A DNA stretch of 64,000 nucleotides, taken from a bacterium. GTDB taxonomy: Bacteria > Myxococcota_A > Bradymonadia > UBA7976 > UBA1532. The DNA lies in contig JAUHXC010000001.1 in assembly GCA_030427205.1 (NCBI GenBank), forward strand, positions 744,001 through 808,000, written 5' to 3'. The position numbers and the translations under genes were made by a program. Numbering within the stretch: the first letter of the stretch is position 1; every line of letters begins with the position of its first letter. Under the pieces are notes generated by a model. That model had not been told where the DNA came from, did not search any database, and saw only the letters and a list, made by a program, of their open reading frames with translations. Positions 1 to 64,000 of the stretch are shown piece after piece.

Positions 1-217
1 GCAGCTGCAAGGCGACCCGATGCCCCGAGGGCAGCGGCTGGCCCACCAGCCGCGGGCCGTGATCCTCGGACCACGCCACGGCGCTGTGGGTGTAGTCCGC
101 GCGCGCCGGCAGCAGGCTGTCGCCGACGCCGCTGACGAGCTGGGCGGCGTGGTGCAGGGCGCGGCGGGCGGCGCTCAGGGCGCGCGGGTCGAGCTGGCCG
201 GGCAGGCGGTCGGTCAT
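1..217 (-). CDS. Partial hypothetical protein, weakly DUF5996-like (C-terminus outside window)
   Basis: The minus-strand frame is open from an ATG at 217 to the window edge and encodes the first 72 residues. A GGAG sits 6 nt before the ATG, so the start is well supported. The visible sequence begins MTDRLPGQLDPRAL, followed by an alternating hydrophobic/helical stretch and a TYTHSAVAW-like segment. The pattern of an Ala-rich helix followed by 'TxSAVxW...GP.LVGQPLPSG' faintly recalls the start of DUF5996 proteins, but too little is present to be sure. No catalytic motif is visible. It is followed downstream on the same strand only by the window boundary. Confidence 0.5.
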   Translation of the reverse strand, partial: MTDRLPGQLDPRALSAARRALHHAAQLVSGVGDSLLPARADYTHSAVAWSEDHGPRLVGQPLPSGHRVALQL

Positions 218-298
218 CGGTCGCTCCGGGTCGGGGGTGACGGCAGGGTGCCCCGGCCGATCGCCTCGACGCAACCGAAGGCGCGACGGAGGCTCGCG

Positions 299-508
299 TC
301 AGCCGGGCAGGATGTCGGCCGCGACGGCGGCGAGGTGCGGCGGCAGCTCGGGCCGCGGCTGGCCGGCGCGGTGCGGCGGCAGCTCGGGCCGCGGCTGGCC
401 GGCGCGGTGGGCCTGCAAGTGCGCGGCGATGGCCCGGTGCTCGGGGCCGATCGGCGCGGCGCTGTCCCGCGAGACGCTGTGACGGTGTCCCAGGGACGAT
501 CTGCTCAT
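299..508 (-). CDS. Small hypothetical protein with an in-frame 12-residue duplication
   Basis: A 69-aa frame begins 8 nt after the stop of the upstream lipoprotein gene, so it could be the last gene of that operon. Its C-terminal half reads as two identical copies of HRAGQPRPELPP followed by HLAAVAADILPG. The duplication comes from an exact 36-bp tandem repeat (335-370 and 371-406). It has no signal peptide, membrane segment or known motif, and the ribosome site is weak. The family is not recognised. The regular helix-like ending suggests real coding, but the short length and weak start keep this tentative. Confidence 0.4.
   Translation of the reverse strand: MSRSSLGHRHSVSRDSAAPIGPEHRAIAAHLQAHRAGQPRPELPPHRAGQPRPELPPHLAAVAADILPG
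335..406. repeat. Exact 36-bp tandem duplication
   Basis: Bases 335-370 and 371-406 are identical and directly adjacent. The unit starts gtgcggcggcagctcggg and ends ggccggcgcg. As 36 is a multiple of three, the duplication keeps the reading frame of the small minus-strand gene (299-508) and adds 12 residues. Confidence 0.9.
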
Positions 509-515
509 CCGCCGT

Positions 516-2255
516 TCAGGGCAGCGGCACCCGCAGCACCCGCAGCCGGGCCGCCACCCGGCCGCCCGCGCGGCCCGACAGGCTCAGGGTGCCGATGATG
601 GCCACCCCGTCGCGCACGAACAGGCGGTTGGCGAAGCCGGTGGGGCCGTCCGCGTCGACGATCAGGGGCGGGCTCGACCAGCCGCCGGCGGTGCGCACGC
701 CCAGGCGCAGGGTATTGTCGCTGGCGTCCTGGTAGACCACCACCGCGCGGGCCTGCGGGTCCAGGTCGAGCGCGGGCGAGGGGCCTACCCGCCGTCGGCG
801 GCCGAGGCCGCCCGGGTCGACGACCTCGATGCTGCCGCCGCCGGCGACCGCGCCGCGATAGGCCAAGAGCGACCACGTGCGCTCGTCGGTGAAGACCAGC
901 TGCACCCCCGCCTCGCCGGCCACCAGATCGCACCACTCGCCCGCCGCGTGCTCGAGCACGTCGGCGTAGCGCCCGCCCGGGTCGTCCCCCGGGGCCAGCG
1001 CCATGCGCCCGTCGAGCGGGTGCACGTCGAAGCCGTCGTCGGCGGTGCCCCGGGCCAGGAGCAGCCGCCGCTCGACGCCGTCGTGGAACGCCACCACCGC
1101 CGCGCCGTCGGGGGCCAGCCGGAAGCAGGGGCGCACCCCGTAGCGGGCGGGCAGCACGCCGGGCGGCGCGGTCTCGCCGTCGGCGCCGAAGCGCATCGAC
1201 AGCGCCACCACCCGGAAGTCGCCCGCGGCCGGATCGGGCCCCGCCGCGACCGCGTAGCGCAGGCCCGAGCGGCCGTCGGCGGTCTCGACGACGCTGTAGA
1301 CCAGATGCGGGCGGCCGGCGGGGTCGAGCGCGAGCCGCACGTCGCGGCCGGCGTCCCCCTCGGCGTCGACGATCACCGGCGGGTTCCAGCGGCCGTCGGC
1401 CTCCCGGCGCACATAGCGCAGGGCGCGGGCGTCGAGGTCGTAATAGGCTAGGTGCAGACGGTTGCGGGCGTCGATGGCGACGCGCGGATAGCGCCCCCGA
1501 TCGGGCCCGAGGTCGGCGCCCCGCCCGTCCTCGCCCCGCGGCGCGGCGTCGTCGGGCAGGCCGTCGACGAAGGTGACCCGCGGGCGGTCGCTCTCGACGT
1601 CTTCGACGACCACCACGTCGCCCAGGTCGGGGTCGTAGGCCACGAAGACCGGCGCCCCGCGCAACAGCGCCATGTCGGCGTCGCGCAGGTCGCCGGCGTC
1701 GACCGCGGGCGGGCCGACGCAGGCGCACTCGGCGGCGTCGAGCGCGCACACCGGGCCGTCCTGGGCCTCGGCGTCGAGCACCACCGCCACCTCGCCGGCG
1801 GCGCAGGTCATCGCGCATTGCGGCGGCGCGGGCCGGCACAGGTCGCGGTGCGGGAAGCACGCGTCGTCGGGGCCGCAGAGGCCGTCGCAGGGCAGCCCGC
1901 GCACGCAGAAGCCGCCCAGGCAGCGGCCGCCTTCGCAGCCGTCGTCGTCGGCGCAGCGCCGGCGCACGCAGTAGTCGCCGCGGCATTCGAAGTCGGGGTC
2001 GGGGCAGCCGGCGGCGCAGTCGTCGGTGGGCGCCGGCGCGCAGACGCCGCCCTGGCAGGTCTCCAGCGCGCAGCAGCCCAGGCCGGCGTCGCATTGCCGC
2101 TGATCGACGCACAGCCGCTCGACGCAGCGCTGCCCGCCGGGGCAGTCGGCGCTGCGCTCGCAGGTGGTGGTGGCCGCCGAGAGCCGGTCGTCACAGGCCA
2201 GCGCGCCGACGGCCAGAGCGGCGCCGAGCGCGAGCGGCAACCAGCGGTGATTCAT
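516..2255 (-). CDS. Cys-rich secreted lipoprotein-like protein with beta-propeller-like repeats
   Basis: This 579-aa protein starts with a short basic region and a hydrophobic signal ending LAVGALAC at residue 21. The lipobox is imperfect (Ala at -3), so lipidation is probable rather than certain. Residues about 30-165 hold over 20 cysteines in short loops of the type CxxDxDCxGGxCxxGxC, resembling EGF- or Dickkopf-like secreted modules common in Myxococcota. The rest has recurring strands of the type VAIDARNRLHLAYYD, LALDPAGRPHLVYS and FRLAPDGAAVVAFHD, suggesting a beta-propeller. The ATG overlaps the upstream stop (ATGA at 2252-2255), so it is translationally coupled to the preceding gene. 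No enzyme motif is seen; a surface or periplasmic binding role is inferred. Confidence 0.8.
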   Translation of the reverse strand: MNHRWLPLALGAALAVGALACDDRLSAATTTCERSADCPGGQRCVERLCVDQRQCDAGLGCCALETCQGGVCAPAPTDDCAAGCPDPDFECRGDYCVRRRCADDDGCEGGRCLGGFCVRGLPCDGLCGPDDACFPHRDLCRPAPPQCAMTCAAGEVAVVLDAEAQDGPVCALDAAECACVGPPAVDAGDLRDADMALLRGAPVFVAYDPDLGDVVVVEDVESDRPRVTFVDGLPDDAAPRGEDGRGADLGPDRGRYPRVAIDARNRLHLAYYDLDARALRYVRREADGRWNPPVIVDAEGDAGRDVRLALDPAGRPHLVYSVVETADGRSGLRYAVAAGPDPAAGDFRVVALSMRFGADGETAPPGVLPARYGVRPCFRLAPDGAAVVAFHDGVERRLLLARGTADDGFDVHPLDGRMALAPGDDPGGRYADVLEHAAGEWCDLVAGEAGVQLVFTDERTWSLLAYRGAVAGGGSIEVVDPGGLGRRRRVGPSPALDLDPQARAVVVYQDASDNTLRLGVRTAGGWSSPPLIVDADGPTGFANRLFVRDGVAIIGTLSLSGRAGGRVAARLRVLRVPLP

Positions 2256-4507
2256 CGGCTTCGCGGCGCGCGCCGGCGCAGCGCCAGCCCCACGAGAAGG
2301 CCCGCCAGGGCCACGGGCAGCCCGCCGGGGGCCCGATCGTCGCCGGGCAGGGCGCGGCATCCGCCGGTGGCCGCGCGCGGCGCCGGCGCGCCCTGGGGGG
2401 CCGTGGGCGGCATGTTCTCGGCCGGGTCGAGGGCCGGTTCGGCCTTCGGCGGGGCGATGACCTCGATGGCGACCACCGCCGGCGTGGGATCCAGCGTGCG
2501 ATAGGCCCCTTCGGCCACCGCGCGCACCTCGAGCCGATGGGTGCCGGGCACGTGCAGCAGCGGCTCGTCGATCAGCAGCGCGCCGTCCACCGCGGCCACC
2601 AGCGGGCGCCACGGGCCATGGTCGAGCCGATGCTGGAACCGGGCCGCCGTCAGGCCCGGCGCGGTCGCCTGCACCGCCACGACCGCCCGCCCCGGCGCGA
2701 CGCTCTGCACGGTCGCGTGGGTCTCGACCGGCGCCACCAGCGCGCCGCGGTTCACCGGATCGAGGGTGGTCAGCACGCTGAGGTGGTCGCTCTGCGGCCC
2801 GTCGACCCGCAGGCCGGTGATGCGCGCGTCGTAGGGCAGCCCGGTGAGGTCTTCGACCGTGCCCGAGAGGTCGACGTCCAGCGCCAGCGCCTCGGTCGAC
2901 AGCGCCCGGGTGGCCAGATCGAGCACGAGCCGCAAGAGCGCGGGCAGGTCGTCGGCGGCGACGAGCCCGTCGTACTCGACCATCAGCTCGCCGATCTGCG
3001 GCGTCTCGATGGCCAGGGCCAGCCGGGTGCCGTCCACCGGCTGGATCGCCACGTCGACGGCGACGTCGGTGCGGGCGGCGAAGATGCGGCTCCAGCGGCC
3101 TTCGATGTAGGCGTACAGCTCGATGCCCAGACCGGGCACGTTCACCGAGACCCCCACCTGGGGCACGCCGCCGTCGTCTTCGATGGGGCGCAGGTCGAGC
3201 AGCGGGAACGCGTCGACGGGGATCTGCGGGTCGAGCACGACCATCATCGGCCGCGGGCCGCCCGCGAGCCGGTCGAGGCCGGGCAGCAGCAGCCCGAGGG
3301 TGTCGGTGTCGATGCGCTGCCCGGCGAGCGCGTCGATGTCGTCGGTGTCGAGGCGCAGGCAGAGCAAACCCGAGCGCCAGAGGCTCCACAGCAGCCGGTC
3401 GAGGGTGGCCTCGGCCACCGCCAGTCCGATGTGATACGGCTCGCCTTCGGCGTCGTAGCCGGTCAGCGCCGGCGCGGGCCCCGCCTCGAGCAGCGGCGCG
3501 CGGTTGGTGGGCGCGACGCAGGGGTGGTCGACGGCGTCCAGGCCCAGGTCGAGGCTGAGCCCCAGGCCGTCGCCGCGGGCGCCAGCGGTGCGCAGGGTGA
3601 AGCCCTCGGGGGTCGGCGCGGCGCGGTACAGCAGCGGGTGGGCGTCGAGCGGCAGCGGCAACAGCGCCCCGAGCAGCGCCGCGGGCAGCGCGCCTTCGAG
3701 GGCCAGCGGCTTGTCGGTGTACTGCACCGCGATGTCGTTGACCGCCTGCTCGATGAAGGGGGTCAGCAAGGCGTTGAGCTGCGCGTCGAACAGCCCGTAG
3801 AGCAGCTCGATGATGTCGGCGCCGATGTCGCTCGCCCCGCAGGCGAAGTCGCACTCGGCGGGGCTGCCGAAGTCGGAGCACTCGGGCAGGTTGGGGTCGA
3901 CCCCCAGCTCGATGTCGAGCCGGTCGACGGTGGGCGGCTCGAGGGCGACGCGCACCTGGAAGCGGCCCTCGGCGTCGACCTCGGGGAAGACGTCGATCAC
4001 CAGCCCCGCGGTGAGGAAGTGCTCGCCCGGGTCGCCGCGGAAGATACCGTTCTCGAGGGTGCAGGCACCGTTGCCGCCTACGCCGACCCAGACGTTGCCC
4101 CGCTCGAAGCGCAGCCGGGCGTCGCCCACCGTCAGCCGGATGCGGGCCGGGTCGGCGACGAACTCGAGGTCGATCTGCACCGTGCGCAGGTCGAAGGCGA
4201 CGCGGATGTCGCGCAGGCCGATGCCGAAGCGGTCGCTGCCGGTCTCTTGATCGGGGATGTCGAGCCGCACCCAGCCGTCGGGGTCGACATCGAGCAGCAG
4301 CCCGGCGATGCGCTCGCGCTCGGACAGCAGCAGGTCGGTGCCCGCGGCGGTCAGCGCCACCTGCGCCCCCGACTCGATGGTATTGAGCTCGCTGCGCGGA
4401 AAAGGCGCCTCGGGCGCGCCCGCGCAGCCGGGCAGGCCCAGCGTCGGGCCGTCGGGGCTGCAGCCGAAGGCCAGCAGCGCGGCCCAGAGCCAGAGGGCGC
4501 GGTTCAT
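2252..4507 (-). CDS. Large envelope protein with lipoprotein-type signal and MYXO-CTERM-like tail
   Basis: The 751-aa protein has an N-terminal signal ending LLAFGC. Its C-terminus has a TGGCR motif, a hydrophobic stretch (PVALAGLLVGLAL) and a final Arg cluster. That Gly-Gly-Cys, transmembrane, basic-tail order is the layout of MYXO-CTERM surface-sorting signals known from Myxococcota. The centre is beta-rich with amphipathic segments (LLYGLFDAQLNALLTPFIEQ) and no recognised enzyme motif. It is translationally coupled to the upstream diguanylate cyclase (ATGA at 4504-4507) and to the downstream Cys-rich protein. Having both a lipobox-like Cys and a C-terminal sorting tail is unusual. Function unknown; a surface-anchored binding or adhesion role is a guess. 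Confidence 0.8.
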   Translation of the reverse strand: MNRALWLWAALLAFGCSPDGPTLGLPGCAGAPEAPFPRSELNTIESGAQVALTAAGTDLLLSERERIAGLLLDVDPDGWVRLDIPDQETGSDRFGIGLRDIRVAFDLRTVQIDLEFVADPARIRLTVGDARLRFERGNVWVGVGGNGACTLENGIFRGDPGEHFLTAGLVIDVFPEVDAEGRFQVRVALEPPTVDRLDIELGVDPNLPECSDFGSPAECDFACGASDIGADIIELLYGLFDAQLNALLTPFIEQAVNDIAVQYTDKPLALEGALPAALLGALLPLPLDAHPLLYRAAPTPEGFTLRTAGARGDGLGLSLDLGLDAVDHPCVAPTNRAPLLEAGPAPALTGYDAEGEPYHIGLAVAEATLDRLLWSLWRSGLLCLRLDTDDIDALAGQRIDTDTLGLLLPGLDRLAGGPRPMMVVLDPQIPVDAFPLLDLRPIEDDGGVPQVGVSVNVPGLGIELYAYIEGRWSRIFAARTDVAVDVAIQPVDGTRLALAIETPQIGELMVEYDGLVAADDLPALLRLVLDLATRALSTEALALDVDLSGTVEDLTGLPYDARITGLRVDGPQSDHLSVLTTLDPVNRGALVAPVETHATVQSVAPGRAVVAVQATAPGLTAARFQHRLDHGPWRPLVAAVDGALLIDEPLLHVPGTHRLEVRAVAEGAYRTLDPTPAVVAIEVIAPPKAEPALDPAENMPPTAPQGAPAPRAATGGCRALPGDDRAPGGLPVALAGLLVGLALRRRAPRSR

Positions 4508-5385
4508 GTCGAGACCCGGTTTCGCCCCTGCTCCTTGGCCCGGTACAGCGCCGCGTCGGCCGCGGCGACGAGCTGGGCCGGCGAGATCATGTCGGGGGTG
4601 AACGCGCCCACCCCGACGCTGATGGTCACCGGCAGCCGGCGCCCATCGAACTTGAAGTCGTGCTCGTCGACCATCGCGCGCACGATCTCGGCGAAGCGGG
4701 CGGCGTCTTCGGTGCTCGTCTCGGGCAGCACGATGACGAACTCGTCGCCGGCGTAGCGGGCGAAGAGCTCTTCCTTGCGCATGCGGCCGGCGATCTCGGC
4801 GGCCATGGTGCGCAGCACGTAGTCCCCCGAGAGGTGCCCGTAGCGGTCGTTGATCGTCTTGAAGCGGTCGACGTCGAAGATCAGCAGCGACAGCGCGCGC
4901 TCGTGGCGCCGACAGCGGCTGATCTCGCGCTCGGTGTACTCCTCGAAGTAGCGCCGATTGTGGATCTGGGTCAGCCCGTCGAAGATCGCCATGCGGTAGA
5001 TCTCTTCGTAGTAGGCCGCCTCGACGTTGCTCGTGGAGAGGAACTTGAAGATGGTGCTGCCGACCTTGATCAGGTCGCCGTCGCGCAGCGGCGCCCGGGT
5101 GATCGGGCTGCCGGCGACGTAGGTGCCGTTGGTGCTGCGCAGGTCTTCGATGAACCAGACGCCGTCGAGGAACATCAGCCGGCAGTGGCGGCGGCTGACC
5201 GACTCGTCGTCGACGGAGATGTCGGCGTCGAGGTCGCGGCCGACGATGGTGGACGGACGGGTGGGGTCGAGGTCGACCTTGTAGCCGATCCGGCTCCCGT
5301 AGATGGTCACCAGGATCTCGTGGGCCCCGCCGTCGTCGGCGTCGAACGCGGACCCCCTCATGATGCGCGTCTGGGCGCCTCGCAT
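4504..5385 (-). CDS. FHA-GGDEF diguanylate cyclase
   Basis: The 293-aa protein has an N-terminal FHA domain (about residues 24-115) with GRDLDADISV (49-58), SVSRRHCRL (62-70) and STNGTYV (84-90), the phosphothreonine-binding loops. A GGDEF domain follows (about 128-290): FDGLTQIHNRRYF, DVDRFKTINDRYGH and the active-site AGDEF at 212-216. The first Gly is Ala, a substitution found in active cyclases. The RxxD inhibitory site expected just before the motif is absent, so product inhibition is probably lost. The likely role is cyclic-di-GMP synthesis controlled by binding of a phosphorylated partner, for example from a Ser/Thr kinase. A second ATG at 5361 is possible; neither start has a strong ribosome site. 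Confidence 0.9.
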   Translation of the reverse strand: MRGAQTRIMRGSAFDADDGGAHEILVTIYGSRIGYKVDLDPTRPSTIVGRDLDADISVDDESVSRRHCRLMFLDGVWFIEDLRSTNGTYVAGSPITRAPLRDGDLIKVGSTIFKFLSTSNVEAAYYEEIYRMAIFDGLTQIHNRRYFEEYTEREISRCRRHERALSLLIFDVDRFKTINDRYGHLSGDYVLRTMAAEIAGRMRKEELFARYAGDEFVIVLPETSTEDAARFAEIVRAMVDEHDFKFDGRRLPVTISVGVGAFTPDMISPAQLVAAADAALYRAKEQGRNRVST

Positions 5386-5450
5386 GCACGCAACATACAG
5401 CCGGGCGTCGCGGCGGCGCAATCGCGTATCACCGGCCGTTTTGTACCCGC

Positions 5451-6488
5451 TCAGTGAATCGACAGATACATCCAGAGGGGCCGGTGGCTGGAGATGTTGG
5501 ATATGCCCCGATATCCCCCCGCATAACTGCGATACGGGTCGCGATCGTCGAAGGCGTCGACGTGGCACGCCGGGCCGTCGCTCCGCAGTCGCGGGCCCAG
5601 GTCCGCGCCGATCACCAGGTGGTCGATGCGGCTGTCGTAGCGGGTCTGCGAGCTCTGCGGGCAGTCGTCTTCGACGAAGGCGAACGCCGGATCGTCTTCG
5701 AAGGGCCGCAGGCCCCGGATCTCGCGGTGCAGGCCGTCGTGGGTGTCGTTGAAGTCGCCGACGATCACCACCGGCGGCGCGGGGGCGGGGTGCGCGGGCA
5801 GGCCGTCGGTGATCCAGCGGTGAAGCTGCTCGATCTGGTGGGCGCGGTAGGTGCTGTCTTCGGTGTTGGGGAAGGGGTGGAAGTGCACCACCACCATGGT
5901 GAACGCCAGGTCGCCGTCGAGCGCGCGCACCCGGGCGGCGAGCGGGTCCTTGCTGGGGAACTCGGTGCCCGGCAGCCGGATCTCGCGCACGTCGTCCACC
6001 GCGACCCGGTCGTGGCGCCAGAGGATGGCCGGGTTCTGCGACCAGCCGCTCGCGCCGACCGCCCAGCGGTAGCGCGGGGGCAGGTCGAGCAGCTCGAGGG
6101 CGCCCGCGCCTTCGATCTCCTGCAGGCCGAAGACCTCGACGTCGGTCTCGACGATCAGGCGGGTGATCATGGCGTAGTCGGCGGCGAGCCGCGGGGTGAA
6201 CTCGGAGCGGTACTCGTCGGCCAGCCAGTCGATGTTGAAGCTGCCCACCTGCACGTACGCCGGGTCGGCCCGCTCGGCGGCGGGGGCCGGGTAGAGGTCG
6301 GGCGCGTCGGCGTCGGCCGGGCCTGCGTCGGGCGGGCCTGCGTCGGCGGGCTCTGCGTCGGCTGCCGCGTCCGCTGACTCTGCGTCGGCGATCGCGTTGG
6401 CCGCCGCGTCTCGGGGCCCGGCCGGTTCACAGGCGAGCAGCAGGGCGAGCAGGGCGAGCGGGCATACGTCGCGGCCGGGGATGCGCAT
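5451..6488 (-). CDS. Lipoprotein of the endonuclease/exonuclease/phosphatase (EEP) fold
   Basis: This 345-aa protein has a clear lipoprotein signal (LALLALLLAC, Cys20), then an Asp/Ala-rich linker to about residue 70 that looks like a surface spacer. The EEP fold follows with its metal and catalytic residues: SFNIDWL (Asn85), LQEIEG (Glu124), VVHFHP (His202), VGDFND (Asp245, Asn247), RIDHLVIG (Asp289) and SSHRPLW (His335). It probably cleaves phosphodiester bonds (extracellular DNA, phospholipid head groups or phosphoinositides); the substrate cannot be read from sequence. It is separated from the diguanylate cyclase by 65 nt and preceded by two tiny genes on the same strand. Confidence 0.87.
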   Translation of the reverse strand: MRIPGRDVCPLALLALLLACEPAGPRDAAANAIADAESADAAADAEPADAGPPDAGPADADAPDLYPAPAAERADPAYVQVGSFNIDWLADEYRSEFTPRLAADYAMITRLIVETDVEVFGLQEIEGAGALELLDLPPRYRWAVGASGWSQNPAILWRHDRVAVDDVREIRLPGTEFPSKDPLAARVRALDGDLAFTMVVVHFHPFPNTEDSTYRAHQIEQLHRWITDGLPAHPAPAPPVVIVGDFNDTHDGLHREIRGLRPFEDDPAFAFVEDDCPQSSQTRYDSRIDHLVIGADLGPRLRSDGPACHVDAFDDRDPYRSYAGGYRGISNISSHRPLWMYLSIH

Positions 6489-6583
6489 GGGGCCAGGGTG
6501 CCATGAATCGGCGGTGCGTCGCCGCCGTGGCCGCTTCGCCCGGGTCGCCCCGGGTCACCCCGGGTTGCGGGCCAGCACCCGCG

Positions 6584-6790
6584 CTATCGACGCGCGGGTC
6601 GCCGCTGTTGGCCAGGGCGCTGGCACCAGTCGGCGATCGCTTCGGCGATCTCTTCGTCGGTCGCGGCGTGGGCGTCGCCGTGCGCCGGCCCGAGCGCCGC
6701 GCTGCTCCGCCCGTCGATGCTGTCGAAGAAGGCCTCGGCGCGGTCGGCGTTGCGGGCGAAGCAGGGCCCGAAGGTATCGCAGTGGCGCAT
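6584..6790 (-). CDS. Small hypothetical protein (68 aa)
   Basis: The ATG at 6790 is preceded by GAGG with a 5-nt spacer, favouring it over an in-frame ATG 18 nt upstream. The protein begins MRHCDTFGPCFARN and has an acidic helix ATDEEIAEAIADWC before a basic tail. Three cysteines are spaced across it. There is no signal peptide or membrane segment. The family is not recognised. It lies 24 nt after another small gene on the same strand, and the two may be co-transcribed. Confidence 0.5.
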   Translation of the reverse strand: MRHCDTFGPCFARNADRAEAFFDSIDGRSSAALGPAHGDAHAATDEEIAEAIADWCQRPGQQRRPARR

Positions 6791-6814
6791 GGGATCCTCG
6801 GTTCGCACGCGGGT

Positions 6815-7009
6815 TCAGCGGCAGAGGGCGTCGCAGATCGTGTCGGCGTCGGTGGCGGACGCCGCGCCGGCCGGCTGCTCGGGGTCGGCGTCGGCGACGA
6901 CCACGGCGACATGCCCGCGCTCGGCCAGGGCCGGGTTGGGCGGCAGCAGCGCGAGGATGGTGTGGGCGATGGCGGCGGCGGCGGCGAGGGTCAGCAGGAA
7001 GTTGCGCAT
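6815..7009 (-). CDS. Small secreted or membrane-anchored protein (64 aa)
   Basis: A strong GGGAGAG site lies 6 nt before the ATG at 7009. Residues 1-30 form a signal peptide or single transmembrane helix (MRNFLLTLAAAAAIAHTILALL). The mature part is short, acidic and ends TICDALCR with two cysteines three residues apart. The family is not recognised. Upstream (about 7060-7100) is an A/T-rich patch unlike its surroundings that could hold the promoter. Confidence 0.55.
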   Translation of the reverse strand: MRNFLLTLAAAAAIAHTILALLPPNPALAERGHVAVVVADADPEQPAGAASATDADTICDALCR

Positions 7010-7124
7010 CGGTCTCTCCCGGAGTCGGTGTTCATCTGGGGGAACCGTGGGCCGGGAATCTGGCCAAGGCGTTTTCACTTTTTTTCGCGGGCCGTGTTTT
7101 TCGGCGTCGCGGGCCTTCGAAACC

Positions 7125-7156
7125 ACGACGCCCCCCGGCGGGCCGGAGGGCGTCGT
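7125..7156 (-). terminator. GC-rich hairpin downstream of the gene remnant
   Basis: Bases 7125-7133 (acgacgccc) pair perfectly with 7148-7156 (gggcgtcgt) around a 14-nt loop. The hairpin starts 17 nt after the stop of the frameshifted gene and reads out before the small gene at 7009. There is no proper U-tract, so a termination role is inferred from position and stem only. Confidence 0.35.
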
Positions 7157-7172
7157 TCGGCGCGAGCGCGGG

Positions 7173-7680
7173 TCAGGGCTGGCCGCCGTCGGCGAAGAGC
7201 GTCCTGTCGAGCACGGTGATGCCGTCCCACTCGGCGATGACTCCGAGGCGCCGATGCCCATGACCTCGCCGAAGACCTCGATGCAGCCTTCGAGGGCCGC
7301 GATGACGACGCTGACCGTCAGGTTCCAGCCGTCGGCGTCGACCTCGGCCTCGATGGGCATCTGGATGTCGAGCAGGTTGAGCGACGACGCCAGCGGAGGC
7401 GACGACGATGTCGAGGATGACCGAGGCGTTGGCGTCGAGCGCGGTGAACGGGGTCACGTTGCCGCCGAAGCCGTCGCCGCTGGCCGTGACGCCGGCCATG
7501 GCCCCGATCGCGCCGCTCGGCTCGGCCTGGGCGGTCAGTTCGAAGATGCCCAGTCGACCCCCTGGCGAGCGGTGAAGAAGGTGGTCCCGTAGAGCAGCGT
7601 GCCGCTGACCCTGACCATCGGCAACCCGCTGCTCGAGCCGCGGGGCGAGCCGCCGTATTGCGTGATGGCGACGCCTTGAG
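7173..7680 (-). pseudogene. Frameshifted gene remnant, secreted-protein-like
   Basis: Natural-looking protein sequence runs on the minus strand but switches frame three times. One frame gives YGGSPRGSSSGLPMVRVSG and GTLLYGTTFFTARQG to about 7555. A second gives LGIFELTAQAEPSGAIGAM and NVTPFTALDANASVILDIV to about 7395. A third gives LNLLDIQMPIEAEVDADGWN and VIAALEGCIEVFGEV to about 7245. The second frame then returns with GVIAEWDGITVLDRTLFADG and a TGA at 7173. No start codon is found upstream before the mgtE stop at 7692, so the 5' end is also missing. Either this is a decayed gene or the assembly has several small indels here. Family unknown. Confidence 0.65.
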
Positions 7681-7691
7681 GGGCCGCCGGC

Positions 7692-9044
7692 CTACAAGAA
7701 GCGCATCAGCAGCGTGGCCAGACCCAGGAAGGAGAAGAAGCCGGCGATGTCGGTGACGGTGGTCAGGATGATCGACGAGGCCACCGCCGGGTCGCGCCTC
7801 AGCCGCACGAGCAGCACGGGGATGATGGCGCCGGCGAGCGAGGCGGCGACCATCGACATGATCATCGAGAGGAACATCACGCCGGCCAGCCCCAGGCTCT
7901 GGCTCCAGACCATGACCCCGGCCGAGGTGACCGCGGCCACCGCCAGCCCGTTGAAGGTGCCGACGAGGGCCTCCTTGCGCAGCAGCGCGGGCAGGTGACG
8001 CACCCGGATCTCGCGCAGCGCCAGCCCGCGCATGGTCACCGCGAGCGCCTGGGCGCCGGTATTGCCCGACTGCCCGGCCACCACCGGCAGCATCACCGCC
8101 AGCGCGGTGACCCGGGCGATGGTCTCTTCGAAGAGGCCGACCACCGACGCGGCGAGGAAGGCCGTCAGCAGGTTGATCAGCAGCCACGGCAGCCGGCTGC
8201 GCACGCCCACCCGCGGCGGCGAGAGGGCTTTCTCCTCCGCCGAGCCGCCCACCATCTGCTGCAGGTTGCCCAGCGCGTCCTGCTTGGCGGCGGCCACCAG
8301 GCCGTCGTAGCGGATGATGCCCACCACGCCGCCCTCCTGGTCGACCACCGGCAGGGTGGTCAGCCGGTGGGTCTCCATGAGGGCCAGCACGTCCTCCCGC
8401 ACCGCCATCGGCAGGATGCTCGGGGCGTCCGGGTTGCGGATCGCGCCGATGGCCTCGCTCGGCGTCGCCCCCACGAGGTCTTGCAGCCGCACCACGCCTT
8501 CGAAGCGGCCGAGGTCGTCGGTGAGCACGAGGTCGGAGATGCGCCGGCCCCCGAGGGCGCGCACGCGCTCGAGGGCCTCGCTCACCGAGAGCGCCGCGCC
8601 GAAGCGCGCGACGCGGGTGTCCATCAGGCTGCCCGCGGTGCCCGGCGGGAAGCTCGTGATGAAGCGCACCTCTTCGGCGAGGGCCGGCGGCAGGGCGGCC
8701 AGCGTGCGCTCGCGCGCCTCGTCGTCGAGCTGAGCCGAGACCTGCGCGAGGCGCAGCGGATCGAGGCCGACCGCCCACTCGCGGGCCACGGGCGGCGCGG
8801 CGGCGAGCAGCAGCGCGCCGATCTCCCCCGGCTCGAGCCGGCGCAGGATGTCGACGGCGACGGGCGTCGGCAGCGGCGCGAGCACGGCCAGCACGTCGGC
8901 GACCGCCTCGCCGCGCAAGCGGGTCGCCACGTCGCCGGGGTGGCGCGCCGCGTACTGCGCGATGAAGGCCATGCGCGGCCCCAGCGCGGGCGCCGATCCG
9001 GGCGCCGCGGCCGATCCGGGCGCCGCGGTCGAAGGGTCGGTCAT
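7692..9044 (-). CDS. mgtE: Magnesium transporter MgtE
   Basis: This 450-aa protein has the full MgtE layout: cytosolic helical N domain (about 25-140), a CBS pair (about 135-265), and a membrane domain with about five helices (285-450). The transport signature MLPVVAGQSGNTGAQALAV (318-336) and TVTDIAGFFSFLGLAT (430-445) are present, including the Asp (432) that lines the Mg2+ pore in the Thermus protein. It should import Mg2+ (perhaps also Mn2+), gated by Mg2+ binding to the cytosolic domains. Its ATG overlaps the stop of a separate soluble MgtE-N/CBS protein (ATGA at 9041-9044), so the two are made together. Confidence 0.93.
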   Translation of the reverse strand: MTDPSTAAPGSAAAPGSAPALGPRMAFIAQYAARHPGDVATRLRGEAVADVLAVLAPLPTPVAVDILRRLEPGEIGALLLAAAPPVAREWAVGLDPLRLAQVSAQLDDEARERTLAALPPALAEEVRFITSFPPGTAGSLMDTRVARFGAALSVSEALERVRALGGRRISDLVLTDDLGRFEGVVRLQDLVGATPSEAIGAIRNPDAPSILPMAVREDVLALMETHRLTTLPVVDQEGGVVGIIRYDGLVAAAKQDALGNLQQMVGGSAEEKALSPPRVGVRSRLPWLLINLLTAFLAASVVGLFEETIARVTALAVMLPVVAGQSGNTGAQALAVTMRGLALREIRVRHLPALLRKEALVGTFNGLAVAAVTSAGVMVWSQSLGLAGVMFLSMIMSMVAASLAGAIIPVLLVRLRRDPAVASSIILTTVTDIAGFFSFLGLATLLMRFL

Positions 9045-9865
9045 GGCGTATCTCCCGGCGTCTGCCCGCGCAGGGGCAGCAGGCTGCGCGCGACCACCCG
9101 GTAGAGGTCGCGCAGGGCGTCCGCGGTCTCGGCGGACGAGCCGGCGCGCTGCCGCAGGCGCAGCGCGCGCATCAGGGCGGACCAGCGCAGCGCGCCGACC
9201 ACCCGCTCGTTCTCCAGCACCGGCACCGTGTGGCGGGTCGTCCAGATCGGGTCGGCCATCAGCCGGTCGAACGCCGCGTCGGCGGCCACCGTCGGCGGCG
9301 GCGGCTGTCGATGGCGGGCGACGCGGTCGGCGGCGGGCGCGGTGCCCAGCGCCCAGGCGGGCAGCTCGCCCACCAGCCGCCCGTCGTCGTCGACGAGCCA
9401 GACGGCGGCCTCGGTGTGGCGCAGCGGGCTCGCCGCCCAGCGGGCGCGGGCGCGCTCGACGGTGGCGCCCTCGGGGATGAGCGGCGGGGCGGGCTCCATC
9501 AGCGCCGCCGCCGTATCGTGGGCGAAGCGGGTCAGCGTCGCCAGCTCGGCCCGGCGCGCGGCGGGCAGGGCCGCCAGCACCGGGGCCGACGACTCGGCGC
9601 CCATGGCCCGCAGGACGGACGCGGCGGCGTACGGTCGGCACAGGGCCAGCCGCTGGCCCACGACGTCCGGATCGCGCGTCGCGAGCAGCTCGGCGACCGT
9701 CGAGGCCGGCAGCGCGTCGACGAGGTGGGCGAAGTGCTGCCCGTCGAGCGCGTCGAGCACGTCGGCCGCCGCGGCGCGGGGCAGGTGCTCGACGATGAGC
9801 GCCGCCTCGTCGGTGTGGGTCGCGGCGATGTGATCGATCAGGCGGTCTTCAAGCGACGTCGGCAT
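9041..9865 (-). CDS. Soluble MgtE-type N domain plus CBS-like protein
   Basis: The 274-aa protein matches the cytosolic half of MgtE: a superhelical N domain (about 10-120, with repeats like AADVLDALDGQHFAHLVDAL) followed by a degenerate CBS pair (about 125-245). It has no membrane segment at all. The ATG at 9865 has GGAGG 6 nt upstream; a GTG 6 nt further upstream is less likely. It is sandwiched between an MscS-like gene (23-bp overlap by the alternative start) and mgtE (ATGA overlap). A Mg2+ or nucleotide sensor that acts on the neighbouring membrane proteins is inferred. A standalone second copy of the MgtE regulatory half is unusual. Confidence 0.78.
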   Translation of the reverse strand: MPTSLEDRLIDHIAATHTDEAALIVEHLPRAAAADVLDALDGQHFAHLVDALPASTVAELLATRDPDVVGQRLALCRPYAAASVLRAMGAESSAPVLAALPAARRAELATLTRFAHDTAAALMEPAPPLIPEGATVERARARWAASPLRHTEAAVWLVDDDGRLVGELPAWALGTAPAADRVARHRQPPPPTVAADAAFDRLMADPIWTTRHTVPVLENERVVGALRWSALMRALRLRQRAGSSAETADALRDLYRVVARSLLPLRGQTPGDTP

Positions 9866-10664
9866 CTTCACCCTCCGGCGCGGGATCGAGGTGGGCGAAG
9901 GCCGACGCGGCGAAGCGGGTCGCCGGGATCTCCATGATGCCGTCGGGCACGTCGAGCAGCACCGTGACGCCGGTGAGGCGCACGACCTCCCCCTCGACCC
10001 CGTCGATGCGGATGCGGCTGCGCACCCGGATCGTGCGCCGCAGGTGATGCAGCGCGAGGATGTTCTCCACGCTCTGCCGCGCGCCGAGGGCGAGGGCCAG
10101 CACGGCGCCGCCGAGCACGACGCCGAGCACGACCATCAAGAAGGTGGTCAGCACCGACAGGTTGATGCCCGCCTGCTCGGCGGCGATCATCGCCGTCACC
10201 GCCAGCACCAGCAGCCGGGTGACGGGGGCGATGTTGCCGCTCAGCTCGCCGGCCAGCGGGCGCAGCATGCGCTCGGCCGCCGTGGCGGCGACGCGGGCGG
10301 CGGCGACGCCGAGCACCACGATCACGATCGCGGCGATCAAGCGCGGCAGATAGCTGCTGATGCCGCTCAGCCAGGCCGAGAGCGACGGCAGGCCCAGCGC
10401 GTCGGCGGCGGCGACGGCGCCGAGGGCGACGGGCACCCAGAACGCGGCGCCGGCGACGAGCCCCTCGGCGCCGGCCGCGTCGCTCGGCGCGGCGCCCGAC
10501 CAGCGGCGCAGGCCCCGCCGCACGAGCCGGCGGGCGAGCGCCCGCAGGGCGAACCCGAGCAGGATGCCCGCGCCGAGCGCCAGGGCGGCGGCGACCAGGC
10601 TGGGGATGGAGGCCACCACGGCCGACCAGAGTCGGTCGAGGGCCGGTTGAACGTCCTCGGGCAC
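9849..10664 (-). CDS. MscS-family / TM-helix-repeat membrane protein
   Basis: The 271-aa protein starts at a GTG with AGGAGG 6 nt upstream. It has about five hydrophobic helices: two in the first 90 residues, YLPRLIAAIVIVVLGVAAA (about 105-123), LLVLAVTAMIAAEQAGI and FLMVVLGVVLGGAVLALALG. A short MscS-like beta domain follows (RIRIDGVEGEVVRLTG). It lacks the large C-terminal cage of classical MscS. It probably forms a small mechanosensitive or osmolyte/ion channel. It overlaps the downstream MgtE-N/CBS gene and lies 61 nt after the DUF21-like gene, so all four probably form one cation operon. Confidence 0.82.
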   Translation of the reverse strand: MPEDVQPALDRLWSAVVASIPSLVAAALALGAGILLGFALRALARRLVRRGLRRWSGAAPSDAAGAEGLVAGAAFWVPVALGAVAAADALGLPSLSAWLSGISSYLPRLIAAIVIVVLGVAAARVAATAAERMLRPLAGELSGNIAPVTRLLVLAVTAMIAAEQAGINLSVLTTFLMVVLGVVLGGAVLALALGARQSVENILALHHLRRTIRVRSRIRIDGVEGEVVRLTGVTVLLDVPDGIMEIPATRFAASAFAHLDPAPEGEDADVA

Positions 10665-10725
10665 AGGGCACCTCCTCTGCGGGGCCGCAAGCGCCCCGCG
10701 CGCACGATCCGCCGGACCGCGGCCG

Positions 10726-11115
10726 TCAGTCCGCCGCCAGGTCGGCCTCGGCCTCGGCGATCCGCTCCGGGTCGACCACGGTCAGCTTCACCTTCTCCGC
10801 GCGCCGCCCGTGGACCTCGAGCACGGCGGAGAAGACGCCGATGAGGCCGCTGCCGAAGGCCTCGCCGGCCAGCATGCCCGCCAGCGTCGCGCCGGTGGTA
10901 TTGGCCACCGTGTTCAGGATCAGGATGGCCGAGGTCGGCACGCCGATGTCCCGCTTGAGCCGCAGGAAGTGCTCGGCGGCGGCGGCGTTGCGGCCCTCCT
11001 CCCGGGCGGCTTCGAGGGTCGCGATGCGCGTCGAGTAGAGGGTCGCTTCGAAGAGCGAGCACATCGCCGAGACGAGCAGCGTGATCGCCACGACCGCGAA
11101 CAGGCTGGTCAGCAT
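10726..11115 (-). CDS. Short DUF21/CNNM-like membrane protein, truncated relative to the family
   Basis: The 129-aa protein starts at ATG 11115 with GGAG 8 nt upstream. It shows the DUF21 beginning: a transmembrane helix, the SLFEATLYSTR segment and a second hydrophobic region ILILNTVANTTGATLAGMLAG. It then ends after EVHGRRAEKVKLTVVDPERI. Normal CNNM/CorC proteins continue with two more helices plus CBS and CorC domains. The loss may be natural, since the neighbouring gene supplies a CBS-containing soluble protein, or it may be decay. Position at the head of the MscS/MgtE operon suggests a divalent-cation role. Confidence 0.68.
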   Translation of the reverse strand: MLTSLFAVVAITLLVSAMCSLFEATLYSTRIATLEAAREEGRNAAAAEHFLRLKRDIGVPTSAILILNTVANTTGATLAGMLAGEAFGSGLIGVFSAVLEVHGRRAEKVKLTVVDPERIAEAEADLAAD

Positions 11116-11237
11116 CCGGCGACTCCGGGGCGCGCTCGGCGATGGGGGGGTGGGCTGCGAGACATCGGCACTCGGGCGCGGGCTTCGGCGCCGCGCGGGG
11201 CGGGTGACGTCGCGTGGGTCCGCCGTCGGCGGATTCG

Positions 11238-11259
11238 GGCGGGCAAGATAGCGCCCGCC
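11238..11259. other. Strong GC hairpin between two minus-strand genes
   Basis: ggcgggc (11238-11244) pairs with gcccgcc (11253-11259) around the loop aagatagc. It lies 18 nt after the stop of the caspase-like ORF and 123 nt before the DUF21-like start. It could terminate the sigma/caspase transcript, or the loop's minus-strand TATCTT could act as a -10. There is no U-tract. Confidence 0.35.
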
Positions 11260-11276
11260 GCGCGCCGGTGAGAGCA

Positions 11277-11822
11277 CTATATGCCGTGCGCCGCCCTTGC
11301 GGCCCGTCGACGCCCCGCGGGCAGATAGAGCGCCGCGTCATCGAGCTCGGGGGCCGCCTCGGCGACGATGGGCCCCGCGTCGTGCTGGCTGCGCTCGCCG
11401 GCGGCGCTCGAGGTCAGCACCGCGAAGCCCTCGGGCACCTGCTCGCCCGGCGCGTTCACCGCGAATTCCTCGACCGCGGCGGCGCCTTTGACCCGGCTGA
11501 CCCCGCCCGAGCGGCAGGCGTCGACCACCAGCAGGCGCAGCGAGGCCGGGCTGCCCTGCACCAGCCGGCGCAGGGCGGCGAAGGGCAGGTGGCTGCCGCG
11601 CATGTGCAGCGCGGTCGCGTCGGCGTGGCCCGAGTAGTAGACCACCGGCGCCGTCGGGCCCTCCTCGCGGCGGATGGTCGCGCTCAGCGCGTCCAGCGTG
11701 CGCTGGGCGGTGGCCGCGTCGCTGTCGAGGATCAAACGCACCCGATCGGCGGAGACCCCGCCCAGCTGCTGCAGGGCCTCGGCGAAGGTGCGCGCGTCGC
11801 TCTCGGCGTAGCGCAGGGCCAC
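11277..11822 (-). pseudogene. Caspase-like (peptidase C14) ORF truncated at both ends
   Basis: The 181-aa frame starts at a GTG and begins directly in the middle of the fold (VALRYAESDARTFAEALQQL). The first strand and signal peptide of caspase-family proteins are missing. The catalytic His (VVYYSGHADA, His66) and Cys (LVVDACRSGG, Cys103) are both intact. After LTSSAAGERSQ the sequence loses family character and ends, where normal members continue for over 60 residues. The frame is the same as that of the upstream anti-sigma gene, with only TGA plus five codons between them. This looks like a remnant left by internal deletions; a shortened functional protein is possible but less likely. Confidence 0.6.
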
Positions 11823-11837
11823 CTCGCCCGAGCGCTC

Positions 11838-12566
11838 TCACGGCCCCTTGTCCAGGACGAACGGCGTGCTGCGGCAGCCCTCGGGGCAGTCGGGGCGCCC
11901 GTCGACGACGGCGCAGCGGGGCGGCGCGTCGGGGCAGAGCACCAGGTGCAGGGTCTCGCGGCCGGGGGCGTCGTCGAGGCCGATGGCGCCGGCGAGCAGC
12001 TGGCCGCCGCCCGCGTCGAGTCGATCGTCGAGGTCGTCGCCGAGCGGCCACGCGGTGTAGGGCTCGCCGGCGGCGTCGACGCCGATGATCGCCACGTGGC
12101 CCGCCGTGGGCAGGTCGACCCTGAAGCGCAGCCGATCGCCCGCCGCGAAGCGCGCGCCGCTGATGACCTCCTCGCTGCCCGTCGGCGTCGCCCGCACCAC
12201 GCGCAGCACCAGGTCGCCCTTGAAGCGCACCCCATCGCGCGGGTCGTCGACGGGCGGGGCCGGGCGCATCACGACCAGCGCGATCGCCGCCGCCGCGCCC
12301 AGGGCCATTGCGGGCAGCCAGACCCGCCAGCGGGTCCACCACGGCTGGGGCACGTCCGCCGCCCGCCGGCGCGCGCCGGCCAGCAGCGCCCGCGGGTCGA
12401 TATCGGGCTCGGCGTCGAAGCCGACCCGCATCGCCTGCAGCCGGGCGGCGCACTCGGCGCAGCCGTCGACGTGGCCCTGCACCTGGGCCGCCTCGGCGGC
12501 GGGCAGGAGCTCGGCGCGCAGCATGTCGAGCGCGTAATCCGACGGGCAATCGGCCTCGCGGGGCAT
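11838..12566 (-). CDS. Zinc-finger anti-sigma factor with periplasmic DUF4384-like domain
   Basis: The 242-aa protein starts at ATG 12566, which shares its A with the stop of the ECF sigma gene (TGATG). Residues 12-45 hold the ZAS motif HVDGCAECAARL (His32, Cys36, Cys39). One transmembrane helix follows (about 72-90, LPAMALGAAAAIALVV). The outer domain (about 100-240) has the pattern GDRLRFRVDLPTAGHVAIIG typical of DUF4384-like sensor modules, and ends with two Cys pairs. It should hold the upstream sigma factor at the membrane until an envelope signal arrives. A second ATG 9 nt upstream is also possible. Confidence 0.86.
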   Translation of the reverse strand: MPREADCPSDYALDMLRAELLPAAEAAQVQGHVDGCAECAARLQAMRVGFDAEPDIDPRALLAGARRRAADVPQPWWTRWRVWLPAMALGAAAAIALVVMRPAPPVDDPRDGVRFKGDLVLRVVRATPTGSEEVISGARFAAGDRLRFRVDLPTAGHVAIIGVDAAGEPYTAWPLGDDLDDRLDAGGGQLLAGAIGLDDAPGRETLHLVLCPDAPPRCAVVDGRPDCPEGCRSTPFVLDKGP

Positions 12567-13045
12567 CAGGTCCACGACGCCACCGCCTTTCGCAGCCGCT
12601 CGATGAGGTTGGTCACCGTGCTCTTCGAGACGCCCATGACCTCGGCCGCCTCGCGGTGGGTCATGCCGTCGAGGAAGACATAGGTCGCCGCCTCCATCTG
12701 GGTCTTGTCGGCGCGGGCCATCAGCCGGCGCAGCTGGACCACATCGCCCGCCCCCGCCACGCCGGTCGGCAGGCCCCAGCCCTCTTCGATGCGGGCGTCC
12801 ATCAGCTCGCGGCGGCGCTTGCGGTTGCGGATGGTATTGAGGCAGTAGCGGGTGGTGATCGTATACAGCCAGGCCACCGGGTTGTCGGGCAGCGTATCGA
12901 TGCGGGCGCGAATGGCCAAAGCGAAGACCTCCTGCGTCGCCTCCTCGGCGTCGGCGCGGTTGCCCATCATGCGCATCGCCCGACGGAACACCATGTGCCC
13001 GTAGAGACGGAAGAGTTCGGCGATCTCGCGATCGGTCAGCGGCAT
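12566..13045 (-). CDS. ECF-type RNA polymerase sigma factor
   Basis: The 159-aa protein has sigma region 2 (FRRAMRMMGNRADAEEATQE, then PVAWLYTITTRYCLNTIRNR) and region 4 with a helix-turn-helix (THREAAEVMGVSKSTVTNLI). The ATG at 13045 fits the family N-terminus (LTDREIAELFRLYG). The frame is open further upstream but that part is not sigma-like. It is co-translated with its anti-sigma factor through a TGATG junction and diverges from a serine hydrolase gene 172 nt away. It probably drives an envelope-stress or lifestyle regulon that may include its own operon. Confidence 0.9.
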   Translation of the reverse strand: MPLTDREIAELFRLYGHMVFRRAMRMMGNRADAEEATQEVFALAIRARIDTLPDNPVAWLYTITTRYCLNTIRNRKRRRELMDARIEEGWGLPTGVAGAGDVVQLRRLMARADKTQMEAATYVFLDGMTHREAAEVMGVSKSTVTNLIERLRKAVASWT

Positions 13046-13217
13046 GCGGCGAGTATGTTCCTCGGGCGGTCGGGTATCAATTCGCCGCCTCTCACCCGGG
13101 TAGAACCGCGACGGGGCACGCTGGCCAGGGGGCGGCCGCTTTTTCTCCGATTTTTCTGCGGCGCCGTGGTCGGGCAGCCGCCGATATGGCATCACCGCGG
13201 TCGCACGGAGGCCGCCC

Positions 13218-14627
13218 ATGTTCGCGCTGCTCGCCCTCAACGCCGCCCTGCTCGCCGCGCCGCCGCCCTGGCAGGCGCCGGTCGAGGCCTACGTCGAGAC
13301 CATGATGGCCGCCGACCGGGTGCCGGGCGTGGCGGTCGCCGTCGTCGAGCGGGGTGAGATCGTCTACGTGCGCGGCTTCGGCGAGGCCTGCCCCGACGGA
13401 CGGGGCGTGGGGCCCGATACCCCGTTCATGCTGGGCTCGATCAGCAAGTCGTTCACCGGCGTGGCCATCATGCAGCTCGTCGAGCAGGGCAAAGTCGAGC
13501 TCGACGCGCCGGTGACCCGCTACCTGCCCGACTTCGCGGTGGCCGACCCCGAGGCGGTGGGGCGCATCACCGTCGAGCAGCTGCTGGCCCATACCAGCGG
13601 GCTGCCCAAGAGCCCGACCGCGGGGCCCGCCGGCACCCTGGTCGAGCACGTCGCGGCGCTGAGACAGGCGCACCTGCAGGGCGAGCCGGGCGCGGCCCAC
13701 CGCTACGCCAGCCCCAACTACCAGGTGCTCGGGCGCATCGTCGAGGTCGTCTCGGGGCAGAGCTTCGCGGCCTATGTGCAGCGGAAGATCGTCACCCCGC
13801 TGGGCCTGCAGAACGCGGTGGCGAGCCCGCCGACGGACATGGCCTGCGGGCATCGCTATATCTTCGGCAGCCCGCGCCCCGCCGCGCCGACCGCCGAGCC
13901 CGGGCGCCTGCCCACCGCCAGCCTCATCGCCAGCGCCGAAGACCTGGGGCGCTATCTGAGCGCGATCATGCGCCGCGACGAGGCGCTGCTCTCGGCGGCG
14001 GGCTACGAGGCGCTGCTCACCCCGCTGGTCGAGACCGAGCGCTTCGGCTACGCCATGGGCTGGCGGGTCGGTCCCATCGCCGGCGCGCCGGCCTTTCACC
14101 ATGGCGGCGTGCTCTACGACTTCCGCGGCAAGCTCATCGGCCTGCCCGAGCGCGAGCTGGGCGTGGTGGTGCTGACCAACGCGTCGAGCATGTTCGGCCG
14201 GCCGACGAGCCACCACATCGCCAACGGCGTCGCCGCGCTGCTGCTGGGCCAGAAGCCGCCGCGGGCCGGGCTGCCGCTGCGCTGGGTGCTGTGGGGCATC
14301 GCCGGGTTCATGGCGCTGATGACGCTGGGCCTGATCAAAGAGGCGGTGCAGGCGCGCGGCTGGGTCGCCGAGAAGGCCGAGCAGGTGCGCGGCGGCGGGT
14401 GGCGGGCGGCGCTGCCCTGGCTGGCGCTGGCCTGGGGCGTGGCGCTGCCGCTCGCGCTGCTGGTGGGCCTGCCGCTGGCCTCGGGCATCGGCTGGGGCGA
14501 GCTGTGGCGCGCGGCGCCCGATCTGGCCGGCTGGCTGCTGATCATCGCCCCGCTGAGCCTGCTGCTCGGCCTGGCCAAGGGCGCCTCGCTGCGCCGGCGT
14601 ACGCGCGGCGCAGCCCAGAGCACGTGA
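13218..14627 (+). CDS. Serine beta-lactamase-fold hydrolase with C-terminal membrane helices
   Basis: The 469-aa protein has a GGAGG site 7 nt before the ATG and a short signal-like N-terminus. The class C/PBP fold covers residues 20-340, with SxxK at Ser74-Lys77 (GSISKSF) and the third motif HHGG at 294-297. The second motif reads YAS (163-165, HRYASPNY) instead of YxN, a change that could alter catalysis. Three hydrophobic helices (about 353-373, 398-425 and 440-460) anchor the C-terminus, unlike plain beta-lactamases. It is probably a membrane-bound esterase or D-amino-acid peptidase rather than a resistance enzyme. It is coupled to a methyltransferase gene (TGATG). Confidence 0.85.
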   Translation: MFALLALNAALLAAPPPWQAPVEAYVETMMAADRVPGVAVAVVERGEIVYVRGFGEACPDGRGVGPDTPFMLGSISKSFTGVAIMQLVEQGKVELDAPVTRYLPDFAVADPEAVGRITVEQLLAHTSGLPKSPTAGPAGTLVEHVAALRQAHLQGEPGAAHRYASPNYQVLGRIVEVVSGQSFAAYVQRKIVTPLGLQNAVASPPTDMACGHRYIFGSPRPAAPTAEPGRLPTASLIASAEDLGRYLSAIMRRDEALLSAAGYEALLTPLVETERFGYAMGWRVGPIAGAPAFHHGGVLYDFRGKLIGLPERELGVVVLTNASSMFGRPTSHHIANGVAALLLGQKPPRAGLPLRWVLWGIAGFMALMTLGLIKEAVQARGWVAEKAEQVRGGGWRAALPWLALAWGVALPLALLVGLPLASGIGWGELWRAAPDLAGWLLIIAPLSLLLGLAKGASLRRRTRGAAQST

Positions 14628-15280
14628 TGAGCGACGACCGACCCGAGCCGACCTACGACCAGGGCTTCTGGCAGCAGCTGTGGACGAAGACGCTGCGCGC
14701 GCACGGCGAGAAGATCGGCCGCCGACCGCCCAACGCCCACCTCACCGCCGTCGCCGAGCGGCTGACGCCCGGCCGCGCGCTCGACGCGGGCTGCGGGCAC
14801 GGCGCCGAGGCGCTCTGGCTCGCGGGCCACGGGTGGCGGGTGACCGCCGTCGACTTCTCGCCCGCCGCGTTGGACCACGCCGCGCGCACGGCCGCGGCGC
14901 TCGGCCCGGCCATCGCCGAGCGGGTCGATTGGGTGCAGGGCGACCTCACCGCGTGGGCGCCCGCGGCCCGGGCCTACGACCTGGTGGCCTGCCTCTATGT
15001 GCATGTGCCGGGCGACGTGGGCGCCATGGTCCGGCGGCTGGCGGCGGGGGTTGCGCCCGGCGGGTCGCTGCTGCTCGTGGGGCATCAGCCGATCGATCCC
15101 GAGACCGGCGCCGCGACCGCTGCGGCCGGCCAGACCCAGGTCTCGGTGGCGGCGGCGCGGGCGGCGCTCGCCGACGAAGACTGGCAGGTCGAGGTCGCCG
15201 AGCAGCGCCGTCGGCGTACGGGCGGCGGCGTCGACGCGGTCATGCTCGCCCGCCGCCACCGACGGGCGGGCTACCGCTGA
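14627..15280 (+). CDS. SAM-dependent class I methyltransferase
   Basis: The 217-aa protein starts at an ATG overlapping the stop of the serine hydrolase gene. The Rossmann methyltransferase motif I is ALDAGCGHGAEAL (51-63), motif II ends VTAVDFS, and post-I VQGDLTAW and motif IV YDLVACLYVHVP follow. It resembles the tellurite-resistance TehB-like/Methyltransf_25 group. The substrate is not readable. Its last 10 bases overlap the 3' end of the convergent cytochrome gene. Confidence 0.86.
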   Translation: MSDDRPEPTYDQGFWQQLWTKTLRAHGEKIGRRPPNAHLTAVAERLTPGRALDAGCGHGAEALWLAGHGWRVTAVDFSPAALDHAARTAAALGPAIAERVDWVQGDLTAWAPAARAYDLVACLYVHVPGDVGAMVRRLAAGVAPGGSLLLVGHQPIDPETGAATAAAGQTQVSVAAARAALADEDWQVEVAEQRRRRTGGGVDAVMLARRHRRAGYR

Positions 15281-17256
15281 CCCCACGTCGGGATCGCGTC
15301 CAGGTGCGGCGCGCGCAGCGGGTGCCGCGCGCGGAAGGCCTTGCGCAGCCGCAGGACGGCTTCGTCCGGGCGCCGGTACCGAAGATAGAGCAACCGGGCA
15401 TCGGCCTCCCCGGGGCGTTGTAGGGCCCTGAGGGCCAACATGCGCTGGTAGTGGCCGTCGGGATGCTGCGGATCGAGCGCCAGGAGCCGATCGGCGGCGG
15501 CCAGCGCGCCGACGTGATCGCCATCCAGCCCGCGCAGGATCGCCAGCACGATCCAGGTGCCGCGGGCGTCGGGCAGCGCCGTGGCCAGCCGCTCGGCGGC
15601 GACGCGGGCCGGCGGGATGCGATAGGCGGCCATGAGGGCCGCGATCCGCAGGCGGTGGCTCATGGGCCCCGCGCCGCGGGCGTCGGCCCGATCGAGCAGC
15701 GCCAGCACGGCGTCGGTGCGGCCCAGCGCCCAGGCCGCCTTGGCCGCGCCGAGCAGCGGGCGCGGGTCGTCGGGCCGCTCGCGGGCCAATTCGCGCAGCA
15801 TGTATTCGGCGCGGCGGGCGTCGGCGGCGAGCCCATCAGCCAGGGCGAGCCCATGCCGCAGCCGCGCCTCGGGCTCGGCATCGCTCACCGCGCCGATCGC
15901 CGCCGCCGCTTCGGCGACCACCATCACCGGGTTCGCCGCGCACCGGGCCCGGACCGCGGGCGCGGGCAGCGGATCACAGGCGAACGCGATGTAGTCGGCG
16001 TCGAACTGGCGATAGAGCAGGCGCACCGTCAGCCGCTCGGCGCCGGCGGGCATGCGCAGCCGCACCGCCCGCGGCTGCAGCGGCGGCAGGCGGGTATCGA
16101 AGACCACGCTGCGCAGGTCGTGCACCGCCCGCTCGGCCAGCGGGTCGCCCTGCGGATCGACCGGCTGGGCCCGCACGAGGTGGGTCGCTTCGGGCAGCCG
16201 CCCGTCGCGCAGCACGCCGCTCTCGTAGAGCACTGCCCCGTCGGCGCCGACGATCCGCCACTCGAGCCACGCCTGGTTGCTGTCGTTGACCCCCGCCGGG
16301 AAGGGGTGCCCCGCGGCGGTATTGGTCAGCACCACGTCGACCCGGCCCTCGCCGCCGTCGAGCAGGTCGATGCGTACGCTGTCGCGCACGAAGGCCGCCG
16401 TGGCCCGCCCGTGGGCGTCGTCTCCGCGCAGCGCGGCCAGCGCGATGTTGGCCCCCAGCGCCCGATGATCGCGGATCCGGCCGTCGCGGGCGCCTTTCTC
16501 GCGCGCCGAGGCGGCCACCCGCGGCATATGACAGTCGACGCAGCCCGCCGGCTTCGGCGTATCCAGGATCGCCGCGCCGCCGCCGAACGGGCCGTCGGCC
16601 CAGCCGAAGTGGTCGTCCTGGCCCCGCCGCCAGCGATCGCCCGAGACCTGGGCGTCGAGGCCCACCCGATGGCAGCTGCCGCAGAGTCGGCCGTCGTCGA
16701 TACCCGCCGGCCGCACCCGCGCGCCGTGCCCTTCGCCGATGGGCACCGGGTCGAGGCGGGCGTGGTAGGCACCGTTGCCGATGGGCGGCGGCGCCTCGCC
16801 GATGGAGTGGCACAAGAGGCAGCCGATGCCCGCCTGCGCCGCCGGCGTGGCCAGCGTCGCGTCGTCGAGGGCGTCGAGCGGCCCGGTCACGTCGAGGGCC
16901 GGGTCGTGGCAGGCGGCGCAGAAGCGGAAGCCGTCGGGCCCGCGCACCGCGTGAAACGCCCGGGCCGACGCGGTGTAGTACGGGTTGGCGAACGACGAGA
17001 AGCGGTGGGCCGAGGCGGCCCATTGCGCGGCGACGTCGGGGTGGCAGCGGGCGCAGGCGCCGGCGCCGATCGCCGGGCCGGCGTAGACGCCGTCGCGCTC
17101 GACCGCCGCCTTCACCGCCTGCGCATCAGGCCCGCCGGGGCCCAGCAGGCGCGCCTGCCCGGTCGCGCCGGCGGGGGTGAACTCGGCCGCCCGGGCGCCG
17201 ACCACCGCGCCGATGGCCAGCAGCACCAGCAGCGCCGGCAGGCCCGCTCGGCTCAT
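15271..17256 (-). CDS. Periplasmic pentaheme c-type cytochrome with TPR C-terminus
   Basis: The 661-aa protein starts at ATG 17256, overlapping the DUF2330 stop (ATGA). A signal peptide covers residues 1-23. Five CxxCH heme sites are seen: CARCH (68-72), CAACH (113-117), CLLCH (146-150), CGSCH (192-196) and CVDCH (239-243). Isolated His residues between them can act as distal ligands. This spacing resembles the multiheme 'cytochrome c554/NrfA-like' group. Residues about 290-470 are beta-rich, and 500-640 hold TPR-like helices. It probably carries electrons in the periplasm, with the TPR part binding partners. The electron donor and acceptor are unknown. Confidence 0.87.
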   Translation of the reverse strand: MSRAGLPALLVLLAIGAVVGARAAEFTPAGATGQARLLGPGGPDAQAVKAAVERDGVYAGPAIGAGACARCHPDVAAQWAASAHRFSSFANPYYTASARAFHAVRGPDGFRFCAACHDPALDVTGPLDALDDATLATPAAQAGIGCLLCHSIGEAPPPIGNGAYHARLDPVPIGEGHGARVRPAGIDDGRLCGSCHRVGLDAQVSGDRWRRGQDDHFGWADGPFGGGAAILDTPKPAGCVDCHMPRVAASAREKGARDGRIRDHRALGANIALAALRGDDAHGRATAAFVRDSVRIDLLDGGEGRVDVVLTNTAAGHPFPAGVNDSNQAWLEWRIVGADGAVLYESGVLRDGRLPEATHLVRAQPVDPQGDPLAERAVHDLRSVVFDTRLPPLQPRAVRLRMPAGAERLTVRLLYRQFDADYIAFACDPLPAPAVRARCAANPVMVVAEAAAAIGAVSDAEPEARLRHGLALADGLAADARRAEYMLRELARERPDDPRPLLGAAKAAWALGRTDAVLALLDRADARGAGPMSHRLRIAALMAAYRIPPARVAAERLATALPDARGTWIVLAILRGLDGDHVGALAAADRLLALDPQHPDGHYQRMLALRALQRPGEADARLLYLRYRRPDEAVLRLRKAFRARHPLRAPHLDAIPTWGQR

Positions 17257-18752
17257 CGCGCGCGCGTCTCGCCCTTGCGCACGGGCGCCGGCTTGCCGGG
17301 CAGGCCGAGCTGCGGCAGCGCCGAGCGCACGACGGCCTCGAGCGCCACGTTCTCCCGCTTGGCGGTGCCCAGGTCGCCGGCGGCCTTGACCTGCTGCCCC
17401 TTGCGGTTGTTCGGCGGCCCGCCCCAGCGGCCGTAGCGCGGGTTGTCGCACTTCACCTCACCGGCCCAGTAGTGGCGGATGATGTAGCGCCCCTGGAAGT
17501 TATTGGCCCCGCTCTTCTCGACGCCGCCGGGCGGCTCGAGGCTGGCCCCGGCGCTGCCCCGCCCGCCGCGCACCGGCTCGGCGGGCACGAAGACCAGATC
17601 TTCGCTGAGCGTCGCCTTGTCGTAGCGGGTATGCAGCCGGGTGAGCACCCATGACGAGAAGCTGCCGAAGAACGGCTGCATGCGCTGCCCGGGCCGCGGG
17701 CGGCTGGGCGGCACCTTGCCGCTGCCGCCGCCGAGGCCGAGCACGTCGCCGCCGAGCGAGAGCATGTCTTCGGGCTGCAGCGGCGGCACCGGGCACGGGT
17801 CGCAGCTCGTCGTCTGCCACGCGTACTCGGTCACCACCGCGCCGCCGCCGGCCCGGGCCAGGGTCTCGTCGAAGAGCTGGGTGTAGAAGGCCCCGAAGTT
17901 CTCGCGCACCTTATTCTCGACCTCCAAGTTCGAGGGGATGAACAGGTTCTGGTAGTTGGCCACCTCGTAGCGGCTCTTCGGGCTGAGCACGTAGACGATG
18001 AGGTCCTGCTTGCCGTTGGCGTTGAGCAGGCCCAGGCGCACCGGCAGGCGCAGCTGCTTGCTCTCGAAGTCGAAGCGCAGCGGCGAGAGCACGGCCACGC
18101 CGTTGGCGTCGGTCTTCACCTTTTTGATGTCGACCTTGGCCACGAAGAACTTCATGCCCTCGGCGACGTAGGGCGCCAGCGCCTTGGGCGCGCCGGCGGG
18201 GATGGCGTAGCCGTTGCGCCGCAGCCAGGTGTCGAGGCCGTTGGCCTCCTCGGCCGACAGGATCACGATCTGGTACTCGCCGACGGTGAACTCGGCCTCG
18301 ACGGTGACTCCCAGGTCGTCGCCCATCAGGTCGGTGGGCGCGGCGCCCGACTCCTGAACCATGCCCGGCGCCATCGCCATGCGCGGCACCGGCCGGGGCA
18401 CGTAGCACGGGTCCTGCTCCCAGTATTCGACGAGCCGCGGCGCGCTGAGCTGGTCGATCTTGTCGAAGACGTCGTGGGGCAGGGTCTTGACCTGCTCCTC
18501 CTGCAGCACCACCGGCACCGGCACCACCATCGCGAAGTCCTCGGTGGGCCCGCGGTAGGTATTCGACATCGTCATGACGGTGCGCGTGCCCTGGCGCATG
18601 AGCACCACCTGCGACGCGTCGTTGTACAGGCCGCTGTCGGCCCCCGAGACGAAGAACCCGCAGAACGCGGACGCGCCGGTCGGCGCGATGGCCAGCGCGG
18701 CGCACAGCAGCATCAAAGACGGCGCGGCCAGCGCGCGGCGACGAAGACCCAT
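17253..18752 (-). CDS. DUF2330 family secreted protein
   Basis: The 499-aa protein has a signal peptide (LLCAALAIAPTGASAF) followed at once by CGFFVSGADSGLYNDASQV, the conserved start of DUF2330 proteins found widely in Myxococcota. ATG 18752 is preceded by GGGAGGGG at good spacing and is preferred over ATG 18770. A Gly/Ser-rich loop (DVLGLGGGSGKVPP) interrupts the second half, and several cysteines (CYVP, SCDPCPVPP, KCDNPRYG) suggest disulfides. The function of DUF2330 is unknown. Coupling to the pentaheme cytochrome (ATGA) suggests a shared periplasmic role here. Confidence 0.88.
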   Translation of the reverse strand: MGLRRRALAAPSLMLLCAALAIAPTGASAFCGFFVSGADSGLYNDASQVVLMRQGTRTVMTMSNTYRGPTEDFAMVVPVPVVLQEEQVKTLPHDVFDKIDQLSAPRLVEYWEQDPCYVPRPVPRMAMAPGMVQESGAAPTDLMGDDLGVTVEAEFTVGEYQIVILSAEEANGLDTWLRRNGYAIPAGAPKALAPYVAEGMKFFVAKVDIKKVKTDANGVAVLSPLRFDFESKQLRLPVRLGLLNANGKQDLIVYVLSPKSRYEVANYQNLFIPSNLEVENKVRENFGAFYTQLFDETLARAGGGAVVTEYAWQTTSCDPCPVPPLQPEDMLSLGGDVLGLGGGSGKVPPSRPRPGQRMQPFFGSFSSWVLTRLHTRYDKATLSEDLVFVPAEPVRGGRGSAGASLEPPGGVEKSGANNFQGRYIIRHYWAGEVKCDNPRYGRWGGPPNNRKGQQVKAAGDLGTAKRENVALEAVVRSALPQLGLPGKPAPVRKGETRAR

Positions 18753-18821
18753 GAGACCCCTCCCGTTCATCCCCGTGGATATGGGCCCACCCTAACCCGA
18801 GCGGTCGGTGCGCGTAAGGCT

Positions 18822-19853
18822 TCAGGGCGCCTCGGGGCCGACGCCCGGCAACCCGCAGCGCTCGAAGAGCCGCATCCAGGCCGCGGCGTGGGCCCGCAGC
18901 GCCGCGCGCCAGGCCGCCCGCAGGCCGCGGTCTTCGCGCAGCTGATCCCGATGGAAGGCGGCCAGGGCCGGCGGCGGATCGATGCCCGCGACGCTGCGCC
19001 GATAGAGCCGGTCGAGGCCGGTCAAGAGCGGCCGGATGGCGCGATCGCTCTCCGCGAGCAGCGGCTGGACCCGGCCGACATAGTGCCGTTCGAAGACCGC
19101 GCGCAGCGCCGGACCCCGCTCGGCGCAGGTCGCCCCGTCGACGGCGTCGAGCCGGGCGGTCACCGCCTCGATCACATAGCGCCCGTGATTCAGCCGCCGC
19201 AGCGCCGCGCCCGCCGCCCGCAGCCCGTTGAGCGGGCCCAGCGCCGCCTCGATGTCGGCCGGGCGGCGGGCCCGCAGGTCGTCGACCACCTCGACCAGCG
19301 CGGTGATCGAGCGCGCCGCCCGATCGGCGTTGCCCGGCACGAAGGGGCCGTCGGCCACCGAGAACAGCACCGCCACCTCGCGCCCGGCCCAGATCGCGTT
19401 GAAGACGTCCGCCGGCAGGTGGCGCCGCTTGTGGGCCAGCGCCGCGGTCAACGTCTCGCGCGCCGGCGGCTCGGCCGCGGGCAGGCAGCGCTCGGCGACG
19501 TCCATGAACTTCAGGCTGTACAGCGCGCGCTGGCTGTAGGTCATCACCCGGCCCAGCGCGTTGTTGCGCCCGCCGACCACCTCGCCGAGCCCGCAGCCGT
19601 GCAGCCCCAGGAAACCGCGCACGTCGAGCGTCGGCCCCGGCGGGATGTCGATGCGCCGCGCCCGCTGCCGGGGCAGGCCGGCCAGCGCGGGCGGGCCGTC
19701 GTCGGTGGCCAGCGTCAGATCCTCGACCGCCGCGAGATAGTCGGCCAGCGGCTTCGGCAGCCGACGGCGGGCGTCGCAGCCAAGGGCGGTCAATGCCCAG
19801 ACGGCCAGCGCCCAGACGGCGGGGGACAACGGCAGCGGGAGAGCGCGGCGCAC
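18822..19853 (-). CDS. DUF3080-like lipoprotein
   Basis: The 343-aa protein starts at a GTG and has a lipoprotein signal (ALTALGC). The core LDVRGFLGLHGCGLGEVVGG and NNALGRVMTYSQRALYSLKF closely fits the DUF3080 signature (LSLHGC.LG..V..RNS.LGRV...SQ). DUF3080 is, as far as I know, mostly gammaproteobacterial, so a copy in this genome is notable. The rest is helical with no enzyme motif. It diverges from the CBS-domain gene; only 65 nt separate the two starts. Function unknown; envelope-located. Confidence 0.75.
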   Translation of the reverse strand: MRRALPLPLSPAVWALAVWALTALGCDARRRLPKPLADYLAAVEDLTLATDDGPPALAGLPRQRARRIDIPPGPTLDVRGFLGLHGCGLGEVVGGRNNALGRVMTYSQRALYSLKFMDVAERCLPAAEPPARETLTAALAHKRRHLPADVFNAIWAGREVAVLFSVADGPFVPGNADRAARSITALVEVVDDLRARRPADIEAALGPLNGLRAAGAALRRLNHGRYVIEAVTARLDAVDGATCAERGPALRAVFERHYVGRVQPLLAESDRAIRPLLTGLDRLYRRSVAGIDPPPALAAFHRDQLREDRGLRAAWRAALRAHAAAWMRLFERCGLPGVGPEAP

Positions 19854-19905
19854 GTCAGACGATGGTCGGCGACCGGCGCGCGTCGCGGGCGGGGCCGACC
19901 CCTGC

Positions 19906-19919
19906 TACCCTGCGCAGCA
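19906..19919 (+). promoter_or_regulatory. Candidate -10 element of a leaderless transcript
   Basis: TACCCT at 19906-19911 ends 7 nt before the ATG at 19919 of the CBS gene, with no ribosome site between. This spacing places the transcription start at or next to the ATG. No clear -35 is seen. Confidence 0.35.
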
Positions 19920-20497
19920 TGGCCGACGACTTCGACCCCACCATCGACGCCGTGCGCCGCCCGCCGGCGGCCCGCATCCCCGCGGTGCGCCCCGCCGCGG
20001 CCCTGCGCCCGAGCGCCGCGGCGCGCGACGAGGCGGCCAAGGCCTATCGCCAGGTCGAGAAGCCGCCCGGCCCGGCCCGGCCCACCGACGCCAGCCAGGT
20101 GCTCGTCCGCCAGATCATGACCAGCCCGGTGCATACCCTGCCGCTCGGCGCCACCGCCGGCGAGGCCGCCGGGCTGATGGAGAGCCGGCGCATCCGCCAT
20201 GTGCCCATCGTCGGCCCCGACGGGCGGCTGGCCGGGTTGGTGGCCGAGTCCGACCTCTTCCGCATCGCCCGCCGCGAGAGCGGCTGGCCGACGCGGCCCC
20301 TGGAGGCGGTGATGGTGGCCGACGTCTTGACCCTCGCCCCCGACGACACCCTGCACGCCGCCGCCGGCCGCCTCTCGCAGCGCGGGCTCGCCGGCGGGCC
20401 GGTGACCGATCCGGTCGGGCGGCCGGTGGGTTTTCTGTCTGCCCGCGACCTGCTCGCGGTGCTGGTGCAGCGGGCGCCGCTGACGCTCTGGGTCTGA
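19919..20497 (+). CDS. CBS-domain pair protein
   Basis: The 192-aa protein has a Pro/Ala/Arg-rich N-terminal extension (1-60) and two CBS domains. The first is VRQIMTSPVHTLPLGATAGE to about 120, with RRIRHVPIVGPDGRLAGLV. The second has VMVADVLTLAPDDTLHAAAG and GGPVTDPVGRPVGFLS. CBS pairs bind adenosine nucleotides and act as energy or cation sensors; the effector partner is unknown as no fused domain is present. The start is chosen because the upstream frame is not protein-like and a -10-like hexamer lies just before it. Confidence 0.87.
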   Translation: MADDFDPTIDAVRRPPAARIPAVRPAAALRPSAAARDEAAKAYRQVEKPPGPARPTDASQVLVRQIMTSPVHTLPLGATAGEAAGLMESRRIRHVPIVGPDGRLAGLVAESDLFRIARRESGWPTRPLEAVMVADVLTLAPDDTLHAAAGRLSQRGLAGGPVTDPVGRPVGFLSARDLLAVLVQRAPLTLWV

Positions 20498-20543
20498 TCG
20501 GTCGGTCTCGCGGGCCGCCGGGGCCCGTCGTCACAGCCCGCCG

Positions 20544-21119
20544 TCAGAGCCCGCCGTCGGGCCGCTTCAGCTCTTTGGTGATCACCCGAAAACGCGTCAC
20601 CTCGAGCCCGTCGATCTGCGCCGCCCGGGCCACGTTGCGGAAGCGCGGCAGCAGATCGTCCACCAGCCGCTGCTGACCGCCCGCCGCCTCGACGCCCTCC
20701 GCCGAGCGCTTGGTCACCAGGAAGTACAGCATGCGCACCAGGTCGCGTCGCTTGAGGCGCACCGCGGTCGCCGCCGCCGGGCTGGCCGCCACCACCCCGA
20801 TCTGCAGCTGCAGGAAGCGCCCGTCGCGCTCGGCGAGCAGGATGTCGTGCAGCCCCAGGTCGACGGTCACCGGGCCTGCCGGGGCCTCGGCGTCCGCTCC
20901 CGCGTCGGGCTCGGCCGCGGGCGGCGGCGGCTCGACGGTCGGCTTGGGCGGCGTGGCCGCCGGCATGGGCGGGACCGGCGCGGCGGGCGGCGTCTGCACC
21001 GTCGGCGCCTCGACCGGCGGCGGCGGCTCGACGACGGGGCCGGCGAAGAAGACGAACCAAGCGATGACGACGGCCACGATGGCCACAGCGAGCAGTGCGA
21101 AGCGGTTCATGGCCCGCAT
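20544..21119 (-). CDS. FliL-like membrane-anchored periplasmic protein
   Basis: The 191-aa protein has one N-terminal transmembrane helix (about 8-27), a long Pro/Ala linker (28-80) and a C-terminal domain (82-190). The domain pattern DGRFLQLQIGVVAASP ... VRMLYFLVTKRSAEGVEAAG ... LEVTRFRVITKEL resembles FliL, the flagellar-motor stomatin-like protein. No other flagellar gene lies in this window. It may be a FliL paralogue that tunes another membrane machine. Homology is moderate and read by eye. ATG 21110 is an alternative start. Confidence 0.65.
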   Translation of the reverse strand: MRAMNRFALLAVAIVAVVIAWFVFFAGPVVEPPPPVEAPTVQTPPAAPVPPMPAATPPKPTVEPPPPAAEPDAGADAEAPAGPVTVDLGLHDILLAERDGRFLQLQIGVVAASPAAATAVRLKRRDLVRMLYFLVTKRSAEGVEAAGGQQRLVDDLLPRFRNVARAAQIDGLEVTRFRVITKELKRPDGGL

Positions 21120-21453
21120 GATGCGTCATCGGCCCGATGGGGTACAGCCCGCAGCGGCGTCGATTCGACGACGCCCTTGACCCGAGGCGGGCAGATCGGG
21201 TGCAATCCCCCAGCAACGCCAACCCCGACCCGAGGAGGCTCCGATGGACAACCTGGCCATTGTTCGACCCCGCGGGTCGAGGTGCGCGCGCTAGAGCATC
21301 CGCTCGTCAGGCGCCTCGGCGGCAGACAGCCCGCCGACCCTCCACCCGCAGTCCGATACCCGAATCGAACCCGACGCGCCCCGCCATTTCGGCCGCGGCC
21401 CGTCGACCCGTATCTCACTGCGCGCCGGCCCGTGGTCGGCGAGGAGAACCGCG
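21120..21453. other. 334-bp intergenic region upstream of rsgA
   Basis: No full gene is supported here. It contains a 16-codon ORF with a very good ribosome site (listed separately) and the GGAG site for rsgA. A minus-strand GGTTCGATTC resembles a tRNA T-loop but has no matching arms. The promoter for rsgA and the small ORF should lie around 21130-21230. Confidence 0.5.
21244..21294 (+). CDS. Possible leader peptide or truncated ORF (16 aa)
   Basis: GAGGAGG lies 5 nt before an ATG at 21244, a better ribosome site than many full-length genes here. The frame encodes MDNLAIVRPRGSRCAR and stops at TAG 21292-21294. It lies 160 nt upstream of the rsgA start on the same strand. It could be a regulatory leader peptide, or the start of a gene truncated by mutation. 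Confidence 0.35.
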   Translation: MDNLAIVRPRGSRCAR

Positions 21454-22539
21454 TTGTCTCGTGATCCCATGACCCGGGCCCTGGGTGGCCTGGGCTTCGA
21501 CAGTCATATCCGCTCCGAATTCCGCGCCGTCGCCGGCCCCGAGCATCACCCCGCGCGGGTGGTCGCCGACCACGGCACCCGCCTGCTCGTCGACCGCGGC
21601 GCAGGCCCCGAACCCGGCGTCGTGCGCGGCGCCCTGCTGCGCGAGGGCCGCCCCGCCGTCGGCGACTGGGTCGCCCTCGCCCCGGCCGAAGGCGAGCTGC
21701 GGCCCATCGAGGCGCTCATACCCCGCCAACGGGCCATCGTGCGCAAAGCGGCCGGCGAGCGCACCGTGCCCCAGGTCATCGCCGCCTGGGTCGACACCGC
21801 CTTCGTCGTCGCCGGCCTCGACGGCGACTTCAACCCGCGGCGCATCGAGCGCATCCTCACCGCGCTGGCCGGCACCGGCGTGCAGCCGGTGGTGCTGCTC
21901 AACAAGGCCGACGCCTGCGTCGACCGCGCCGGGGCCCGGGCGCAGCTGGCGGTGCACGCCCCGGTCTGCTTCGTCAGCGCCCTGACCGGCGAGGGGGTCG
22001 ACATCGTGCCCACGCTGCTCGGCAAGGGCCGCACCGGCGTGCTCGTCGGCGCGTCGGGCGCGGGCAAGTCGACCCTCACCAACCGGCTGCTCGGCGGTGA
22101 TGTGCAGGCCACCGCCGCGGTGCGCGAGGGCGACGACAAAGGCCGCCACACCACCACCAGCCGGGCGCTCTTCGCCCTGCCCGACGGCGGCGGGCTGCTC
22201 ATCGACACCCCCGGCATGCGCGAGCTGGCGCTGTGGGCCGGCGAAGGCGAGGCCGACGAGGCGTTCGACGACATCGCCGCGCTCGGCCAGCGGTGCCGTT
22301 TTCGCGACTGCGCCCACGGGGCCGAGCCGGGCTGCGCCATCCGCGCCGCCGTCGAGCGCGGCGAGCTCGACGAGGCGCGGCTGGCCTCGTACGACAAGCT
22401 GCAGCGCGAGCTGGCCTACGCCGAGCGGCGGCAGGACGAGCAGGCGGCGCGGGCGGCCCAGACCCGCTGGAAGTCGGTCAGCACCCGCATGCGCCAGCGG
22501 CGCAACTTCGAAGACCGCAACGGGGGCAAGGCGTGGTGA
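21454..22539 (+). CDS. rsgA: Ribosome small-subunit-dependent GTPase RsgA
   Basis: The 361-aa protein has the circularly permuted GTPase order of RsgA: OB fold (about 25-100), G4 NKAD (150-153), G5 VSAL, then G1 GASGAGKSTLTN (198-209), a switch region GDDKGRHTTTSR and G3 DTPGMRE (251-257). The zinc site CRFRDCAHGAEPGC starts near residue 281. It releases late 30S assembly factors using GTP. The start is a TTG at 21454 with GGAG 7 nt upstream; the first ATG, five codons later, has no properly spaced site. It is followed by proA, rsfS and rlmH, all ribosome- or metabolism-related housekeeping genes. Confidence 0.94.
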   Translation: MSRDPMTRALGGLGFDSHIRSEFRAVAGPEHHPARVVADHGTRLLVDRGAGPEPGVVRGALLREGRPAVGDWVALAPAEGELRPIEALIPRQRAIVRKAAGERTVPQVIAAWVDTAFVVAGLDGDFNPRRIERILTALAGTGVQPVVLLNKADACVDRAGARAQLAVHAPVCFVSALTGEGVDIVPTLLGKGRTGVLVGASGAGKSTLTNRLLGGDVQATAAVREGDDKGRHTTTSRALFALPDGGGLLIDTPGMRELALWAGEGEADEAFDDIAALGQRCRFRDCAHGAEPGCAIRAAVERGELDEARLASYDKLQRELAYAERRQDEQAARAAQTRWKSVSTRMRQRRNFEDRNGGKAW

Positions 22540-22645
22540 TCGCCGCGCAGCGCCCCCGTCGCGCGGCGGGCGCGGGCCGTATGGGCTGTATCGGCCCCGG
22601 CGGCTCTGGCATGATGCGCCCTTCCCACGCCGGCCGGGAGCAGAT

Positions 22646-23902
22646 ATGACCCCCTCCGAACAGATGGACCAGCTCGGGCGCCGGGCCCGCGCCGCCGCCC
22701 GGGCGCTCGCCAAGGCGCCCGGACGCCAGCGCACCGACGCCTTGCGGCGCATGGCCGACGCGCTCGATCAGAGCCGCGATCGCATCGCCGAAGCCAACGC
22801 CCGCGACCTCGAAGCCGCCGATCGCAAGGGCATCAAGGGCGCGTTCCGCGACCGGCTCGAGCTCACCGAGAAGCGCATCGCCGGCATGATCCAGGGCCTG
22901 CGCGAGGTGGCCGCCATGCCCGATCCGGTCGGCGAGCTGACCGGCGAGACGGTGCGCCCCAACGGGCTGCGCGTGGCTCAGATGCGCATTCCGCTGGGGG
23001 TGGTCGGCATCATCTACGAGGCCCGGCCCAACGTGACCGCCGACGCGGCGGGGCTCTGCCTCAAGAGCGGCAACGCGGTGTTCTTGCGGGGCGGCAGCGA
23101 GGCGAAGCACAGCAACGCCGCCATCCTCGAGGTGCTGCGCGAGGCGGTGGTCGCCGCCGGCCTGCCCGCCGACGTGCTCATGAGCCTGCCCAGCACCGAC
23201 CGCGCCTGGATCATGGAGCTCTTGCAGGCCGAAGAGCACCTCGACGTGGTCATCCCGCGGGGCGGCGAGGCGCTCATCCGCTTCGTCGCCGAGAACGCGC
23301 GCATGCCGGTCATCAAGCACTACAAGGGCGTCTGCCACGTCTTCGTCGACGCGGCGGCCGACCTGGAGAAAGCCTTCGCGATCGCCTTCAACGCCAAGGT
23401 GCAGCGCCCGGGCGTCTGCAACGCGATGGAGACCCTGCTCGTGCACCGGGATGTCGCCGAGCGGTTCCTGCCGCCGATGGCCGACCGGCTCGTCGGCGCG
23501 GGGGTCGAGCTGCGCGGCTGCGACGCCACGCGGGCGTGGGTGCCGGGCGCGAAGGCGGCCACCGAAGAGGACTGGTACGCAGAGTATACGGACCTCATCC
23601 TGGCGGTGCGCGTCGTCGACGACCTCGACGCCGCCATCGCCCACATCGAGACCTACGGCTCGGATCATACCGAGTCGATCATCAGCGAAGACTACAGCGC
23701 CGTGCAGCGATTCCTCGAAGAGGTGTCGAGCAGCGTGGTCGTGGCCAACGCCTCGACCCGCTTCGCCGACGGCGGCCAGATGGGGCTGGGGGCCGAGATC
23801 GGTATCAGCACCACCCGGCTGCACGCCTACGGCCCGATGGGCGTCGTCGACCTGACGACGCGCAAGTACGTGATCCGCGGCTCGGGGCAGATCCGAACCT
23901 GA
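22646..23902 (+). CDS. proA: Gamma-glutamyl phosphate reductase (glutamate-5-semialdehyde dehydrogenase)
   Basis: The 418-aa protein is full length for ProA. It shows the cofactor and substrate segments RIPLGVVGIIYEARPNVT, LKSGNAVFLRGGSEA, VIPRGGEALIRFV and the catalytic Cys258 in QRPGVCNAMETLL. It reduces gamma-glutamyl phosphate to glutamate semialdehyde with NADPH, the second step of proline synthesis. GGGAG sits 6 nt before the ATG. No proB gene is seen nearby. It lies 107 nt after rsgA and 25 nt before rsfS, and is probably co-transcribed with rsfS and rlmH. Confidence 0.96.
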   Translation: MTPSEQMDQLGRRARAAARALAKAPGRQRTDALRRMADALDQSRDRIAEANARDLEAADRKGIKGAFRDRLELTEKRIAGMIQGLREVAAMPDPVGELTGETVRPNGLRVAQMRIPLGVVGIIYEARPNVTADAAGLCLKSGNAVFLRGGSEAKHSNAAILEVLREAVVAAGLPADVLMSLPSTDRAWIMELLQAEEHLDVVIPRGGEALIRFVAENARMPVIKHYKGVCHVFVDAAADLEKAFAIAFNAKVQRPGVCNAMETLLVHRDVAERFLPPMADRLVGAGVELRGCDATRAWVPGAKAATEEDWYAEYTDLILAVRVVDDLDAAIAHIETYGSDHTESIISEDYSAVQRFLEEVSSSVVVANASTRFADGGQMGLGAEIGISTTRLHAYGPMGVVDLTTRKYVIRGSGQIRT

Positions 23903-23927
23903 CCCCGCGCCCGATATGAAGGACACC

Positions 23928-24284
23928 ATGGAACCGATCGAACTGACCCGCCTGATGACCGAGGCGGCCGAAGAGAAGGCGGCCGACGACACCCTCGTGC
24001 TCGATGTCGAGACGCTGGTGGGCTACACCTCGTATTTCGTGATCTGCTCCGGCCGCAGCGGGCGGCAGGTGCAGGCCATCGCCGACCACGTCGTGCGCCA
24101 TATGCGCACCGAATACGGCTACCGCCCCATGGCCACCGACGGCCTGGGCATCAAGGCCAACTGGGTCGTGCTCGACTTCGGCGACGTGGTGATGCACGTC
24201 TTCCGCGAAGAAGAGCGCGCGCTCTACGACCTCGAGGGGCTGTGGCAGGACGCGCCGCGCGTCGCGCTGGAGCAGGCCTCCTGA
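23928..24284 (+). CDS. rsfS: Ribosomal silencing factor RsfS (Iojap family)
   Basis: The 118-aa protein covers the whole DUF143 fold: DTLVLDVETLVGYTSYFVIC, SGRSGRQVQAIADHVVRHM and KANWVVLDFGDVVMHVFREE. It binds uL14 on the 50S subunit and blocks subunit joining in starvation. ATG 23928 is chosen because AAGGA lies just upstream; an in-frame ATG at 23916 without a clear site is possible. It is 10 nt from rlmH, the usual neighbour in many bacteria. Confidence 0.94.
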   Translation: MEPIELTRLMTEAAEEKAADDTLVLDVETLVGYTSYFVICSGRSGRQVQAIADHVVRHMRTEYGYRPMATDGLGIKANWVVLDFGDVVMHVFREEERALYDLEGLWQDAPRVALEQAS

Positions 24285-24294
24285 TCGCCACCCG

Positions 24295-24768
24295 ATGAAG
24301 ATCAAGGTCATCGTCGTCGGCAAGGTGCGAGCGGAGTATGCCCGCATCGGCTGCGCCGACTTCTTCGACCGGGCCAATCGCTACCTCGACATCGAGGTGA
24401 TCGAGGTGCGCGACGCCCGCCGTTCGAAGCGCGGTGATCCGGCCGCCTACAAAGCCGACGAGGCGTCCCGGCTGCTCGACGCCATCCCCACCGGCGCCAC
24501 CGTCGTCGCCCTCGACGAGCGCGGTCGCCAGTGGAGCAGCCGTGGCTTCGCGACCTACGTATCGACCCTGCGCGACCGGGCGGTGCCGTATCTGGCGCTG
24601 ATCATCGGCGGCCCCGACGGGCTCGACCCGGCGGTGCGCAAGCGGGCCGACCGCACCTGGGCCATGGGCGAGATGACCATGAGCCACGAGCTGGCCCGGC
24701 TGGTGCTCGCCGAGCAGCTCTACCGCGCGGGCACCATCCTGGCCGGCCTGCCCTACCACCGCGACTGA
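24295..24768 (+). CDS. rlmH: 23S rRNA (pseudouridine1915-N3)-methyltransferase
   Basis: The 157-aa protein is full length for RlmH, a SPOUT methyltransferase. The SAM-binding trefoil loop is LALIIGGPDGL (near 101-111) and the conserved C-terminus is MTMSHELARLVLAEQLYRA ... LAGLPYHR. It methylates pseudouridine 1915 in helix 69 of 23S rRNA. It follows rsfS by 10 nt and ends 26 nt before the convergent kinase gene. Confidence 0.95.
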   Translation: MKIKVIVVGKVRAEYARIGCADFFDRANRYLDIEVIEVRDARRSKRGDPAAYKADEASRLLDAIPTGATVVALDERGRQWSSRGFATYVSTLRDRAVPYLALIIGGPDGLDPAVRKRADRTWAMGEMTMSHELARLVLAEQLYRAGTILAGLPYHRD

Positions 24769-24794
24769 ACCCGGCGGTCGGCGCTGGCCGACGC

Positions 24795-27700
24795 TCACTC
24801 GACCAGCCGCTGCACCTCGGCCGCCTTCTCCGCCTGCCCCAGCCGGCCCCACAGGTCGACCGCCAGCGCCGCCGCCCGCCCGGCGCGCCCGCGATCGTCG
24901 GCCGCCAGCGCCCGGCGCACCCCCGCCTCGCACATGCGCGCCGCGTCGGTATCGCTCAGGTCGCTCTGGGCCAGCAGCATCTCAAGCGCGTCGAGCTGCT
25001 CGTCGAAGGCCATCCAGTCGCCGTGGGCCGCCGCGATGGGCAGCAGGCCCGCCCGCGCCGCCGCCTCGGCCACCTTGATGCCGCTGCGGGCGAAGGCGCG
25101 CAGGGCCGACTCCAGCGGCTGCCACGCCTCGTCGATGCGATCGGCCGCCACCAGGGTGAAGCCCAGGTTCAGGCGGGCGTAGGGCGCGTTGGCCGCGCCC
25201 AGGCTCTCCCACAGCTTCAGCGCCGCGCGATAATGCTCGGCCGCCGCCTCCAGGTCGCCCTGCTGCCGGGCCAGCTCGCCGTCGAGCAGCCGACAGCTGG
25301 CCATCGCCCCGCGGGCGCCGCCCGACTCGAAGGCCTCGCGGGCCGCCTGCACATAGCGCTGCGCCTCGTCGGCCGCGCCCGCCTGCAAGCGCGCGCGGGC
25401 CAGGTTGAACAGGCTGCGCCCCAGCCCCAGCGGGTCGCCCACCGCCCGATACGCCTCGCGGGCGGCCTCCAGCGCCGCCACCCCGCGCTCGCGCTTGCCC
25501 TGGCGCAGCAGGCTGACCCCCAGCTCCTCGGCGCAGGCCGCGCGCAGGGCCACGTCGTCGCCCACCGCCTGCCCCGCCGCCCGCAGCAGCCGCTCCGAGT
25601 CGGCCACCCGGCCGCTGGTGCGGGCGATGATGCCCAGCTCGAGCATCGCGCCCGCCCGCTCCGACGACCAGCCGAAGCGCTCGGCGGCGGCCAGGGCCTT
25701 CTCGGCGATCACCTCGGCGTCGTCTGCGCGCCCCCGCAGCCGGGTCAGCCGGCTCTCGAGCAGCCAGCCCTGCCCCCAGCGCGGGTCGGGATCGGCCACC
25801 ACCGCGACCGTCGCCCGCCAGCCGGCCAGCTGCTCGGCGGCGCTGGCGTAGTCCCCCTCGTCCAGCCGGACCCGCGTCGCGTCGAGAAAAGACGTCGCCG
25901 CCTCGTCCAGCCGGCCGGCGGCGCGCAGGTGCCGGGCCACCCGCTCCGCCGTGCGCCGGCCCGGCTCGCGGGCCAGGGTGCGCGCGCAGATCTGGTGCCA
26001 CAGCCGCAGCCGCCCCGCGTCGCGGGCCCGCTGCAAGACCGCCTCGCGCAGCATGCCGTGGGCGAAGCTCCAGCGCACCGCGGGCCCCTCGCGGCCGCAG
26101 CGGGCCAGGGCCGCGTCGAGCAGCGCCTCGACCAGCGTCGGATCGGGCGCCAGCCCCGCCGCCGCGCAGACCGCCTGCCACTCGCGCCCGCCGATCTGAA
26201 GCCCGAGGGTCGCCGCCAGCTCCAGCGCCCGGGCGTCGGCCTCGCCCGGCCGACCGTCCAGGATCTGCTCGACCCGCGCCCGCCAGACCGCCGCGATGTC
26301 GTCGGGCAGCGCGGTCAGGGCCCCCGACGCCAGCCGGAAGCCGCCGGTGCCCGGCTCGAGCAGCCCGCGCTGCACCCAGTCGCCGACGAGCTGCACCGCG
26401 AAGAGCGCGTTGCCGCCGGTGCGCGCGTCCACCCGTCGGATCAGCTCCCCGTCGAGCCCCAGCAGCGCGCCGAGCATCGCCGGTCGATCGTGGGCGTCGA
26501 GCGGGCCCACCTCGACGCGCATCGCGTCCCGCGCCACCAGCCCGTCGAGCCGCTCCACCGCGTCGGGGCGCGCGGCCAGGTCTTCGTCGCGCACCGTCAG
26601 CACCAGCAGGATCGGACACGGCGTATGCCGCTGGGCGTCGAGCACGTGGGCGCAGAAGTCCAGCGCCCGGCGGCTGTAGTGGGCGTCGTCGAGCAGCACC
26701 ACCAGCGGCCGCTCGGCGGCCAGCCGCTCCAGGTGGCGGCGCACGATGGCGAACTGCTCCTCGGGGCGCACCGCGCGCAGTCCCGCCGTGCGCCCGCCGC
26801 CGTCGACGCGCTGCTGGGCCTCGCGCCCCGGATCGACGATGCCCACCAGCGCGTCGACCTCTTCGGTATCGCGCACCTCCAGCGTCGCCAGCACCCGCCC
26901 GATGTGCATCGGCAGCTCGGCCGGCGGCACCTCGACGCAGCGCAGCGCCCGCTCGAGCATGCCCGACAGCCCGTGCCCCGGGCCGTCGACCGCGCCGTGC
27001 ATCGCCCGCAGCCCGCTCGCCGCGCCCAGCTCGTCGGCCCGCTCGAGCAGCCACTCCGCCAGCCGGGTCTTGCCGAAGCCCGACGGCCCGTGCAGCACCG
27101 CCGCGTGGGCCATGCCGCTGTCGGCGACCACCCCCAAAAGCGACCACAGCAGATCGCGCTCGGTCTCGCGGCCGACAAACGGCACCCGGCGCAGGCCGAA
27201 GAGCCCCAGCCCGACCCCCTGCATCTGCTGCCCGAGCGGCGCCGGCCCGTCGGCGCCCCGCCAGTCGTCCGACATCGGCGGGATGCGGCGGGGCGCGGTC
27301 ACCGGCAGCGGACCGGTCTCGAGCAGCGCCGCGTCGGCGAAGGCCGGCGGGGCGCTGTCGAAGACCGTGCGCTCGCCCTCCGCCGCCGGATCGAAGGCCG
27401 GCATCAGGCCGGCGAAGTCGTCGCTGATGCCCGAGATGCCGCTGAGCGAGCCCAGCGAGCCCAGGTCGATGCCGTCCACCGTATGGCCCGCCACGCCCGC
27501 CGCGCCGCCCGCCGCGCCGGTCGGCCCGAAGACCGGCGGCAGCGTATCGACGCTCGCCTGCACGTCCGCCAGCCGGGCCAGCGCCCAGGCCGCGTCGGCC
27601 GCCTTGCGGAAGCGCGCCTCGGGGGTCTTGGCCAAGAGCCGCCCGACCCAGCCCTCGAAGCCATCGGGCAGGGCGATGCGCGCGATCAGCGGCGGCACCG

Positions 27701-28439
27701 GCTCGGTGAGGTGGGCCATCATCGTCGCCAGCGGCTTGTCGCGCACCTCGAACGGCGTGCGCCCCACCGCCAGGGCGAAGGCCAGGCAGCCCAGGGCGTA
27801 CAGATCGGTCCACGGGCCGTGGGCCCAGACCTGCCCCTTGACCTGCTCGGGCGCCATGTAGTTCGGCGTGCCCACCATGCCGCTCTCGGCCGCGCCGCTC
27901 GTCTCCCAGGTGCGCGAGGTCTCCCGGCGGGCGCCGTCCCGCGGGGTGCCGCCATCCATCGCGTGGGCCACCCCGAAGTCGGTCAGCTTCAGCGTGCGCC
28001 CGTCGTTCGACCACAGCACGTTGTCCGGCTTGAGGTCGCGGTGCACCAGCCCGCGGGCGTGGGCGTGGGCCAGCGCGTCGAGCAGATCGAGCAGGATCTG
28101 ACGCAGGGTCGGCCAGTCGGTCGCCGCGCGCTCGACGTCCAGCGAGCGGCCCAGGCGCTCCATCACCAGAAACGGGCTGCCCTGGCGCATGCTGTCGGTG
28201 GGCGGCGCCTCGACCACGCCGAAGTCGAGGATGCGGGCGATGCCGACGTGCTCCATGCCCGCCATCGCCCGCGCCTCGTTGCGAAACGCCGCCTGGAAGC
28301 GATCTTGAAGCGCCCGGGTATCGGTGATGACCTTGATCGCCACCGGCCGCCGATCGACGCGATGGCGCGCGCCCCACACCTCGCCCATACCGCCGCGGCC
28401 GATGGGATCGGTCAATTCGAACGGGCCGAGGGCCTTCAT
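24795..28439 (-). CDS. Ser/Thr protein kinase fused to AAA ATPase and TPR array
   Basis: The 1214-aa protein has three parts. The kinase domain (about 6-290) has GRGGMGEV (14-21), Lys36 in VAIKVI, HRDLKPDN (133-140), DFG (154-156) and APE (195-197), so it looks active. A Pro/Gly/Ser-rich linker (300-415) follows. The AAA_16/STAND-like ATPase has Walker A HGPSGFGKT (450-458) and Walker B LVVLLDDAH. About 400 residues of TPR-like helices complete the protein (for example GDDVALRAACAEELGVSLLR, then LGLGRSLFNLARARLQAG). This architecture is common in myxobacterial signalling. Substrates may include the FHA proteins of this window, which is inference. It is the largest gene here and is convergent with rlmH. 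Confidence 0.92.
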   Translation of the reverse strand: MKALGPFELTDPIGRGGMGEVWGARHRVDRRPVAIKVITDTRALQDRFQAAFRNEARAMAGMEHVGIARILDFGVVEAPPTDSMRQGSPFLVMERLGRSLDVERAATDWPTLRQILLDLLDALAHAHARGLVHRDLKPDNVLWSNDGRTLKLTDFGVAHAMDGGTPRDGARRETSRTWETSGAAESGMVGTPNYMAPEQVKGQVWAHGPWTDLYALGCLAFALAVGRTPFEVRDKPLATMMAHLTEPVPPLIARIALPDGFEGWVGRLLAKTPEARFRKAADAAWALARLADVQASVDTLPPVFGPTGAAGGAAGVAGHTVDGIDLGSLGSLSGISGISDDFAGLMPAFDPAAEGERTVFDSAPPAFADAALLETGPLPVTAPRRIPPMSDDWRGADGPAPLGQQMQGVGLGLFGLRRVPFVGRETERDLLWSLLGVVADSGMAHAAVLHGPSGFGKTRLAEWLLERADELGAASGLRAMHGAVDGPGHGLSGMLERALRCVEVPPAELPMHIGRVLATLEVRDTEEVDALVGIVDPGREAQQRVDGGGRTAGLRAVRPEEQFAIVRRHLERLAAERPLVVLLDDAHYSRRALDFCAHVLDAQRHTPCPILLVLTVRDEDLAARPDAVERLDGLVARDAMRVEVGPLDAHDRPAMLGALLGLDGELIRRVDARTGGNALFAVQLVGDWVQRGLLEPGTGGFRLASGALTALPDDIAAVWRARVEQILDGRPGEADARALELAATLGLQIGGREWQAVCAAAGLAPDPTLVEALLDAALARCGREGPAVRWSFAHGMLREAVLQRARDAGRLRLWHQICARTLAREPGRRTAERVARHLRAAGRLDEAATSFLDATRVRLDEGDYASAAEQLAGWRATVAVVADPDPRWGQGWLLESRLTRLRGRADDAEVIAEKALAAAERFGWSSERAGAMLELGIIARTSGRVADSERLLRAAGQAVGDDVALRAACAEELGVSLLRQGKRERGVAALEAAREAYRAVGDPLGLGRSLFNLARARLQAGAADEAQRYVQAAREAFESGGARGAMASCRLLDGELARQQGDLEAAAEHYRAALKLWESLGAANAPYARLNLGFTLVAADRIDEAWQPLESALRAFARSGIKVAEAAARAGLLPIAAAHGDWMAFDEQLDALEMLLAQSDLSDTDAARMCEAGVRRALAADDRGRAGRAAALAVDLWGRLGQAEKAAEVQRLVE

Positions 28440-28567
28440 CGGGGCAGCATGCCCGTCGGGGCCAATCGAAGAAAGAGGGGGGTGACCGGATGGTCGGCTC
28501 GCCCGCCGGCGGGGCGGGCGCGGGGCGGGGCGGGGGCGCTCAGCGGCTGGGTCTCAGCGGCGGCGGC

Positions 28568-29029
28568 TCACTTGCCGCGCATGATGGTGTCGGGGATGGT
28601 CTCGTGGGGCTTGAGGATGTTCTCGGGCAGCAGATAGCCCATCTTCTTCCAGTCCTTCGCCAGCTTGCCCCAGTCGCTCGACACCGCCGAGACCGACGGC
28701 TTGATGTAGCTGCCGTGGCTCTTCTCGAGGCTCGCGAGGGACGGCGGCGACTTGTTCTCCGCCGCCGCATGGCCCGCGTTGGCCAGGGCCAGCCCATCGT
28801 CGACCTTGCCCTGGGTGCGGGCCGCCTGCGCGGCGCGCAGGGCGATCACGCCCGTGCGGAAGGTCGCCTGCAGCTTGGTGTCCTTGTCGGCCTTCTTGGC
28901 CATGCCCTCGAGCAGCTTCACCGCCGCCTCGATCTTGGTCTTGACGGTGGCGTCGCTCGTCTTGGCCGAGGCGGCGAGTGGGGCGAGCACGAACAGGGCG
29001 AGCGCGGCGAGCGCGAAACGACGGATCAT
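28568..29029 (-). CDS. Secreted helical protein of unknown function
   Basis: The 153-aa protein has a perfect GGAGG 6 nt before ATG 29029 and a classic signal peptide (ALAALALFVLAPLAASA). The mature part is helical and rich in Lys and Ala, and ends PENILKPHETIPDTIMRGK. There are no cysteines or enzyme motifs. A minus-strand TACCAT around 29080 could be its -10. It lies between hflX and the kinase gene on the same strand. Family not recognised. Confidence 0.75.
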   Translation of the reverse strand: MIRRFALAALALFVLAPLAASAKTSDATVKTKIEAAVKLLEGMAKKADKDTKLQATFRTGVIALRAAQAARTQGKVDDGLALANAGHAAAENKSPPSLASLEKSHGSYIKPSVSAVSSDWGKLAKDWKKMGYLLPENILKPHETIPDTIMRGK

Positions 29030-29172
29030 ACAGAACCTCCCAGCAGGGTGCGGATGCATCGGTAAACGAATTCGGCCGATGGTAGCGGCGCCTACGTCGC
29101 TGCGCGAGTTTTGTTCGAACTGAATTCGGACTCGGCGGATTTTTCTGCCTCTTTTGCGGCCCCAGCCCGCGC

Positions 29173-30810
29173 TCACCAGCCGTCGTCGTCCTCCTCGGCC
29201 TTCTGCTGCTCGGCCCACAAGCGCGACTCCATCGCGTCGAGCAGCGGCCGGATCGACGGCCGATCGAGGGCCGAGACGCCGAACGCGTCGTGCAGCCGAC
29301 AGATGTTCTGCGCCACCGCCGGATCGAGCACGTCGACCTTGTTGAAGACGAGCAGCCGCGGCTTGTCGAGCAGCGCCATCTCGTCGAGGATGCGCCGCAC
29401 CGACTCGATCTGGTCCTGCATGCGCGGATCGCCGATGTCGACGACGTGCAGCAAGAGGTCTGCGTCGTCGGCCTCCTCGAGCGTCGCCTTGAAGGCGCTG
29501 ACCAGGTCGTCGGGCAGGTCGCGGATGAAGCCCACCGTATCGGTGATCACCAGCTCGCGATCGTAGGGGAACCGCAGCCGCCGCGTCGTCACGTCCAGCG
29601 TCGCGAAGAGCTTGTCCTCGACGAGCACGTCGCTCTGGGTGATCTGGTTGAACAGCGTGCTCTTGCCCGCATTGGTATAGCCGACGATGGCCACCACCGG
29701 CACCCGCCGCGCGTTGCGCCGGCTGCGCCGGGTCTGCCGCTGCACCACCGTCTGCTGAAGCTGCCGCTCGATGCGGTTGATGCGATCGCGCGCCCGCCGC
29801 CGATCGACCTCCAGCTTCGTCTCGCCCGGCCCGCGCCCGCCGATGCCGCCCATCAGCCGCGAGAACGCCGTGGTCTTGTGGGCCAGCCGAGGCAGCATGT
29901 ACTTCAGCTGCGCCAGCTCGACCGCCAGCTTGCCCTCGCGGCTCGTCGTCCGCCGGGCGAAGATGTCGAGGATGAGCTGCGCCCGGTCGATCACCTTCAC
30001 GTCGGTCGCGTCGGCCAGGGCCCGCACCTGATTCGGGTTGAGGCTCTGGTCGAAGATCACCAGCTCGCAGTCGAGCTGCATCGTGCGCAGCAACAGCTCG
30101 TCGAGCTTGCCTTTGCCCATCACGTACTTCGGATCGGCCCGCCGCCGGGTCTGGGTGATCGCGTCGACGATGACCACGCCCGCCGTATTGGCCAGCTCGC
30201 TCAGCTCGCGCAGGGCGACCCGGGGGTCGATGCGATCACCGGGCAGGTCGACGTGCACCGCGATCGCCCGGGTCTGCCCCTCGGTCTCGACCACGCCCAC
30301 CGTGCGCCGGCTGAACTCCTCCTCGAGCGCCTCGATGAAGGCGCCGAAGTCGAGATCCTGCGCGTGCACCGTCGTCGCCGTCGGCTCGGCGTAGGGCAGC
30401 TCGGAGCCGTCGGGCAGCACGTGGGTGTGATACAGCGTCGCCGGCTGACCGCCGCGCCCCACGCCCACCGCCGCGATCAGATCGAGCCGCAGCCGCACCA
30501 GGTCGGTGAGGTCGTCGCTGGTCAACGGCTCGTCGCGCAGGTGGGTGTGCACCAGCCGCACCCCGCGGAACCGCCCCGCGCCGGCCCGCGCGCGGCCCAG
30601 ATCGGGGATGAACAGCTTGTCGGCGTCGCCCACGATGACGTGCCGCACCCGCCCGCCGCGGTCGAGGGTGATGCCCACCTGCCGCCCCGTCTCGTGGCTC
30701 AGCTCGCACAGGGTCTGGGCCAGCGGCACCGAGACGATCGAATCGCGGGGCACCTTTCGCTTGTAGAGCCGCTCGAGCCGCTGCCGATGGGCCGGGCCGA
30801 GGCCTTGCAT
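29173..30810 (-). CDS. hflX: GTPase HflX, long N-terminal form
   Basis: This protein has 545 residues from the ATG, or 551 from a likely upstream CTG at 30828. The N-terminal part includes HTHLRDEPLTSDDLTDLVRL, an extension found in larger HflX proteins. The HflX subdomain follows (YVMGKGKLDELLL, LSLNPNQ-like SLNPNQVRAL, GGIGGRGPGETKLEVDRRR), then the G domain: G1 GYTNAGKSTLFN, G3 DTVGFIRDLP, G4 NKVD and G5 SAL. It splits stalled or heat-damaged ribosomes. The family N-terminus (KxxGNxxGL...LERLYxR) is encoded only if translation begins at the CTG, which has GGGAG at proper spacing. The promoter is shared with the divergent glycosyltransferase gene. Confidence 0.94.
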   Translation of the reverse strand: MQGLGPAHRQRLERLYKRKVPRDSIVSVPLAQTLCELSHETGRQVGITLDRGGRVRHVIVGDADKLFIPDLGRARAGAGRFRGVRLVHTHLRDEPLTSDDLTDLVRLRLDLIAAVGVGRGGQPATLYHTHVLPDGSELPYAEPTATTVHAQDLDFGAFIEALEEEFSRRTVGVVETEGQTRAIAVHVDLPGDRIDPRVALRELSELANTAGVVIVDAITQTRRRADPKYVMGKGKLDELLLRTMQLDCELVIFDQSLNPNQVRALADATDVKVIDRAQLILDIFARRTTSREGKLAVELAQLKYMLPRLAHKTTAFSRLMGGIGGRGPGETKLEVDRRRARDRINRIERQLQQTVVQRQTRRSRRNARRVPVVAIVGYTNAGKSTLFNQITQSDVLVEDKLFATLDVTTRRLRFPYDRELVITDTVGFIRDLPDDLVSAFKATLEEADDADLLLHVVDIGDPRMQDQIESVRRILDEMALLDKPRLLVFNKVDVLDPAVAQNICRLHDAFGVSALDRPSIRPLLDAMESRLWAEQQKAEEDDDGW

Positions 30811-30877
30811 GTTGCCGTGAACCTTCAGGGCGCGCTCCCGCCCCGGCGTGCGGGGCCTGTCGTCGTTTGCGTTCGGC

Positions 30878-30891
30878 CGCAGTATACTGCG
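30878..30891. promoter_or_regulatory. Palindromic bidirectional -10 region between hflX and the glycosyltransferase gene
   Basis: CGCAGTATACTGCG (30878-30891) is a perfect 14-bp palindrome. It carries TATACT on the plus strand (30883-30888) and on the minus strand (30886 down to 30881), so each direction gets a good -10 hexamer. On the minus side CCGACA lies 17 bp upstream as a possible -35. It may also be an operator, since a dimeric protein bound here would block both genes. Confidence 0.5.
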
Positions 30892-30921
30892 CCGCCTCGC
30901 AGTTGTCGGAGACCACGCAAC

Positions 30922-32496
<1,575 letters not shown>

Positions 32497-32524
32497 GCCC
32501 GGCGGCGCCTGCCCGCGTATTGCA

Positions 32525-32551
32525 CGGACCATCCAGAGACCATAAGGTCCG
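32525..32551 (+). promoter_or_regulatory. Inverted repeat upstream of the Septu-like locus
   Basis: cggacc (32525-32530) and ggtccg (32546-32551) form a 6-bp inverted repeat with a 15-nt loop, 27 nt before the start of the GTPase-ATPase gene. It could be an operator or an mRNA hairpin in the leader. The evidence is only symmetry and position. Confidence 0.25.
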
Positions 32552-32577
32552 GCACTGGCTTCTCCGAGAGGGCGCCG

Positions 32578-35500
32578 ATGGATGCCGACGCACGCCGAGC
32601 CAATCTGCAGGCCCGCCATGACGAGCTGAACCGGAAGCTGACCGAGTTCGCGGCCGACGTCGAGCTCGCGGACGGGCTCGCCGACCTCGCGCGGGCCTGG
32701 ATCGACCAAGTCGACATCGCCCGGCAGGACGCCGAGCACGGACTTCGCGTCGTATTCCTCGGGGAGGTGGGCACCGGGAAGAGCACGTTGGTGGCCGCGA
32801 CCACCGGCCTGCGACTCGAGAGCGTCGAGCGCAGCAACCCCCGATCCTGGTCTGCCCTCCCGGTAGGCGGTGGCCGCACCACTTTGGGCGAGACGCGGAT
32901 CGTCTTCGAGACGCGGGATACGATCCGCCTCGACGTCGAGCCAGTCTCCGCGAAAGACCTCGAAGTCGAGCTGCGCTTGCTGGCTCAGGATCACATCGCC
33001 AAGTCCCTCGATGAGGGTGGCGCGGGTGGACAGCATGGCGAGGAACTCTACGACCTGCTGCGCGCGTGGATCGTGCCCGACGCGCCGGAGGAAGACGGGC
33101 CGAGCGGCGTCATCGAGCAGTGGGCTGATGAACTGCAGGACGCCGAGCTGCTCTTCGAGCGCTTCGTCGCCCGGGTCGAGCCGGCGCGACGAGAGCGCCC
33201 TTGGAGCCGGGACTTCGATCACGACGACGCGGGGCGCAAGGCGTTGCGGCGCACCTTGCGCGGCCTGCGCTTCGGGCGCCTCGGCGACGACGCCCCGGCC
33301 CCGGAGACGACGACCATCCGGCTGCCGAGCGGCGCACTCGGACCCCACGTCGTCGAGGTCGTCGATACTCAGGGCCTGGATACCAAGCCGACGCCCGATC
33401 TGATCGAAGGCCGGACCGATCTGCAGGAGTGGTTGAGCGATCCGCACGCGCTGCTCGTCATCTGCTCCCGGTTCGAGAGCGCGCCCGACCGGGCGACGCT
33501 CGAGCTGCTGACCGCGTTCGCGGCCCAGGACCGCGGGGCCTGCGCGGCGACGCCGGTGATCATCGACCGCCGTGAGCTGCCCGATGACGACCCCAGCGAG
33601 AAGCGCGCCCACCGGCGGGAGCGCAAACGGCGAGAGCGGGAGTGCGACGACGTCCTGCGACGCACCGAGCAGATCCCACAGATCTACGAGGCCCCCTTCG
33701 CCGTCGACGCGCGCAGCGAAGGGAAGCGCCTTCGCACCCACCTGCGCACCGTGGCGGCCCGGATCCGCGCCGAGCGGATCGACCGTTGGTCGGAGGCGCT
33801 CGCCAGCGCCGCCAGCGTGCTCGAGACCCTCGACGCCCGCCGCGCCGAGTTCTCGGCTGCGTCCCGCGAGATGGACCTGCGGCTGTGGTGGGCGTGGGAC
33901 GCCGTGGTCGCCGCGGGCTCCGACGACGAGGAGCGCCGCCCGGGGGATGGCCTGCGCGAGATCGGGTGGGCGATCCCTCGGCAGGCCGGCATCAACCACC
34001 ACTCCCACGTCGCGGCCGCGATCCGGCGGCGGGGCCGCTATCGCTACCTCGACTTCGCCGAGCTGGGGGCGCGCTTCGCCGCCTATGAAGACAGCGTCGT
34101 GTACGTCGAGGCGCTCAAGGCCGTTCGTGCCCTCGCCGACGATCTGTATGGCGCGTGCGAAGACGCGCAGTTGCAGGCGCACCTGAAGCTGCGCGCGCAG
34201 CAGTTCGGGCGCGCGGTGCGCACGTTCCGCGATCGCGTACGCGCCGCCTGGATCCCGGTGCTCAAAGCCTATCTGGCCTCCGATGAGGCGGACGTCCTTT
34301 GGCGCCGCTGTCACCCGCGCTGGGGCCTCGGCCCGGGGTACCTGCAGGACGTCGGCCGCTGGTTCACCGAAGAGAGCGCGCGCGCGGCGCTCGCGATCGC
34401 CCGGACCATCCTGCGGGAAGGGCCCACGCCCGAGCTGCCCGCGCGTCCCCCGTTGCTGCGCATCCGACAGATCCGAGCGAAGCACTATCGCGGGATCGCC
34501 GACCATGCGCTCAATCTGCGTGGCGTCACTGCGCTCGTCGGCGACAACGGCCACAACAAGACGAGTTGGCTCGAGGCCCTCGCCGCTTCACTCGGCGCGC
34601 TCTTGCCCGAGGTCGGCGCCGCCTCGGCAGCACCGCTGCGCGTCGGCGACGTCCACCACCTCATCCGCGACCTCAACGGGGTGCCTGACCTGCGCCGACA
34701 GCTGCCCCTCGAACTCGAAGTCCGGGCTGAACTCGTCGGGCGGTCGCTGACTTGGAGTCGCCGCTGCGAAGCGCTGCCCGCTGCGCTCGCCGTGGACGCG
34801 GTCGCCGAGCGCGAGGACGGCCCGGACAGCGAGAGCCCGGACCCCGCACGCCTGGACGAGTTGCCGCTCGACGAGGCCCCCAGCAACGATGGCCGGGTCC
34901 GGATCCGTCGGCTGGCCGACCGTCTGGCCGACGCGGATGCCGTCCAGCTGCCCGTCTTGGCCTACTATGGGACCCAGCGCCTGTGGCCGGTGGAGCTGGT
35001 GGCGAAGCGGGCGCGCGCCGCGGTCGGCAGCCGGCTCGACGGCTACCGCGCGTGCCTCGACCCGGCCTCGACACACCGCTTCGTGCTCGACTGGATGCGA
35101 CGCTTCACCATCGAAGAGTGGCGCCGCAAGAAGCCCGTCATGCAACTGCAGGCGATCCGCCAGGCGGTCGTCGACTGCGTCGAAGAGGCGCGCTCGTTCC
35201 ACTATGACAGCGCCTACGAAGAGTTGCATCTCACCCTGCGCGACGGCCGGGTGACGCCGTTCCGCATGCTCTCCGACGGCTACCGCAACATCGTGGCCAT
35301 GGTCGCCGACATCGCGTGGCGCGCGTCCGTGCTCAACCCGCACCTCGGCCGCCGCGCGCCGGCCATGGCCGAGGGTATCGTGCTCATCGACGAGATCGAC
35401 CTGCACCTGCACCCCAACTGGCAGCGGCGGGTCCTCGACGACCTGCGCCGGGCCTTCCCGCGGCTGCAGTTCGTCACGACGACCCACTCGCCCTTCATCA

Positions 35501-35823
35501 TCCAGTCGCTTGAGCCTGGTGAGCTGGTGAACCTCGACCCCGACGCATCCGCCGACGCGCTCTACGCCGACGAGAGCCCCGAAGACATCGCCGAGAAGGT
35601 GATGGGCGTCGAGTTGCCGCAGCGCAGCCGGCGACGCCAGCGGGAGGCAAAGGCCGCCGAGGACTACTACGCGCTGCTCGAACGCCTGCCGGACGCCGAC
35701 GAGTCGGAGCTGCACGACCTGCGGAACAAGCTCGACGAGCTGCTGGCGCCGTACAACGACAATCAGGCGTTCGTCGCGCTGCTTCAGCGCAAGCGGCTCG
35801 TCGCCGAGGCGCAGCGCGGATGA
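32578..35823 (+). CDS. Dynamin-like GTPase fused to PtuA/AAA15-type ATPase (Septu-like defence protein)
   Basis: This 1081-aa protein joins two P-loop modules. The N-terminal half has a dynamin-like GTPase: G1 GEVGTGKST (62-70), a GRTT segment (99-102) that may act as G2, and G3 VVDTQGLDT (261-269). No clear NKxD G4 is seen. Helical sequence follows to about 620. The C-terminal half is a PtuA/AAA15-like ATPase. Its Walker A is GDNGHNKTS (655-663; Asn replaces the Gly before Lys). It also has AYYGTQRLW (795-803), the ABC-type signature LSDGYRNIVAMVADIA (898-913), Walker B IVLIDEIDLHLHP (934-946) and the His switch TTTHSP (967-972). In Septu systems PtuA forms a complex with the HNH nuclease PtuB, and exactly such a gene follows with an ATGA overlap. 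A GAGAGG site supports the start. An anti-phage role is inferred. Confidence 0.88.
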   Translation: MDADARRANLQARHDELNRKLTEFAADVELADGLADLARAWIDQVDIARQDAEHGLRVVFLGEVGTGKSTLVAATTGLRLESVERSNPRSWSALPVGGGRTTLGETRIVFETRDTIRLDVEPVSAKDLEVELRLLAQDHIAKSLDEGGAGGQHGEELYDLLRAWIVPDAPEEDGPSGVIEQWADELQDAELLFERFVARVEPARRERPWSRDFDHDDAGRKALRRTLRGLRFGRLGDDAPAPETTTIRLPSGALGPHVVEVVDTQGLDTKPTPDLIEGRTDLQEWLSDPHALLVICSRFESAPDRATLELLTAFAAQDRGACAATPVIIDRRELPDDDPSEKRAHRRERKRRERECDDVLRRTEQIPQIYEAPFAVDARSEGKRLRTHLRTVAARIRAERIDRWSEALASAASVLETLDARRAEFSAASREMDLRLWWAWDAVVAAGSDDEERRPGDGLREIGWAIPRQAGINHHSHVAAAIRRRGRYRYLDFAELGARFAAYEDSVVYVEALKAVRALADDLYGACEDAQLQAHLKLRAQQFGRAVRTFRDRVRAAWIPVLKAYLASDEADVLWRRCHPRWGLGPGYLQDVGRWFTEESARAALAIARTILREGPTPELPARPPLLRIRQIRAKHYRGIADHALNLRGVTALVGDNGHNKTSWLEALAASLGALLPEVGAASAAPLRVGDVHHLIRDLNGVPDLRRQLPLELEVRAELVGRSLTWSRRCEALPAALAVDAVAEREDGPDSESPDPARLDELPLDEAPSNDGRVRIRRLADRLADADAVQLPVLAYYGTQRLWPVELVAKRARAAVGSRLDGYRACLDPASTHRFVLDWMRRFTIEEWRRKKPVMQLQAIRQAVVDCVEEARSFHYDSAYEELHLTLRDGRVTPFRMLSDGYRNIVAMVADIAWRASVLNPHLGRRAPAMAEGIVLIDEIDLHLHPNWQRRVLDDLRRAFPRLQFVTTTHSPFIIQSLEPGELVNLDPDASADALYADESPEDIAEKVMGVELPQRSRRRQREAKAAEDYYALLERLPDADESELHDLRNKLDELLAPYNDNQAFVALLQRKRLVAEAQRG

Positions 35824-36596
35824 GGCCCATCGATCGCGGAGACTGCCCGACCGGCGACGACGGGCGACCGCTGACGTTCTCGGACTATGCTTTGGCGAAG
35901 CCCCACTTGCTGGATCGGCTCGGCAGCTTCTGCTCGTTCTGCGAAGTCGAGATCTCGGGGCCGATCGACGTCGAGCACATCCGACACAAAGACCAGAACC
36001 CCGACCTCGAATGTGCGTGGAGCAACCTGCTGCTGGCGTGCAAGAACTGCAACAGCACCAAGGGCACCAAGGTGAACACGGCCGCCGACGTATCCGACCG
36101 GCTGTGGCCGCATCTGCACCGCACGTTCGACGTCTTCGAGTATGGCCCGGCCGGGCGGGTGGCGCTGGCCGACATGACCGACCCCGAGCTGCGAGCCCGA
36201 GCTGCGGCGACCGCCGAGATGGTGGGCCTCATGCGGCGACCGCAGCATGGCCTCACCACGCGTCAGCTCGAGCGCGCGACAGACCGCCGCTATCAGAAGC
36301 GCAGCGAGGCATGGCGGGAAGCGTGCGATGCCCGAGCGGACCTGCGCACGCTCGACTCACCCGAGATGCGCGCGTGCATTGTACGCCATGCGCGAGCCCG
36401 GGGCTTCTGGTCGGTGTGGATCACGGTCTTTGCCGACGACGTCGAGATGCGGCGCGCGCTGCACGTCGCGTTCACGGGCACGGCGGTCGACCGCGTCGAG
36501 GCGATGGCCGCGGACGACTCAGCGTGCTCAGCGGATCAGCCGACCTCGTCGGCGCCGGCCTCGACGGCCTGCAGCGGCAGGTCGCCCTCGGCCTGA
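35820..36596 (+). CDS. PtuB-like HNH endonuclease of the Septu-like system
   Basis: The 258-aa frame starts inside the stop of the fused ATPase (ATGA). It begins MRPIDRGDCP and has a zinc-stabilised HNH core: CSFCE (Cys38, Cys41), DVEHIRHKD (His53), WSNLLLAC (Asn69) and CKNCNSTKGTK (Cys74, Cys77). This order matches the retron/Septu HNH family in which PtuB cleaves DNA under control of PtuA. Residues 85-230 are helical. The last 28 residues are low in family character and are read from sequence antisense to the next gene, which ends at 36536. The original stop was probably lost at the locus boundary. The nuclease core is intact. Confidence 0.87.
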   Translation: MRPIDRGDCPTGDDGRPLTFSDYALAKPHLLDRLGSFCSFCEVEISGPIDVEHIRHKDQNPDLECAWSNLLLACKNCNSTKGTKVNTAADVSDRLWPHLHRTFDVFEYGPAGRVALADMTDPELRARAAATAEMVGLMRRPQHGLTTRQLERATDRRYQKRSEAWREACDARADLRTLDSPEMRACIVRHARARGFWSVWITVFADDVEMRRALHVAFTGTAVDRVEAMAADDSACSADQPTSSAPASTACSGRSPSA

Positions 36597-37447
36597 TCCT
36601 GCGCCGCGTCGTCGGCAGCGGCCTCCGCCTGCGCCTCCGCCTGCAGCTCGGCCTCGGCCGCCGCGACGGCGTCCACCGCGGCGCGGGCCTCGGGGTCGAG
36701 CTCCAGGGTATCGAGCGGCACGTCCTCCACCGCCGGCTTGCCCTGACGCCGGGCGGCGTGGGCCGCCGCCAGCCGCTTCATCTGATCGCGCACCGGCGCC
36801 ATCAGCGCGGCCCGCTCGGCCTCGTCCTCGACCATGGCCATGATCCAGGCGATGACCCGCAAGAGCGCCACCTGCATCGCGGCGTAGGCCTCGCCCACCT
36901 CGAGCGCGGTGATGGTCTCGACCACCGAGAGCGAGTCGCGATAGCCGGGCAGGAGCTGCTCGATGCGGCGCAGCGGCCGCTCGAAGCCCAACTGCGCCGG
37001 CGCGTCGGGGAACTGCTCGCGGATGAGCACCACCAGGTACTCGTTGAGCGCCACCTGCTCCTCGTAGGGGATGCGGGTCACGGCGGCGAGGCCCTTGGGG
37101 AAGACCTGCTCGAGCAGCTTGGCGGCCAGCTCGCCGTCCGGGGTGTCGCCGTAGCCGGCCGCCTCCCGGGTCAGCAGGTCGTGGATCTGCCCCCAGTTGC
37201 CGTCGACGCGGGCGTCGATGGGCCCGGTCTGGCCCTCGCCGCGGGCCAGCTTCTGCGTCTGCCGGCGGGCCTTGCGGCCGATGAAGAGCATCGCGGCGGC
37301 CTTGGCGGCGGCGACGAGCCGCAAGAGATCGGCGTAGCCCAGCGGGCGGGCGCGGGCCTCGACGCCGGCGCAGGCCTGCACGGTGTGGCCCGGGGGGAAG
37401 CGGCGCACGTCGAAGACGGCGTCGTACTCGGTGAGGATGGCGGTCAT
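36536..37447 (-). CDS. Hypothetical protein with acidic Ala/Glu-rich tail
   Basis: The 303-aa protein has AGGAG 6 nt before ATG 37447. Residues 1-215 are mostly helical, with a mildly hydrophobic segment AYAAMQVALLRVIAWIMAMV near 190-209 that may be amphipathic or a single membrane helix. The C-terminal 60 residues are an Ala/Glu/Asp-rich disordered tail. No known motif is present. It is convergent with the HNH gene and overlaps it by 61 bp. Family not recognised; whether it belongs to the defence locus is unclear. Confidence 0.7.
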   Translation of the reverse strand: MTAILTEYDAVFDVRRFPPGHTVQACAGVEARARPLGYADLLRLVAAAKAAAMLFIGRKARRQTQKLARGEGQTGPIDARVDGNWGQIHDLLTREAAGYGDTPDGELAAKLLEQVFPKGLAAVTRIPYEEQVALNEYLVVLIREQFPDAPAQLGFERPLRRIEQLLPGYRDSLSVVETITALEVGEAYAAMQVALLRVIAWIMAMVEDEAERAALMAPVRDQMKRLAAAHAARRQGKPAVEDVPLDTLELDPEARAAVDAVAAAEAELQAEAQAEAAADDAAQDQAEGDLPLQAVEAGADEVG

Positions 37448-37590
37448 CAGATACTCCTGTCGCGTCGTGGCCCGGGGTCTCCGGGCCGAGGGTTGTTCGT
37501 CGTTGGCGCGAGAATCGGTGCCGGTTGACGTGTTTCGACGGTAGCGGCCGGCCGCCGCGGCTGTCGACCGAGCGTCCTATCAATTCTTGC

Positions 37591-37617
37591 GTCTGTTCTC
37601 CAATGTGCTGAACAGAC
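37591..37617. promoter_or_regulatory. Perfect inverted repeat in an A/T-richer patch
   Basis: gtctgttc (37591-37598) and gaacagac (37610-37617) form a perfect 8-bp inverted repeat around an 11-nt spacer. It lies in a stretch (about 37575-37675) visibly poorer in GC than its surroundings, including ccatttttaccacttttgaa. It may be an operator or promoter region for the gene at 36536-37447 or a boundary of acquired DNA. Confidence 0.35.
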
Positions 37618-37694
37618 ACGGGTTCTCAGAGGCCATTTTTACCACTTTTGAAACACGACTTAGGATTTGGGCGGTCGGGGCCGGGCCTGAATCG

Positions 37695-38200
37695 GGCAGG
37701 TGTGCCCCCGCGAGGCTGGACGGCGAGCCGGTTCGGGGCAGGGGTGCCGTGATCGGGCTGGACGGCGAGCCGCTCTCGGGCAGGGGTGCCGTGCGCGGGC
37801 TGGATGACGAGGGGGTGCATGAGGGCATGTCCTCATGCGGGGGCTGGATGGCGAGCATTCTTGGGGCAGGGGTGCCGTGAACGGGCTGGATGACGAGGGG
37901 GTGGATGAGGACATGTCCTCATGCGGGGGCTGGATGGCGAGCATTTTTGGGGCAGGGGTGGCGTGAACCGGCTGGATGGCGAGGGGGTCGATGAGGACAT
38001 GTCCTCATATGGGGTCTGGATGGCGAGCATTTTTGGGGCAGGGGTGCCGTGAACGGGCTGGACGACGAGGGTGGAGGTGAGGACATGTCCTCATGTGGGG
38101 TCTGGATGGCGAGCATTTTTGGGGCAGGGGTGCCGCGGCGCGGCTGGACGGCGAGCATTCCTCGGGCAGGTGTACCGCGAACGGGGCTGGGCGAGCGACC
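37695..38200. repeat. Tandem array of 86-bp dimeric repeats with palindromic cores
   Basis: The motif GGCTGGA (or its GGTCTGGA variant) recurs at 37714, 37756, 37798, 37842, 37884, 37928, 37970, 38014, 38056, 38100, 38142 and 38185, that is at alternating steps of 42 and 44 bp (86-bp dimer). Half A carries ggcgagcat and the small inverted repeat ggcaggggtgcc. Half B carries ATGAGGACATGTCCTCAT, a perfect 18-bp palindrome at 37905-37922 and 37991-38008, with near copies at 37819-37836 and 38078-38093. No unique spacers lie between units. As 86 is not a multiple of 3, it is unlikely to encode a repeat protein. Confidence 0.88.
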
Positions 38201-38281
38201 CGGTCGCGCTGACGGCCAGCCGGCCAGCGGCACGTGGCCGGCGCTGCGGGCGCCCGTCGACGAAAATCCGGTCGCCCTGCA

Positions 38282-38734
38282 CTACTCGTTGAGCTCCCGG
38301 CGAGCGGCGAGGGTCTGCTGCAGGTCGCCGGCCCGCTCCGCGAGGCGGCTGCGCAGGCGGTCGAGCTGGTCGTCGGTCTGCGCCTCGACCTCGCGCTCGA
38401 GCTGCTCGACGAGGGCCTGCAGCTCGCCGAGGGCCATCGACACCGCCTCGGAGGGCGGGGCGCGGGTCTCGTCGCGGGCGCGGGCGAGCTGCACCAGGGT
38501 GGCGACGACGCCGTCGACCTCGCGCAGCACCGGGTCGAACTTCGCGTCGGGCGCGTCGATGAGCAGCGTGGCGATGGCCGTGCGCAGGTCGAGGGCCCGC
38601 TGCACGTCGGGGTGGCGGCCGGCGACGCTCTTCCAGACGAGCGGCAGGCGCAGGCGCTTGGGGCCGAGGACCCGCTGCACGCCCCAGACGGCGGCGGCGA
38701 TGAGCGCGGCGACGATGAGCAGGCGGATGAGCAT
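38282..38734 (-). CDS. Membrane-anchored coiled-coil protein
   Basis: The 150-aa protein has an N-terminal helix (MLIRLLIVAALIAAAVWGVQ) followed by a mostly helical soluble part with heptad-like sequence (LGELQALVEQLEREVEAQTD, LDRLRSRLAERAGDLQQTL). There is no enzyme motif. Its stop lies 90 bp from the end of the 86-bp repeat array. No good ribosome site is visible. Family not recognised. Confidence 0.65.
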   Translation of the reverse strand: MLIRLLIVAALIAAAVWGVQRVLGPKRLRLPLVWKSVAGRHPDVQRALDLRTAIATLLIDAPDAKFDPVLREVDGVVATLVQLARARDETRAPPSEAVSMALGELQALVEQLEREVEAQTDDQLDRLRSRLAERAGDLQQTLAARRELNE

Positions 38735-38780
38735 CGGCCGATTACAGCAGGGGTCCGCGGGGCGGGCAAGGCGCGCGCTG

Positions 38781-38860
38781 GGCGGCGGTGGCCTCGCGCC
38801 TCTCGGCGGCGGTGGCCTCGCGCCTCGGCGGCGGTGGCCTCGCGCCTCTCGGCGGCGGTG
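38781..38860. repeat. Minisatellite of 22-24 bp units
   Basis: ggcggcggtggcctcgcgcc units start at 38781, 38805, 38827 and (partial) 38851, with unit lengths 24, 22 and 24. The array fills most of the gap between the coiled-coil gene and the putative immunity gene. It has no coding pattern. Confidence 0.8.
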
Positions 38861-38946
38861 CCGGCGCCGTGCCAGTCGTCGGAGGCGCGCGGGCGATCAG
38901 CGTCGTGGGTCGGTGAACATCACTCGCGGCCAGTGCGCGCACCGGG

Positions 38947-39660
38947 TCATGGGCGTCTGGCGAGCCGGTTCGCTGCCTGGCTCGCCCCGTCGCGGGCCCA
39001 TTCGTCGAGCGCGATCCGGTGCCGGTCGGCGCTGAAGGGCTCCATGGTGTTCAACACCAGGGGCCCGACGCGTGGCACCACCAATACGAGGTCGTCGGCC
39101 TCGACCCTCGCCTCAGCCTCGGGGGTGGCAGCGGGCGCCATCTCGAAGAAGAAGATACCCGTGAGGCGGTTGGCCAGATTCAGGATCGGCGCGCCGAGGA
39201 GGGGTTGCTGCAGGGTCGGTGGGCGGTCGGCTGCGGCGCCGAATACGTTCACCCGCAAGTCCGCGTCGGCCAGCAGCTGCGCGCCCCAGATCGGCCGCTC
39301 CACCAGCTCGTTCCCCATGAGCAGGTGCTGGACCGCCCGCGCCTTCAGGTCGCTGCGCACGAGGATGTAGTCCCCCGCCGGCAGTCGGTCGATCAGCCCG
39401 AGACCACGCCGCGCGGCGCTGCCCTTCAGCCAGGCTACGCCGGCCTCGTCGGGCCAGCCTCCCGCGACGAAGCGCGGGTTCTCTTCGTGGTAGACCCCCC
39501 AGGCGTCGTCCGGGTCGGGGTGCTCCAGGCAGAAGACCGGGCGCCCGGGCTCACCGATGTAGAGCAGATCGCCGTCCCGACGCACGGTGATCGACCCCTC
39601 GTCACCGGTGACGCGGAGCTCGGCGAGGGTCTCGGAGTATGCCGTGAAGAGTGCGGGCAT
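38947..39660 (-). CDS. Putative immunity protein of the adjacent toxin
   Basis: The 237-aa protein has AGGA correctly spaced before ATG 39660 and lies 9 nt after the toxin gene stop. It has no signal peptide. The sequence alternates strands and helices (SITVRRDGDLLYIGEPGRPV, WLKGSAARRGLGLIDRLP, LVLVVPRVGPLVLNTMEPFS), compatible with a SUF/SMI-like or other immunity fold, but the family is not recognised. The assignment rests on position directly behind a polymorphic-toxin-like gene. Confidence 0.6.
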   Translation of the reverse strand: MPALFTAYSETLAELRVTGDEGSITVRRDGDLLYIGEPGRPVFCLEHPDPDDAWGVYHEENPRFVAGGWPDEAGVAWLKGSAARRGLGLIDRLPAGDYILVRSDLKARAVQHLLMGNELVERPIWGAQLLADADLRVNVFGAAADRPPTLQQPLLGAPILNLANRLTGIFFFEMAPAATPEAEARVEADDLVLVVPRVGPLVLNTMEPFSADRHRIALDEWARDGASQAANRLARRP

Positions 39661-39669
39661 GGGTCCTCG

Positions 39670-41439
39670 TCAGTTCTTGACGACGGGCAGGAAGTCGATG
39701 GGCGAGAACGTAACCAGATGCAGCGTATCGTCGTCCAGCCGCTCGAACACCGCGAAGGTATCCCGCCACTCCACCAGATCGGGCTCGGCACCTTGCACCG
39801 AGTTGTAGCCTCGCCGGTAGTTATCGGAGTTGCCCTGGAGTTTGAGCTTCTGACCGGGCTTCAGGGCGTCGAGCGCGTCGGCGTTGTCGTTCAAGATCTT
39901 GCTCAGATCCCGTTTGGCGTGCGCCCGATCCATGTAGACCGTCGTGTTCAGCTTGTGCGAGCGGCTCATCGCCAGCGCCTTGACTTCGTCGACGGACGCG
40001 CCCTCCGGTGGAACATGGTCCCCGGAGTGTCCTACGGGCCGGTCCCCGTTCTTCTTGACGGTGACCCCCGGGCGGCCCTCCGACGACAGCATGAGATCAT
40101 CGGCCTCGCGCTGGGTAAAGCGCGGGGATTTGGGCGGATGGGTCTCGTGCGTCTGATCGCTGTCGCTCTCCGGTGCGCGCTCGTGCTCCGGCGAGCGCTC
40201 GCTGTCCGGTGAGCGGTCGCGCGGCAGCTCCGGCTTGTCGGGCGTCTTCGGCTTCTTGCCGCCCTTCAGCGCCTTGAGCAGCTCATCGGGCACGTTCTTG
40301 AGCGTCTTGATCGGCTTGAGCACCGACTGCACTCGAGGCAAGGCCGCGATCGCTTTGGCGGCCTTGGCCGCCTTGCCGACCCACTTCGCCCCGGTGACAG
40401 CCCCGAACGAGAGGAACGCGAGCGCGACCTCCATGAGCACGTAGCCGACGACCCAGCCTCGGAAGTGCCACTTCTCGAAGATGTCTTCGTGGTTCCACTT
40501 CGCGACGAACCCGTCGATCCAGCCCTCGACGAGCGCCTGCCAGTCCAGGGTGGAGAGGGCGGCCCACAGCGCCTTGATGTCGGCGATGATGCTGCCGGTG
40601 AAGATGCTCTCGAGCACGTCCCAAGCGAGAGCGACGAGGTCGGCGATGCCGAGGAGGATGTCTGCCAGGCAGGCCGCGGCCCCGTGCAGCACGCCGGCGA
40701 CGGCGCCGCCGATCCCCAGCGCGAACTCGGCGACGTCGGACGCGACCTCCTTGGCCCGGGCCCACGCCCCGTTCGTGATCGAGCCATCGTCGACGATGCC
40801 TTCGAGGGTCTGGGCAAACGTCGGGCTGGGCAACCAGATCAGATAGCCGGCACGGGTGCGGGTGTCTTCCCAGTCGTCGCCGCCAGCGCGGTAGATGCCG
40901 CGATCGCCTTCTCCCCGGTTGACGTACTCGAGCACGTTCACGTAGAAGCGCAGGTCCTGGCCGGGCCGCACCAACTGGCCGTACTCGCCTTCGGCGATGC
41001 CGATCGCGCTCTCACCGCTCCCGATACGGTGCAGCCTCGCGCCGGGCTCGGGCAGATCGGTCTTGACCCGGTTGGCCGCGATATAACCCTGGCGGCCGTC
41101 GACATGGGTCACCTCGTACCAGCCGCCCGGCACCTCCTGACCGACGAAGACCCGCGTACCGAAGGGCATGTGACTCTCGACGGTGGACCCGTCTCCGGGG
41201 CGCGGTGCGTCTCGCAGGTTCGCGCCGTCCTCCGGGGCGACGATCCCCGGCTTGTTGATCACGCGGCCCTCGACGTCGTCGAGATCCGGGGTCGCCCCTT
41301 CGTCCTGTAGCTGGCGCTGGATGTCGCGCGCCTGTCCGCGCTTCGATCGGCGACTGCGCAGCGCGCTCTCGTTGCCGGTCGACGGTGACGTCTCCCCCTG
41401 AGCGTCTTTCTCGACGTCCTGCTCGTAGGTGAAGCCCAT
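39670..41439 (-). CDS. Polymorphic toxin-like protein with SH3 and LysM-like N-terminal modules
   Basis: The 589-aa protein begins MGFTYEQDV and is disordered to about residue 60. An SH3b-type domain (about 70-122) includes GANLRDAP and GWYEVTHVDGRQGYIAANRV. A LysM-like segment follows (RIGSGESAIGIAEGEYG). Residues about 205-370 hold long hydrophobic helices like a pre-toxin or pore-forming region (FALGIGGAVAGVLHGAAACL). After a Pro/Glu/Ser-rich linker comes a C-terminal domain (about 440-589) with GHSGDHVPPEG and MDRAHAKRDLSKILND, whose His/Asp pattern could be a nuclease site. This order is typical of secreted polymorphic toxins in Myxococcota. The frame is open upstream without ATG/GTG/TTG as far as a CTG at 41535; a TTG adjoins the ATG. 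Start uncertain. Confidence 0.7.
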   Translation of the reverse strand: MGFTYEQDVEKDAQGETSPSTGNESALRSRRSKRGQARDIQRQLQDEGATPDLDDVEGRVINKPGIVAPEDGANLRDAPRPGDGSTVESHMPFGTRVFVGQEVPGGWYEVTHVDGRQGYIAANRVKTDLPEPGARLHRIGSGESAIGIAEGEYGQLVRPGQDLRFYVNVLEYVNRGEGDRGIYRAGGDDWEDTRTRAGYLIWLPSPTFAQTLEGIVDDGSITNGAWARAKEVASDVAEFALGIGGAVAGVLHGAAACLADILLGIADLVALAWDVLESIFTGSIIADIKALWAALSTLDWQALVEGWIDGFVAKWNHEDIFEKWHFRGWVVGYVLMEVALAFLSFGAVTGAKWVGKAAKAAKAIAALPRVQSVLKPIKTLKNVPDELLKALKGGKKPKTPDKPELPRDRSPDSERSPEHERAPESDSDQTHETHPPKSPRFTQREADDLMLSSEGRPGVTVKKNGDRPVGHSGDHVPPEGASVDEVKALAMSRSHKLNTTVYMDRAHAKRDLSKILNDNADALDALKPGQKLKLQGNSDNYRRGYNSVQGAEPDLVEWRDTFAVFERLDDDTLHLVTFSPIDFLPVVKN

Positions 41440-41642
41440 CAACCGACGCGCTGCCTCACCCGGTGCGATGGGTCGGACTTGGAGCGGATCGGGATCGGGC
41501 TGCCGGTCGGTGTCGGGGGGCGGATGATCACGCAGTGACTAAGCGAGCATGGCGGCGATGTGTCCGCTCATGAGGTTTTGAGGCCTCAACGGGGGCGACC
41601 GCAGTCACCGGCGTCCCCGCCAGCGCAATACGCGCAACACGG

Positions 41643-41671
41643 TTGGCCCGGGCCGATCGGGCGCGTAGAGT
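41643..41671 (+). promoter_or_regulatory. Sigma70-like promoter of the Cys-rich gene
   Basis: TTGGCC (41643-41648) and TAGAGT (41666-41671) are separated by exactly 17 bp. The ATG of the Cys-rich gene follows the -10 by 8 nt, without a ribosome site, so the mRNA is probably leaderless. Confidence 0.5.
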
Positions 41672-41679
41672 GCCCGGCC

Positions 41680-42108
41680 ATGGATGCCATCGACCCCACC
41701 GACCTGCGCGCGTTCAAGGCGACCTTCGAGGCGCTGGTGCGCGACGCCGCCGACCGGGGCAACCCGGGCAGCTACCGCAGCGAGAGCTGCACCAACTGCA
41801 CCCAGTGCACGTTCAGCGAGGGCTGCCGCGACTGCCACGCGTGCAACTACGCCGTCGACAGCGAAGGCTGCTCCCACTGCACCAAGATCAAAGACTGCGT
41901 GCAGTGCCACGCGTCGAGTCAGCTCGTCGACTGCGAGCGGTGCATCGACAGCGCGTATCTCGAGCACTGCCGCGACTGCGCCGAGTGCACCTATTGCTTC
42001 GGCTGCGTGGGGCTGGTGCGCAAGGAGTTCCACATCCTCAACCGGCCGTACGATCGCAAGACGTACTTCAAGCTGGTCAAGCAGCTGCGGGGCAAGGTCC
42101 GGGTCTGA
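41680..42108 (+). CDS. Cysteine-rich repeat protein
   Basis: The 142-aa protein has an ordinary helical start (MDAIDPTDLRAFKATFEALV), then 17 cysteines between residues 37 and 108, in repeats such as SCTNCTQC, CRDCHAC, CSHC, CVQC, CERC and CRDCAECTYCFGC. It ends NRPYDRKTYFKLVKQLRG. Proteins of this look occur in Myxococcota and are sometimes mislabelled CaiB/BaiF. There is no signal peptide, so in the cytosol the cysteines more probably bind metal (zinc or copper clusters) than form disulfides. A hairpin directly follows the stop. Function unknown. Confidence 0.8.
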   Translation: MDAIDPTDLRAFKATFEALVRDAADRGNPGSYRSESCTNCTQCTFSEGCRDCHACNYAVDSEGCSHCTKIKDCVQCHASSQLVDCERCIDSAYLEHCRDCAECTYCFGCVGLVRKEFHILNRPYDRKTYFKLVKQLRGKVRV

Positions 42109-42137
42109 CCGTCGGCGGTAGAAAATACCGCAGACGG
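42109..42137 (+). terminator. Hairpin directly after the Cys-rich gene
   Basis: ccgtc (42109-42113) pairs with gacgg (42133-42137) and gcggta (42115-42120) with taccgc (42126-42131), leaving one mismatch and a gaaaa loop. It starts at the base after the stop codon. An A-run, not a U-run, follows, so it may stabilise the 3' end or act with Rho rather than as an intrinsic terminator. Confidence 0.4.
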
Positions 42138-42222
42138 AAAAAACGCGCCGCGCCGGCTGCGAACTGCCCGGTGATGCCTGCTCTCGCCCCCATCACCGAC
42201 TTCCCCGCGCGGCCCGGCGCAG

Positions 42223-42260
42223 TAGAATGGCGCCTCGCCCGTGATGAGGAGGCGCCGCTG
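42223..42260 (+). promoter_or_regulatory. -10 element and ribosome site deciding the CHAT gene start
   Basis: TAGAAT at 42223-42228 is a near-consensus -10, placing the transcription start near 42235. That is downstream of the first in-frame ATG (42174). GAGGAGG at 42246-42252 then lies 5 nt before a CTG at 42258. Together these favour translation from CTG. The same string GTAGAATGGCGCC or a close form recurs before the pentapeptide-repeat gene (59528). Confidence 0.45.
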
Positions 42261-44876
42261 CGTTTCGAGCCCGTCATCGCCCTGGGGTTGCTGCTCGGCG
42301 CCTGCGACCGCGGTCCGCCGCCGCCGCCGATGGATCCGGTGGGCGCGCCGGGCTTCGTGACCGTCGACGGTGAGCCCCGGGCCCGCTTCGATCGCTTCCG
42401 GCCGCCGGTGGTGCGGGTGCAGGGCGCGGTGGGGCCCGCGTGGGCGCTGTGGATCGAGGTCGAGGGCGAGGCGCTCGAGCTGGCGACGACGGTCGAGGCG
42501 GTGGACGGGGCGCAGCTGGTGCGCGCGACGCTGCCCGAGTCGGCCGCGAACGGCGCGGCGGTCCTGGCGCTGCGCGACGGCGGGCGGCGTCTGGGGCAGT
42601 GGCCGATCTGGCTCGGTCCGGCGCCGGTGCCCGCGCGCTATGTCGATCTGAAGACCGACCTGCAGACGCTCGACGCCCACCCGCCGCAGACGGCGGCGGA
42701 GCGGCGCTGGTGGCACTTCCGCCGCGGCATCGCGCTGTGGCGGGCGGGGCGGCTGGACGCGGCGATCGAGGCGATGCAGGCCGCGGCGGAGGCCGGGCTC
42801 GCGGCCGACGCGGTGGGCGAGGCGGCGTCGGCGCTGCGGCTGGCGGCCAACCTGGCCAATCGGCGCGGGCGGCTGTCGGACGCCGAGGCGCTGCTCGACC
42901 GGGCGCAGGCCCTCGTCGAGCGGCTGGATGATCGGGCGGGCGCGTCGTCGGTGGCCTACTACCGGGCGCAGGTGCATCAGCTGCGCGGCGCCCTGCGCGA
43001 CGCCGAGGCCGCGGCGCGGGCGGCGATCGCGGCGGCGCGGGCGGTGGGGCGGGCCGATCTGGCCGACTACGCCCGGGTGATGCACGCGGTCATCCGTCAG
43101 CAGCAGGGGCACCACCGCGCGGCGCGCGCGGCGCTGGAGGCGATGGCGGCGCGGGTCGCGGCGATGCCGGCCGATCTGGCGGGCGTGGTCTGGGGCAACC
43201 TGGGCTGGGTGCTGCTCGAGGGCATCGAGCGCGGCCTCTTCGCCGCCCCGGGGGACATCCCGGCGGCCCGGCAGGCCTTCGAGCGGGCGCTGGATCTCAA
43301 CCGCGAGCGGGCGGCGGTGGCGGCGAATCATCAGGCCAACCTGGCGGCGCTGGCGCTGCGGGCGGGTGATCTGGCGGCGGTGCAGCGGCACGTGGCGGCC
43401 CACGATACGCTCGACCCCGAGCGGCGGCAGCAGGGCGGGCTCTTCGTCTCGCTGGTCGAGGCCCGGCGCATGCTGGCGCTGGGTGAGCACGCGGCGGCCG
43501 AGGCGGCCTTCGACGCGGTCGAGCGGCGGGCGCGGGCCGAGGCGGGCGACGTGACCGGGGCCTATGTCTGGCGCGCGCGCCTGGGCCGGGCCCGCTCGCG
43601 GCGGGCGCGGGCCGATCACGTCGGCGCGCTGGCGGCGTTCGAGGCGGCGCTGGCGGCCCGAGAGGCGGCGGCGACGCGCACCGGCCTGCAAGACAGCCGG
43701 GCGGTCTTCTTCGCCGATCACCGCGCGCTGTACGACGAGGCGATCACCGCGGCGCTGAGCGCGGGGCGGGTCGAGCAGGCGTTCGAGATCGCCGATCGGG
43801 CACAGGCGCGGCTGGTGGTCGACCTGGAGGTGCGGGCCCGAACGGGGCGGCTGGACGCGGCGCAGCGGCGGCGGTGGCAGGCGAAGCTGGAGGCCTATCT
43901 GACCCGGCGGCAGGCGTTCGAGGCCGAGCGCGACGCGGGCTCGATGCTGACCCCGGCCGAGCTGCCCGCGTGGAAGGCCCGCCGGGCCGCGGAGCGGCGC
44001 GCGCTGCAGGAGGCCTTCGACTCGGCCTACGCCTGGCTCGACCGGGCGGCGCCGATCGCGGCCCGCGGGGCGACGGCGGCCGATCTGAAGGCGGCGCTGG
44101 CGGCGGACGAGGCGCTGTGGTCGGTGCATCACATGGCCGCGGGGGCCGCGGTGCGCTTCCGGGTGCGCCCCGACGGGGTCGCGGTGCTCGATCGGCCGGC
44201 GCCGGCCGCGGGCGTGGCCCATCGCTATCTGGTGGGCGCCGTCGAAGGCGACTGGCTGGCCCACGGCTCGGTGAGCCGGCTGAATCACGCCGGTCAGCTC
44301 ATCGGCGAGCGGCCGGTGGCCGCAGGTGTGGCGACGGTGATCGGCGACCCCGACGGCACGCTGCCCCACGCCCGGCGCGAGGCGCAGGCGGTGGCGGCGG
44401 CCTGGCCCGGCGCGCGGGTCCTCATCGGTGAGGCGGCCGATCGGGCGACGGTCAGCGCGGCCTTGAGCGAGGCGAGCCGGGTGCACTTCGCCGGGCACGG
44501 GGTCTTGAGCGGCGCCCGCCCGTGGGACGCGCACTTGCGGCTGGCGGGCGGGCAGCGGCTGACGCTCGAAGATCTGCTGCTGGCCCGGCCGGCGGCGGCG
44601 CTGGTCTTGCTGAGCGGGTGCGAGACGGGGGCCGAGGGCACGGTCGGCGGCACGATCCGGCTGGGGCTGGCCCAGGGTTTCCTGGCGGCGGGCAGCCGCT
44701 CGGTGGTGGCGGCGGATCGCACGGTGCCCGACGCCGACGCGGCGCGGTTCGTCGAGCGGTTCTACGGCGCGGGCGGGGCCGAGTCCCCGGCGGCGGCCTT
44801 GCGGGTGGCGGCGCTGGCGGCGAGAGCGGACGGCAGCTCGGTCTGGGATGCCTGGCATGTATGGGGGCGGCGATGA
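42258..44876 (+). CDS. CHAT-domain protease-like lipoprotein with TPR array
   Basis: This 872-aa protein is counted from the CTG at 42258; an ATG at 42174 would place 28 extra residues before the signal peptide. The signal is RFEPVIALGLLLGACDRG, with a perfect lipobox (LGAC). Residues about 130-520 are TPR-like helices (for example LADAVGEAASALRLAANLAN is typical). The CHAT domain (about 600-870) keeps the caspase-like dyad: His747 in HFAGHG and Cys788 in LLSGCETG. CHAT proteins are caspase-fold peptidases or scaffolds, often triggered by partner binding to the TPRs. It is coupled (ATGA) to an anti-sigma-like gene and followed by a subtilase and an ECF sigma factor. Confidence 0.87.
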   Translation: MRFEPVIALGLLLGACDRGPPPPPMDPVGAPGFVTVDGEPRARFDRFRPPVVRVQGAVGPAWALWIEVEGEALELATTVEAVDGAQLVRATLPESAANGAAVLALRDGGRRLGQWPIWLGPAPVPARYVDLKTDLQTLDAHPPQTAAERRWWHFRRGIALWRAGRLDAAIEAMQAAAEAGLAADAVGEAASALRLAANLANRRGRLSDAEALLDRAQALVERLDDRAGASSVAYYRAQVHQLRGALRDAEAAARAAIAAARAVGRADLADYARVMHAVIRQQQGHHRAARAALEAMAARVAAMPADLAGVVWGNLGWVLLEGIERGLFAAPGDIPAARQAFERALDLNRERAAVAANHQANLAALALRAGDLAAVQRHVAAHDTLDPERRQQGGLFVSLVEARRMLALGEHAAAEAAFDAVERRARAEAGDVTGAYVWRARLGRARSRRARADHVGALAAFEAALAAREAAATRTGLQDSRAVFFADHRALYDEAITAALSAGRVEQAFEIADRAQARLVVDLEVRARTGRLDAAQRRRWQAKLEAYLTRRQAFEAERDAGSMLTPAELPAWKARRAAERRALQEAFDSAYAWLDRAAPIAARGATAADLKAALAADEALWSVHHMAAGAAVRFRVRPDGVAVLDRPAPAAGVAHRYLVGAVEGDWLAHGSVSRLNHAGQLIGERPVAAGVATVIGDPDGTLPHARREAQAVAAAWPGARVLIGEAADRATVSAALSEASRVHFAGHGVLSGARPWDAHLRLAGGQRLTLEDLLLARPAAALVLLSGCETGAEGTVGGTIRLGLAQGFLAAGSRSVVAADRTVPDADAARFVERFYGAGGAESPAAALRVAALAARADGSSVWDAWHVWGRR

Positions 44877-45709
44877 GCGACGACGGCAAGGTGCAGGGCG
44901 AGGCCGAGCTGACCGCGCGGGAGCGCTGGCTGCTCGAGGCGGTGCCCGCGGGTGGCGCGGCGGCGGACGAGGGGGCGGACGCGGCGGCGGACGCGGCGCT
45001 CGACGACGGGCAGCTCGCGGCCTTTCGCCGGGGTGAGCTGGACGACGAGGCCGCGGCAGCGCTGGCCGGTCGGCTGGCGCGGGATCCCGAGGCGCGGGCG
45101 CTGCTGGTGGCGCAGGCCGAGGCCGAGCGTGACGCCGACGCGATGTCGGTGGCCCGGGTGCTGCGTCGCGCGGGGCAGGGCCGCGCGGGGCAGAGTCGTT
45201 CGAGGCAGAGCGGCGCCGGGCAGAGCCGCCGGCGCGTGGTCGCGGTGGGCGCGGCGCTGGTGGCGCTGGCGGCGGCGTTGATCCTCTTCGTCGGGCGGCC
45301 GAGCGCGCCCGAGTTCGCGTTGGACGGCCCCTATGGCGGCGTGGCCGAGACCCGCGGCGAAGAGACCATCTCGCGCAGCTTCGTGCCCGGCAACCGCCTG
45401 CGGCTCTTCGCCAGGCCGGCCGCGCCGCTCGCGACCCCGCCGGGCTGCGTGGCGGTGGTCGGCGCGCCGGCCCCGTCGGGCGAGACCCGGCGCACGGCGG
45501 TCGATCGGCGCTTCGTGCGGGTGGCGCCCAACGGGGTCTGCCGGCTCGACGCCCCGGTGGAGGCGCTCTTCCCGGCGTTCGGGCGCTACTCGGTGGCCCT
45601 GGTGCTGCTGCCCGCCGGGGCCGGTTCTGTACCGGATGGTATTCCGCGTCTCGGCGAAGGAATCTGGCTCGTCGAAAAAATCGACTATCGGTCTGCCGAA
45701 CTGCCCTGA
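44873..45709 (+). CDS. Anti-sigma-like single-pass membrane protein
   Basis: The 278-aa protein has a cytosolic helical N-part with the anti-sigma-like pattern LDDGQLAAFRRGELDDEAAA and LAGRLARDPEARALLVAQAE, but without the zinc-binding HxxxCxxC. A basic GQSR-rich linker (about 100-118) leads into one transmembrane helix (about 119-141). The outer domain (150-278) is beta-rich with two Cys residues. It overlaps the CHAT gene (ATGA) and lies 27 nt before the subtilase gene. A role as membrane regulator of the ECF factor at 47779-48414 is inferred from layout. Confidence 0.7.
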   Translation: MSDDGKVQGEAELTARERWLLEAVPAGGAAADEGADAAADAALDDGQLAAFRRGELDDEAAAALAGRLARDPEARALLVAQAEAERDADAMSVARVLRRAGQGRAGQSRSRQSGAGQSRRRVVAVGAALVALAAALILFVGRPSAPEFALDGPYGGVAETRGEETISRSFVPGNRLRLFARPAAPLATPPGCVAVVGAPAPSGETRRTAVDRRFVRVAPNGVCRLDAPVEALFPAFGRYSVALVLLPAGAGSVPDGIPRLGEGIWLVEKIDYRSAELP

Positions 45710-45736
45710 CACAGACCGAGACCGTCAGGAGCCGCC

Positions 45737-47725
45737 ATGTTTCGCCTTCCGCTCGCCGCCTTCGCCCTGCTCGCCCTGCTCGCCGCCCCCGCGCTGGCCG
45801 GCGATGGCCCCGACGGGGTCTGCCGCACCGACCGCTACTTCGTGCATGTGCCCACCTTCGCCGACGCCGCGGTGGTGCCGCCGCGCTTCGGCCGCAGCCT
45901 GAAGCAGGCGCTGCTGCCACACATCCCCGTCGACCGCACCGGGCCGAGCTACGCCATCGAGTCGATCACCCGGGTATTGCCCGGCCGGCGCATCGACCAG
46001 CGGGCCGACGGCGCGCGCCGCTTCTGGCAGGTGCGCCTCGACCGCGAGCTGACCCCGGCCGAGGCCTGCGTCTTCCTCGACAATCTGCGGGTCGAGGTCT
46101 ACGACCTGCTGCACGAGCCGCGGGCCTATATCGGCCGGGAGTGCGCGGCGGTGGGCCACGGCACGCCGGCCGATCCGCTCGCGCCCGACTGGCACCTGCA
46201 GGCGACCGGGCTGCCGGGTCCGCTGCCGGTGGGCGCCGAGCCGGCGGCGGTGGCCCTGGTCGACTCGGGGGTCTTCGCCCCGGCGGACTACGTCGCCGAC
46301 CCGGACTTCGACGATGACTACCACCGCCACGGCACCGCGATGGCCGATCTGGTGGCTCAGGTCGAGCCGGGCATCCCGGTGCTCGACTACCGGGCGCTCG
46401 ACGCCGACGGCATGGGCGATCTGGCCGACGTCGCCCGGGCGATCGACGCGGCGGTCTTCCAGGCCGAGGGGCCGCGGGTCATCAACCTGAGCCTGGGCTG
46501 GCCGCCGGAGCTCGAGCGCACCCGGCAGCTCGAGGCCGCCGGCTGCTCGACCCACGAGGACCCGGCCGGCGAGGCGGTGCGCTACGCCCTGGCGATGGCC
46601 CGCATGCGCGACGCGGGGCTGTTGACCAAAGGCGGGCAGCCGTGGAACCGCAACGGGCCGACGGCGGTGGTGGCCGCGGCGGGCAACCGGGTGACGAGCT
46701 TCGCGGTCGATCCGACCTTCTTCTTCGAGAAGATGCTCGACGTCATCGACGAGGCCCCGAATCTGGACCCCTGCTCCGCGCCGACCGACGGCGACCTGTT
46801 CTACCCGGCGCAGTGGAGCCAGCGGCAGACCTGCATGCACATCGCCGGCGTCGACTACACCTTCACCCAGATGACCATCGCGGTGGGCGCGACCGACCAC
46901 TACGACAACCCCGCCTCGACCAGCCTCAAGGTGCCGATGCCGCCGCTGGTGGCCCCGGGGGCCAACGTGCTGGCGGCCGGCGCGCGCTGGACGGGCAGCT
47001 CGGTCTCGACGGCCATGGTCAGCGCGGCGATCGCCCTGGCCTTCGGCGAAGGCGCGGTCTCGGCCGACGTCGCCCTCGACGCGGTCTGGGGCGAGGCGGA
47101 GCCGCTGCCGCACATCGGCCCGCAGACCCGGCGGCTGGCGTTCGCGCAGCCCTATGTGGCCGCCCCCGCGGCGCCGATCGGTGATCTGCCGACGCTGGTC
47201 GACGGCGGCGCGGCGACGCCGTGGTCGAGCTTCGACATCGCGGTGTGCCTGCTGGTGCTCATCGAGTGGACCCACGACGACGCCGACTTCCAGGCGGTGG
47301 TCGACCACTGCCCGCCTTTCCTGGCGACGCTGGATCAGTTCACCGCCGGCCGGGCCGGCCCGCAGCCGCCCGACGCCGGCTGCCCGGAGTGCCCGGTGCG
47401 GCTCTTCGCGCAGGCCGAGCTGGTCGATGTGGACGTCGCGCTGAACCACACCTGGGATCCGGCGACGGCGATCACCAAGCCCTTCCTCTACGCCGAGTGG
47501 CCCGACGGGGCCTATGTCTGGCTGCCCCTGCCCGACGACGGCAATACCTGGGAGCCCGGCGCGCAGTTCACCATCAAGGGGTTGACCCTCGAGCACCCCG
47601 ACGGGACCCTGTCGCTGGGGGATCTGGAGGCGGGCGGCAAGGTGCAGCTCCAGCTCCAGGTGCAGACCCCCAAGCAGGATCAGCCGACCACCGACGTGTC
47701 GGCCCTGGTCATGAAGCTGATGTGA
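45737..47725 (+). CDS. Secreted subtilisin-like (S8) serine protease
   Basis: The 662-aa protein has AGGAG just before the ATG and a clear signal peptide (LLALLAAPALA). The S8 fold holds the complete triad: Asp176 in VALVDSGV, His198 in HRHGTAMADL and Ser422 in WTGSSVSTAM, plus the oxyanion Asn317 in VAAAGN. The usual GTSMA box is changed to GSSVS. Residues 25-160 look like a prodomain. The last 190 residues form a separate Cys-containing beta domain. It sits inside the CHAT / anti-sigma-like / ECF cluster, so it may be the effector or the signal-releasing protease of that pathway. Confidence 0.88.
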   Translation: MFRLPLAAFALLALLAAPALAGDGPDGVCRTDRYFVHVPTFADAAVVPPRFGRSLKQALLPHIPVDRTGPSYAIESITRVLPGRRIDQRADGARRFWQVRLDRELTPAEACVFLDNLRVEVYDLLHEPRAYIGRECAAVGHGTPADPLAPDWHLQATGLPGPLPVGAEPAAVALVDSGVFAPADYVADPDFDDDYHRHGTAMADLVAQVEPGIPVLDYRALDADGMGDLADVARAIDAAVFQAEGPRVINLSLGWPPELERTRQLEAAGCSTHEDPAGEAVRYALAMARMRDAGLLTKGGQPWNRNGPTAVVAAAGNRVTSFAVDPTFFFEKMLDVIDEAPNLDPCSAPTDGDLFYPAQWSQRQTCMHIAGVDYTFTQMTIAVGATDHYDNPASTSLKVPMPPLVAPGANVLAAGARWTGSSVSTAMVSAAIALAFGEGAVSADVALDAVWGEAEPLPHIGPQTRRLAFAQPYVAAPAAPIGDLPTLVDGGAATPWSSFDIAVCLLVLIEWTHDDADFQAVVDHCPPFLATLDQFTAGRAGPQPPDAGCPECPVRLFAQAELVDVDVALNHTWDPATAITKPFLYAEWPDGAYVWLPLPDDGNTWEPGAQFTIKGLTLEHPDGTLSLGDLEAGGKVQLQLQVQTPKQDQPTTDVSALVMKLM

Positions 47726-47778
47726 GCTGATGTGAGCCTTCGGGGGCTGCCCCCCGGATCGGTGCCCCGTTGCCCTCG

Positions 47779-48414
47779 ATGCCCCTGTTGCTGTGTCTGG
47801 CGCTCTTCGCCGCGGTGCTCGCCGGCGCGGCGGGGGACGCGGCGCTGGTGGCCCGCGCCCTCGACCGCGGCGGGCGGCTCCTGCGGCAGCTGGTCGAGCG
47901 GCTGATGCCGGTGGTGCGGGCCCGGGTGCGGCGCCGGCTGGGCGGCTGGTCGCCGGCGGTGCGCGAGGACGCGGTGCAGGAGGTCTGGCTGGCGCTCCTG
48001 TCGGATGACGGCAAGGCGCTGCGCGGCTTCGACCCGAAGCACGGGCGCACCCTGGAGGGCTTCGTGGGCATGGTCGCCGAGCGGCACGTCATCGACTGGG
48101 TGCGGCGGCAGCAGGCGGCCAAGCGCGGCGGAGGCGCGCAGTTCACCGACGCGCGCGCGCTCGAGCGGCGGGCGGCGGCGGCCCCGGACCCGGAGGACGC
48201 CTTGATGACCGTCGATCTGGCGGCGGCGTTCGGGCGGCACCTGGAGCAGGCGCTGCCCGAGATCGGGCTGCTCGTCTTCCGGCTGATGTATACCGACCGG
48301 CTGACCCCGGCCTCCGCCGCCGAGGCGCTGGGGGTCAAGAAGCAGGTGGTCTACAACTGGCAGCACCGCATCCGCGGCGAGGTGCGGGCTTTCCTGGCGG
48401 CGCAGGCGGCCTGA
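47779..48414 (+). CDS. ECF-like sigma factor with hydrophobic N-terminal stretch
   Basis: The 211-aa protein (from ATG 47779) has sigma region 2 (VRARVRRRLGGWSPAVREDA, VQEVWLALLSDD, FVGMVAERHVIDWVRRQQAA) and region 4 (LTPASAAEALGVKKQVVYNW). It precedes or follows no other sigma gene. The first 20 residues (MPLLLCLALFAAVLAG) are hydrophobic, which is odd for a sigma factor. A GTG at 47815 would give a normal cytosolic start, but neither has a ribosome site. It probably belongs with the anti-sigma-like gene and protease upstream. Confidence 0.82.
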   Translation: MPLLLCLALFAAVLAGAAGDAALVARALDRGGRLLRQLVERLMPVVRARVRRRLGGWSPAVREDAVQEVWLALLSDDGKALRGFDPKHGRTLEGFVGMVAERHVIDWVRRQQAAKRGGGAQFTDARALERRAAAAPDPEDALMTVDLAAAFGRHLEQALPEIGLLVFRLMYTDRLTPASAAEALGVKKQVVYNWQHRIRGEVRAFLAAQAA

Positions 48415-48426
48415 TCTCTCGGGGGC

Positions 48427-49233
48427 TCAGCCGTGCTCGGCGCGCTCGGCCCGGCGGGCGTCTTCGTCGGCCTCGGCGGCGAGCGGCTCGGCCACCGCGT
48501 CGGCGCCCAGCTCGCTGCAGTAGATGCCGTAGATGTGGTCCCGCAGCGCCATCGCTCGTTCGACCGGGTCGTCGCCGGGGAAGTCCCGCGGGTGGATCGC
48601 CGGCAGCGCGGTCACCGAGCAGCTGCGGTCGGGCTTGATCGACAGGTCGTTGGCCCCGGCCTCCATCAGGTCGCCGGTGCCGCGCACGACGAGCGGCAGC
48701 ACCGGCAGGTCTTCGCGCACCGCGGCGAGGAAGGCGCCGAGCTTGAAGCGCTTCATCCGGCCGTCCCGCGGGCGGGTGCCTTCGGGGAAGAACAGCACGC
48801 TGGCCCCGTCTTCGACGACGGCGTGGATCTGCTCCTTGATCAGCCGGTTGCGCTCGTGGGCTTCCTGCCCGCGGTGCACCTTGATGTGCCCGGCGAGGCT
48901 CAGATACCAGCCGGAGAACGGCACCCTGAAGAGCGAGGCCTTGGCCAGCCAGCGGAAGTCGCGGCGCAGGTAGCCGCCGATGACCAGGATGTCGAGCGCG
49001 CTCTGGTGGTTGGCGATGATGATCGCCTGCGGGGTGGCGTCGATGTGGTCGGTGCCGTGCAGGCTACGGTTGATCTTGAGGCCGTCGGCCGAGCCGGCGC
49101 ACCAGCGGCGCATGCACCAGCCCAACAGCGGGCGGTTGCGCGTCGGGATGCCGACCCCCAGCGCGATGCTGCCGTAGACCACCGCGCGGCTGGCGGCCTG
49201 CCCCCAGTTCCACGCGGCGCGGGCGTAGTTCAT
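48427..49233 (-). CDS. 1-acyl-sn-glycerol-3-phosphate acyltransferase-like (PlsC family)
   Basis: The 268-aa protein has GGGAGGG before ATG 49233. The acyltransferase motif I NHQSALD (75-81; His76, Asp81) and motif III FPEGTRPRDG (149-158) are intact, with an N-terminal hydrophobic patch for membrane association. It transfers an acyl group to lysophosphatidic acid, or to a related lysolipid, in phospholipid synthesis. The acidic C-terminal tail (EPLAAEADEDARRAERAE) is extra. It is convergent with the sigma gene, 12 nt apart. Confidence 0.9.
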   Translation of the reverse strand: MNYARAAWNWGQAASRAVVYGSIALGVGIPTRNRPLLGWCMRRWCAGSADGLKINRSLHGTDHIDATPQAIIIANHQSALDILVIGGYLRRDFRWLAKASLFRVPFSGWYLSLAGHIKVHRGQEAHERNRLIKEQIHAVVEDGASVLFFPEGTRPRDGRMKRFKLGAFLAAVREDLPVLPLVVRGTGDLMEAGANDLSIKPDRSCSVTALPAIHPRDFPGDDPVERAMALRDHIYGIYCSELGADAVAEPLAAEADEDARRAERAEHG

Positions 49234-49433
49234 CGGACCCTCCCCGAGTGCCGATCCGGCCGTGGGATTAGCCGCAAACGGCGCCGATTTCAATGCCCGA
49301 GGGCCTGTAGCGCGGGCTGACGCCTGCAACCCAAGGGGGGCTCGGGCGTGGTCGGTGGTGAGCCGTCGCAATGCCCTGAGCGGCGCCGAGCAGGCCCGAG
49401 CGGCCGATCCTGTCAGGCCCGCGCCATGGGCCG

Positions 49434-49439
49434 TATGGT
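49434..49439 (+). promoter_or_regulatory. Candidate -10 hexamer before a lipoprotein gene
   Basis: TATGGT at 49434-49439 precedes the lipoprotein ATG (49467) by 27 nt, with CTGTCA 18 bp further upstream as a partial -35. A GGAG ribosome site follows before the ATG. Confidence 0.35.
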
Positions 49440-49466
49440 GCCGGGCCACCCCCGCCCGGAGTCGCC

Positions 49467-50276
49467 ATGCCTCGCCCCTGCGTATTCCTGCTCGCCCTGC
49501 TCGCCGCCGGCTGCATCCGCGAGCCCGCCGAGCCGACCCCCGAAGCGACACCCGACGCCCGCCCGGGCGACGCCCGGCCCCTGCTCGAGCCTCCGCCCGA
49601 CGCCGCGCCCCGCGACGTGCCCGACGCCCGGCTGCCCGACGCGGCGCCCGACGGCGAGCCGCACAGCGCCCCCGGGCCGGTGATCTGCGGCCCCGAGCAC
49701 CCCTTCGACCGCGCGCTGGCCGCCGCCCTGACCGACCCCGAGCGCGTCGCCTGCCGCGACGGCCGCGACTGCGTCGAGGTCGAGCCCTGCCCCGGCGAGT
49801 TCTGCTTCGTCGGCGAGGCGGTCAACCGCGAAGCCGCGGCCGCCATCGACGCGCTCGCCCCGCCCGACGAGCGCTGCGAGGACTGCGGCCCGGCCGGTCC
49901 GCCCGAGTGCCCCGAGCCCGAGCCGCCGTTCGAGGATTGCTTCGAGGGCTTCTGCCAGATGGGCTTCGGCGCCGAGCCGGTGGAGCCGCCGGTCGACTGC
50001 GACGACGCCCGCGTCAAGTGGCAGCGGGCCGTGCGGGCCGCGGCGGAGGGGGTCGACAGCTGGTGCGAGGACGCCACCGACTGCACCGTGCTCTCCTTCG
50101 CCAACGGCTGCGCCGACTGCGACCGCGTCACGGTGCGCCGCGACCGGGCGGCCATCGTGCAGGCGCGGATCGCGGCGCACCTGGAGGTCAACGACTGCGC
50201 GCTGTGCGGCGGCGGGCCGATCGATTGTGATCCGGTCGGTGTGCGCTGCGATGTCTTCTGCGTGCTGGAGGATTAG
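49467..50276 (+). CDS. Cys-rich Asp/Pro-rich lipoprotein
   Basis: The 269-aa protein has a perfect lipobox (LLALLAAGC, Cys16), then a Pro/Asp/Ala spacer to about residue 70. The remaining 200 residues hold many cysteines in short loops (CRDGRDCVEVEPCPGEFC, CEDCGPAG, CADCDRV, CALCGGG), probably disulfide-bonded on the cell surface. No enzyme motif is seen. The stop codon TAG (50274-50276) is part of the 4-bp target duplication of the adjoining MITE-like element, so the element inserted exactly at the gene end without changing the protein. Confidence 0.82.
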   Translation: MPRPCVFLLALLAAGCIREPAEPTPEATPDARPGDARPLLEPPPDAAPRDVPDARLPDAAPDGEPHSAPGPVICGPEHPFDRALAAALTDPERVACRDGRDCVEVEPCPGEFCFVGEAVNREAAAAIDALAPPDERCEDCGPAGPPECPEPEPPFEDCFEGFCQMGFGAEPVEPPVDCDDARVKWQRAVRAAAEGVDSWCEDATDCTVLSFANGCADCDRVTVRRDRAAIVQARIAAHLEVNDCALCGGGPIDCDPVGVRCDVFCVLED

Positions 50277-50437
50277 CAGGCTGCGGAAAAACATCCTCCC
50301 GTCGGCTCCCACGTCCTCGCGGGCCGATCTCGGCGTTGCGAAGACTCGCGATATCTACGGATATCCCTGCGTCTTCGCGCCTGGATCTCGACCCGCGAGA
50401 CCGCGCGATCCTCGGTCCGGAGTATTTCCGCAGCCTG
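50277..50437. mobile_element. 161-bp MITE-like element with TIRs and TTAG target duplication
   Basis: Perfect 13-bp terminal inverted repeats, caggctgcggaaa (50277-50289) and tttccgcagcctg (50425-50437), bound the element. It is flanked by direct repeats TTAG (50273-50276 and 50438-50441). Two internal inverted repeats share the same centre: ctcgcggg/cccgcgag (50316-50323, 50392-50399) and gcgaagac/gtcttcgc (50338-50345, 50371-50378). The whole element therefore folds as one long imperfect hairpin. It encodes no protein. Ends and 4-bp duplication resemble elements mobilised by IS1182-type transposases, which is inference. Confidence 0.8.
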
Positions 50438-50508
50438 TTAGCCGCGGTCGGGCCGGCTGACGCCGGTTCTCCCGAAGCGCGCTCGGGCTGGCCGGCGCTC
50501 GGCCGGGC

Positions 50509-51129
50509 TCACTGCGCGGGCAGCCACGAGCGGGCGTACCAGTCGTAGACCGGCGCGGTGGGGCCGAACTCGTCGATGGCCTCGAAGTAGAGGTCGCCGG
50601 CGCCCTCGTCGGTCTGCGGCATCGGGCGGGTATTGGCCGGGGTCTCGGGGCTGTCGACGAACCAGCGCAGGCGGCCCTCGCTGGCGCAGGCGTTGCGCTC
50701 GCCCATCACCGCGACGAGGTCGTTGGTCGGGCGGAAGATGCCGTTGATGGTGGTCACCGCGGAGACCCGGTAGAGCTTCTGGTAGATGGTGCCGCAGTCG
50801 CCGTCGTCGACGCCCTTGTGCAGCAGGCCGGGGCGCAGCTTCCAGTTGTTGACCTGGCGCAGCGGCTCGTCGCCTTCCAGGTCACCGTCGACGAGGTTGG
50901 GCGCCAGCACCACGAAGTCCATCGGCGGGGGGAAGGCCATACTGCCCTCCATGACCACGAAGGCGTCGTCCCGGGCGCCGTCGGCGGTGTCGATGACCAG
51001 GTAGAGCGTGCCGAGCACCGTGCCGTTCTTGGAGACGATCTGGCGGTCGAGCAGGTTGATGTCGGCCTGGGCGGCGGTGGCGCTGAGCAGGGTGCAGGCG
51101 GCGAGGGCGGCGGTGATGAAGCGGTTCAT
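50509..51129 (-). CDS. Secreted protein of unknown function
   Basis: The 206-aa protein has GGGAGAGA before ATG 51129 and a signal peptide (ALAACTLLSATAAQA). The mature part is beta-rich (ADINLLDRQIVSKNGTVLGT, LYLVIDTADGARDDAFVVME) with two widely spaced cysteines and ends PVYDWYARSWLPAQ. No known domain is recognised. It is convergent with the lipoprotein/MITE pair. Confidence 0.72.
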   Translation of the reverse strand: MNRFITAALAACTLLSATAAQADINLLDRQIVSKNGTVLGTLYLVIDTADGARDDAFVVMEGSMAFPPPMDFVVLAPNLVDGDLEGDEPLRQVNNWKLRPGLLHKGVDDGDCGTIYQKLYRVSAVTTINGIFRPTNDLVAVMGERNACASEGRLRWFVDSPETPANTRPMPQTDEGAGDLYFEAIDEFGPTAPVYDWYARSWLPAQ

Positions 51130-51294
51130 GGTGTCTCTCCCGAGCAGTGCCCCGCGGGGCGGTCGTTCGTGCGCTGTCTGCGCTGTCTGCTCGGAAGGGA
51201 TTGCAGCGGGTGTGCCAACTCTCGAAAACCGACCGCAGGGCGCCGAATCCCGTGAATAAAGGGCCGCGGGCGCTCGCGGAGCCGGCGCGGACGG

Positions 51295-51966
51295 TCAGCC
51301 CGCCGCCCGCGGACCGTCCGCCGCGTCGTCCGCCCGCCCCCGGCGCCGCCGGACCCACCACAGGGCCCCGGCGATGAGCAGCACCCCGACGAAGGGCGCC
51401 GCCCGCCAGGCGATCATGCGCACCGAGGCCCGCACCCGGCCGCCGTCCCCCGCCTCGTCCGCGGCCTGCCAGGCGTCGATGAAGTGGCCCTCTTCGTAGA
51501 GCCGCCGCCCGATCTCGCGGTCGACGGCCCAGCCCCAGCGCCGGTGGTCGCGATAGCGCTCGAGCAGCGCCAGCGCCTCGGGTTCGGGCAGCGTCATCGA
51601 GTGACGGATGGCCACCAGCGGGGTCAGCGGGGCATCGGGCCGGTCGTCGACAAAGGCCGCCTCGGCCTCCCGGGGCAGGGCCCAGGCGGCGGCCGCGGCG
51701 TCGCCCAGCGCGTCGATGTGGGCCAGGGTCGCCCGGGCGCGGTCGGCGGGGCGGCTGTCGGGGAACTCGGCGACGAGGCGTTCGAGCAGCGGGCGGGCGG
51801 TCGCCGGGTCGCGGCGCAGGTCGAGCGCGGTGCGCGCGGCGTCCCACAGGGCCAGCGGGTCGGCCGGCTCGGCCTGCGGGTCGACCTCGGCGTCGACCGT
51901 CGCGTCGGGTCCGGCGTCCGGCCCGGGGGTGGCGCAGAGCGCCACGAGCAGCCACAGCGTCGTCAT
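51295..51966 (-). CDS. TPR-like protein with C-terminal membrane anchor
   Basis: The 223-aa protein has a short signal-like start (MTTLWLLVALCATPG) and an Asp/Ala/Pro linker. Helical repeats follow (ALWDAARTALDLRRD, RPLLERLVAEFPDSRPADRA, similar to TPR/YbgF). A C-terminal transmembrane helix (about 190-210, AAPFVGVLLIAGALWWVRRR) with a basic tail completes it. It probably faces the periplasm. No strong ribosome site is visible at ATG 51966. It diverges from the secreted protein at 52200. Confidence 0.68.
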   Translation of the reverse strand: MTTLWLLVALCATPGPDAGPDATVDAEVDPQAEPADPLALWDAARTALDLRRDPATARPLLERLVAEFPDSRPADRARATLAHIDALGDAAAAAWALPREAEAAFVDDRPDAPLTPLVAIRHSMTLPEPEALALLERYRDHRRWGWAVDREIGRRLYEEGHFIDAWQAADEAGDGGRVRASVRMIAWRAAPFVGVLLIAGALWWVRRRRGRADDAADGPRAAG

Positions 51967-52199
51967 CGGCGGGTCGCGCGCTCCTGTTGCGGCACGGGTC
52001 CCGGCGATTCTCGGTCGGATCGGCCTCCGGCGGCAAGCGCACGGCGGCCCGCGACCGCGCCGCGGGGTCGCGCAGGCGGGCCCGTCGGGGGCGTTTTCGA
52101 TTCTTTTTCCGTTCGGGCTGTCAGACCACGCGCGGCGGGCCGGTACCCCCTGACGAACCCGATGAGCGGTTCCCATCACGACCGAAAAGGTGACCCATC

Positions 52200-53630
52200 A
52201 TGAACTTCGACGCTGCGAAGACGCTCGCCGTCTGCCTGCTGCCCGCCGCGCTCTCTTTCTCGGCCGCCGCCGCCCACGCTCAGCAGTGCGGGCCCGGCGA
52301 CTGGGACGGGGACGGTCACCCCGACGCGGTCGACGCCTGCCCGCTGCTCGACGCCACCGGGTCGGACGACGGCACCGGCTGCCCCGGCGCGCCGGGCGAT
52401 GAGCGCCGCGGGTGCTACGCCTATCTCACCGGCGCCGGCCTGGTGCACGGCGACGGCGCCACGCTGCCGGTGGCCGATCGCTTCGGCGGGCTGGTCGACG
52501 GCGGCCTGAACATCGAGCCGGGCGCGACCTCGTTTCAGCGGGTGGCGCGCATCGACCTGGTGCCGGCCGGCGTCATCGACAGCGGCGCCCGGGTCGACGC
52601 GCGCATCGACGTGCAGCAGACCCGGCGCACCGCCGACAGCGACCTCTTCGTGGGCCTGAGCGACGGCCTGGACACCCTGGCCGGCAGCCGCCACGACAAC
52701 GACCTGTTCAGCTTCTATCACTTCGTCTACGCCGACCCGGCCGACGTGAAGTCGAGCAGCCGCACGTGGTCGGACTTCGGCGCGGCGAGCAACCCGATGC
52801 CGGCGGTGGGCGAGGCGTTCGCCTTCGAGACCCGGGCGATGGCCGGCGACGGCTGCGGGGCGGTCGGGGCCAACGACGGGCAACTCTACGACGACCACAA
52901 CTTCGGCGCGACCCTCGACCCGGCCGCTGGCCTGCAGGTCGAGCTGGTGGGCGGCGACAGCCACGAGGCCTATCGCATCGACAGCGTCTGCGTGCGGCTG
53001 ACGGTCAACGACCCCGATCCGGTCGCGGTGCAGGCGGCCCTGGGCGCCGCGCCGGGCTTGACGGTGCGCAGCATGGACGAGATCTCGATCCGCGCCGAGC
53101 TCGACGCCGCCGACGGCTTCACCGTGGCCGACATGACCGTGCTCGACGTGGTCGCCGGCGCCGAGATCACCGATCCGGCGCAGAAGGCGGCCATCTGCGG
53201 GGCGCTGGAGGTGCCCTTCGGCGAGTCGGTCACCGTCGACTTCCAGCGGTCGCTGACCTGTGAGGTGCACCAGGCCCGGCCCGACGCCCTCGCCTGGGAC
53301 GGCGCGGGGCACATCAGCGTCGACGGGGTCTCGCGAGAGGCCGACGTCTACGCCCGCTACACCGACGTCTCGGACAACGGCAGCTGGCAGACCATCGGCA
53401 GCAACACCTACCTGAGCACCGCCGCGGGCTACCTCAAGCTGTACACCTACGGCCAGGCCTGGGTGCCCGGCGGTGAGCTGACGCCGCTCTCGTTCCCCGT
53501 CGACGGCGGCTTCCTCGGCGAGCTGGGCCAGCGCAAGCTGCACACCTACGCCCGGGGCGATGTCGGCGGCGTCGACTACGTCTGCCACGGCACCATCGAC
53601 GGCTTGCAGTACAGCGTCAGCCCGCTGTGA
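52200..53630 (+). CDS. Secreted protein with thrombospondin-type-3-like calcium motif
   Basis: The 476-aa protein has a signal peptide (LLPAALSFSAAAAHAQ). A DWDGDGHPDAVDACP segment (about residues 34-48), typical of calcium-binding thrombospondin type 3 repeats, follows closely. The remainder is beta-rich with scattered cysteines and no enzyme motif. AAAGGTGA lies before the ATG. About 100 nt upstream is an A/T-rich patch (ttttcgattctttttccg) that may hold the promoter. Function unknown; probably extracellular or surface-bound. Confidence 0.78.
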   Translation: MNFDAAKTLAVCLLPAALSFSAAAAHAQQCGPGDWDGDGHPDAVDACPLLDATGSDDGTGCPGAPGDERRGCYAYLTGAGLVHGDGATLPVADRFGGLVDGGLNIEPGATSFQRVARIDLVPAGVIDSGARVDARIDVQQTRRTADSDLFVGLSDGLDTLAGSRHDNDLFSFYHFVYADPADVKSSSRTWSDFGAASNPMPAVGEAFAFETRAMAGDGCGAVGANDGQLYDDHNFGATLDPAAGLQVELVGGDSHEAYRIDSVCVRLTVNDPDPVAVQAALGAAPGLTVRSMDEISIRAELDAADGFTVADMTVLDVVAGAEITDPAQKAAICGALEVPFGESVTVDFQRSLTCEVHQARPDALAWDGAGHISVDGVSREADVYARYTDVSDNGSWQTIGSNTYLSTAAGYLKLYTYGQAWVPGGELTPLSFPVDGGFLGELGQRKLHTYARGDVGGVDYVCHGTIDGLQYSVSPL

Positions 53631-53682
53631 GACGCTCCCCGCGCCGCTCCCCGAGCCGGGCCCGCGCCCGTCCCGAGCCCGC

Positions 53683-55062
<1,380 letters not shown>

Positions 55063-55220
55063 CCGTGTCTCCCGTCGCCGCGCGCGGCCCGTAGCGTCGC
55101 CCCCCGGCGATCTCTGCGGGCCGCGGCAATTTTCGCGGCCGCTCATGCGGTTGCGCCGCCGTGACTGCCCTGTTTACGATGCGCCGCCCCGACCGGTCAA
55201 CGGCGCCCATGGGAGCCCCG

Positions 55221-56108
55221 ATGCGATATCCCGCCCTGCTCTCGCTCTCCGCAGCGCTCGCCTGCGCCGCCTCGCCGTGCGCCGCGCAGCTCCTCGACGA
55301 CCCGCGGGCGGTCGCCATGGGCGGCGTGCGCGGTGATCCGGTGGCCAACAGCGCGGTGATCCACAACCCCGCCGGGCTCAGCCGGGCCTATCTCTACTTC
55401 GCCGAGGCGGTCTATCTGCGCGACGGCGCGGGCAAGAACGTCGCCGGGGTCAACATCGTCGACTCCAAGACCCAGCAGAAGCTCGCGGTGGGCGTGGCCT
55501 ACGGCTATCAGTTCACCGACAGCGACGCCGACGTGATCGTCGACGGCCACGACGTGCGGCTGTCGATGTCCCACCCGTTCAGCGATCGGGTGCACGTGGG
55601 CGTCGGCCTGCACTACGTGCACCTCGACCGCTCGGTGCCCGTCGAAGAGGGCGAGGCGCCGGTCGAGATCGACGACCTCAAGGGCTTCACCATTGACGCG
55701 GGGCTGCTCGTCGACGTGGGCCAGGGGCTGACCATCGGGCTGGTGGGCGAGAACCTCATCGACCTCGACGACCCGGCCCTGCCCCGGCGGGCGGGCGGCG
55801 GGCTGGCGTTCGCCGCCGACGCGATCTCGCTCGACGTGGACGTGCTCGCCGACTTCGATCGCGGCGCCGACGACGCGACGACCGTGCTCGTCGAGGGCGG
55901 CGCCGAGCTGCTGCTCGCCGACGTGGTGCCGCTGCGGGTGGGCTACACCTGGGACGGCGCGCTCGAGCAGTCGTGGCTCGCCGGCGGCATCGGCTTCTTG
56001 ACCCGCGGTGAGGGCACCAAGGGCGGCCAGATCTCGATCTCGTATCGCCACAACCTCGACGCCGAGGGCGAGTACGTGCTCGCCGGCGGGCTGACGATGT
56101 TCCTGTGA
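55221..56108 (+). CDS. Outer-membrane beta-barrel-like protein
   Basis: The 295-aa protein starts at ATG 55221 with GGGAG 5 nt upstream, and has a signal peptide (LSLSAALACAASPCAAQ). The mature start DPRAVAMGGVRGDPVANSAV and IHNPAGLSR is typical of PorV/UPF0164 and FadL-like barrels. Repeating amphipathic strands (VHVGVGLHYVHLDRS, LTIGLVGENLIDL) follow, ending in a terminal Phe-Leu (GGLTMFL). It is coupled to a TlpA-like gene by a GTGA overlap. Probably a small transport or secretion-associated barrel. Confidence 0.8.
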   Translation: MRYPALLSLSAALACAASPCAAQLLDDPRAVAMGGVRGDPVANSAVIHNPAGLSRAYLYFAEAVYLRDGAGKNVAGVNIVDSKTQQKLAVGVAYGYQFTDSDADVIVDGHDVRLSMSHPFSDRVHVGVGLHYVHLDRSVPVEEGEAPVEIDDLKGFTIDAGLLVDVGQGLTIGLVGENLIDLDDPALPRRAGGGLAFAADAISLDVDVLADFDRGADDATTVLVEGGAELLLADVVPLRVGYTWDGALEQSWLAGGIGFLTRGEGTKGGQISISYRHNLDAEGEYVLAGGLTMFL

Positions 56109-56683
56109 GCGGCCCGCGCCCCGGTACGCGGGGTCTCTCGCTCTTCGAGACGCTACGCTGGCTGGCCATCGCGGTGGTCTGCGGCGCGCTGGCGTGGTCG
56201 CTCATCGGCACGTCGGGCGGCCCCGAGGTGGGCGCGCCGGCGCCGCCGATCGAGGTCGATACGCTCTCGGGCACGCCCTTCTCGCTCGCCGATCAGAAGG
56301 GCCGGGTGGTGGTGCTCGACTTCTGGGCGACGTGGTGCCCGCCGTGCATCAAGTCGCTGCCCGCCCTCGAGCGGCTGCACGCGCGCTACGCCGGCTCGCC
56401 CGACGTGCTGATCGCCTCGGTCAATACCGACGCCATGCCCGACCGGGCGCAGGCGCTGCAGAAGTGGATGGACCGGCGGAAGTTCACCTTCCCGGTGCTG
56501 CTCGAGACCCGCAGCAAGGTCTTGTCGAACGCCTATCGGGTGCAGTCGATCCCGACGATGGTGGTCATCGGGCGCTCGGGCGTGGTGCACGACGTGCACG
56601 TCGGCCTGCCGGCCAACGACATCGACGGCATCGAGGCCCACGTCGAGAAGCGCATCGCCGAGGCGCTCGCCGAGGGCGGCTGA
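56105..56683 (+). CDS. TlpA/ResA-like membrane-anchored thioredoxin
   Basis: The 192-aa protein starts with GTG overlapping the upstream stop. One transmembrane helix (about 19-35) anchors it. The thioredoxin fold contains the redox motif WCPPC (Cys78, Cys81) in VVVLDFWATWCPPCIKSLPA, and cis-Pro in YRVQSIPTMVVIG. It would reduce or oxidise disulfides in the periplasm, for example in c-type cytochrome maturation or in the Cys-rich surface proteins of this window. It is convergent with nagZ, 9 nt apart. Confidence 0.9.
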   Translation: MSGPRPGTRGLSLFETLRWLAIAVVCGALAWSLIGTSGGPEVGAPAPPIEVDTLSGTPFSLADQKGRVVVLDFWATWCPPCIKSLPALERLHARYAGSPDVLIASVNTDAMPDRAQALQKWMDRRKFTFPVLLETRSKVLSNAYRVQSIPTMVVIGRSGVVHDVHVGLPANDIDGIEAHVEKRIAEALAEGG

Positions 56684-56692
56684 CGGTCCGGC

Positions 56693-57790
56693 CTACTTGC
56701 CGTCCTTGAGCCGGCGGGCGATGCGCAGGTGCTCGCGGTTGCCGACCAGCTCGCGGGCGTGCTGCCGGTCGATGGAGCGCACGACGCGGAAGTGGCGCGC
56801 CTTGACGTCGCGGATGCGGCGGAAGCCGCGCTCCCAGAGGTGCCGCGGGAACCGCCCCTGCTCCGCCTCGGCGAGCAGCGTCTCGAGCACCTTCACCTGC
56901 TCGTCGAGGTCCTTGCACACCAGGAAGAGGTCGACGCCCGCCGACAGCGCGCGGCGGGTGGTCTCTTCGATGCCGAGCGAGTCGGTGACCGCCTTCATCT
57001 CGAGGTCGTCGGTGACCACCAGCCCCTTGAAGCCGAGCTCGAGCCGCAGGATGTCCTGCAGCAGGTAGCGGCTGACGGTGGCCATCGGGTGGTCGGGGTC
57101 GGCCTTGGTGTAGTCGACGTGCGCCGCCATCACCATGTCGAGGTGCGGCGGGTTCTGGATGAGCTCGCGGTAGGGCGCCAGCTCCTTCTCCCGCAGGCGG
57201 TCGATGTCCAGGTCGCAGGTGGGCAGCTCGAGGTGGCTGTCGGTGGCGGTGTCGCCGTGCCCCGGGAAGTGCTTGCCGCAGGCGACGATCGAGTTGTCGT
57301 GCAGCCCGCGGATGATCGCCCGCGCCAGCGACGAGACCTTGGCCGGGTCGCTGCTGATCGACCGCCGGCCGATGACCGGGTTGTCGGGGTTGGTGCTCAG
57401 GTCGAGCACCGGCGCGAAGTTGAGGTTGAAGCCGGCGGCGGTCAGCTCGCGGCCGATGACCGCGCCCACCTCGTAGGCCACCGAGACCGAGCTGGCCTGA
57501 CCCATGTGGGCCATGTCTGGGAAGACGGTGAAGGGGGTCGGCAGCCGGTGCACCGAGCCACCCTCCTGGTCGATGCCGATGAACGGCGGCACCCCCTGGC
57601 CCTTCGACCACAGCTCTTCGGTGAGGTCCATGACCTGTTCGAAGTCGTTGAGGTTGCGGTTGAACAGGATGAAGCCGCCCAGGCCCCACTCCTCGTCCAG
57701 CCGCGCGAGCTCGGGCGGGATGCGGGTGCCTTCGAAGCCCACGATCACCCGCTGTCCGATCCGCCGCTTGAGCTGGTCGATCTCGGCCAT
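56693..57790 (-). CDS. nagZ: Beta-N-acetylhexosaminidase (GH3, NagZ-like)
   Basis: The 365-aa protein is full length for NagZ-like GH3 enzymes. It shows IGIDQEGGSVHRL (71-83), the signature KHFPGHGDTATDSH (173-186) whose His/Asp pair supplies the acid/base, and the nucleophile segment VVTDDLEMKAV (Asp261). No signal peptide is present, so it is cytosolic and should cleave GlcNAc from anhydromuropeptides in cell-wall recycling. Minus-strand TAAGAAT near 57848 could be a -10. GGGGGTGA lies before the ATG. Confidence 0.92.
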   Translation of the reverse strand: MAEIDQLKRRIGQRVIVGFEGTRIPPELARLDEEWGLGGFILFNRNLNDFEQVMDLTEELWSKGQGVPPFIGIDQEGGSVHRLPTPFTVFPDMAHMGQASSVSVAYEVGAVIGRELTAAGFNLNFAPVLDLSTNPDNPVIGRRSISSDPAKVSSLARAIIRGLHDNSIVACGKHFPGHGDTATDSHLELPTCDLDIDRLREKELAPYRELIQNPPHLDMVMAAHVDYTKADPDHPMATVSRYLLQDILRLELGFKGLVVTDDLEMKAVTDSLGIEETTRRALSAGVDLFLVCKDLDEQVKVLETLLAEAEQGRFPRHLWERGFRRIRDVKARHFRVVRSIDRQHARELVGNREHLRIARRLKDGK

Positions 57791-57932
57791 ATGTCACCCC
57801 CAAAGCCCCGTCGGGGGCGCCGTCGGTCCGTGAAAAGCGCGTATTCTTACCAGCGACGCCCCGCGGGGACAACCGTGGGGCATACCGGTGGCCGGGGCGC
57901 GGCGGGCCGGGACGGCGGGCGGGGCCGGGCGC

Positions 57933-58346
57933 TCAGCCGCGCCCGTCGAGCAGCGCCGCGACCCCCTCGGCGAAGCGCCCCTCGCGCAGCAGCGCCGCCG
58001 CCTTGACCCGCCGCACCTCCACCGCAGACAGCCCCGCCGCCGCCTGCTCTGCACCCAGCGGATCGCCGCCCGCCAGCCGGGCGCAGGCGCGCAGCCAGCG
58101 CACCCGCCCGCCCCACAGCGGATCGTCGGCGTCGAGCCGGCGGTCGGTCTCGAGCAGCACCAGCGCCGCGTCGACCCGGCCCCGGGCCAGCAGGCACACC
58201 GCGCGGGCCAGCGCCGGGCGCGGGTCGCCGGGCATCTCGTCGGCGGCCTCTTCGAACGCGTCTTCGGCCAGCCGCCAGCGGGCGCGGGCGGCCCATGACA
58301 GGCCGTCTTCCCAGGCCGCCGATGGCGGGTGGCCGGCGGCGGTCAA
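57933..58346 (-). CDS. Small TPR-like protein
   Basis: The 137-aa protein starts at a TTG that overlaps the upstream stop (TTGA at 58343-58346). It contains helical repeat pairs (WAARARWRLAEDAFEEAADE, DPRPALARAVCLLARGRVDA, LRACARLAGGDPLGAEQAAA) typical of TPR folds. It probably binds the product of the coupled upstream gene. There is no signal peptide. Confidence 0.68.
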   Translation of the reverse strand: MTAAGHPPSAAWEDGLSWAARARWRLAEDAFEEAADEMPGDPRPALARAVCLLARGRVDAALVLLETDRRLDADDPLWGGRVRWLRACARLAGGDPLGAEQAAAGLSAVEVRRVKAAALLREGRFAEGVAALLDGRG

Positions 58347-58849
58347 TCGAACTCCAGGCCGCGGAAGCCCGGGCTGAGCTTCTCGGCGGCTTTGGCGGCC
58401 TCCTGCTGTGCCTGGCGGGTGGCGCTGGGTCGGGGGGCGTCGGGGCGCTGCGCGTCACGCCGCGGAGCGATCGCCGCCGGGCGGGCGGGGGTGGTCGACG
58501 CGGCGGGGCTCGGATCGCGCTGCGGCGCCCGCGGCAGCGGCGGCATCGCCGGGCGGTCGGCGCCGAGCACCCGCGGGCCGTCGGCCTGCACGATGACCCG
58601 GTCGCCGTCCACGTCGAAGAGCCCCAGCTCGGGCAGGCTCAGGTTGCGCTTGAGCCAGGTGATCAGCCGCGGAAAGTCGAGGCTGCTCAGGTCGGGGGTG
58701 GTCGCCGTCGGCGCGCCGGTGGGCAGCCCGCGCTCGATGACGTACTCCCGGATCAGGTCGCGCAAGAGCCCCACCAGCTCGGCCCGGTCGTACTCGGCGG
58801 TGGCCGTGTCCAGCTCGGCGTAGAGGGTCTCCCAGGGGGTATCAGCCAT
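58343..58849 (-). CDS. Hypothetical protein with helical N-domain and Pro/Ala-rich tail
   Basis: The 168-aa protein has GGAG 5 nt before ATG 58849. Residues 1-95 are helical with a short beta patch (LGLFDVDGDRVIVQADG); the rest is a Pro/Arg/Ala linker ending SPGFRGLEFD. It is coupled to the small TPR gene downstream and overlaps the pentapeptide-repeat gene upstream by 8 nt. Family not recognised. Confidence 0.68.
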   Translation of the reverse strand: MADTPWETLYAELDTATAEYDRAELVGLLRDLIREYVIERGLPTGAPTATTPDLSSLDFPRLITWLKRNLSLPELGLFDVDGDRVIVQADGPRVLGADRPAMPPLPRAPQRDPSPAASTTPARPAAIAPRRDAQRPDAPRPSATRQAQQEAAKAAEKLSPGFRGLEFD

Positions 58850-59528
58850 CGTGTCTCCGGGGGTCGTCGGCGGGGCCGGTGCGGGCGTCGGCCCAGTCGG
58901 TGCGCTCGGTGGTGCAGTCGCGAAAGACCGCGCCGCGCAGGTCGGCGCTGGCGAAGCAGGCGTCGCTGAGGTCGCAGCCCACGAACACCGCTCGGCGCAG
59001 GTCGGCGGCGTAGAAGTTGGCCGCGCGCAGGTCGCATTCGAGCACGAAGGCCCCGCGCAGCGTGATGCGGTTGAGCGAGGCGCCGCCCAGCCGGGGGGCG
59101 TGCAGCCGGCAGCCCATCAAGAGCGCCCGGTCGAGGCACATCGAGCCGGTCTCGCCGCCTTCGAGGTCGACCGAGCGCCAGCGGGCGCCGCTGAGGTCGA
59201 TGCCCGACAGCCGGCAGTCGAGCAGGTGCGCGTGGCGCCAGCGGGAGCGCGGCGCGGCGACGCCGGCGAGGTTGCAGCCCGACCAGTGCCCGCCGCGGAC
59301 GGAGGCGCCGGGCAGCGCCGCGGTCTGCAGGTCGCAGGCCACCGCCTCGACCTCGTCGAGGGCCATGCGGTCGAGGCGGGCGTCGACCAGCCCGACCCGG
59401 CGCATCTGCACCCGGGTGAAGCGGGTATCGGCCAGATCGGCGCGGCACAGGTCGAAGCGATCGAAGCGCGCGTCGGCCAGCTCGCCGCCGCGACAGGCCA
59501 GGACATCTCGGGCAGTCTGCGGGTTCAT
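58842..59528 (-). CDS. Pentapeptide-repeat protein
   Basis: The 228-aa protein is built of A(D/N)LxX-type pentapeptides through most of its length (ADARFDRFDLCRADLADTRF, DLSGARWRSVDLEGGE, FVLECDLRAANFYAADLRRA). This predicts a right-handed beta-helix that can mimic DNA or act as a scaffold. There is no signal peptide. ATG 59528 is 7 nt after a TAGAAT hexamer (59541-59536, minus strand), so the mRNA may be leaderless; ATG 59537 would overlap the hexamer. Function unknown. Confidence 0.83.
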   Translation of the reverse strand: MNPQTARDVLACRGGELADARFDRFDLCRADLADTRFTRVQMRRVGLVDARLDRMALDEVEAVACDLQTAALPGASVRGGHWSGCNLAGVAAPRSRWRHAHLLDCRLSGIDLSGARWRSVDLEGGETGSMCLDRALLMGCRLHAPRLGGASLNRITLRGAFVLECDLRAANFYAADLRRAVFVGCDLSDACFASADLRGAVFRDCTTERTDWADARTGPADDPRRHDG

Positions 59529-59683
59529 CGGCGCCATTCTACACACCGCCGGGCGCGATGCATCCGGCTCATTTTGGGCCAGGGCGGCAATGCTGTTATG
59601 TAGAGGGTGCCCTGCCCGGGCCCGGGCGGGCAGCGTATGTCCAGCGCGCGCCGTCGAGCGTGGCCCGACCCGGGCCGCTCGGA

Positions 59684-59712
59684 TTGCGATGGGACATGCG
59701 CGGGGATATAGT
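59684..59712 (+). promoter_or_regulatory. Sigma70-like promoter of the FHA coiled-coil gene
   Basis: TTGCGA (59684-59689) and TATAGT (59707-59712) are separated by exactly 17 bp, the best match to a vegetative promoter in the window. The ATG lies 41 nt downstream and has an AGGAG site. Confidence 0.6.
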
Positions 59713-59753
59713 CGGCGGTCCGCGCCTGCCGATGTCGCGCCAGGAGTGATTCA

Positions 59754-61715
59754 ATGCCCCGCCAGGCCAGTCTGGTCTACACGCTCCCCGACGGTCGGGA
59801 GGAGGAGCAGCCGCTCACCCCGGGCCGCGAGGCGTCCATCGGGCGTCACCCCCACTGTACGGTGACGGTCAGCCAGCCGTCGGTCTCGCGCAAGCACGCC
59901 AAGCTCGAGTTCGACGGGCAGTCGTGCATGGTCGAAGACCTCGGCAGCTCGAACGGCACCTACGTCAACAACCAGCGCATCACCCGCTCGGCGCTGCGCG
60001 ACGGCGACGAGCTGCGCTGCGGCGACTTCCGCCTGCGCTACGTCGAGAAAGAGGCCTCGGCCGCCCCGTCGCCGCGCATCATGGAGTCGCGGCCCGACGC
60101 GCCCAAGCTCAAGTTCGCCGGCCGGCTCAGCACCGGCCGGCCCACCATGCAGCCCCAGGGCGGCGTGCGCCCCACCATGGAGCCGCGCCAGGTCAACCAG
60201 TCCGCCGGCGGCTCCGACCTCAACCGGGCCGAGCCGGCCCGCGTCGGCCCGCCGCCCGGCCGCCGCCCGGACCCGCGGCCCGACCCGCTGCCCGAGGCCC
60301 CCGACGACAGCTTCATCGACGACCCGCAGAAGGCCATCGCCCGGCTGCGCGAGGAGGCCGCCGAGTGGCGCGGGCTCTACGAGCGGCTCAAGGCGACCGG
60401 CGGCGGCGGCGGCGAGAGCGAGGCCGACCGCGAAGAGAAAGCCCGGCTGCAGGGCCGCATCGACGAGCTGCGCACCGACGTCGAGCAGCGCGAGCGGCGC
60501 ATCGCCGAGCTCGAAGCCGCCCGCGCCCGGGCTCAGGAGCAGGCCGAGACCCAGGCGGAGCGCGCGGTGCAGCTGCGCGGTCAGGTCGACGCCGAGCGCA
60601 ATCAGGCCGAAGAGTACCGCCGGGAGATGGCCGAGCTGCGCGCCAGCCTCGGCGAGACCCAGCAGCGGCTCGAGCAGCTGCGGGCCAACCAGGAGATCGG
60701 CGGGCAGCGGGAGTCGGACCTCGCCGACGAGGTCAACAACCTCAAGCGCGAGGTGCGCCAGCGGGAGAAGACCATCCGCGACGTGCAGCAGCAGCTCGAG
60801 GTCATCGAGTACGACCTGCAGTCGGCCCGCAAGCAGAACGAAGAGCTCAAGTTCGTCTCCGAGGACGACCGGGCCAAGATCCGGACCCTCAACGAGCAGC
60901 TCGACCACCTGCGTCAGGTCGACGCCGACAAGCAGGAGATGCTCGAAGGGGCCCAGGGCGAGCTCGCCCGCTGGCGGCAGCGGGCCGAGCACGCCGAGGA
61001 GCGCGCCCGCGAGGCCGGCGGGGCCCACGCCACCCAGCTCTCCGAGGCCCTCGACGCCGAGCGGCAGGCGCGCAACGACGCCGAGCGCCGGGCCGAGCAG
61101 CTCGCCCGCTCCGTGGCCGATCTGGAGCGCAAGGTGGCCGAAGCGGGTCAGGCCTCGGCCAGCACCCGCCGGCTGATGGACCAGATCAACGAGCTCAAGC
61201 GCGAGAACCGCGACCTGCGCCATCTGGCCGACGGGGCGGGTCAAGGCGACCCGGCGAAGCTCGCCGAGCTCGAGCAGCGGCTCGACGTCGCCGAGCGCGA
61301 GCGCCACGACGCCGAGTCGGCCCGGGTGCGCGCCGAGGGCGAAGTCCGCCAGCTGCAATCCCTCGTCGACCGGCTGCAGAGCGGCGCGGGCGGCGGCGGG
61401 GCCCTGCTCGAACAGGCGGTGGAGGTCTACGAGGGGCTCAACGACCTCGCCGCCGACCTGCGGACCAACGTCGACCTGTCGGGCGGCATGATCCGCGACC
61501 TGCGGCCCATCGTGGAGGCCGCCGAGAGCCTGCGCGCCGGCGAGAGCGGCGCGGCGGTGGCCGCGATCCGGCGCACCGCCGAGGAGATCGACGCCGCGTT
61601 GACGATGGAGTCGGCGGAGGAGGCCATCGGCCGCGCGGAGGAGTCGGCTCAGCGGTTCCGGCGCCAGATGCGGCGCTTCCGCGAGCTGCTGCAGAGCAAC
61701 GGCTACGGCAGTTGA
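59754..61715 (+). CDS. FHA-domain protein with long coiled coil
   Basis: The 653-aa protein has an N-terminal FHA domain (about 5-97): ASIGRHPHCTVTV, SVSRKHAKLEF, GSSNGTYVNNQRI. A disordered Pro/Arg linker (98-195) follows. A long coiled coil (about 200-555) has heptads such as ELRTDVEQRERRIAELEAAR and VQQQLEVIEYDLQSARKQNE. A helical C-terminal domain (570-653) closes it. It probably links a phosphothreonine signal to a large assembly, in the style of myxobacterial cytoskeletal or signalling scaffolds. AGGAG precedes the ATG. The next gene on the strand is the Ycf46-like ATPase, 68 nt away. Confidence 0.88.
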   Translation: MPRQASLVYTLPDGREEEQPLTPGREASIGRHPHCTVTVSQPSVSRKHAKLEFDGQSCMVEDLGSSNGTYVNNQRITRSALRDGDELRCGDFRLRYVEKEASAAPSPRIMESRPDAPKLKFAGRLSTGRPTMQPQGGVRPTMEPRQVNQSAGGSDLNRAEPARVGPPPGRRPDPRPDPLPEAPDDSFIDDPQKAIARLREEAAEWRGLYERLKATGGGGGESEADREEKARLQGRIDELRTDVEQRERRIAELEAARARAQEQAETQAERAVQLRGQVDAERNQAEEYRREMAELRASLGETQQRLEQLRANQEIGGQRESDLADEVNNLKREVRQREKTIRDVQQQLEVIEYDLQSARKQNEELKFVSEDDRAKIRTLNEQLDHLRQVDADKQEMLEGAQGELARWRQRAEHAEERAREAGGAHATQLSEALDAERQARNDAERRAEQLARSVADLERKVAEAGQASASTRRLMDQINELKRENRDLRHLADGAGQGDPAKLAELEQRLDVAERERHDAESARVRAEGEVRQLQSLVDRLQSGAGGGGALLEQAVEVYEGLNDLAADLRTNVDLSGGMIRDLRPIVEAAESLRAGESGAAVAAIRRTAEEIDAALTMESAEEAIGRAEESAQRFRRQMRRFRELLQSNGYGS

Positions 61716-61783
61716 CCGCCGTTGACCGCCGCGCCATGCACCCCCACCCGTAGGGCACCGAGACCCGTGGAGTACTGAATCCC

Positions 61784-63367
61784 GTGGAGCGTATCGACAG
61801 CCGCACCGAACTGCGTCACCTGGTCCAAGCCCGCTACCCGCTCATCACGGTGGTCAGCGGCGAGGAGGAGCGGGTCGAAGACGCCGTGCGCGACATCCAG
61901 ACCCGGCTCAACAAGAAGAGCAGCCACCCGCGCAAGCTCTTGTTCTGGTCGATCACCGAGGGCTTCGCCGGCGACGAGCAGCACGACATCACCGACCCCA
62001 TCAAGGCGCTCAACTTCGTCATCAACTTCGACGACCGGGCGCTCATCGTGCTGCGCGACTTCCACCCCTACCTCAAGAACCCGATGGTGGTGCGCCGGCT
62101 GCGCGACTGCCACCGGGCGTTCAAGGAGAGCGACAAGCCGCGCAACCTGCTCTTGCTCTCGCCGACGATGAAGGTGCCCACCGAGCTCGAGAAGGAGCTG
62201 GTGGTCGTCGACTTCAGCCTGCCCGACCGCGCGGAGCTGCGGGCGCTGGTGGGCGACTTCGGGGCCGCCTATCGCCTCGACCACGACGACGACGCGCTCG
62301 ACCGGTTCACCGAGGCGGCCCTGGGGCTGACCTATCACGAGGCGAGCTACGTGCTCTCCAAGAGCCTGGTGCGCCATCGCGACTTCGACATCGGCACCAT
62401 CCTCAGCGAGAAGAAGGCCATCATCCGCAAGTCGGGGCTGCTCGAGTACTACGAGAGCGAGCAGAAGTTCGGCGACGTGGGCGGCCTCGAGGTGCTCAAG
62501 GACTGGCTGTCGAAGCGGCAGAACGCCTTCACCCAGAAGGCCCGCGACTTCGGCTTGCCGGTGCCCAAGGGTATCCTGCTCATCGGCATCCCCGGCTGCG
62601 GCAAGTCGCTGACCGCCAAGGCGGTGGGCGCGCTGTGGCAGATGCCGCTCTTGCGCCTCGACGTGGGCAAGGTCTTCAGCGGGCTGGTGGGCTCGAGCGA
62701 AGAGAACATCCGCAAGGTCATCCAGACCGCCGAGGCGGTCGCCCCGGCCATTCTGTGGCTCGACGAGCTGGAGAAGGGCTTCTCGGGGGTGCAGTCGTCG
62801 GGTCAGAGCGACGCGGGCACCACCGCCCGGGTCTTCGGCAGCTTCATCACCTGGCTGCAGGAGAAGGAGTCGGCGGTCTTCGTGATCGCGACCGCCAACG
62901 ACGTCTCGATGATGCCGCCCGAGCTCTTGCGCAAGGGCCGCTTCGACGAGATCTTCTTCGTCGACATGCCCAGCGAGGCCGAGCGGCGCGAGATCGCGGC
63001 GATCCACCTCACCAAGAAGAAGCGCGACCCGACGCAATTCGACCTCGACACCCTCGGCCGGGCGACCCGCGGCTTCTCGGGGGCCGAGATCGAGCAGGCG
63101 GTGGTCTCGGCGCTCTACGACGCGTTCTTCGAAGACGCCGAGCTCGATACCCAGCGGGTCGCTCGGGCGGCGGGCGAGGTGATCCCGCTGTCGATGACCA
63201 TGAAGGAACGCATCGACGAGCTGCGCGAGTGGGCCGCGACCCGCGCCCGCAGCGCGAGCGGTCAGCCCATCGGGCGCCGCGAAGACGACGACGACGAGCC
63301 GGACGCACCCTCCGAGCAGGCGGCGGTGCCGGCCGGCTTCCGTGACCTCGAATTGGAGGAGGCATGA
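61784..63367 (+). CDS. Ycf46-like AAA+ ATPase
   Basis: The 527-aa protein starts at a GTG. The N-terminal part (1-220) is the degenerate half typical of Ycf46 ([30 protein letters not shown]). The AAA+ domain (about 225-470) has Walker A GIPGCGKS, Walker [12 protein letters not shown], sensor [14 protein letters not shown] and Arg finger [14 protein letters not shown]. The tail is acidic. It is coupled to DUF1257 (ATGA), DUF2997 and a further gene, a set that recurs in many bacteria and in algal plastids (Ycf46, Ycf35). The function of the set is not settled; a remodelling or quality-control role is plausible. Confidence 0.92.
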
Positions 63368-63759
63368 GCCACTTCACGACGGTCGAGACCAAGATCAAGG
63401 ATCTCGTCTGTCTCAAGAAGGCCCTCAAGGACCTGGGCTACGCCTTCGCCGAGGGCGAGCAGGGGGTATCGGTCAAGGGCTACCAGGGGCAGCTCGAGAC
63501 CGCCGAGCTGTCGATCCACGCCAGCAAGACCTACGACGTGGGCGTCAAGGCCACCGCCAACGGCTACGAGTTCGTCTCGGACTGGTGGGGGGTCGAGACC
63601 ACGCTGGGCTTGACCCAGGAGGCCTTCGTGAGGCAGGTGACCCAGCGCTACGCCTATCACAAGGTGATCGCCGAGGTGACCGCCCAGGGCTATGCGATCG
63701 AGACCGATGAGGTCTCGGAAGACCAGACCATCTCGCTGACGGTGCGCAAATGGCAGTGA
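63364..63759 (+). CDS. DUF1257 (Ycf35-like) protein
   Basis: The 131-aa protein has GGAGGAGG directly before its ATG, which overlaps the ATPase stop. It begins [20 protein letters not shown] and ends AQGYAIETDEVSEDQTI plus LTVRKW, the conserved start and end of DUF1257. The inner part has alternating strands (ADWW-like VSDWWGVETTLGLTQEAFV). It is known as the constant partner of Ycf46-type ATPases and DUF2997, and is likely part of the same complex. Confidence 0.92.
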   Translation: MSHFTTVETKIKDLVCLKKALKDLGYAFAEGEQGVSVKGYQGQLETAELSIHASKTYDVGVKATANGYEFVSDWWGVETTLGLTQEAFVRQVTQRYAYHKVIAEVTAQGYAIETDEVSEDQTISLTVRKWQ

Positions 63760-63959
63760 TGCACGAGATCGACATCCAGATCACGCCCACGGGCGAGGTC
63801 AAGCTGCAGGTACGCGGCGCCGCCGGTGAGGCGTGCCTCGCGCTGACCCGAAAGCTCGAGGAGGAGCTGGGCATCGTGGTCGAGCGGGAGAAGACCGCCG
63901 AGTACTACCAGACCGAGGCCGAGGATCGGGCTGCGGTGAAGATCGGAGAAGAGGACTGA
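63759..63959 (+). CDS. DUF2997 protein
   Basis: The 66-aa protein (from ATG 63759, which shares its A with the upstream stop) fits DUF2997: IDIQITPTGEVKLQVRGAAG, ACLALTRKLEEELG and REKTAEYYQ. ATG 63750 would add three residues. It is translationally coupled to DUF1257 and to the next gene. It is a small partner protein of the Ycf46/DUF1257 set; its biochemical role is unknown. Confidence 0.9.
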   Translation: MHEIDIQITPTGEVKLQVRGAAGEACLALTRKLEEELGIVVEREKTAEYYQTEAEDRAAVKIGEED

Positions 63960-64000
63960 TGGGGTTCTGGGACAAGCTCAAGAGCGTGTTCGGGGGCGGT
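63959..64000 (+). CDS. Start of a further gene in the Ycf46 operon (partial)
   Basis: An ATG shares its A with the DUF2997 stop (TGATG) and has GGAGAAGAGG upstream. The visible sequence is MGFWDKLKSVFGGG, an amphipathic start typical of small adaptor or FHA/forkhead-like proteins in this lineage. The gene runs off the window; no function can be assigned. Confidence 0.7.
   Translation, partial: MGFWDKLKSVFGGG

Follow-up and report, generated by a model that had tools for sequence, protein, structure and literature searches.

A Septu-like locus with PtuA fused to a predicted dynamin-fold NTPase half and coupled to a PtuB nuclease gene

The results support a two-gene arrangement in which one chain combines a PtuA-type ATPase with a dynamin-like NTPase and its gene is coupled to that of PtuB, located in the window, i.e. 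the whole stretch of 64,000 nucleotides of bacterial DNA that was analysed. We consider it somewhat probable that this locus is a two-gene Septu variant, likely anti-phage and abortive, in which the dynamin-like half would serve as a built-in switch, keeping PtuAB inactive until the cell is infected. The sensing of infection by Septu is, to our knowledge, not a settled matter. In the present locus PtuA and a candidate sensor share one polypeptide, and a two-gene construct would allow separate mutation of the trigger, the nucleotide switch and the nuclease.

Locus organisation and occurrence of the fusion

The two genes and their features are as follows.

32578-35823, + strand: dynamin-fold/PtuA fusion gene, 1081 aa, ATG start
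35820-36596, + strand: PtuB HNH nuclease gene, 258 aa, ATG start
35820-35823, + strand: ATGA stop/start overlap of 4 bases that couples the two genes
32578-34443, + strand: predicted N-terminal dynamin-fold NTPase module, residues 1-622 (helices 2-53, G domain about 54-381, helical bundle 382-603)
32761-32784, + strand: G1 / P-loop GEVGTGKS, residues 62-69
32878-32892, + strand: G2-like TTLGE, residues 101-105
33364-33375, + strand: G3 DTQG, residues 263-266
34024-34041, + strand: RRRGRY loop of the N-terminal module, residues 483-488
34456-35823, + strand: C-terminal PtuA ATPase domain, residues 627-1081
34540-34563, + strand: degenerate PtuA Walker A, GDNGHNKT, residues 655-662
35269-35289, + strand: ABC signature LSDGYRN, residues 898-904
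35380-35415, + strand: Walker B / D-loop VLIDEIDLHLHP, residues 935-946

Both open reading frames and their 4-base overlap agree with the original prediction of an ATGA-coupled gene pair, and all motifs quoted there were recovered: GEVGTGKST, VVDTQGLDT, AYYGTQRLW, LSDGYRN, IDEIDLHLHP and TTTHSP in the 1081-aa protein, and C38xxC41, EHI (H53), NLLLAC and CNSTKG in PtuB. No further same-strand gene lies between the two genes or overlaps them.

A protein search that scored the 7993 candidates with the most shared words found at least 41 further proteins whose alignments cover 88-100% of the query, and these 41 fusions, together with the window fusion, constitute our 42-sequence alignment. A further protein survey with the profile of the dynamin-like (DLP) half yielded at least 11 proteins among 7998 candidates scored, all of them fusions already found. 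In a quick LG+G4 tree of 138 rows, 41 of them fusions, the fusion PtuA domains group in a single clade (SH-aLRT 99); the tree gave long-branch warnings, and one fusion (P0039, judging by its size) was left out of it for length. PtuB is ATGA-coupled to the fusion in all three genome loci, namely the window, L093 (overlap at 12391-12394) and L094 (8603-8606); the HNH gene is thus retained wherever a fusion could be viewed in its genome, which speaks against fusions existing without it. In 15 of the 42 fusion clusters the longest contig is equal in size to that of an HNH cluster. An assembly or frameshift artefact is ruled out by the 41 or more additional fusions and the three genome loci, and a chance occurrence of the motifs by their conservation in all 42 aligned fusions.

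Septu as known from the structures 8ee4, 8eea and 8sux likewise pairs an ABC ATPase of the PtuA family, carrying the signature, Walker B and H-loop, with an HNH PtuB directly downstream. However, its PtuA mostly stands alone (about 420-490 aa from stop to stop in 80 GTDB loci), whereas here PtuA follows a 622-residue dynamin-fold NTPase and, in this genus, has a degenerate Walker A. The DLP half was absent from all 80 PtuA loci retained out of 563 confirmed in GTDB, which suggests that the fusion is rare; the underlying contig scan searched by PtuA motifs and hence says little on which named genomes carry the fusion. The window's N-terminal half was found in four of 377 genomes of the phylum, in three of 57 in its own class, and in six of 71 in the class of genome G174, two of the latter being weak. 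A phylum survey with a wider profile gave matches in at least 14 genomes; seven of these, with weak E values from 2e-5 to 9e-4, were excluded from the list of architectures, and the counts are lower bounds because only three candidates were scored per genome.

The PtuA half and its nuclease partner

The PADLOC model of PtuA (PDLC00278) matches residues 627-1077 of the fusion with E 1.7e-110, the fusion protein matches PtuA 8ee4 among PDB sequences (E 1e-34), and its full-length model matches Septu PtuA 8eea in Foldseek (E 6e-19). The 258-aa protein matches PADLOC PtuB (PDLC00315, E 1.8e-65) and scores above the Pfam cut-off for HNH. Both proteins fall under the NCBI curated cut-offs (153.5 of 500 bits for PtuA, 37.9 of 150 for PtuB), those models being built on the retron type, and PtuB reaches 37.2 with TIGR02646, whose cut-off is 52.15.

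Conservation of the catalytic positions is extensive. Across 98 PtuB sequences, that of the window included, residues H53, N69, N78, C38, C74 and C77 never vary, and C41 is retained in 97. All 42 fusions share L898, S899, D900, G901, R903 and N904 of the PtuA signature, V935, D938, E939 and D941-P946 of the Walker B / D-loop, and the P-loop lysine K661. Judged by motif, K661 and D938 would be the counterparts of K43 and D316 in Septu EcB88, the P-loop lysine and Walker B aspartate that were both reported to be required for defence (PMC13096335).

The Walker A of the window copy, GDNGHNKT, has an asparagine in place of the glycine preceding the lysine, and the same-genus sequence P0002 reads GDNGLYKT, with GKT retained in the other 40 of 42. 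Given the missing last glycine, the window PtuA may be altered or weakened. One could go further and suppose that the system has decayed or been repurposed in this genus, with a crippled PtuA ATPase site and the dynamin-like half as the only working NTPase. We regard this as very unlikely: although two sequences of one genus have lost the glycine, both open reading frames are intact, the other ATPase and nuclease motifs are retained, and the same-genus pair has the same layout. The degenerate Walker A was not mentioned in the original prediction.

The dynamin-fold half and the proposed switch

The N-terminal half is predicted to have a dynamin fold, its modelled structure displaying a G domain with flanking helices. 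The fold matches comprise BDLP, SynDLP and mitofusin, all membrane-active, and rest on residues 1-442, the remainder of the helical bundle being barely covered; in the viral library the named matches at E <= 0.001 are dynamins as well. No Pfam family, Dynamin_N included, exceeded its cut-off over this half, and the profile of the module gave only P-loop matches of E 0.0045 or worse against PDB sequences, with mitofusin-1 at 0.23. A second ABC ATPase was considered for this half and rejected, since the Pfam ABC_tran match (E 0.02) spans the P-loop only and the fold is that of dynamins.

G65, G67 and K68 (G1), T102 (G2), and D263 and G266 (G3) are invariant in all 42 fusions, as are R484, G486 and Y488 of the loop, of which R484 and G486 are still conserved once the HTH-linked relative L095 joins the alignment. 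The G4 motif [N/T]KxD occurs in none of the 42; its place, judged from sequence alignment and not from superposition, is occupied by DxR in 39. We therefore call the half dynamin-fold and not a proven dynamin GTPase: of the 'dynamin-like GTPase' claimed originally, dynamin homology stands at the level of the fold, but the GTPase part goes beyond the evidence.

Other bacterial dynamin-like proteins (BDLP, SynDLP, the 5oxf/5owv pair, LeoA/LeoBC, DynA) share the predicted combination of helices and G domain, whereas the present protein has no Pfam Dynamin_N, no canonical G4 and no clear paddle, and is fused to a nuclease-controlling ATPase. 'Dynamins' are listed among phage-defence systems (PMC11811056). 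The PADLOC matches to LeoA and LeoBC are partial and weak (E 1e-3 and 6e-3, over 68 and 63 residues), so that the LeoA and LeoBC proteins of the Dynamins/LeoA-LeoBC defence system are not recognised here.

Such kinship invites the reading that the dynamin-like half surveys membranes, binding phage-damaged membrane as B. subtilis DynA does, polymerising, and releasing PtuB only at the lesion. The membrane-active fold matches would agree with it, and DynA is reported to move to the membrane after phage induction and to slow lysis (PMC8844932). However, the hydropathy profile shows no conspicuous paddle-like segment (in a 19-residue window over residues 360-600, the value 1.6 is reached in two of the 42 fusions), the helical part comprises about 220 residues (382-603), relatives bear an XRE-type HTH domain, and LeoA alone reportedly failed to bind lipid in vitro (PMC4159319). 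We consider this reading unlikely. The membrane sensing suggested earlier goes beyond the evidence, a soluble switch agreeing no less well with the HTH-linked relatives. Amphipathic membrane binding by this half is still compatible with the hydropathy result.

The built-in switch that we favour is modelled on retron type I-A (Ec78, Ec83), where PtuAB is likewise an effector governed by an additional element. The two PtuAB proteins of retron-Eco7 are reported to halt growth jointly (PMC11555353), and in retron-Septu Ec83 the msDNA is described as sequestering PtuAB in an inactive state from which infection frees it (PMC12948488). A retron identity of the present locus was rejected: Pfam found no reverse transcriptase among the nine window genes scanned, and Rfam, which holds described families only, gave no match at gathering score within 24000-44000. 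Control would come from the fused dynamin-fold half instead, which may take the place of the msDNA and hold PtuAB inactive. Its nucleotide-dependent dimerisation or hydrolysis could then reshape the PtuA oligomer, and this might free PtuB to cut nucleic acid, either tRNA or DNA as reported for other PtuAB. As trigger, a soluble signal, for instance a product of the phage or an altered pool of nucleotides, would be favoured over membrane damage. What can be read from the sequence itself is that the halves share one chain, that the two genes overlap, that the P-loop, G2 and G3 residues are conserved, that the proteins belong to PtuA and PtuB, and that the fusions form a single clade; switch, dimerisation and release we infer from relatives of each half.

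Neighbourhood and relatives in other architectures

The fusion locus appears to be mobile and patchily distributed. Three relatives conserve the adjacent HflX/GT gene pair, there without the fusion; in the same-genus genome the fusion sits on another contig than this pair; and GC3 is 0.86-0.89, versus 0.94-0.97 in the HflX, GT and 36536 genes. The neighbours of the three fusion loci, judged by Pfam for the window genes and by eye only for L093 and L094, include no obvious defence genes, so that a defence-island setting is not evident. This might indicate that the pair is not anti-phage at all and acts in plasmid or mobile-element exclusion, or as a stress-linked nuclease whose dynamin-like half reads the nucleotide state. 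That HTH-linked DLP relatives occur on plasmids and none was found in phage records would suit this alternative, which we nevertheless hold to be rather improbable: PtuAB has been tested as an anti-phage pair in other systems (PMC13096335; PMC11555353), and several DLP relatives lie near restriction-modification or toxin-antitoxin genes. A phage-borne origin of the DLP half was rejected, as phage records gave no match and viral contigs gave 247 pattern stretches, none of them confirmed. A DNA search of E. coli returned an IS3 transposase as its sole match.

Two further fusions of the module were found: in L115 its partner is a second ABC ATPase, and the second gene downstream encodes an HNH protein; in L116 the partner is a ResIII helicase. 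Some of the relatives with an XRE-type HTH domain are plasmid-borne. Since its relatives thus combine with domains of DNA-binding type, with a helicase and with other ATPases, the module may be a plug-in part of bacterial immunity that has so far gone unrecognised. On the Agrobacterium plasmid pAt1D1108b an HTH-DLP gene precedes a PtuA-PtuB pair at a distance of 238 bp, on its upstream side (PADLOC E 3.7e-165 and 7.1e-111), a single case that island clustering could explain. In five of 15 distinct plasmid loci the next gene downstream is of nuclease type (DUF262 twice, DUF3800, HsdR-N, PtuAB), and in ten it is not. These 15 genes derive from the 16 records opened out of 19, H8 (score as H7) and H10 and H12 (organism and region as H11) being left out; in H9, H16 and H18, which lack annotation, neighbours were judged by eye from ORF calls.

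We tentatively propose, at slightly less than even confidence, that soluble dynamin-fold NTPases constitute a previously unnamed family that functions as a plug-in sensor or switch for bacterial immunity, comparable to STAND/NLR NTPases and using dynamin mechanics for signalling and not for membrane remodelling. The shared signatures are GxxGxGK, a G2 threonine, DTxG and a late W...GxGxG. With the same reserve, the family might be wired to PtuA-PtuB, to an ABC ATPase with an HNH gene close by, to a helicase of restriction type, and to an XRE-type DNA-binding domain next to swapped nuclease genes. If true, dynamin-fold proteins would gain a role without membrane work, and the plasmid HTH-DLP genes, now mostly annotated as 'helix-turn-helix transcriptional regulator', would be explained.

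PtuA-like ATPases enter other combinations as well. The putative defence operon ptuXYZ recombines one with other parts, but, as described in PMC11980606, these are a DUF262 protein and a BECR RNase, with no dynamin-fold half or PtuB. PtuA itself takes other N-terminal modules, LRR and LRR-Roc-COR-TIR; in the latter case (P0052) a C-terminal PtuA likewise follows a sensor-like NTPase module, which is, however, a Roc-COR GTPase with LRR and TIR and not a dynamin fold.

A Septu variant with a predicted dynamin-fold half

The locus in the window is a genuine new variant of Septu. It lies on contig C77 of an 11.4-Mb genome and consists of two ORFs:

32578-35823, + strand: DLP-PtuA fusion, 1081 aa (dynamin-like module, DLP, followed by PtuA)
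35820-36596, + strand: PtuB, 258 aa, ATGA overlap with the fusion ORF

Every motif quoted in the original prediction is present in these ORFs, and the ATGA coupling that it described corresponds to their overlap at 35820-35823. Its assignment of the C-terminal half to PtuA and of the second gene to PtuB agrees with PADLOC (residues 627-1077, E 1.7e-110; second gene, E 1.8e-65), with a sequence match to the solved PtuA chain 8ee4 (E 1e-34) and with a fold match of the predicted full-length model (pLDDT 85.7, pTM 0.81) to the E. coli PtuAB complex 8eea (Foldseek, E 6e-19). Residues H53, N69, N78, C38, C74 and C77 of PtuB are identical in 98 of 98 aligned sequences and C41 in 97 of 98, the window copy counted in both.

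The DLP-PtuA fusions are a real family: a protein search found at least 42, the window's own included, with 88-100% of the query covered, the others being 37-58% identical to the window protein. All five organism-named relatives are Myxococcota/Deltaproteobacteria, e.g. Nannocystaceae bacterium ST9 and Polyangium sp. The fusions probably share one origin: in a tree quickly built from 138 PtuA domains, their 41 rows form a single clade (SH-aLRT 99). PtuB follows 3' of the fusion with a 4-base overlap at all three genome loci (the window, L093 and L094), so that the co-occurrence of fusion and HNH gene proposed as a check is kept there. Among 80 GTDB PtuA loci kept out of 563 confirmed, 76 have a PtuB-like ORF and none has the dynamin-like half. 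The P-loop GKT of PtuA is retained in 40 of the 42 fusions; the exceptions, both from this genus, are the window copy (34540-34563), where the final glycine is gone and the motif reads GHNKT, and P0002, which reads GLYKT with a different residue.

At least four more PtuA-like genes occur in the window's genome (L002-L005; contigs C35, C21, C43 and C4), each adjoined by a PtuB-like ORF (PtuB profile, E 2e-15 to 5e-5). Further PtuA architectures, in the proteins P0045, P0047, P0052, P0043 and P0048, comprise LRR-PtuA, LRR-Roc-COR-TIR-PtuA, PtuA followed by sigma-70 region 2, and an HNH-like part with PtuA on one chain; this HNH part was recognised by eye and carries the name TIGR02646 in the source.

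The module in other architectures

The window fusion probably belongs to a broader dynamin-fold family of modular build in bacterial conflict systems. Strong module matches were found in at least 7 of 377 phylum genomes (three with DLP-PtuA, two with HTH-DLP, one with a DLP-ABC ATPase and one with a helicase-DLP and two extra DLPs), and weak matches alone in 7 further genomes. In L095 and L101 an XRE-type HTH precedes the same module, which is present along its whole length; Pfam identifies the HTH in L095, whereas in L101 it is indicated by weak matches to HTH models of PADLOC and NCBIfam. G1, the G2 threonine, DTxG and a late W...G.G.G are invariant in a ten-sequence alignment across architectures, which leaves out L116. 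An HTH-DLP-type query from a Citrobacter plasmid matched 19 plasmid records, mostly alphaproteobacterial, 18 of them with more than 80% coverage and starting at query residue 38 or earlier; phage records gave no match to it.

Module loci with other partners
Sphingobium plasmid DLP: DUF262 gene directly downstream, gap 19 bp
Sphingopyxis plasmid DLP: DUF262 gene directly downstream, gap 28 bp
Mesorhizobium plasmid DLP: DUF3800 gene, presumably a nuclease, directly downstream, gap 58 bp
Pseudanabaena plasmid DLP, L113 4830-7541: HsdR-N-type gene directly downstream, gap 0 bp
Agrobacterium pAt1D1108b HTH-DLP, L114 3654-10527: unfused PtuA and PtuB directly downstream, gap 238 bp
L115 (G068:C135) 2965-9623: module fused to an AAA_21-type ATPase
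L116 (G146:C223) 106-8427, - strand: three consecutive dynamin-fold genes, with a ResIII/DEAD helicase fused in front of the first

In the plasmid neighbourhoods inspected (16 records, 15 distinct genes), a co-directional nuclease-type gene lies directly downstream of 5 of 15 DLPs and is lacking there in the other 10. The HsdR-N match in L113 is just under the Pfam cut-off and agrees with the record's annotation; the DLP itself matched no Pfam domain and is therefore counted as without HTH. A PemK toxin gene lies near this pair. PtuA and PtuB of pAt1D1108b are recognised by PADLOC (E 3.7e-165 and 7.1e-111), and their position beside an HTH-DLP, the one such case, could reflect island clustering; the other flank of this HTH-DLP holds a divergent gene for a 658-aa ATP-binding protein without PADLOC match. 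DUF262 also occurs in type IV restriction enzymes, GmrSD among them (PMC11980606).

The L115 ATPase is not matched by the PtuA profile; the second gene downstream is an HNH_3 gene, a ThsB-TIR gene lies close by, and the locus is likely a defence island. It also holds a 291-aa protein without Pfam family and a gene that looks TIR-like by eye but has no Pfam match. The helicase-DLP of L116 measures 1353 aa from the start chosen.

A candidate switch for PtuAB

On balance we lean, by analogy, towards a Septu variant that is likely anti-phage and in which the dynamin-like half is a predicted switch of PtuAB. Confidence is slightly reduced by low Foldseek TM values and by scores under the cut-offs of the retron-type NCBIfam models (153.5 of 500 bits for PtuA, 37.9 of 150 for PtuB). 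The reading is further weakened by the loss of the P-loop glycine in the window copy and its same-genus relative, by the 10 plasmid relatives without a downstream nuclease-type gene, and by the setting of the fusion loci, which lie in no obvious defence island (window, L093 and L094, the last two judged by eye).

Defence by Septu EcB88 requires Walker A/B residues in PtuA as well as HNH residues in PtuB, and tRNA-Tyr is cleaved (PMC13096335); PtuA and PtuB of retron-Eco7 jointly arrest growth and deplete tRNA-Tyr (PMC11555353); in the Ec83 retron-Septu, PtuAB is sequestered by msDNA until infection (PMC12948488). By analogy with such PtuAB systems, the fused half would act as restraint and sensor, and a nucleotide-driven conformational change in it would be relayed to the PtuA oligomer. 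That its nucleotide-binding residues are conserved speaks for the importance of its NTPase cycle. A soluble switch is favoured over membrane sensing, one of the options first raised, by the existence of HTH-linked relatives and by the fact that no membrane paddle stands out.

Among the open-access matches listed, titles and abstract beginnings (subscription journals and preprints falling mostly outside this scope) mention neither a dynamin-PtuA fusion nor an HTH-dynamin defence family, in line with the earlier remark that no described Septu with a dynamin-like GTPase on the same chain was known.

Genomic setting

The fusion is neighboured by HflX and by a gene for a membrane protein that has no Pfam match but resembles a glycosyltransferase by eye. 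These two are adjacent in all three relatives compared (G057, G037, G107), and tblastn did not find DLP-PtuA at those stretches; in the same-genus G057 the fusion lies on another contig. GC3 is 0.86-0.89 in the fusion/PtuB pair versus 0.94-0.97 in HflX, the glycosyltransferase-like gene and the gene at 36536. Composition alone is weak evidence of mobility, because the window genes at 28568, 38947 and 39670 are low as well (0.84, 0.89 and 0.88).

Other genes near the pair are:

36536-37447, - strand: 303-aa gene, no Pfam match, running towards PtuB so that the two gene ends share 61 bases
38947-41442, - strand: 590-aa protein whose SH3 match is below threshold, next to a 237-aa protein with no Pfam match; low in GC3 for this window
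42141-44876: TPR-CHAT protease-like protein (Pfam CHAT, E 1.3e-26)

The 303-aa gene has no match in three other family members and 12 matches in G057.
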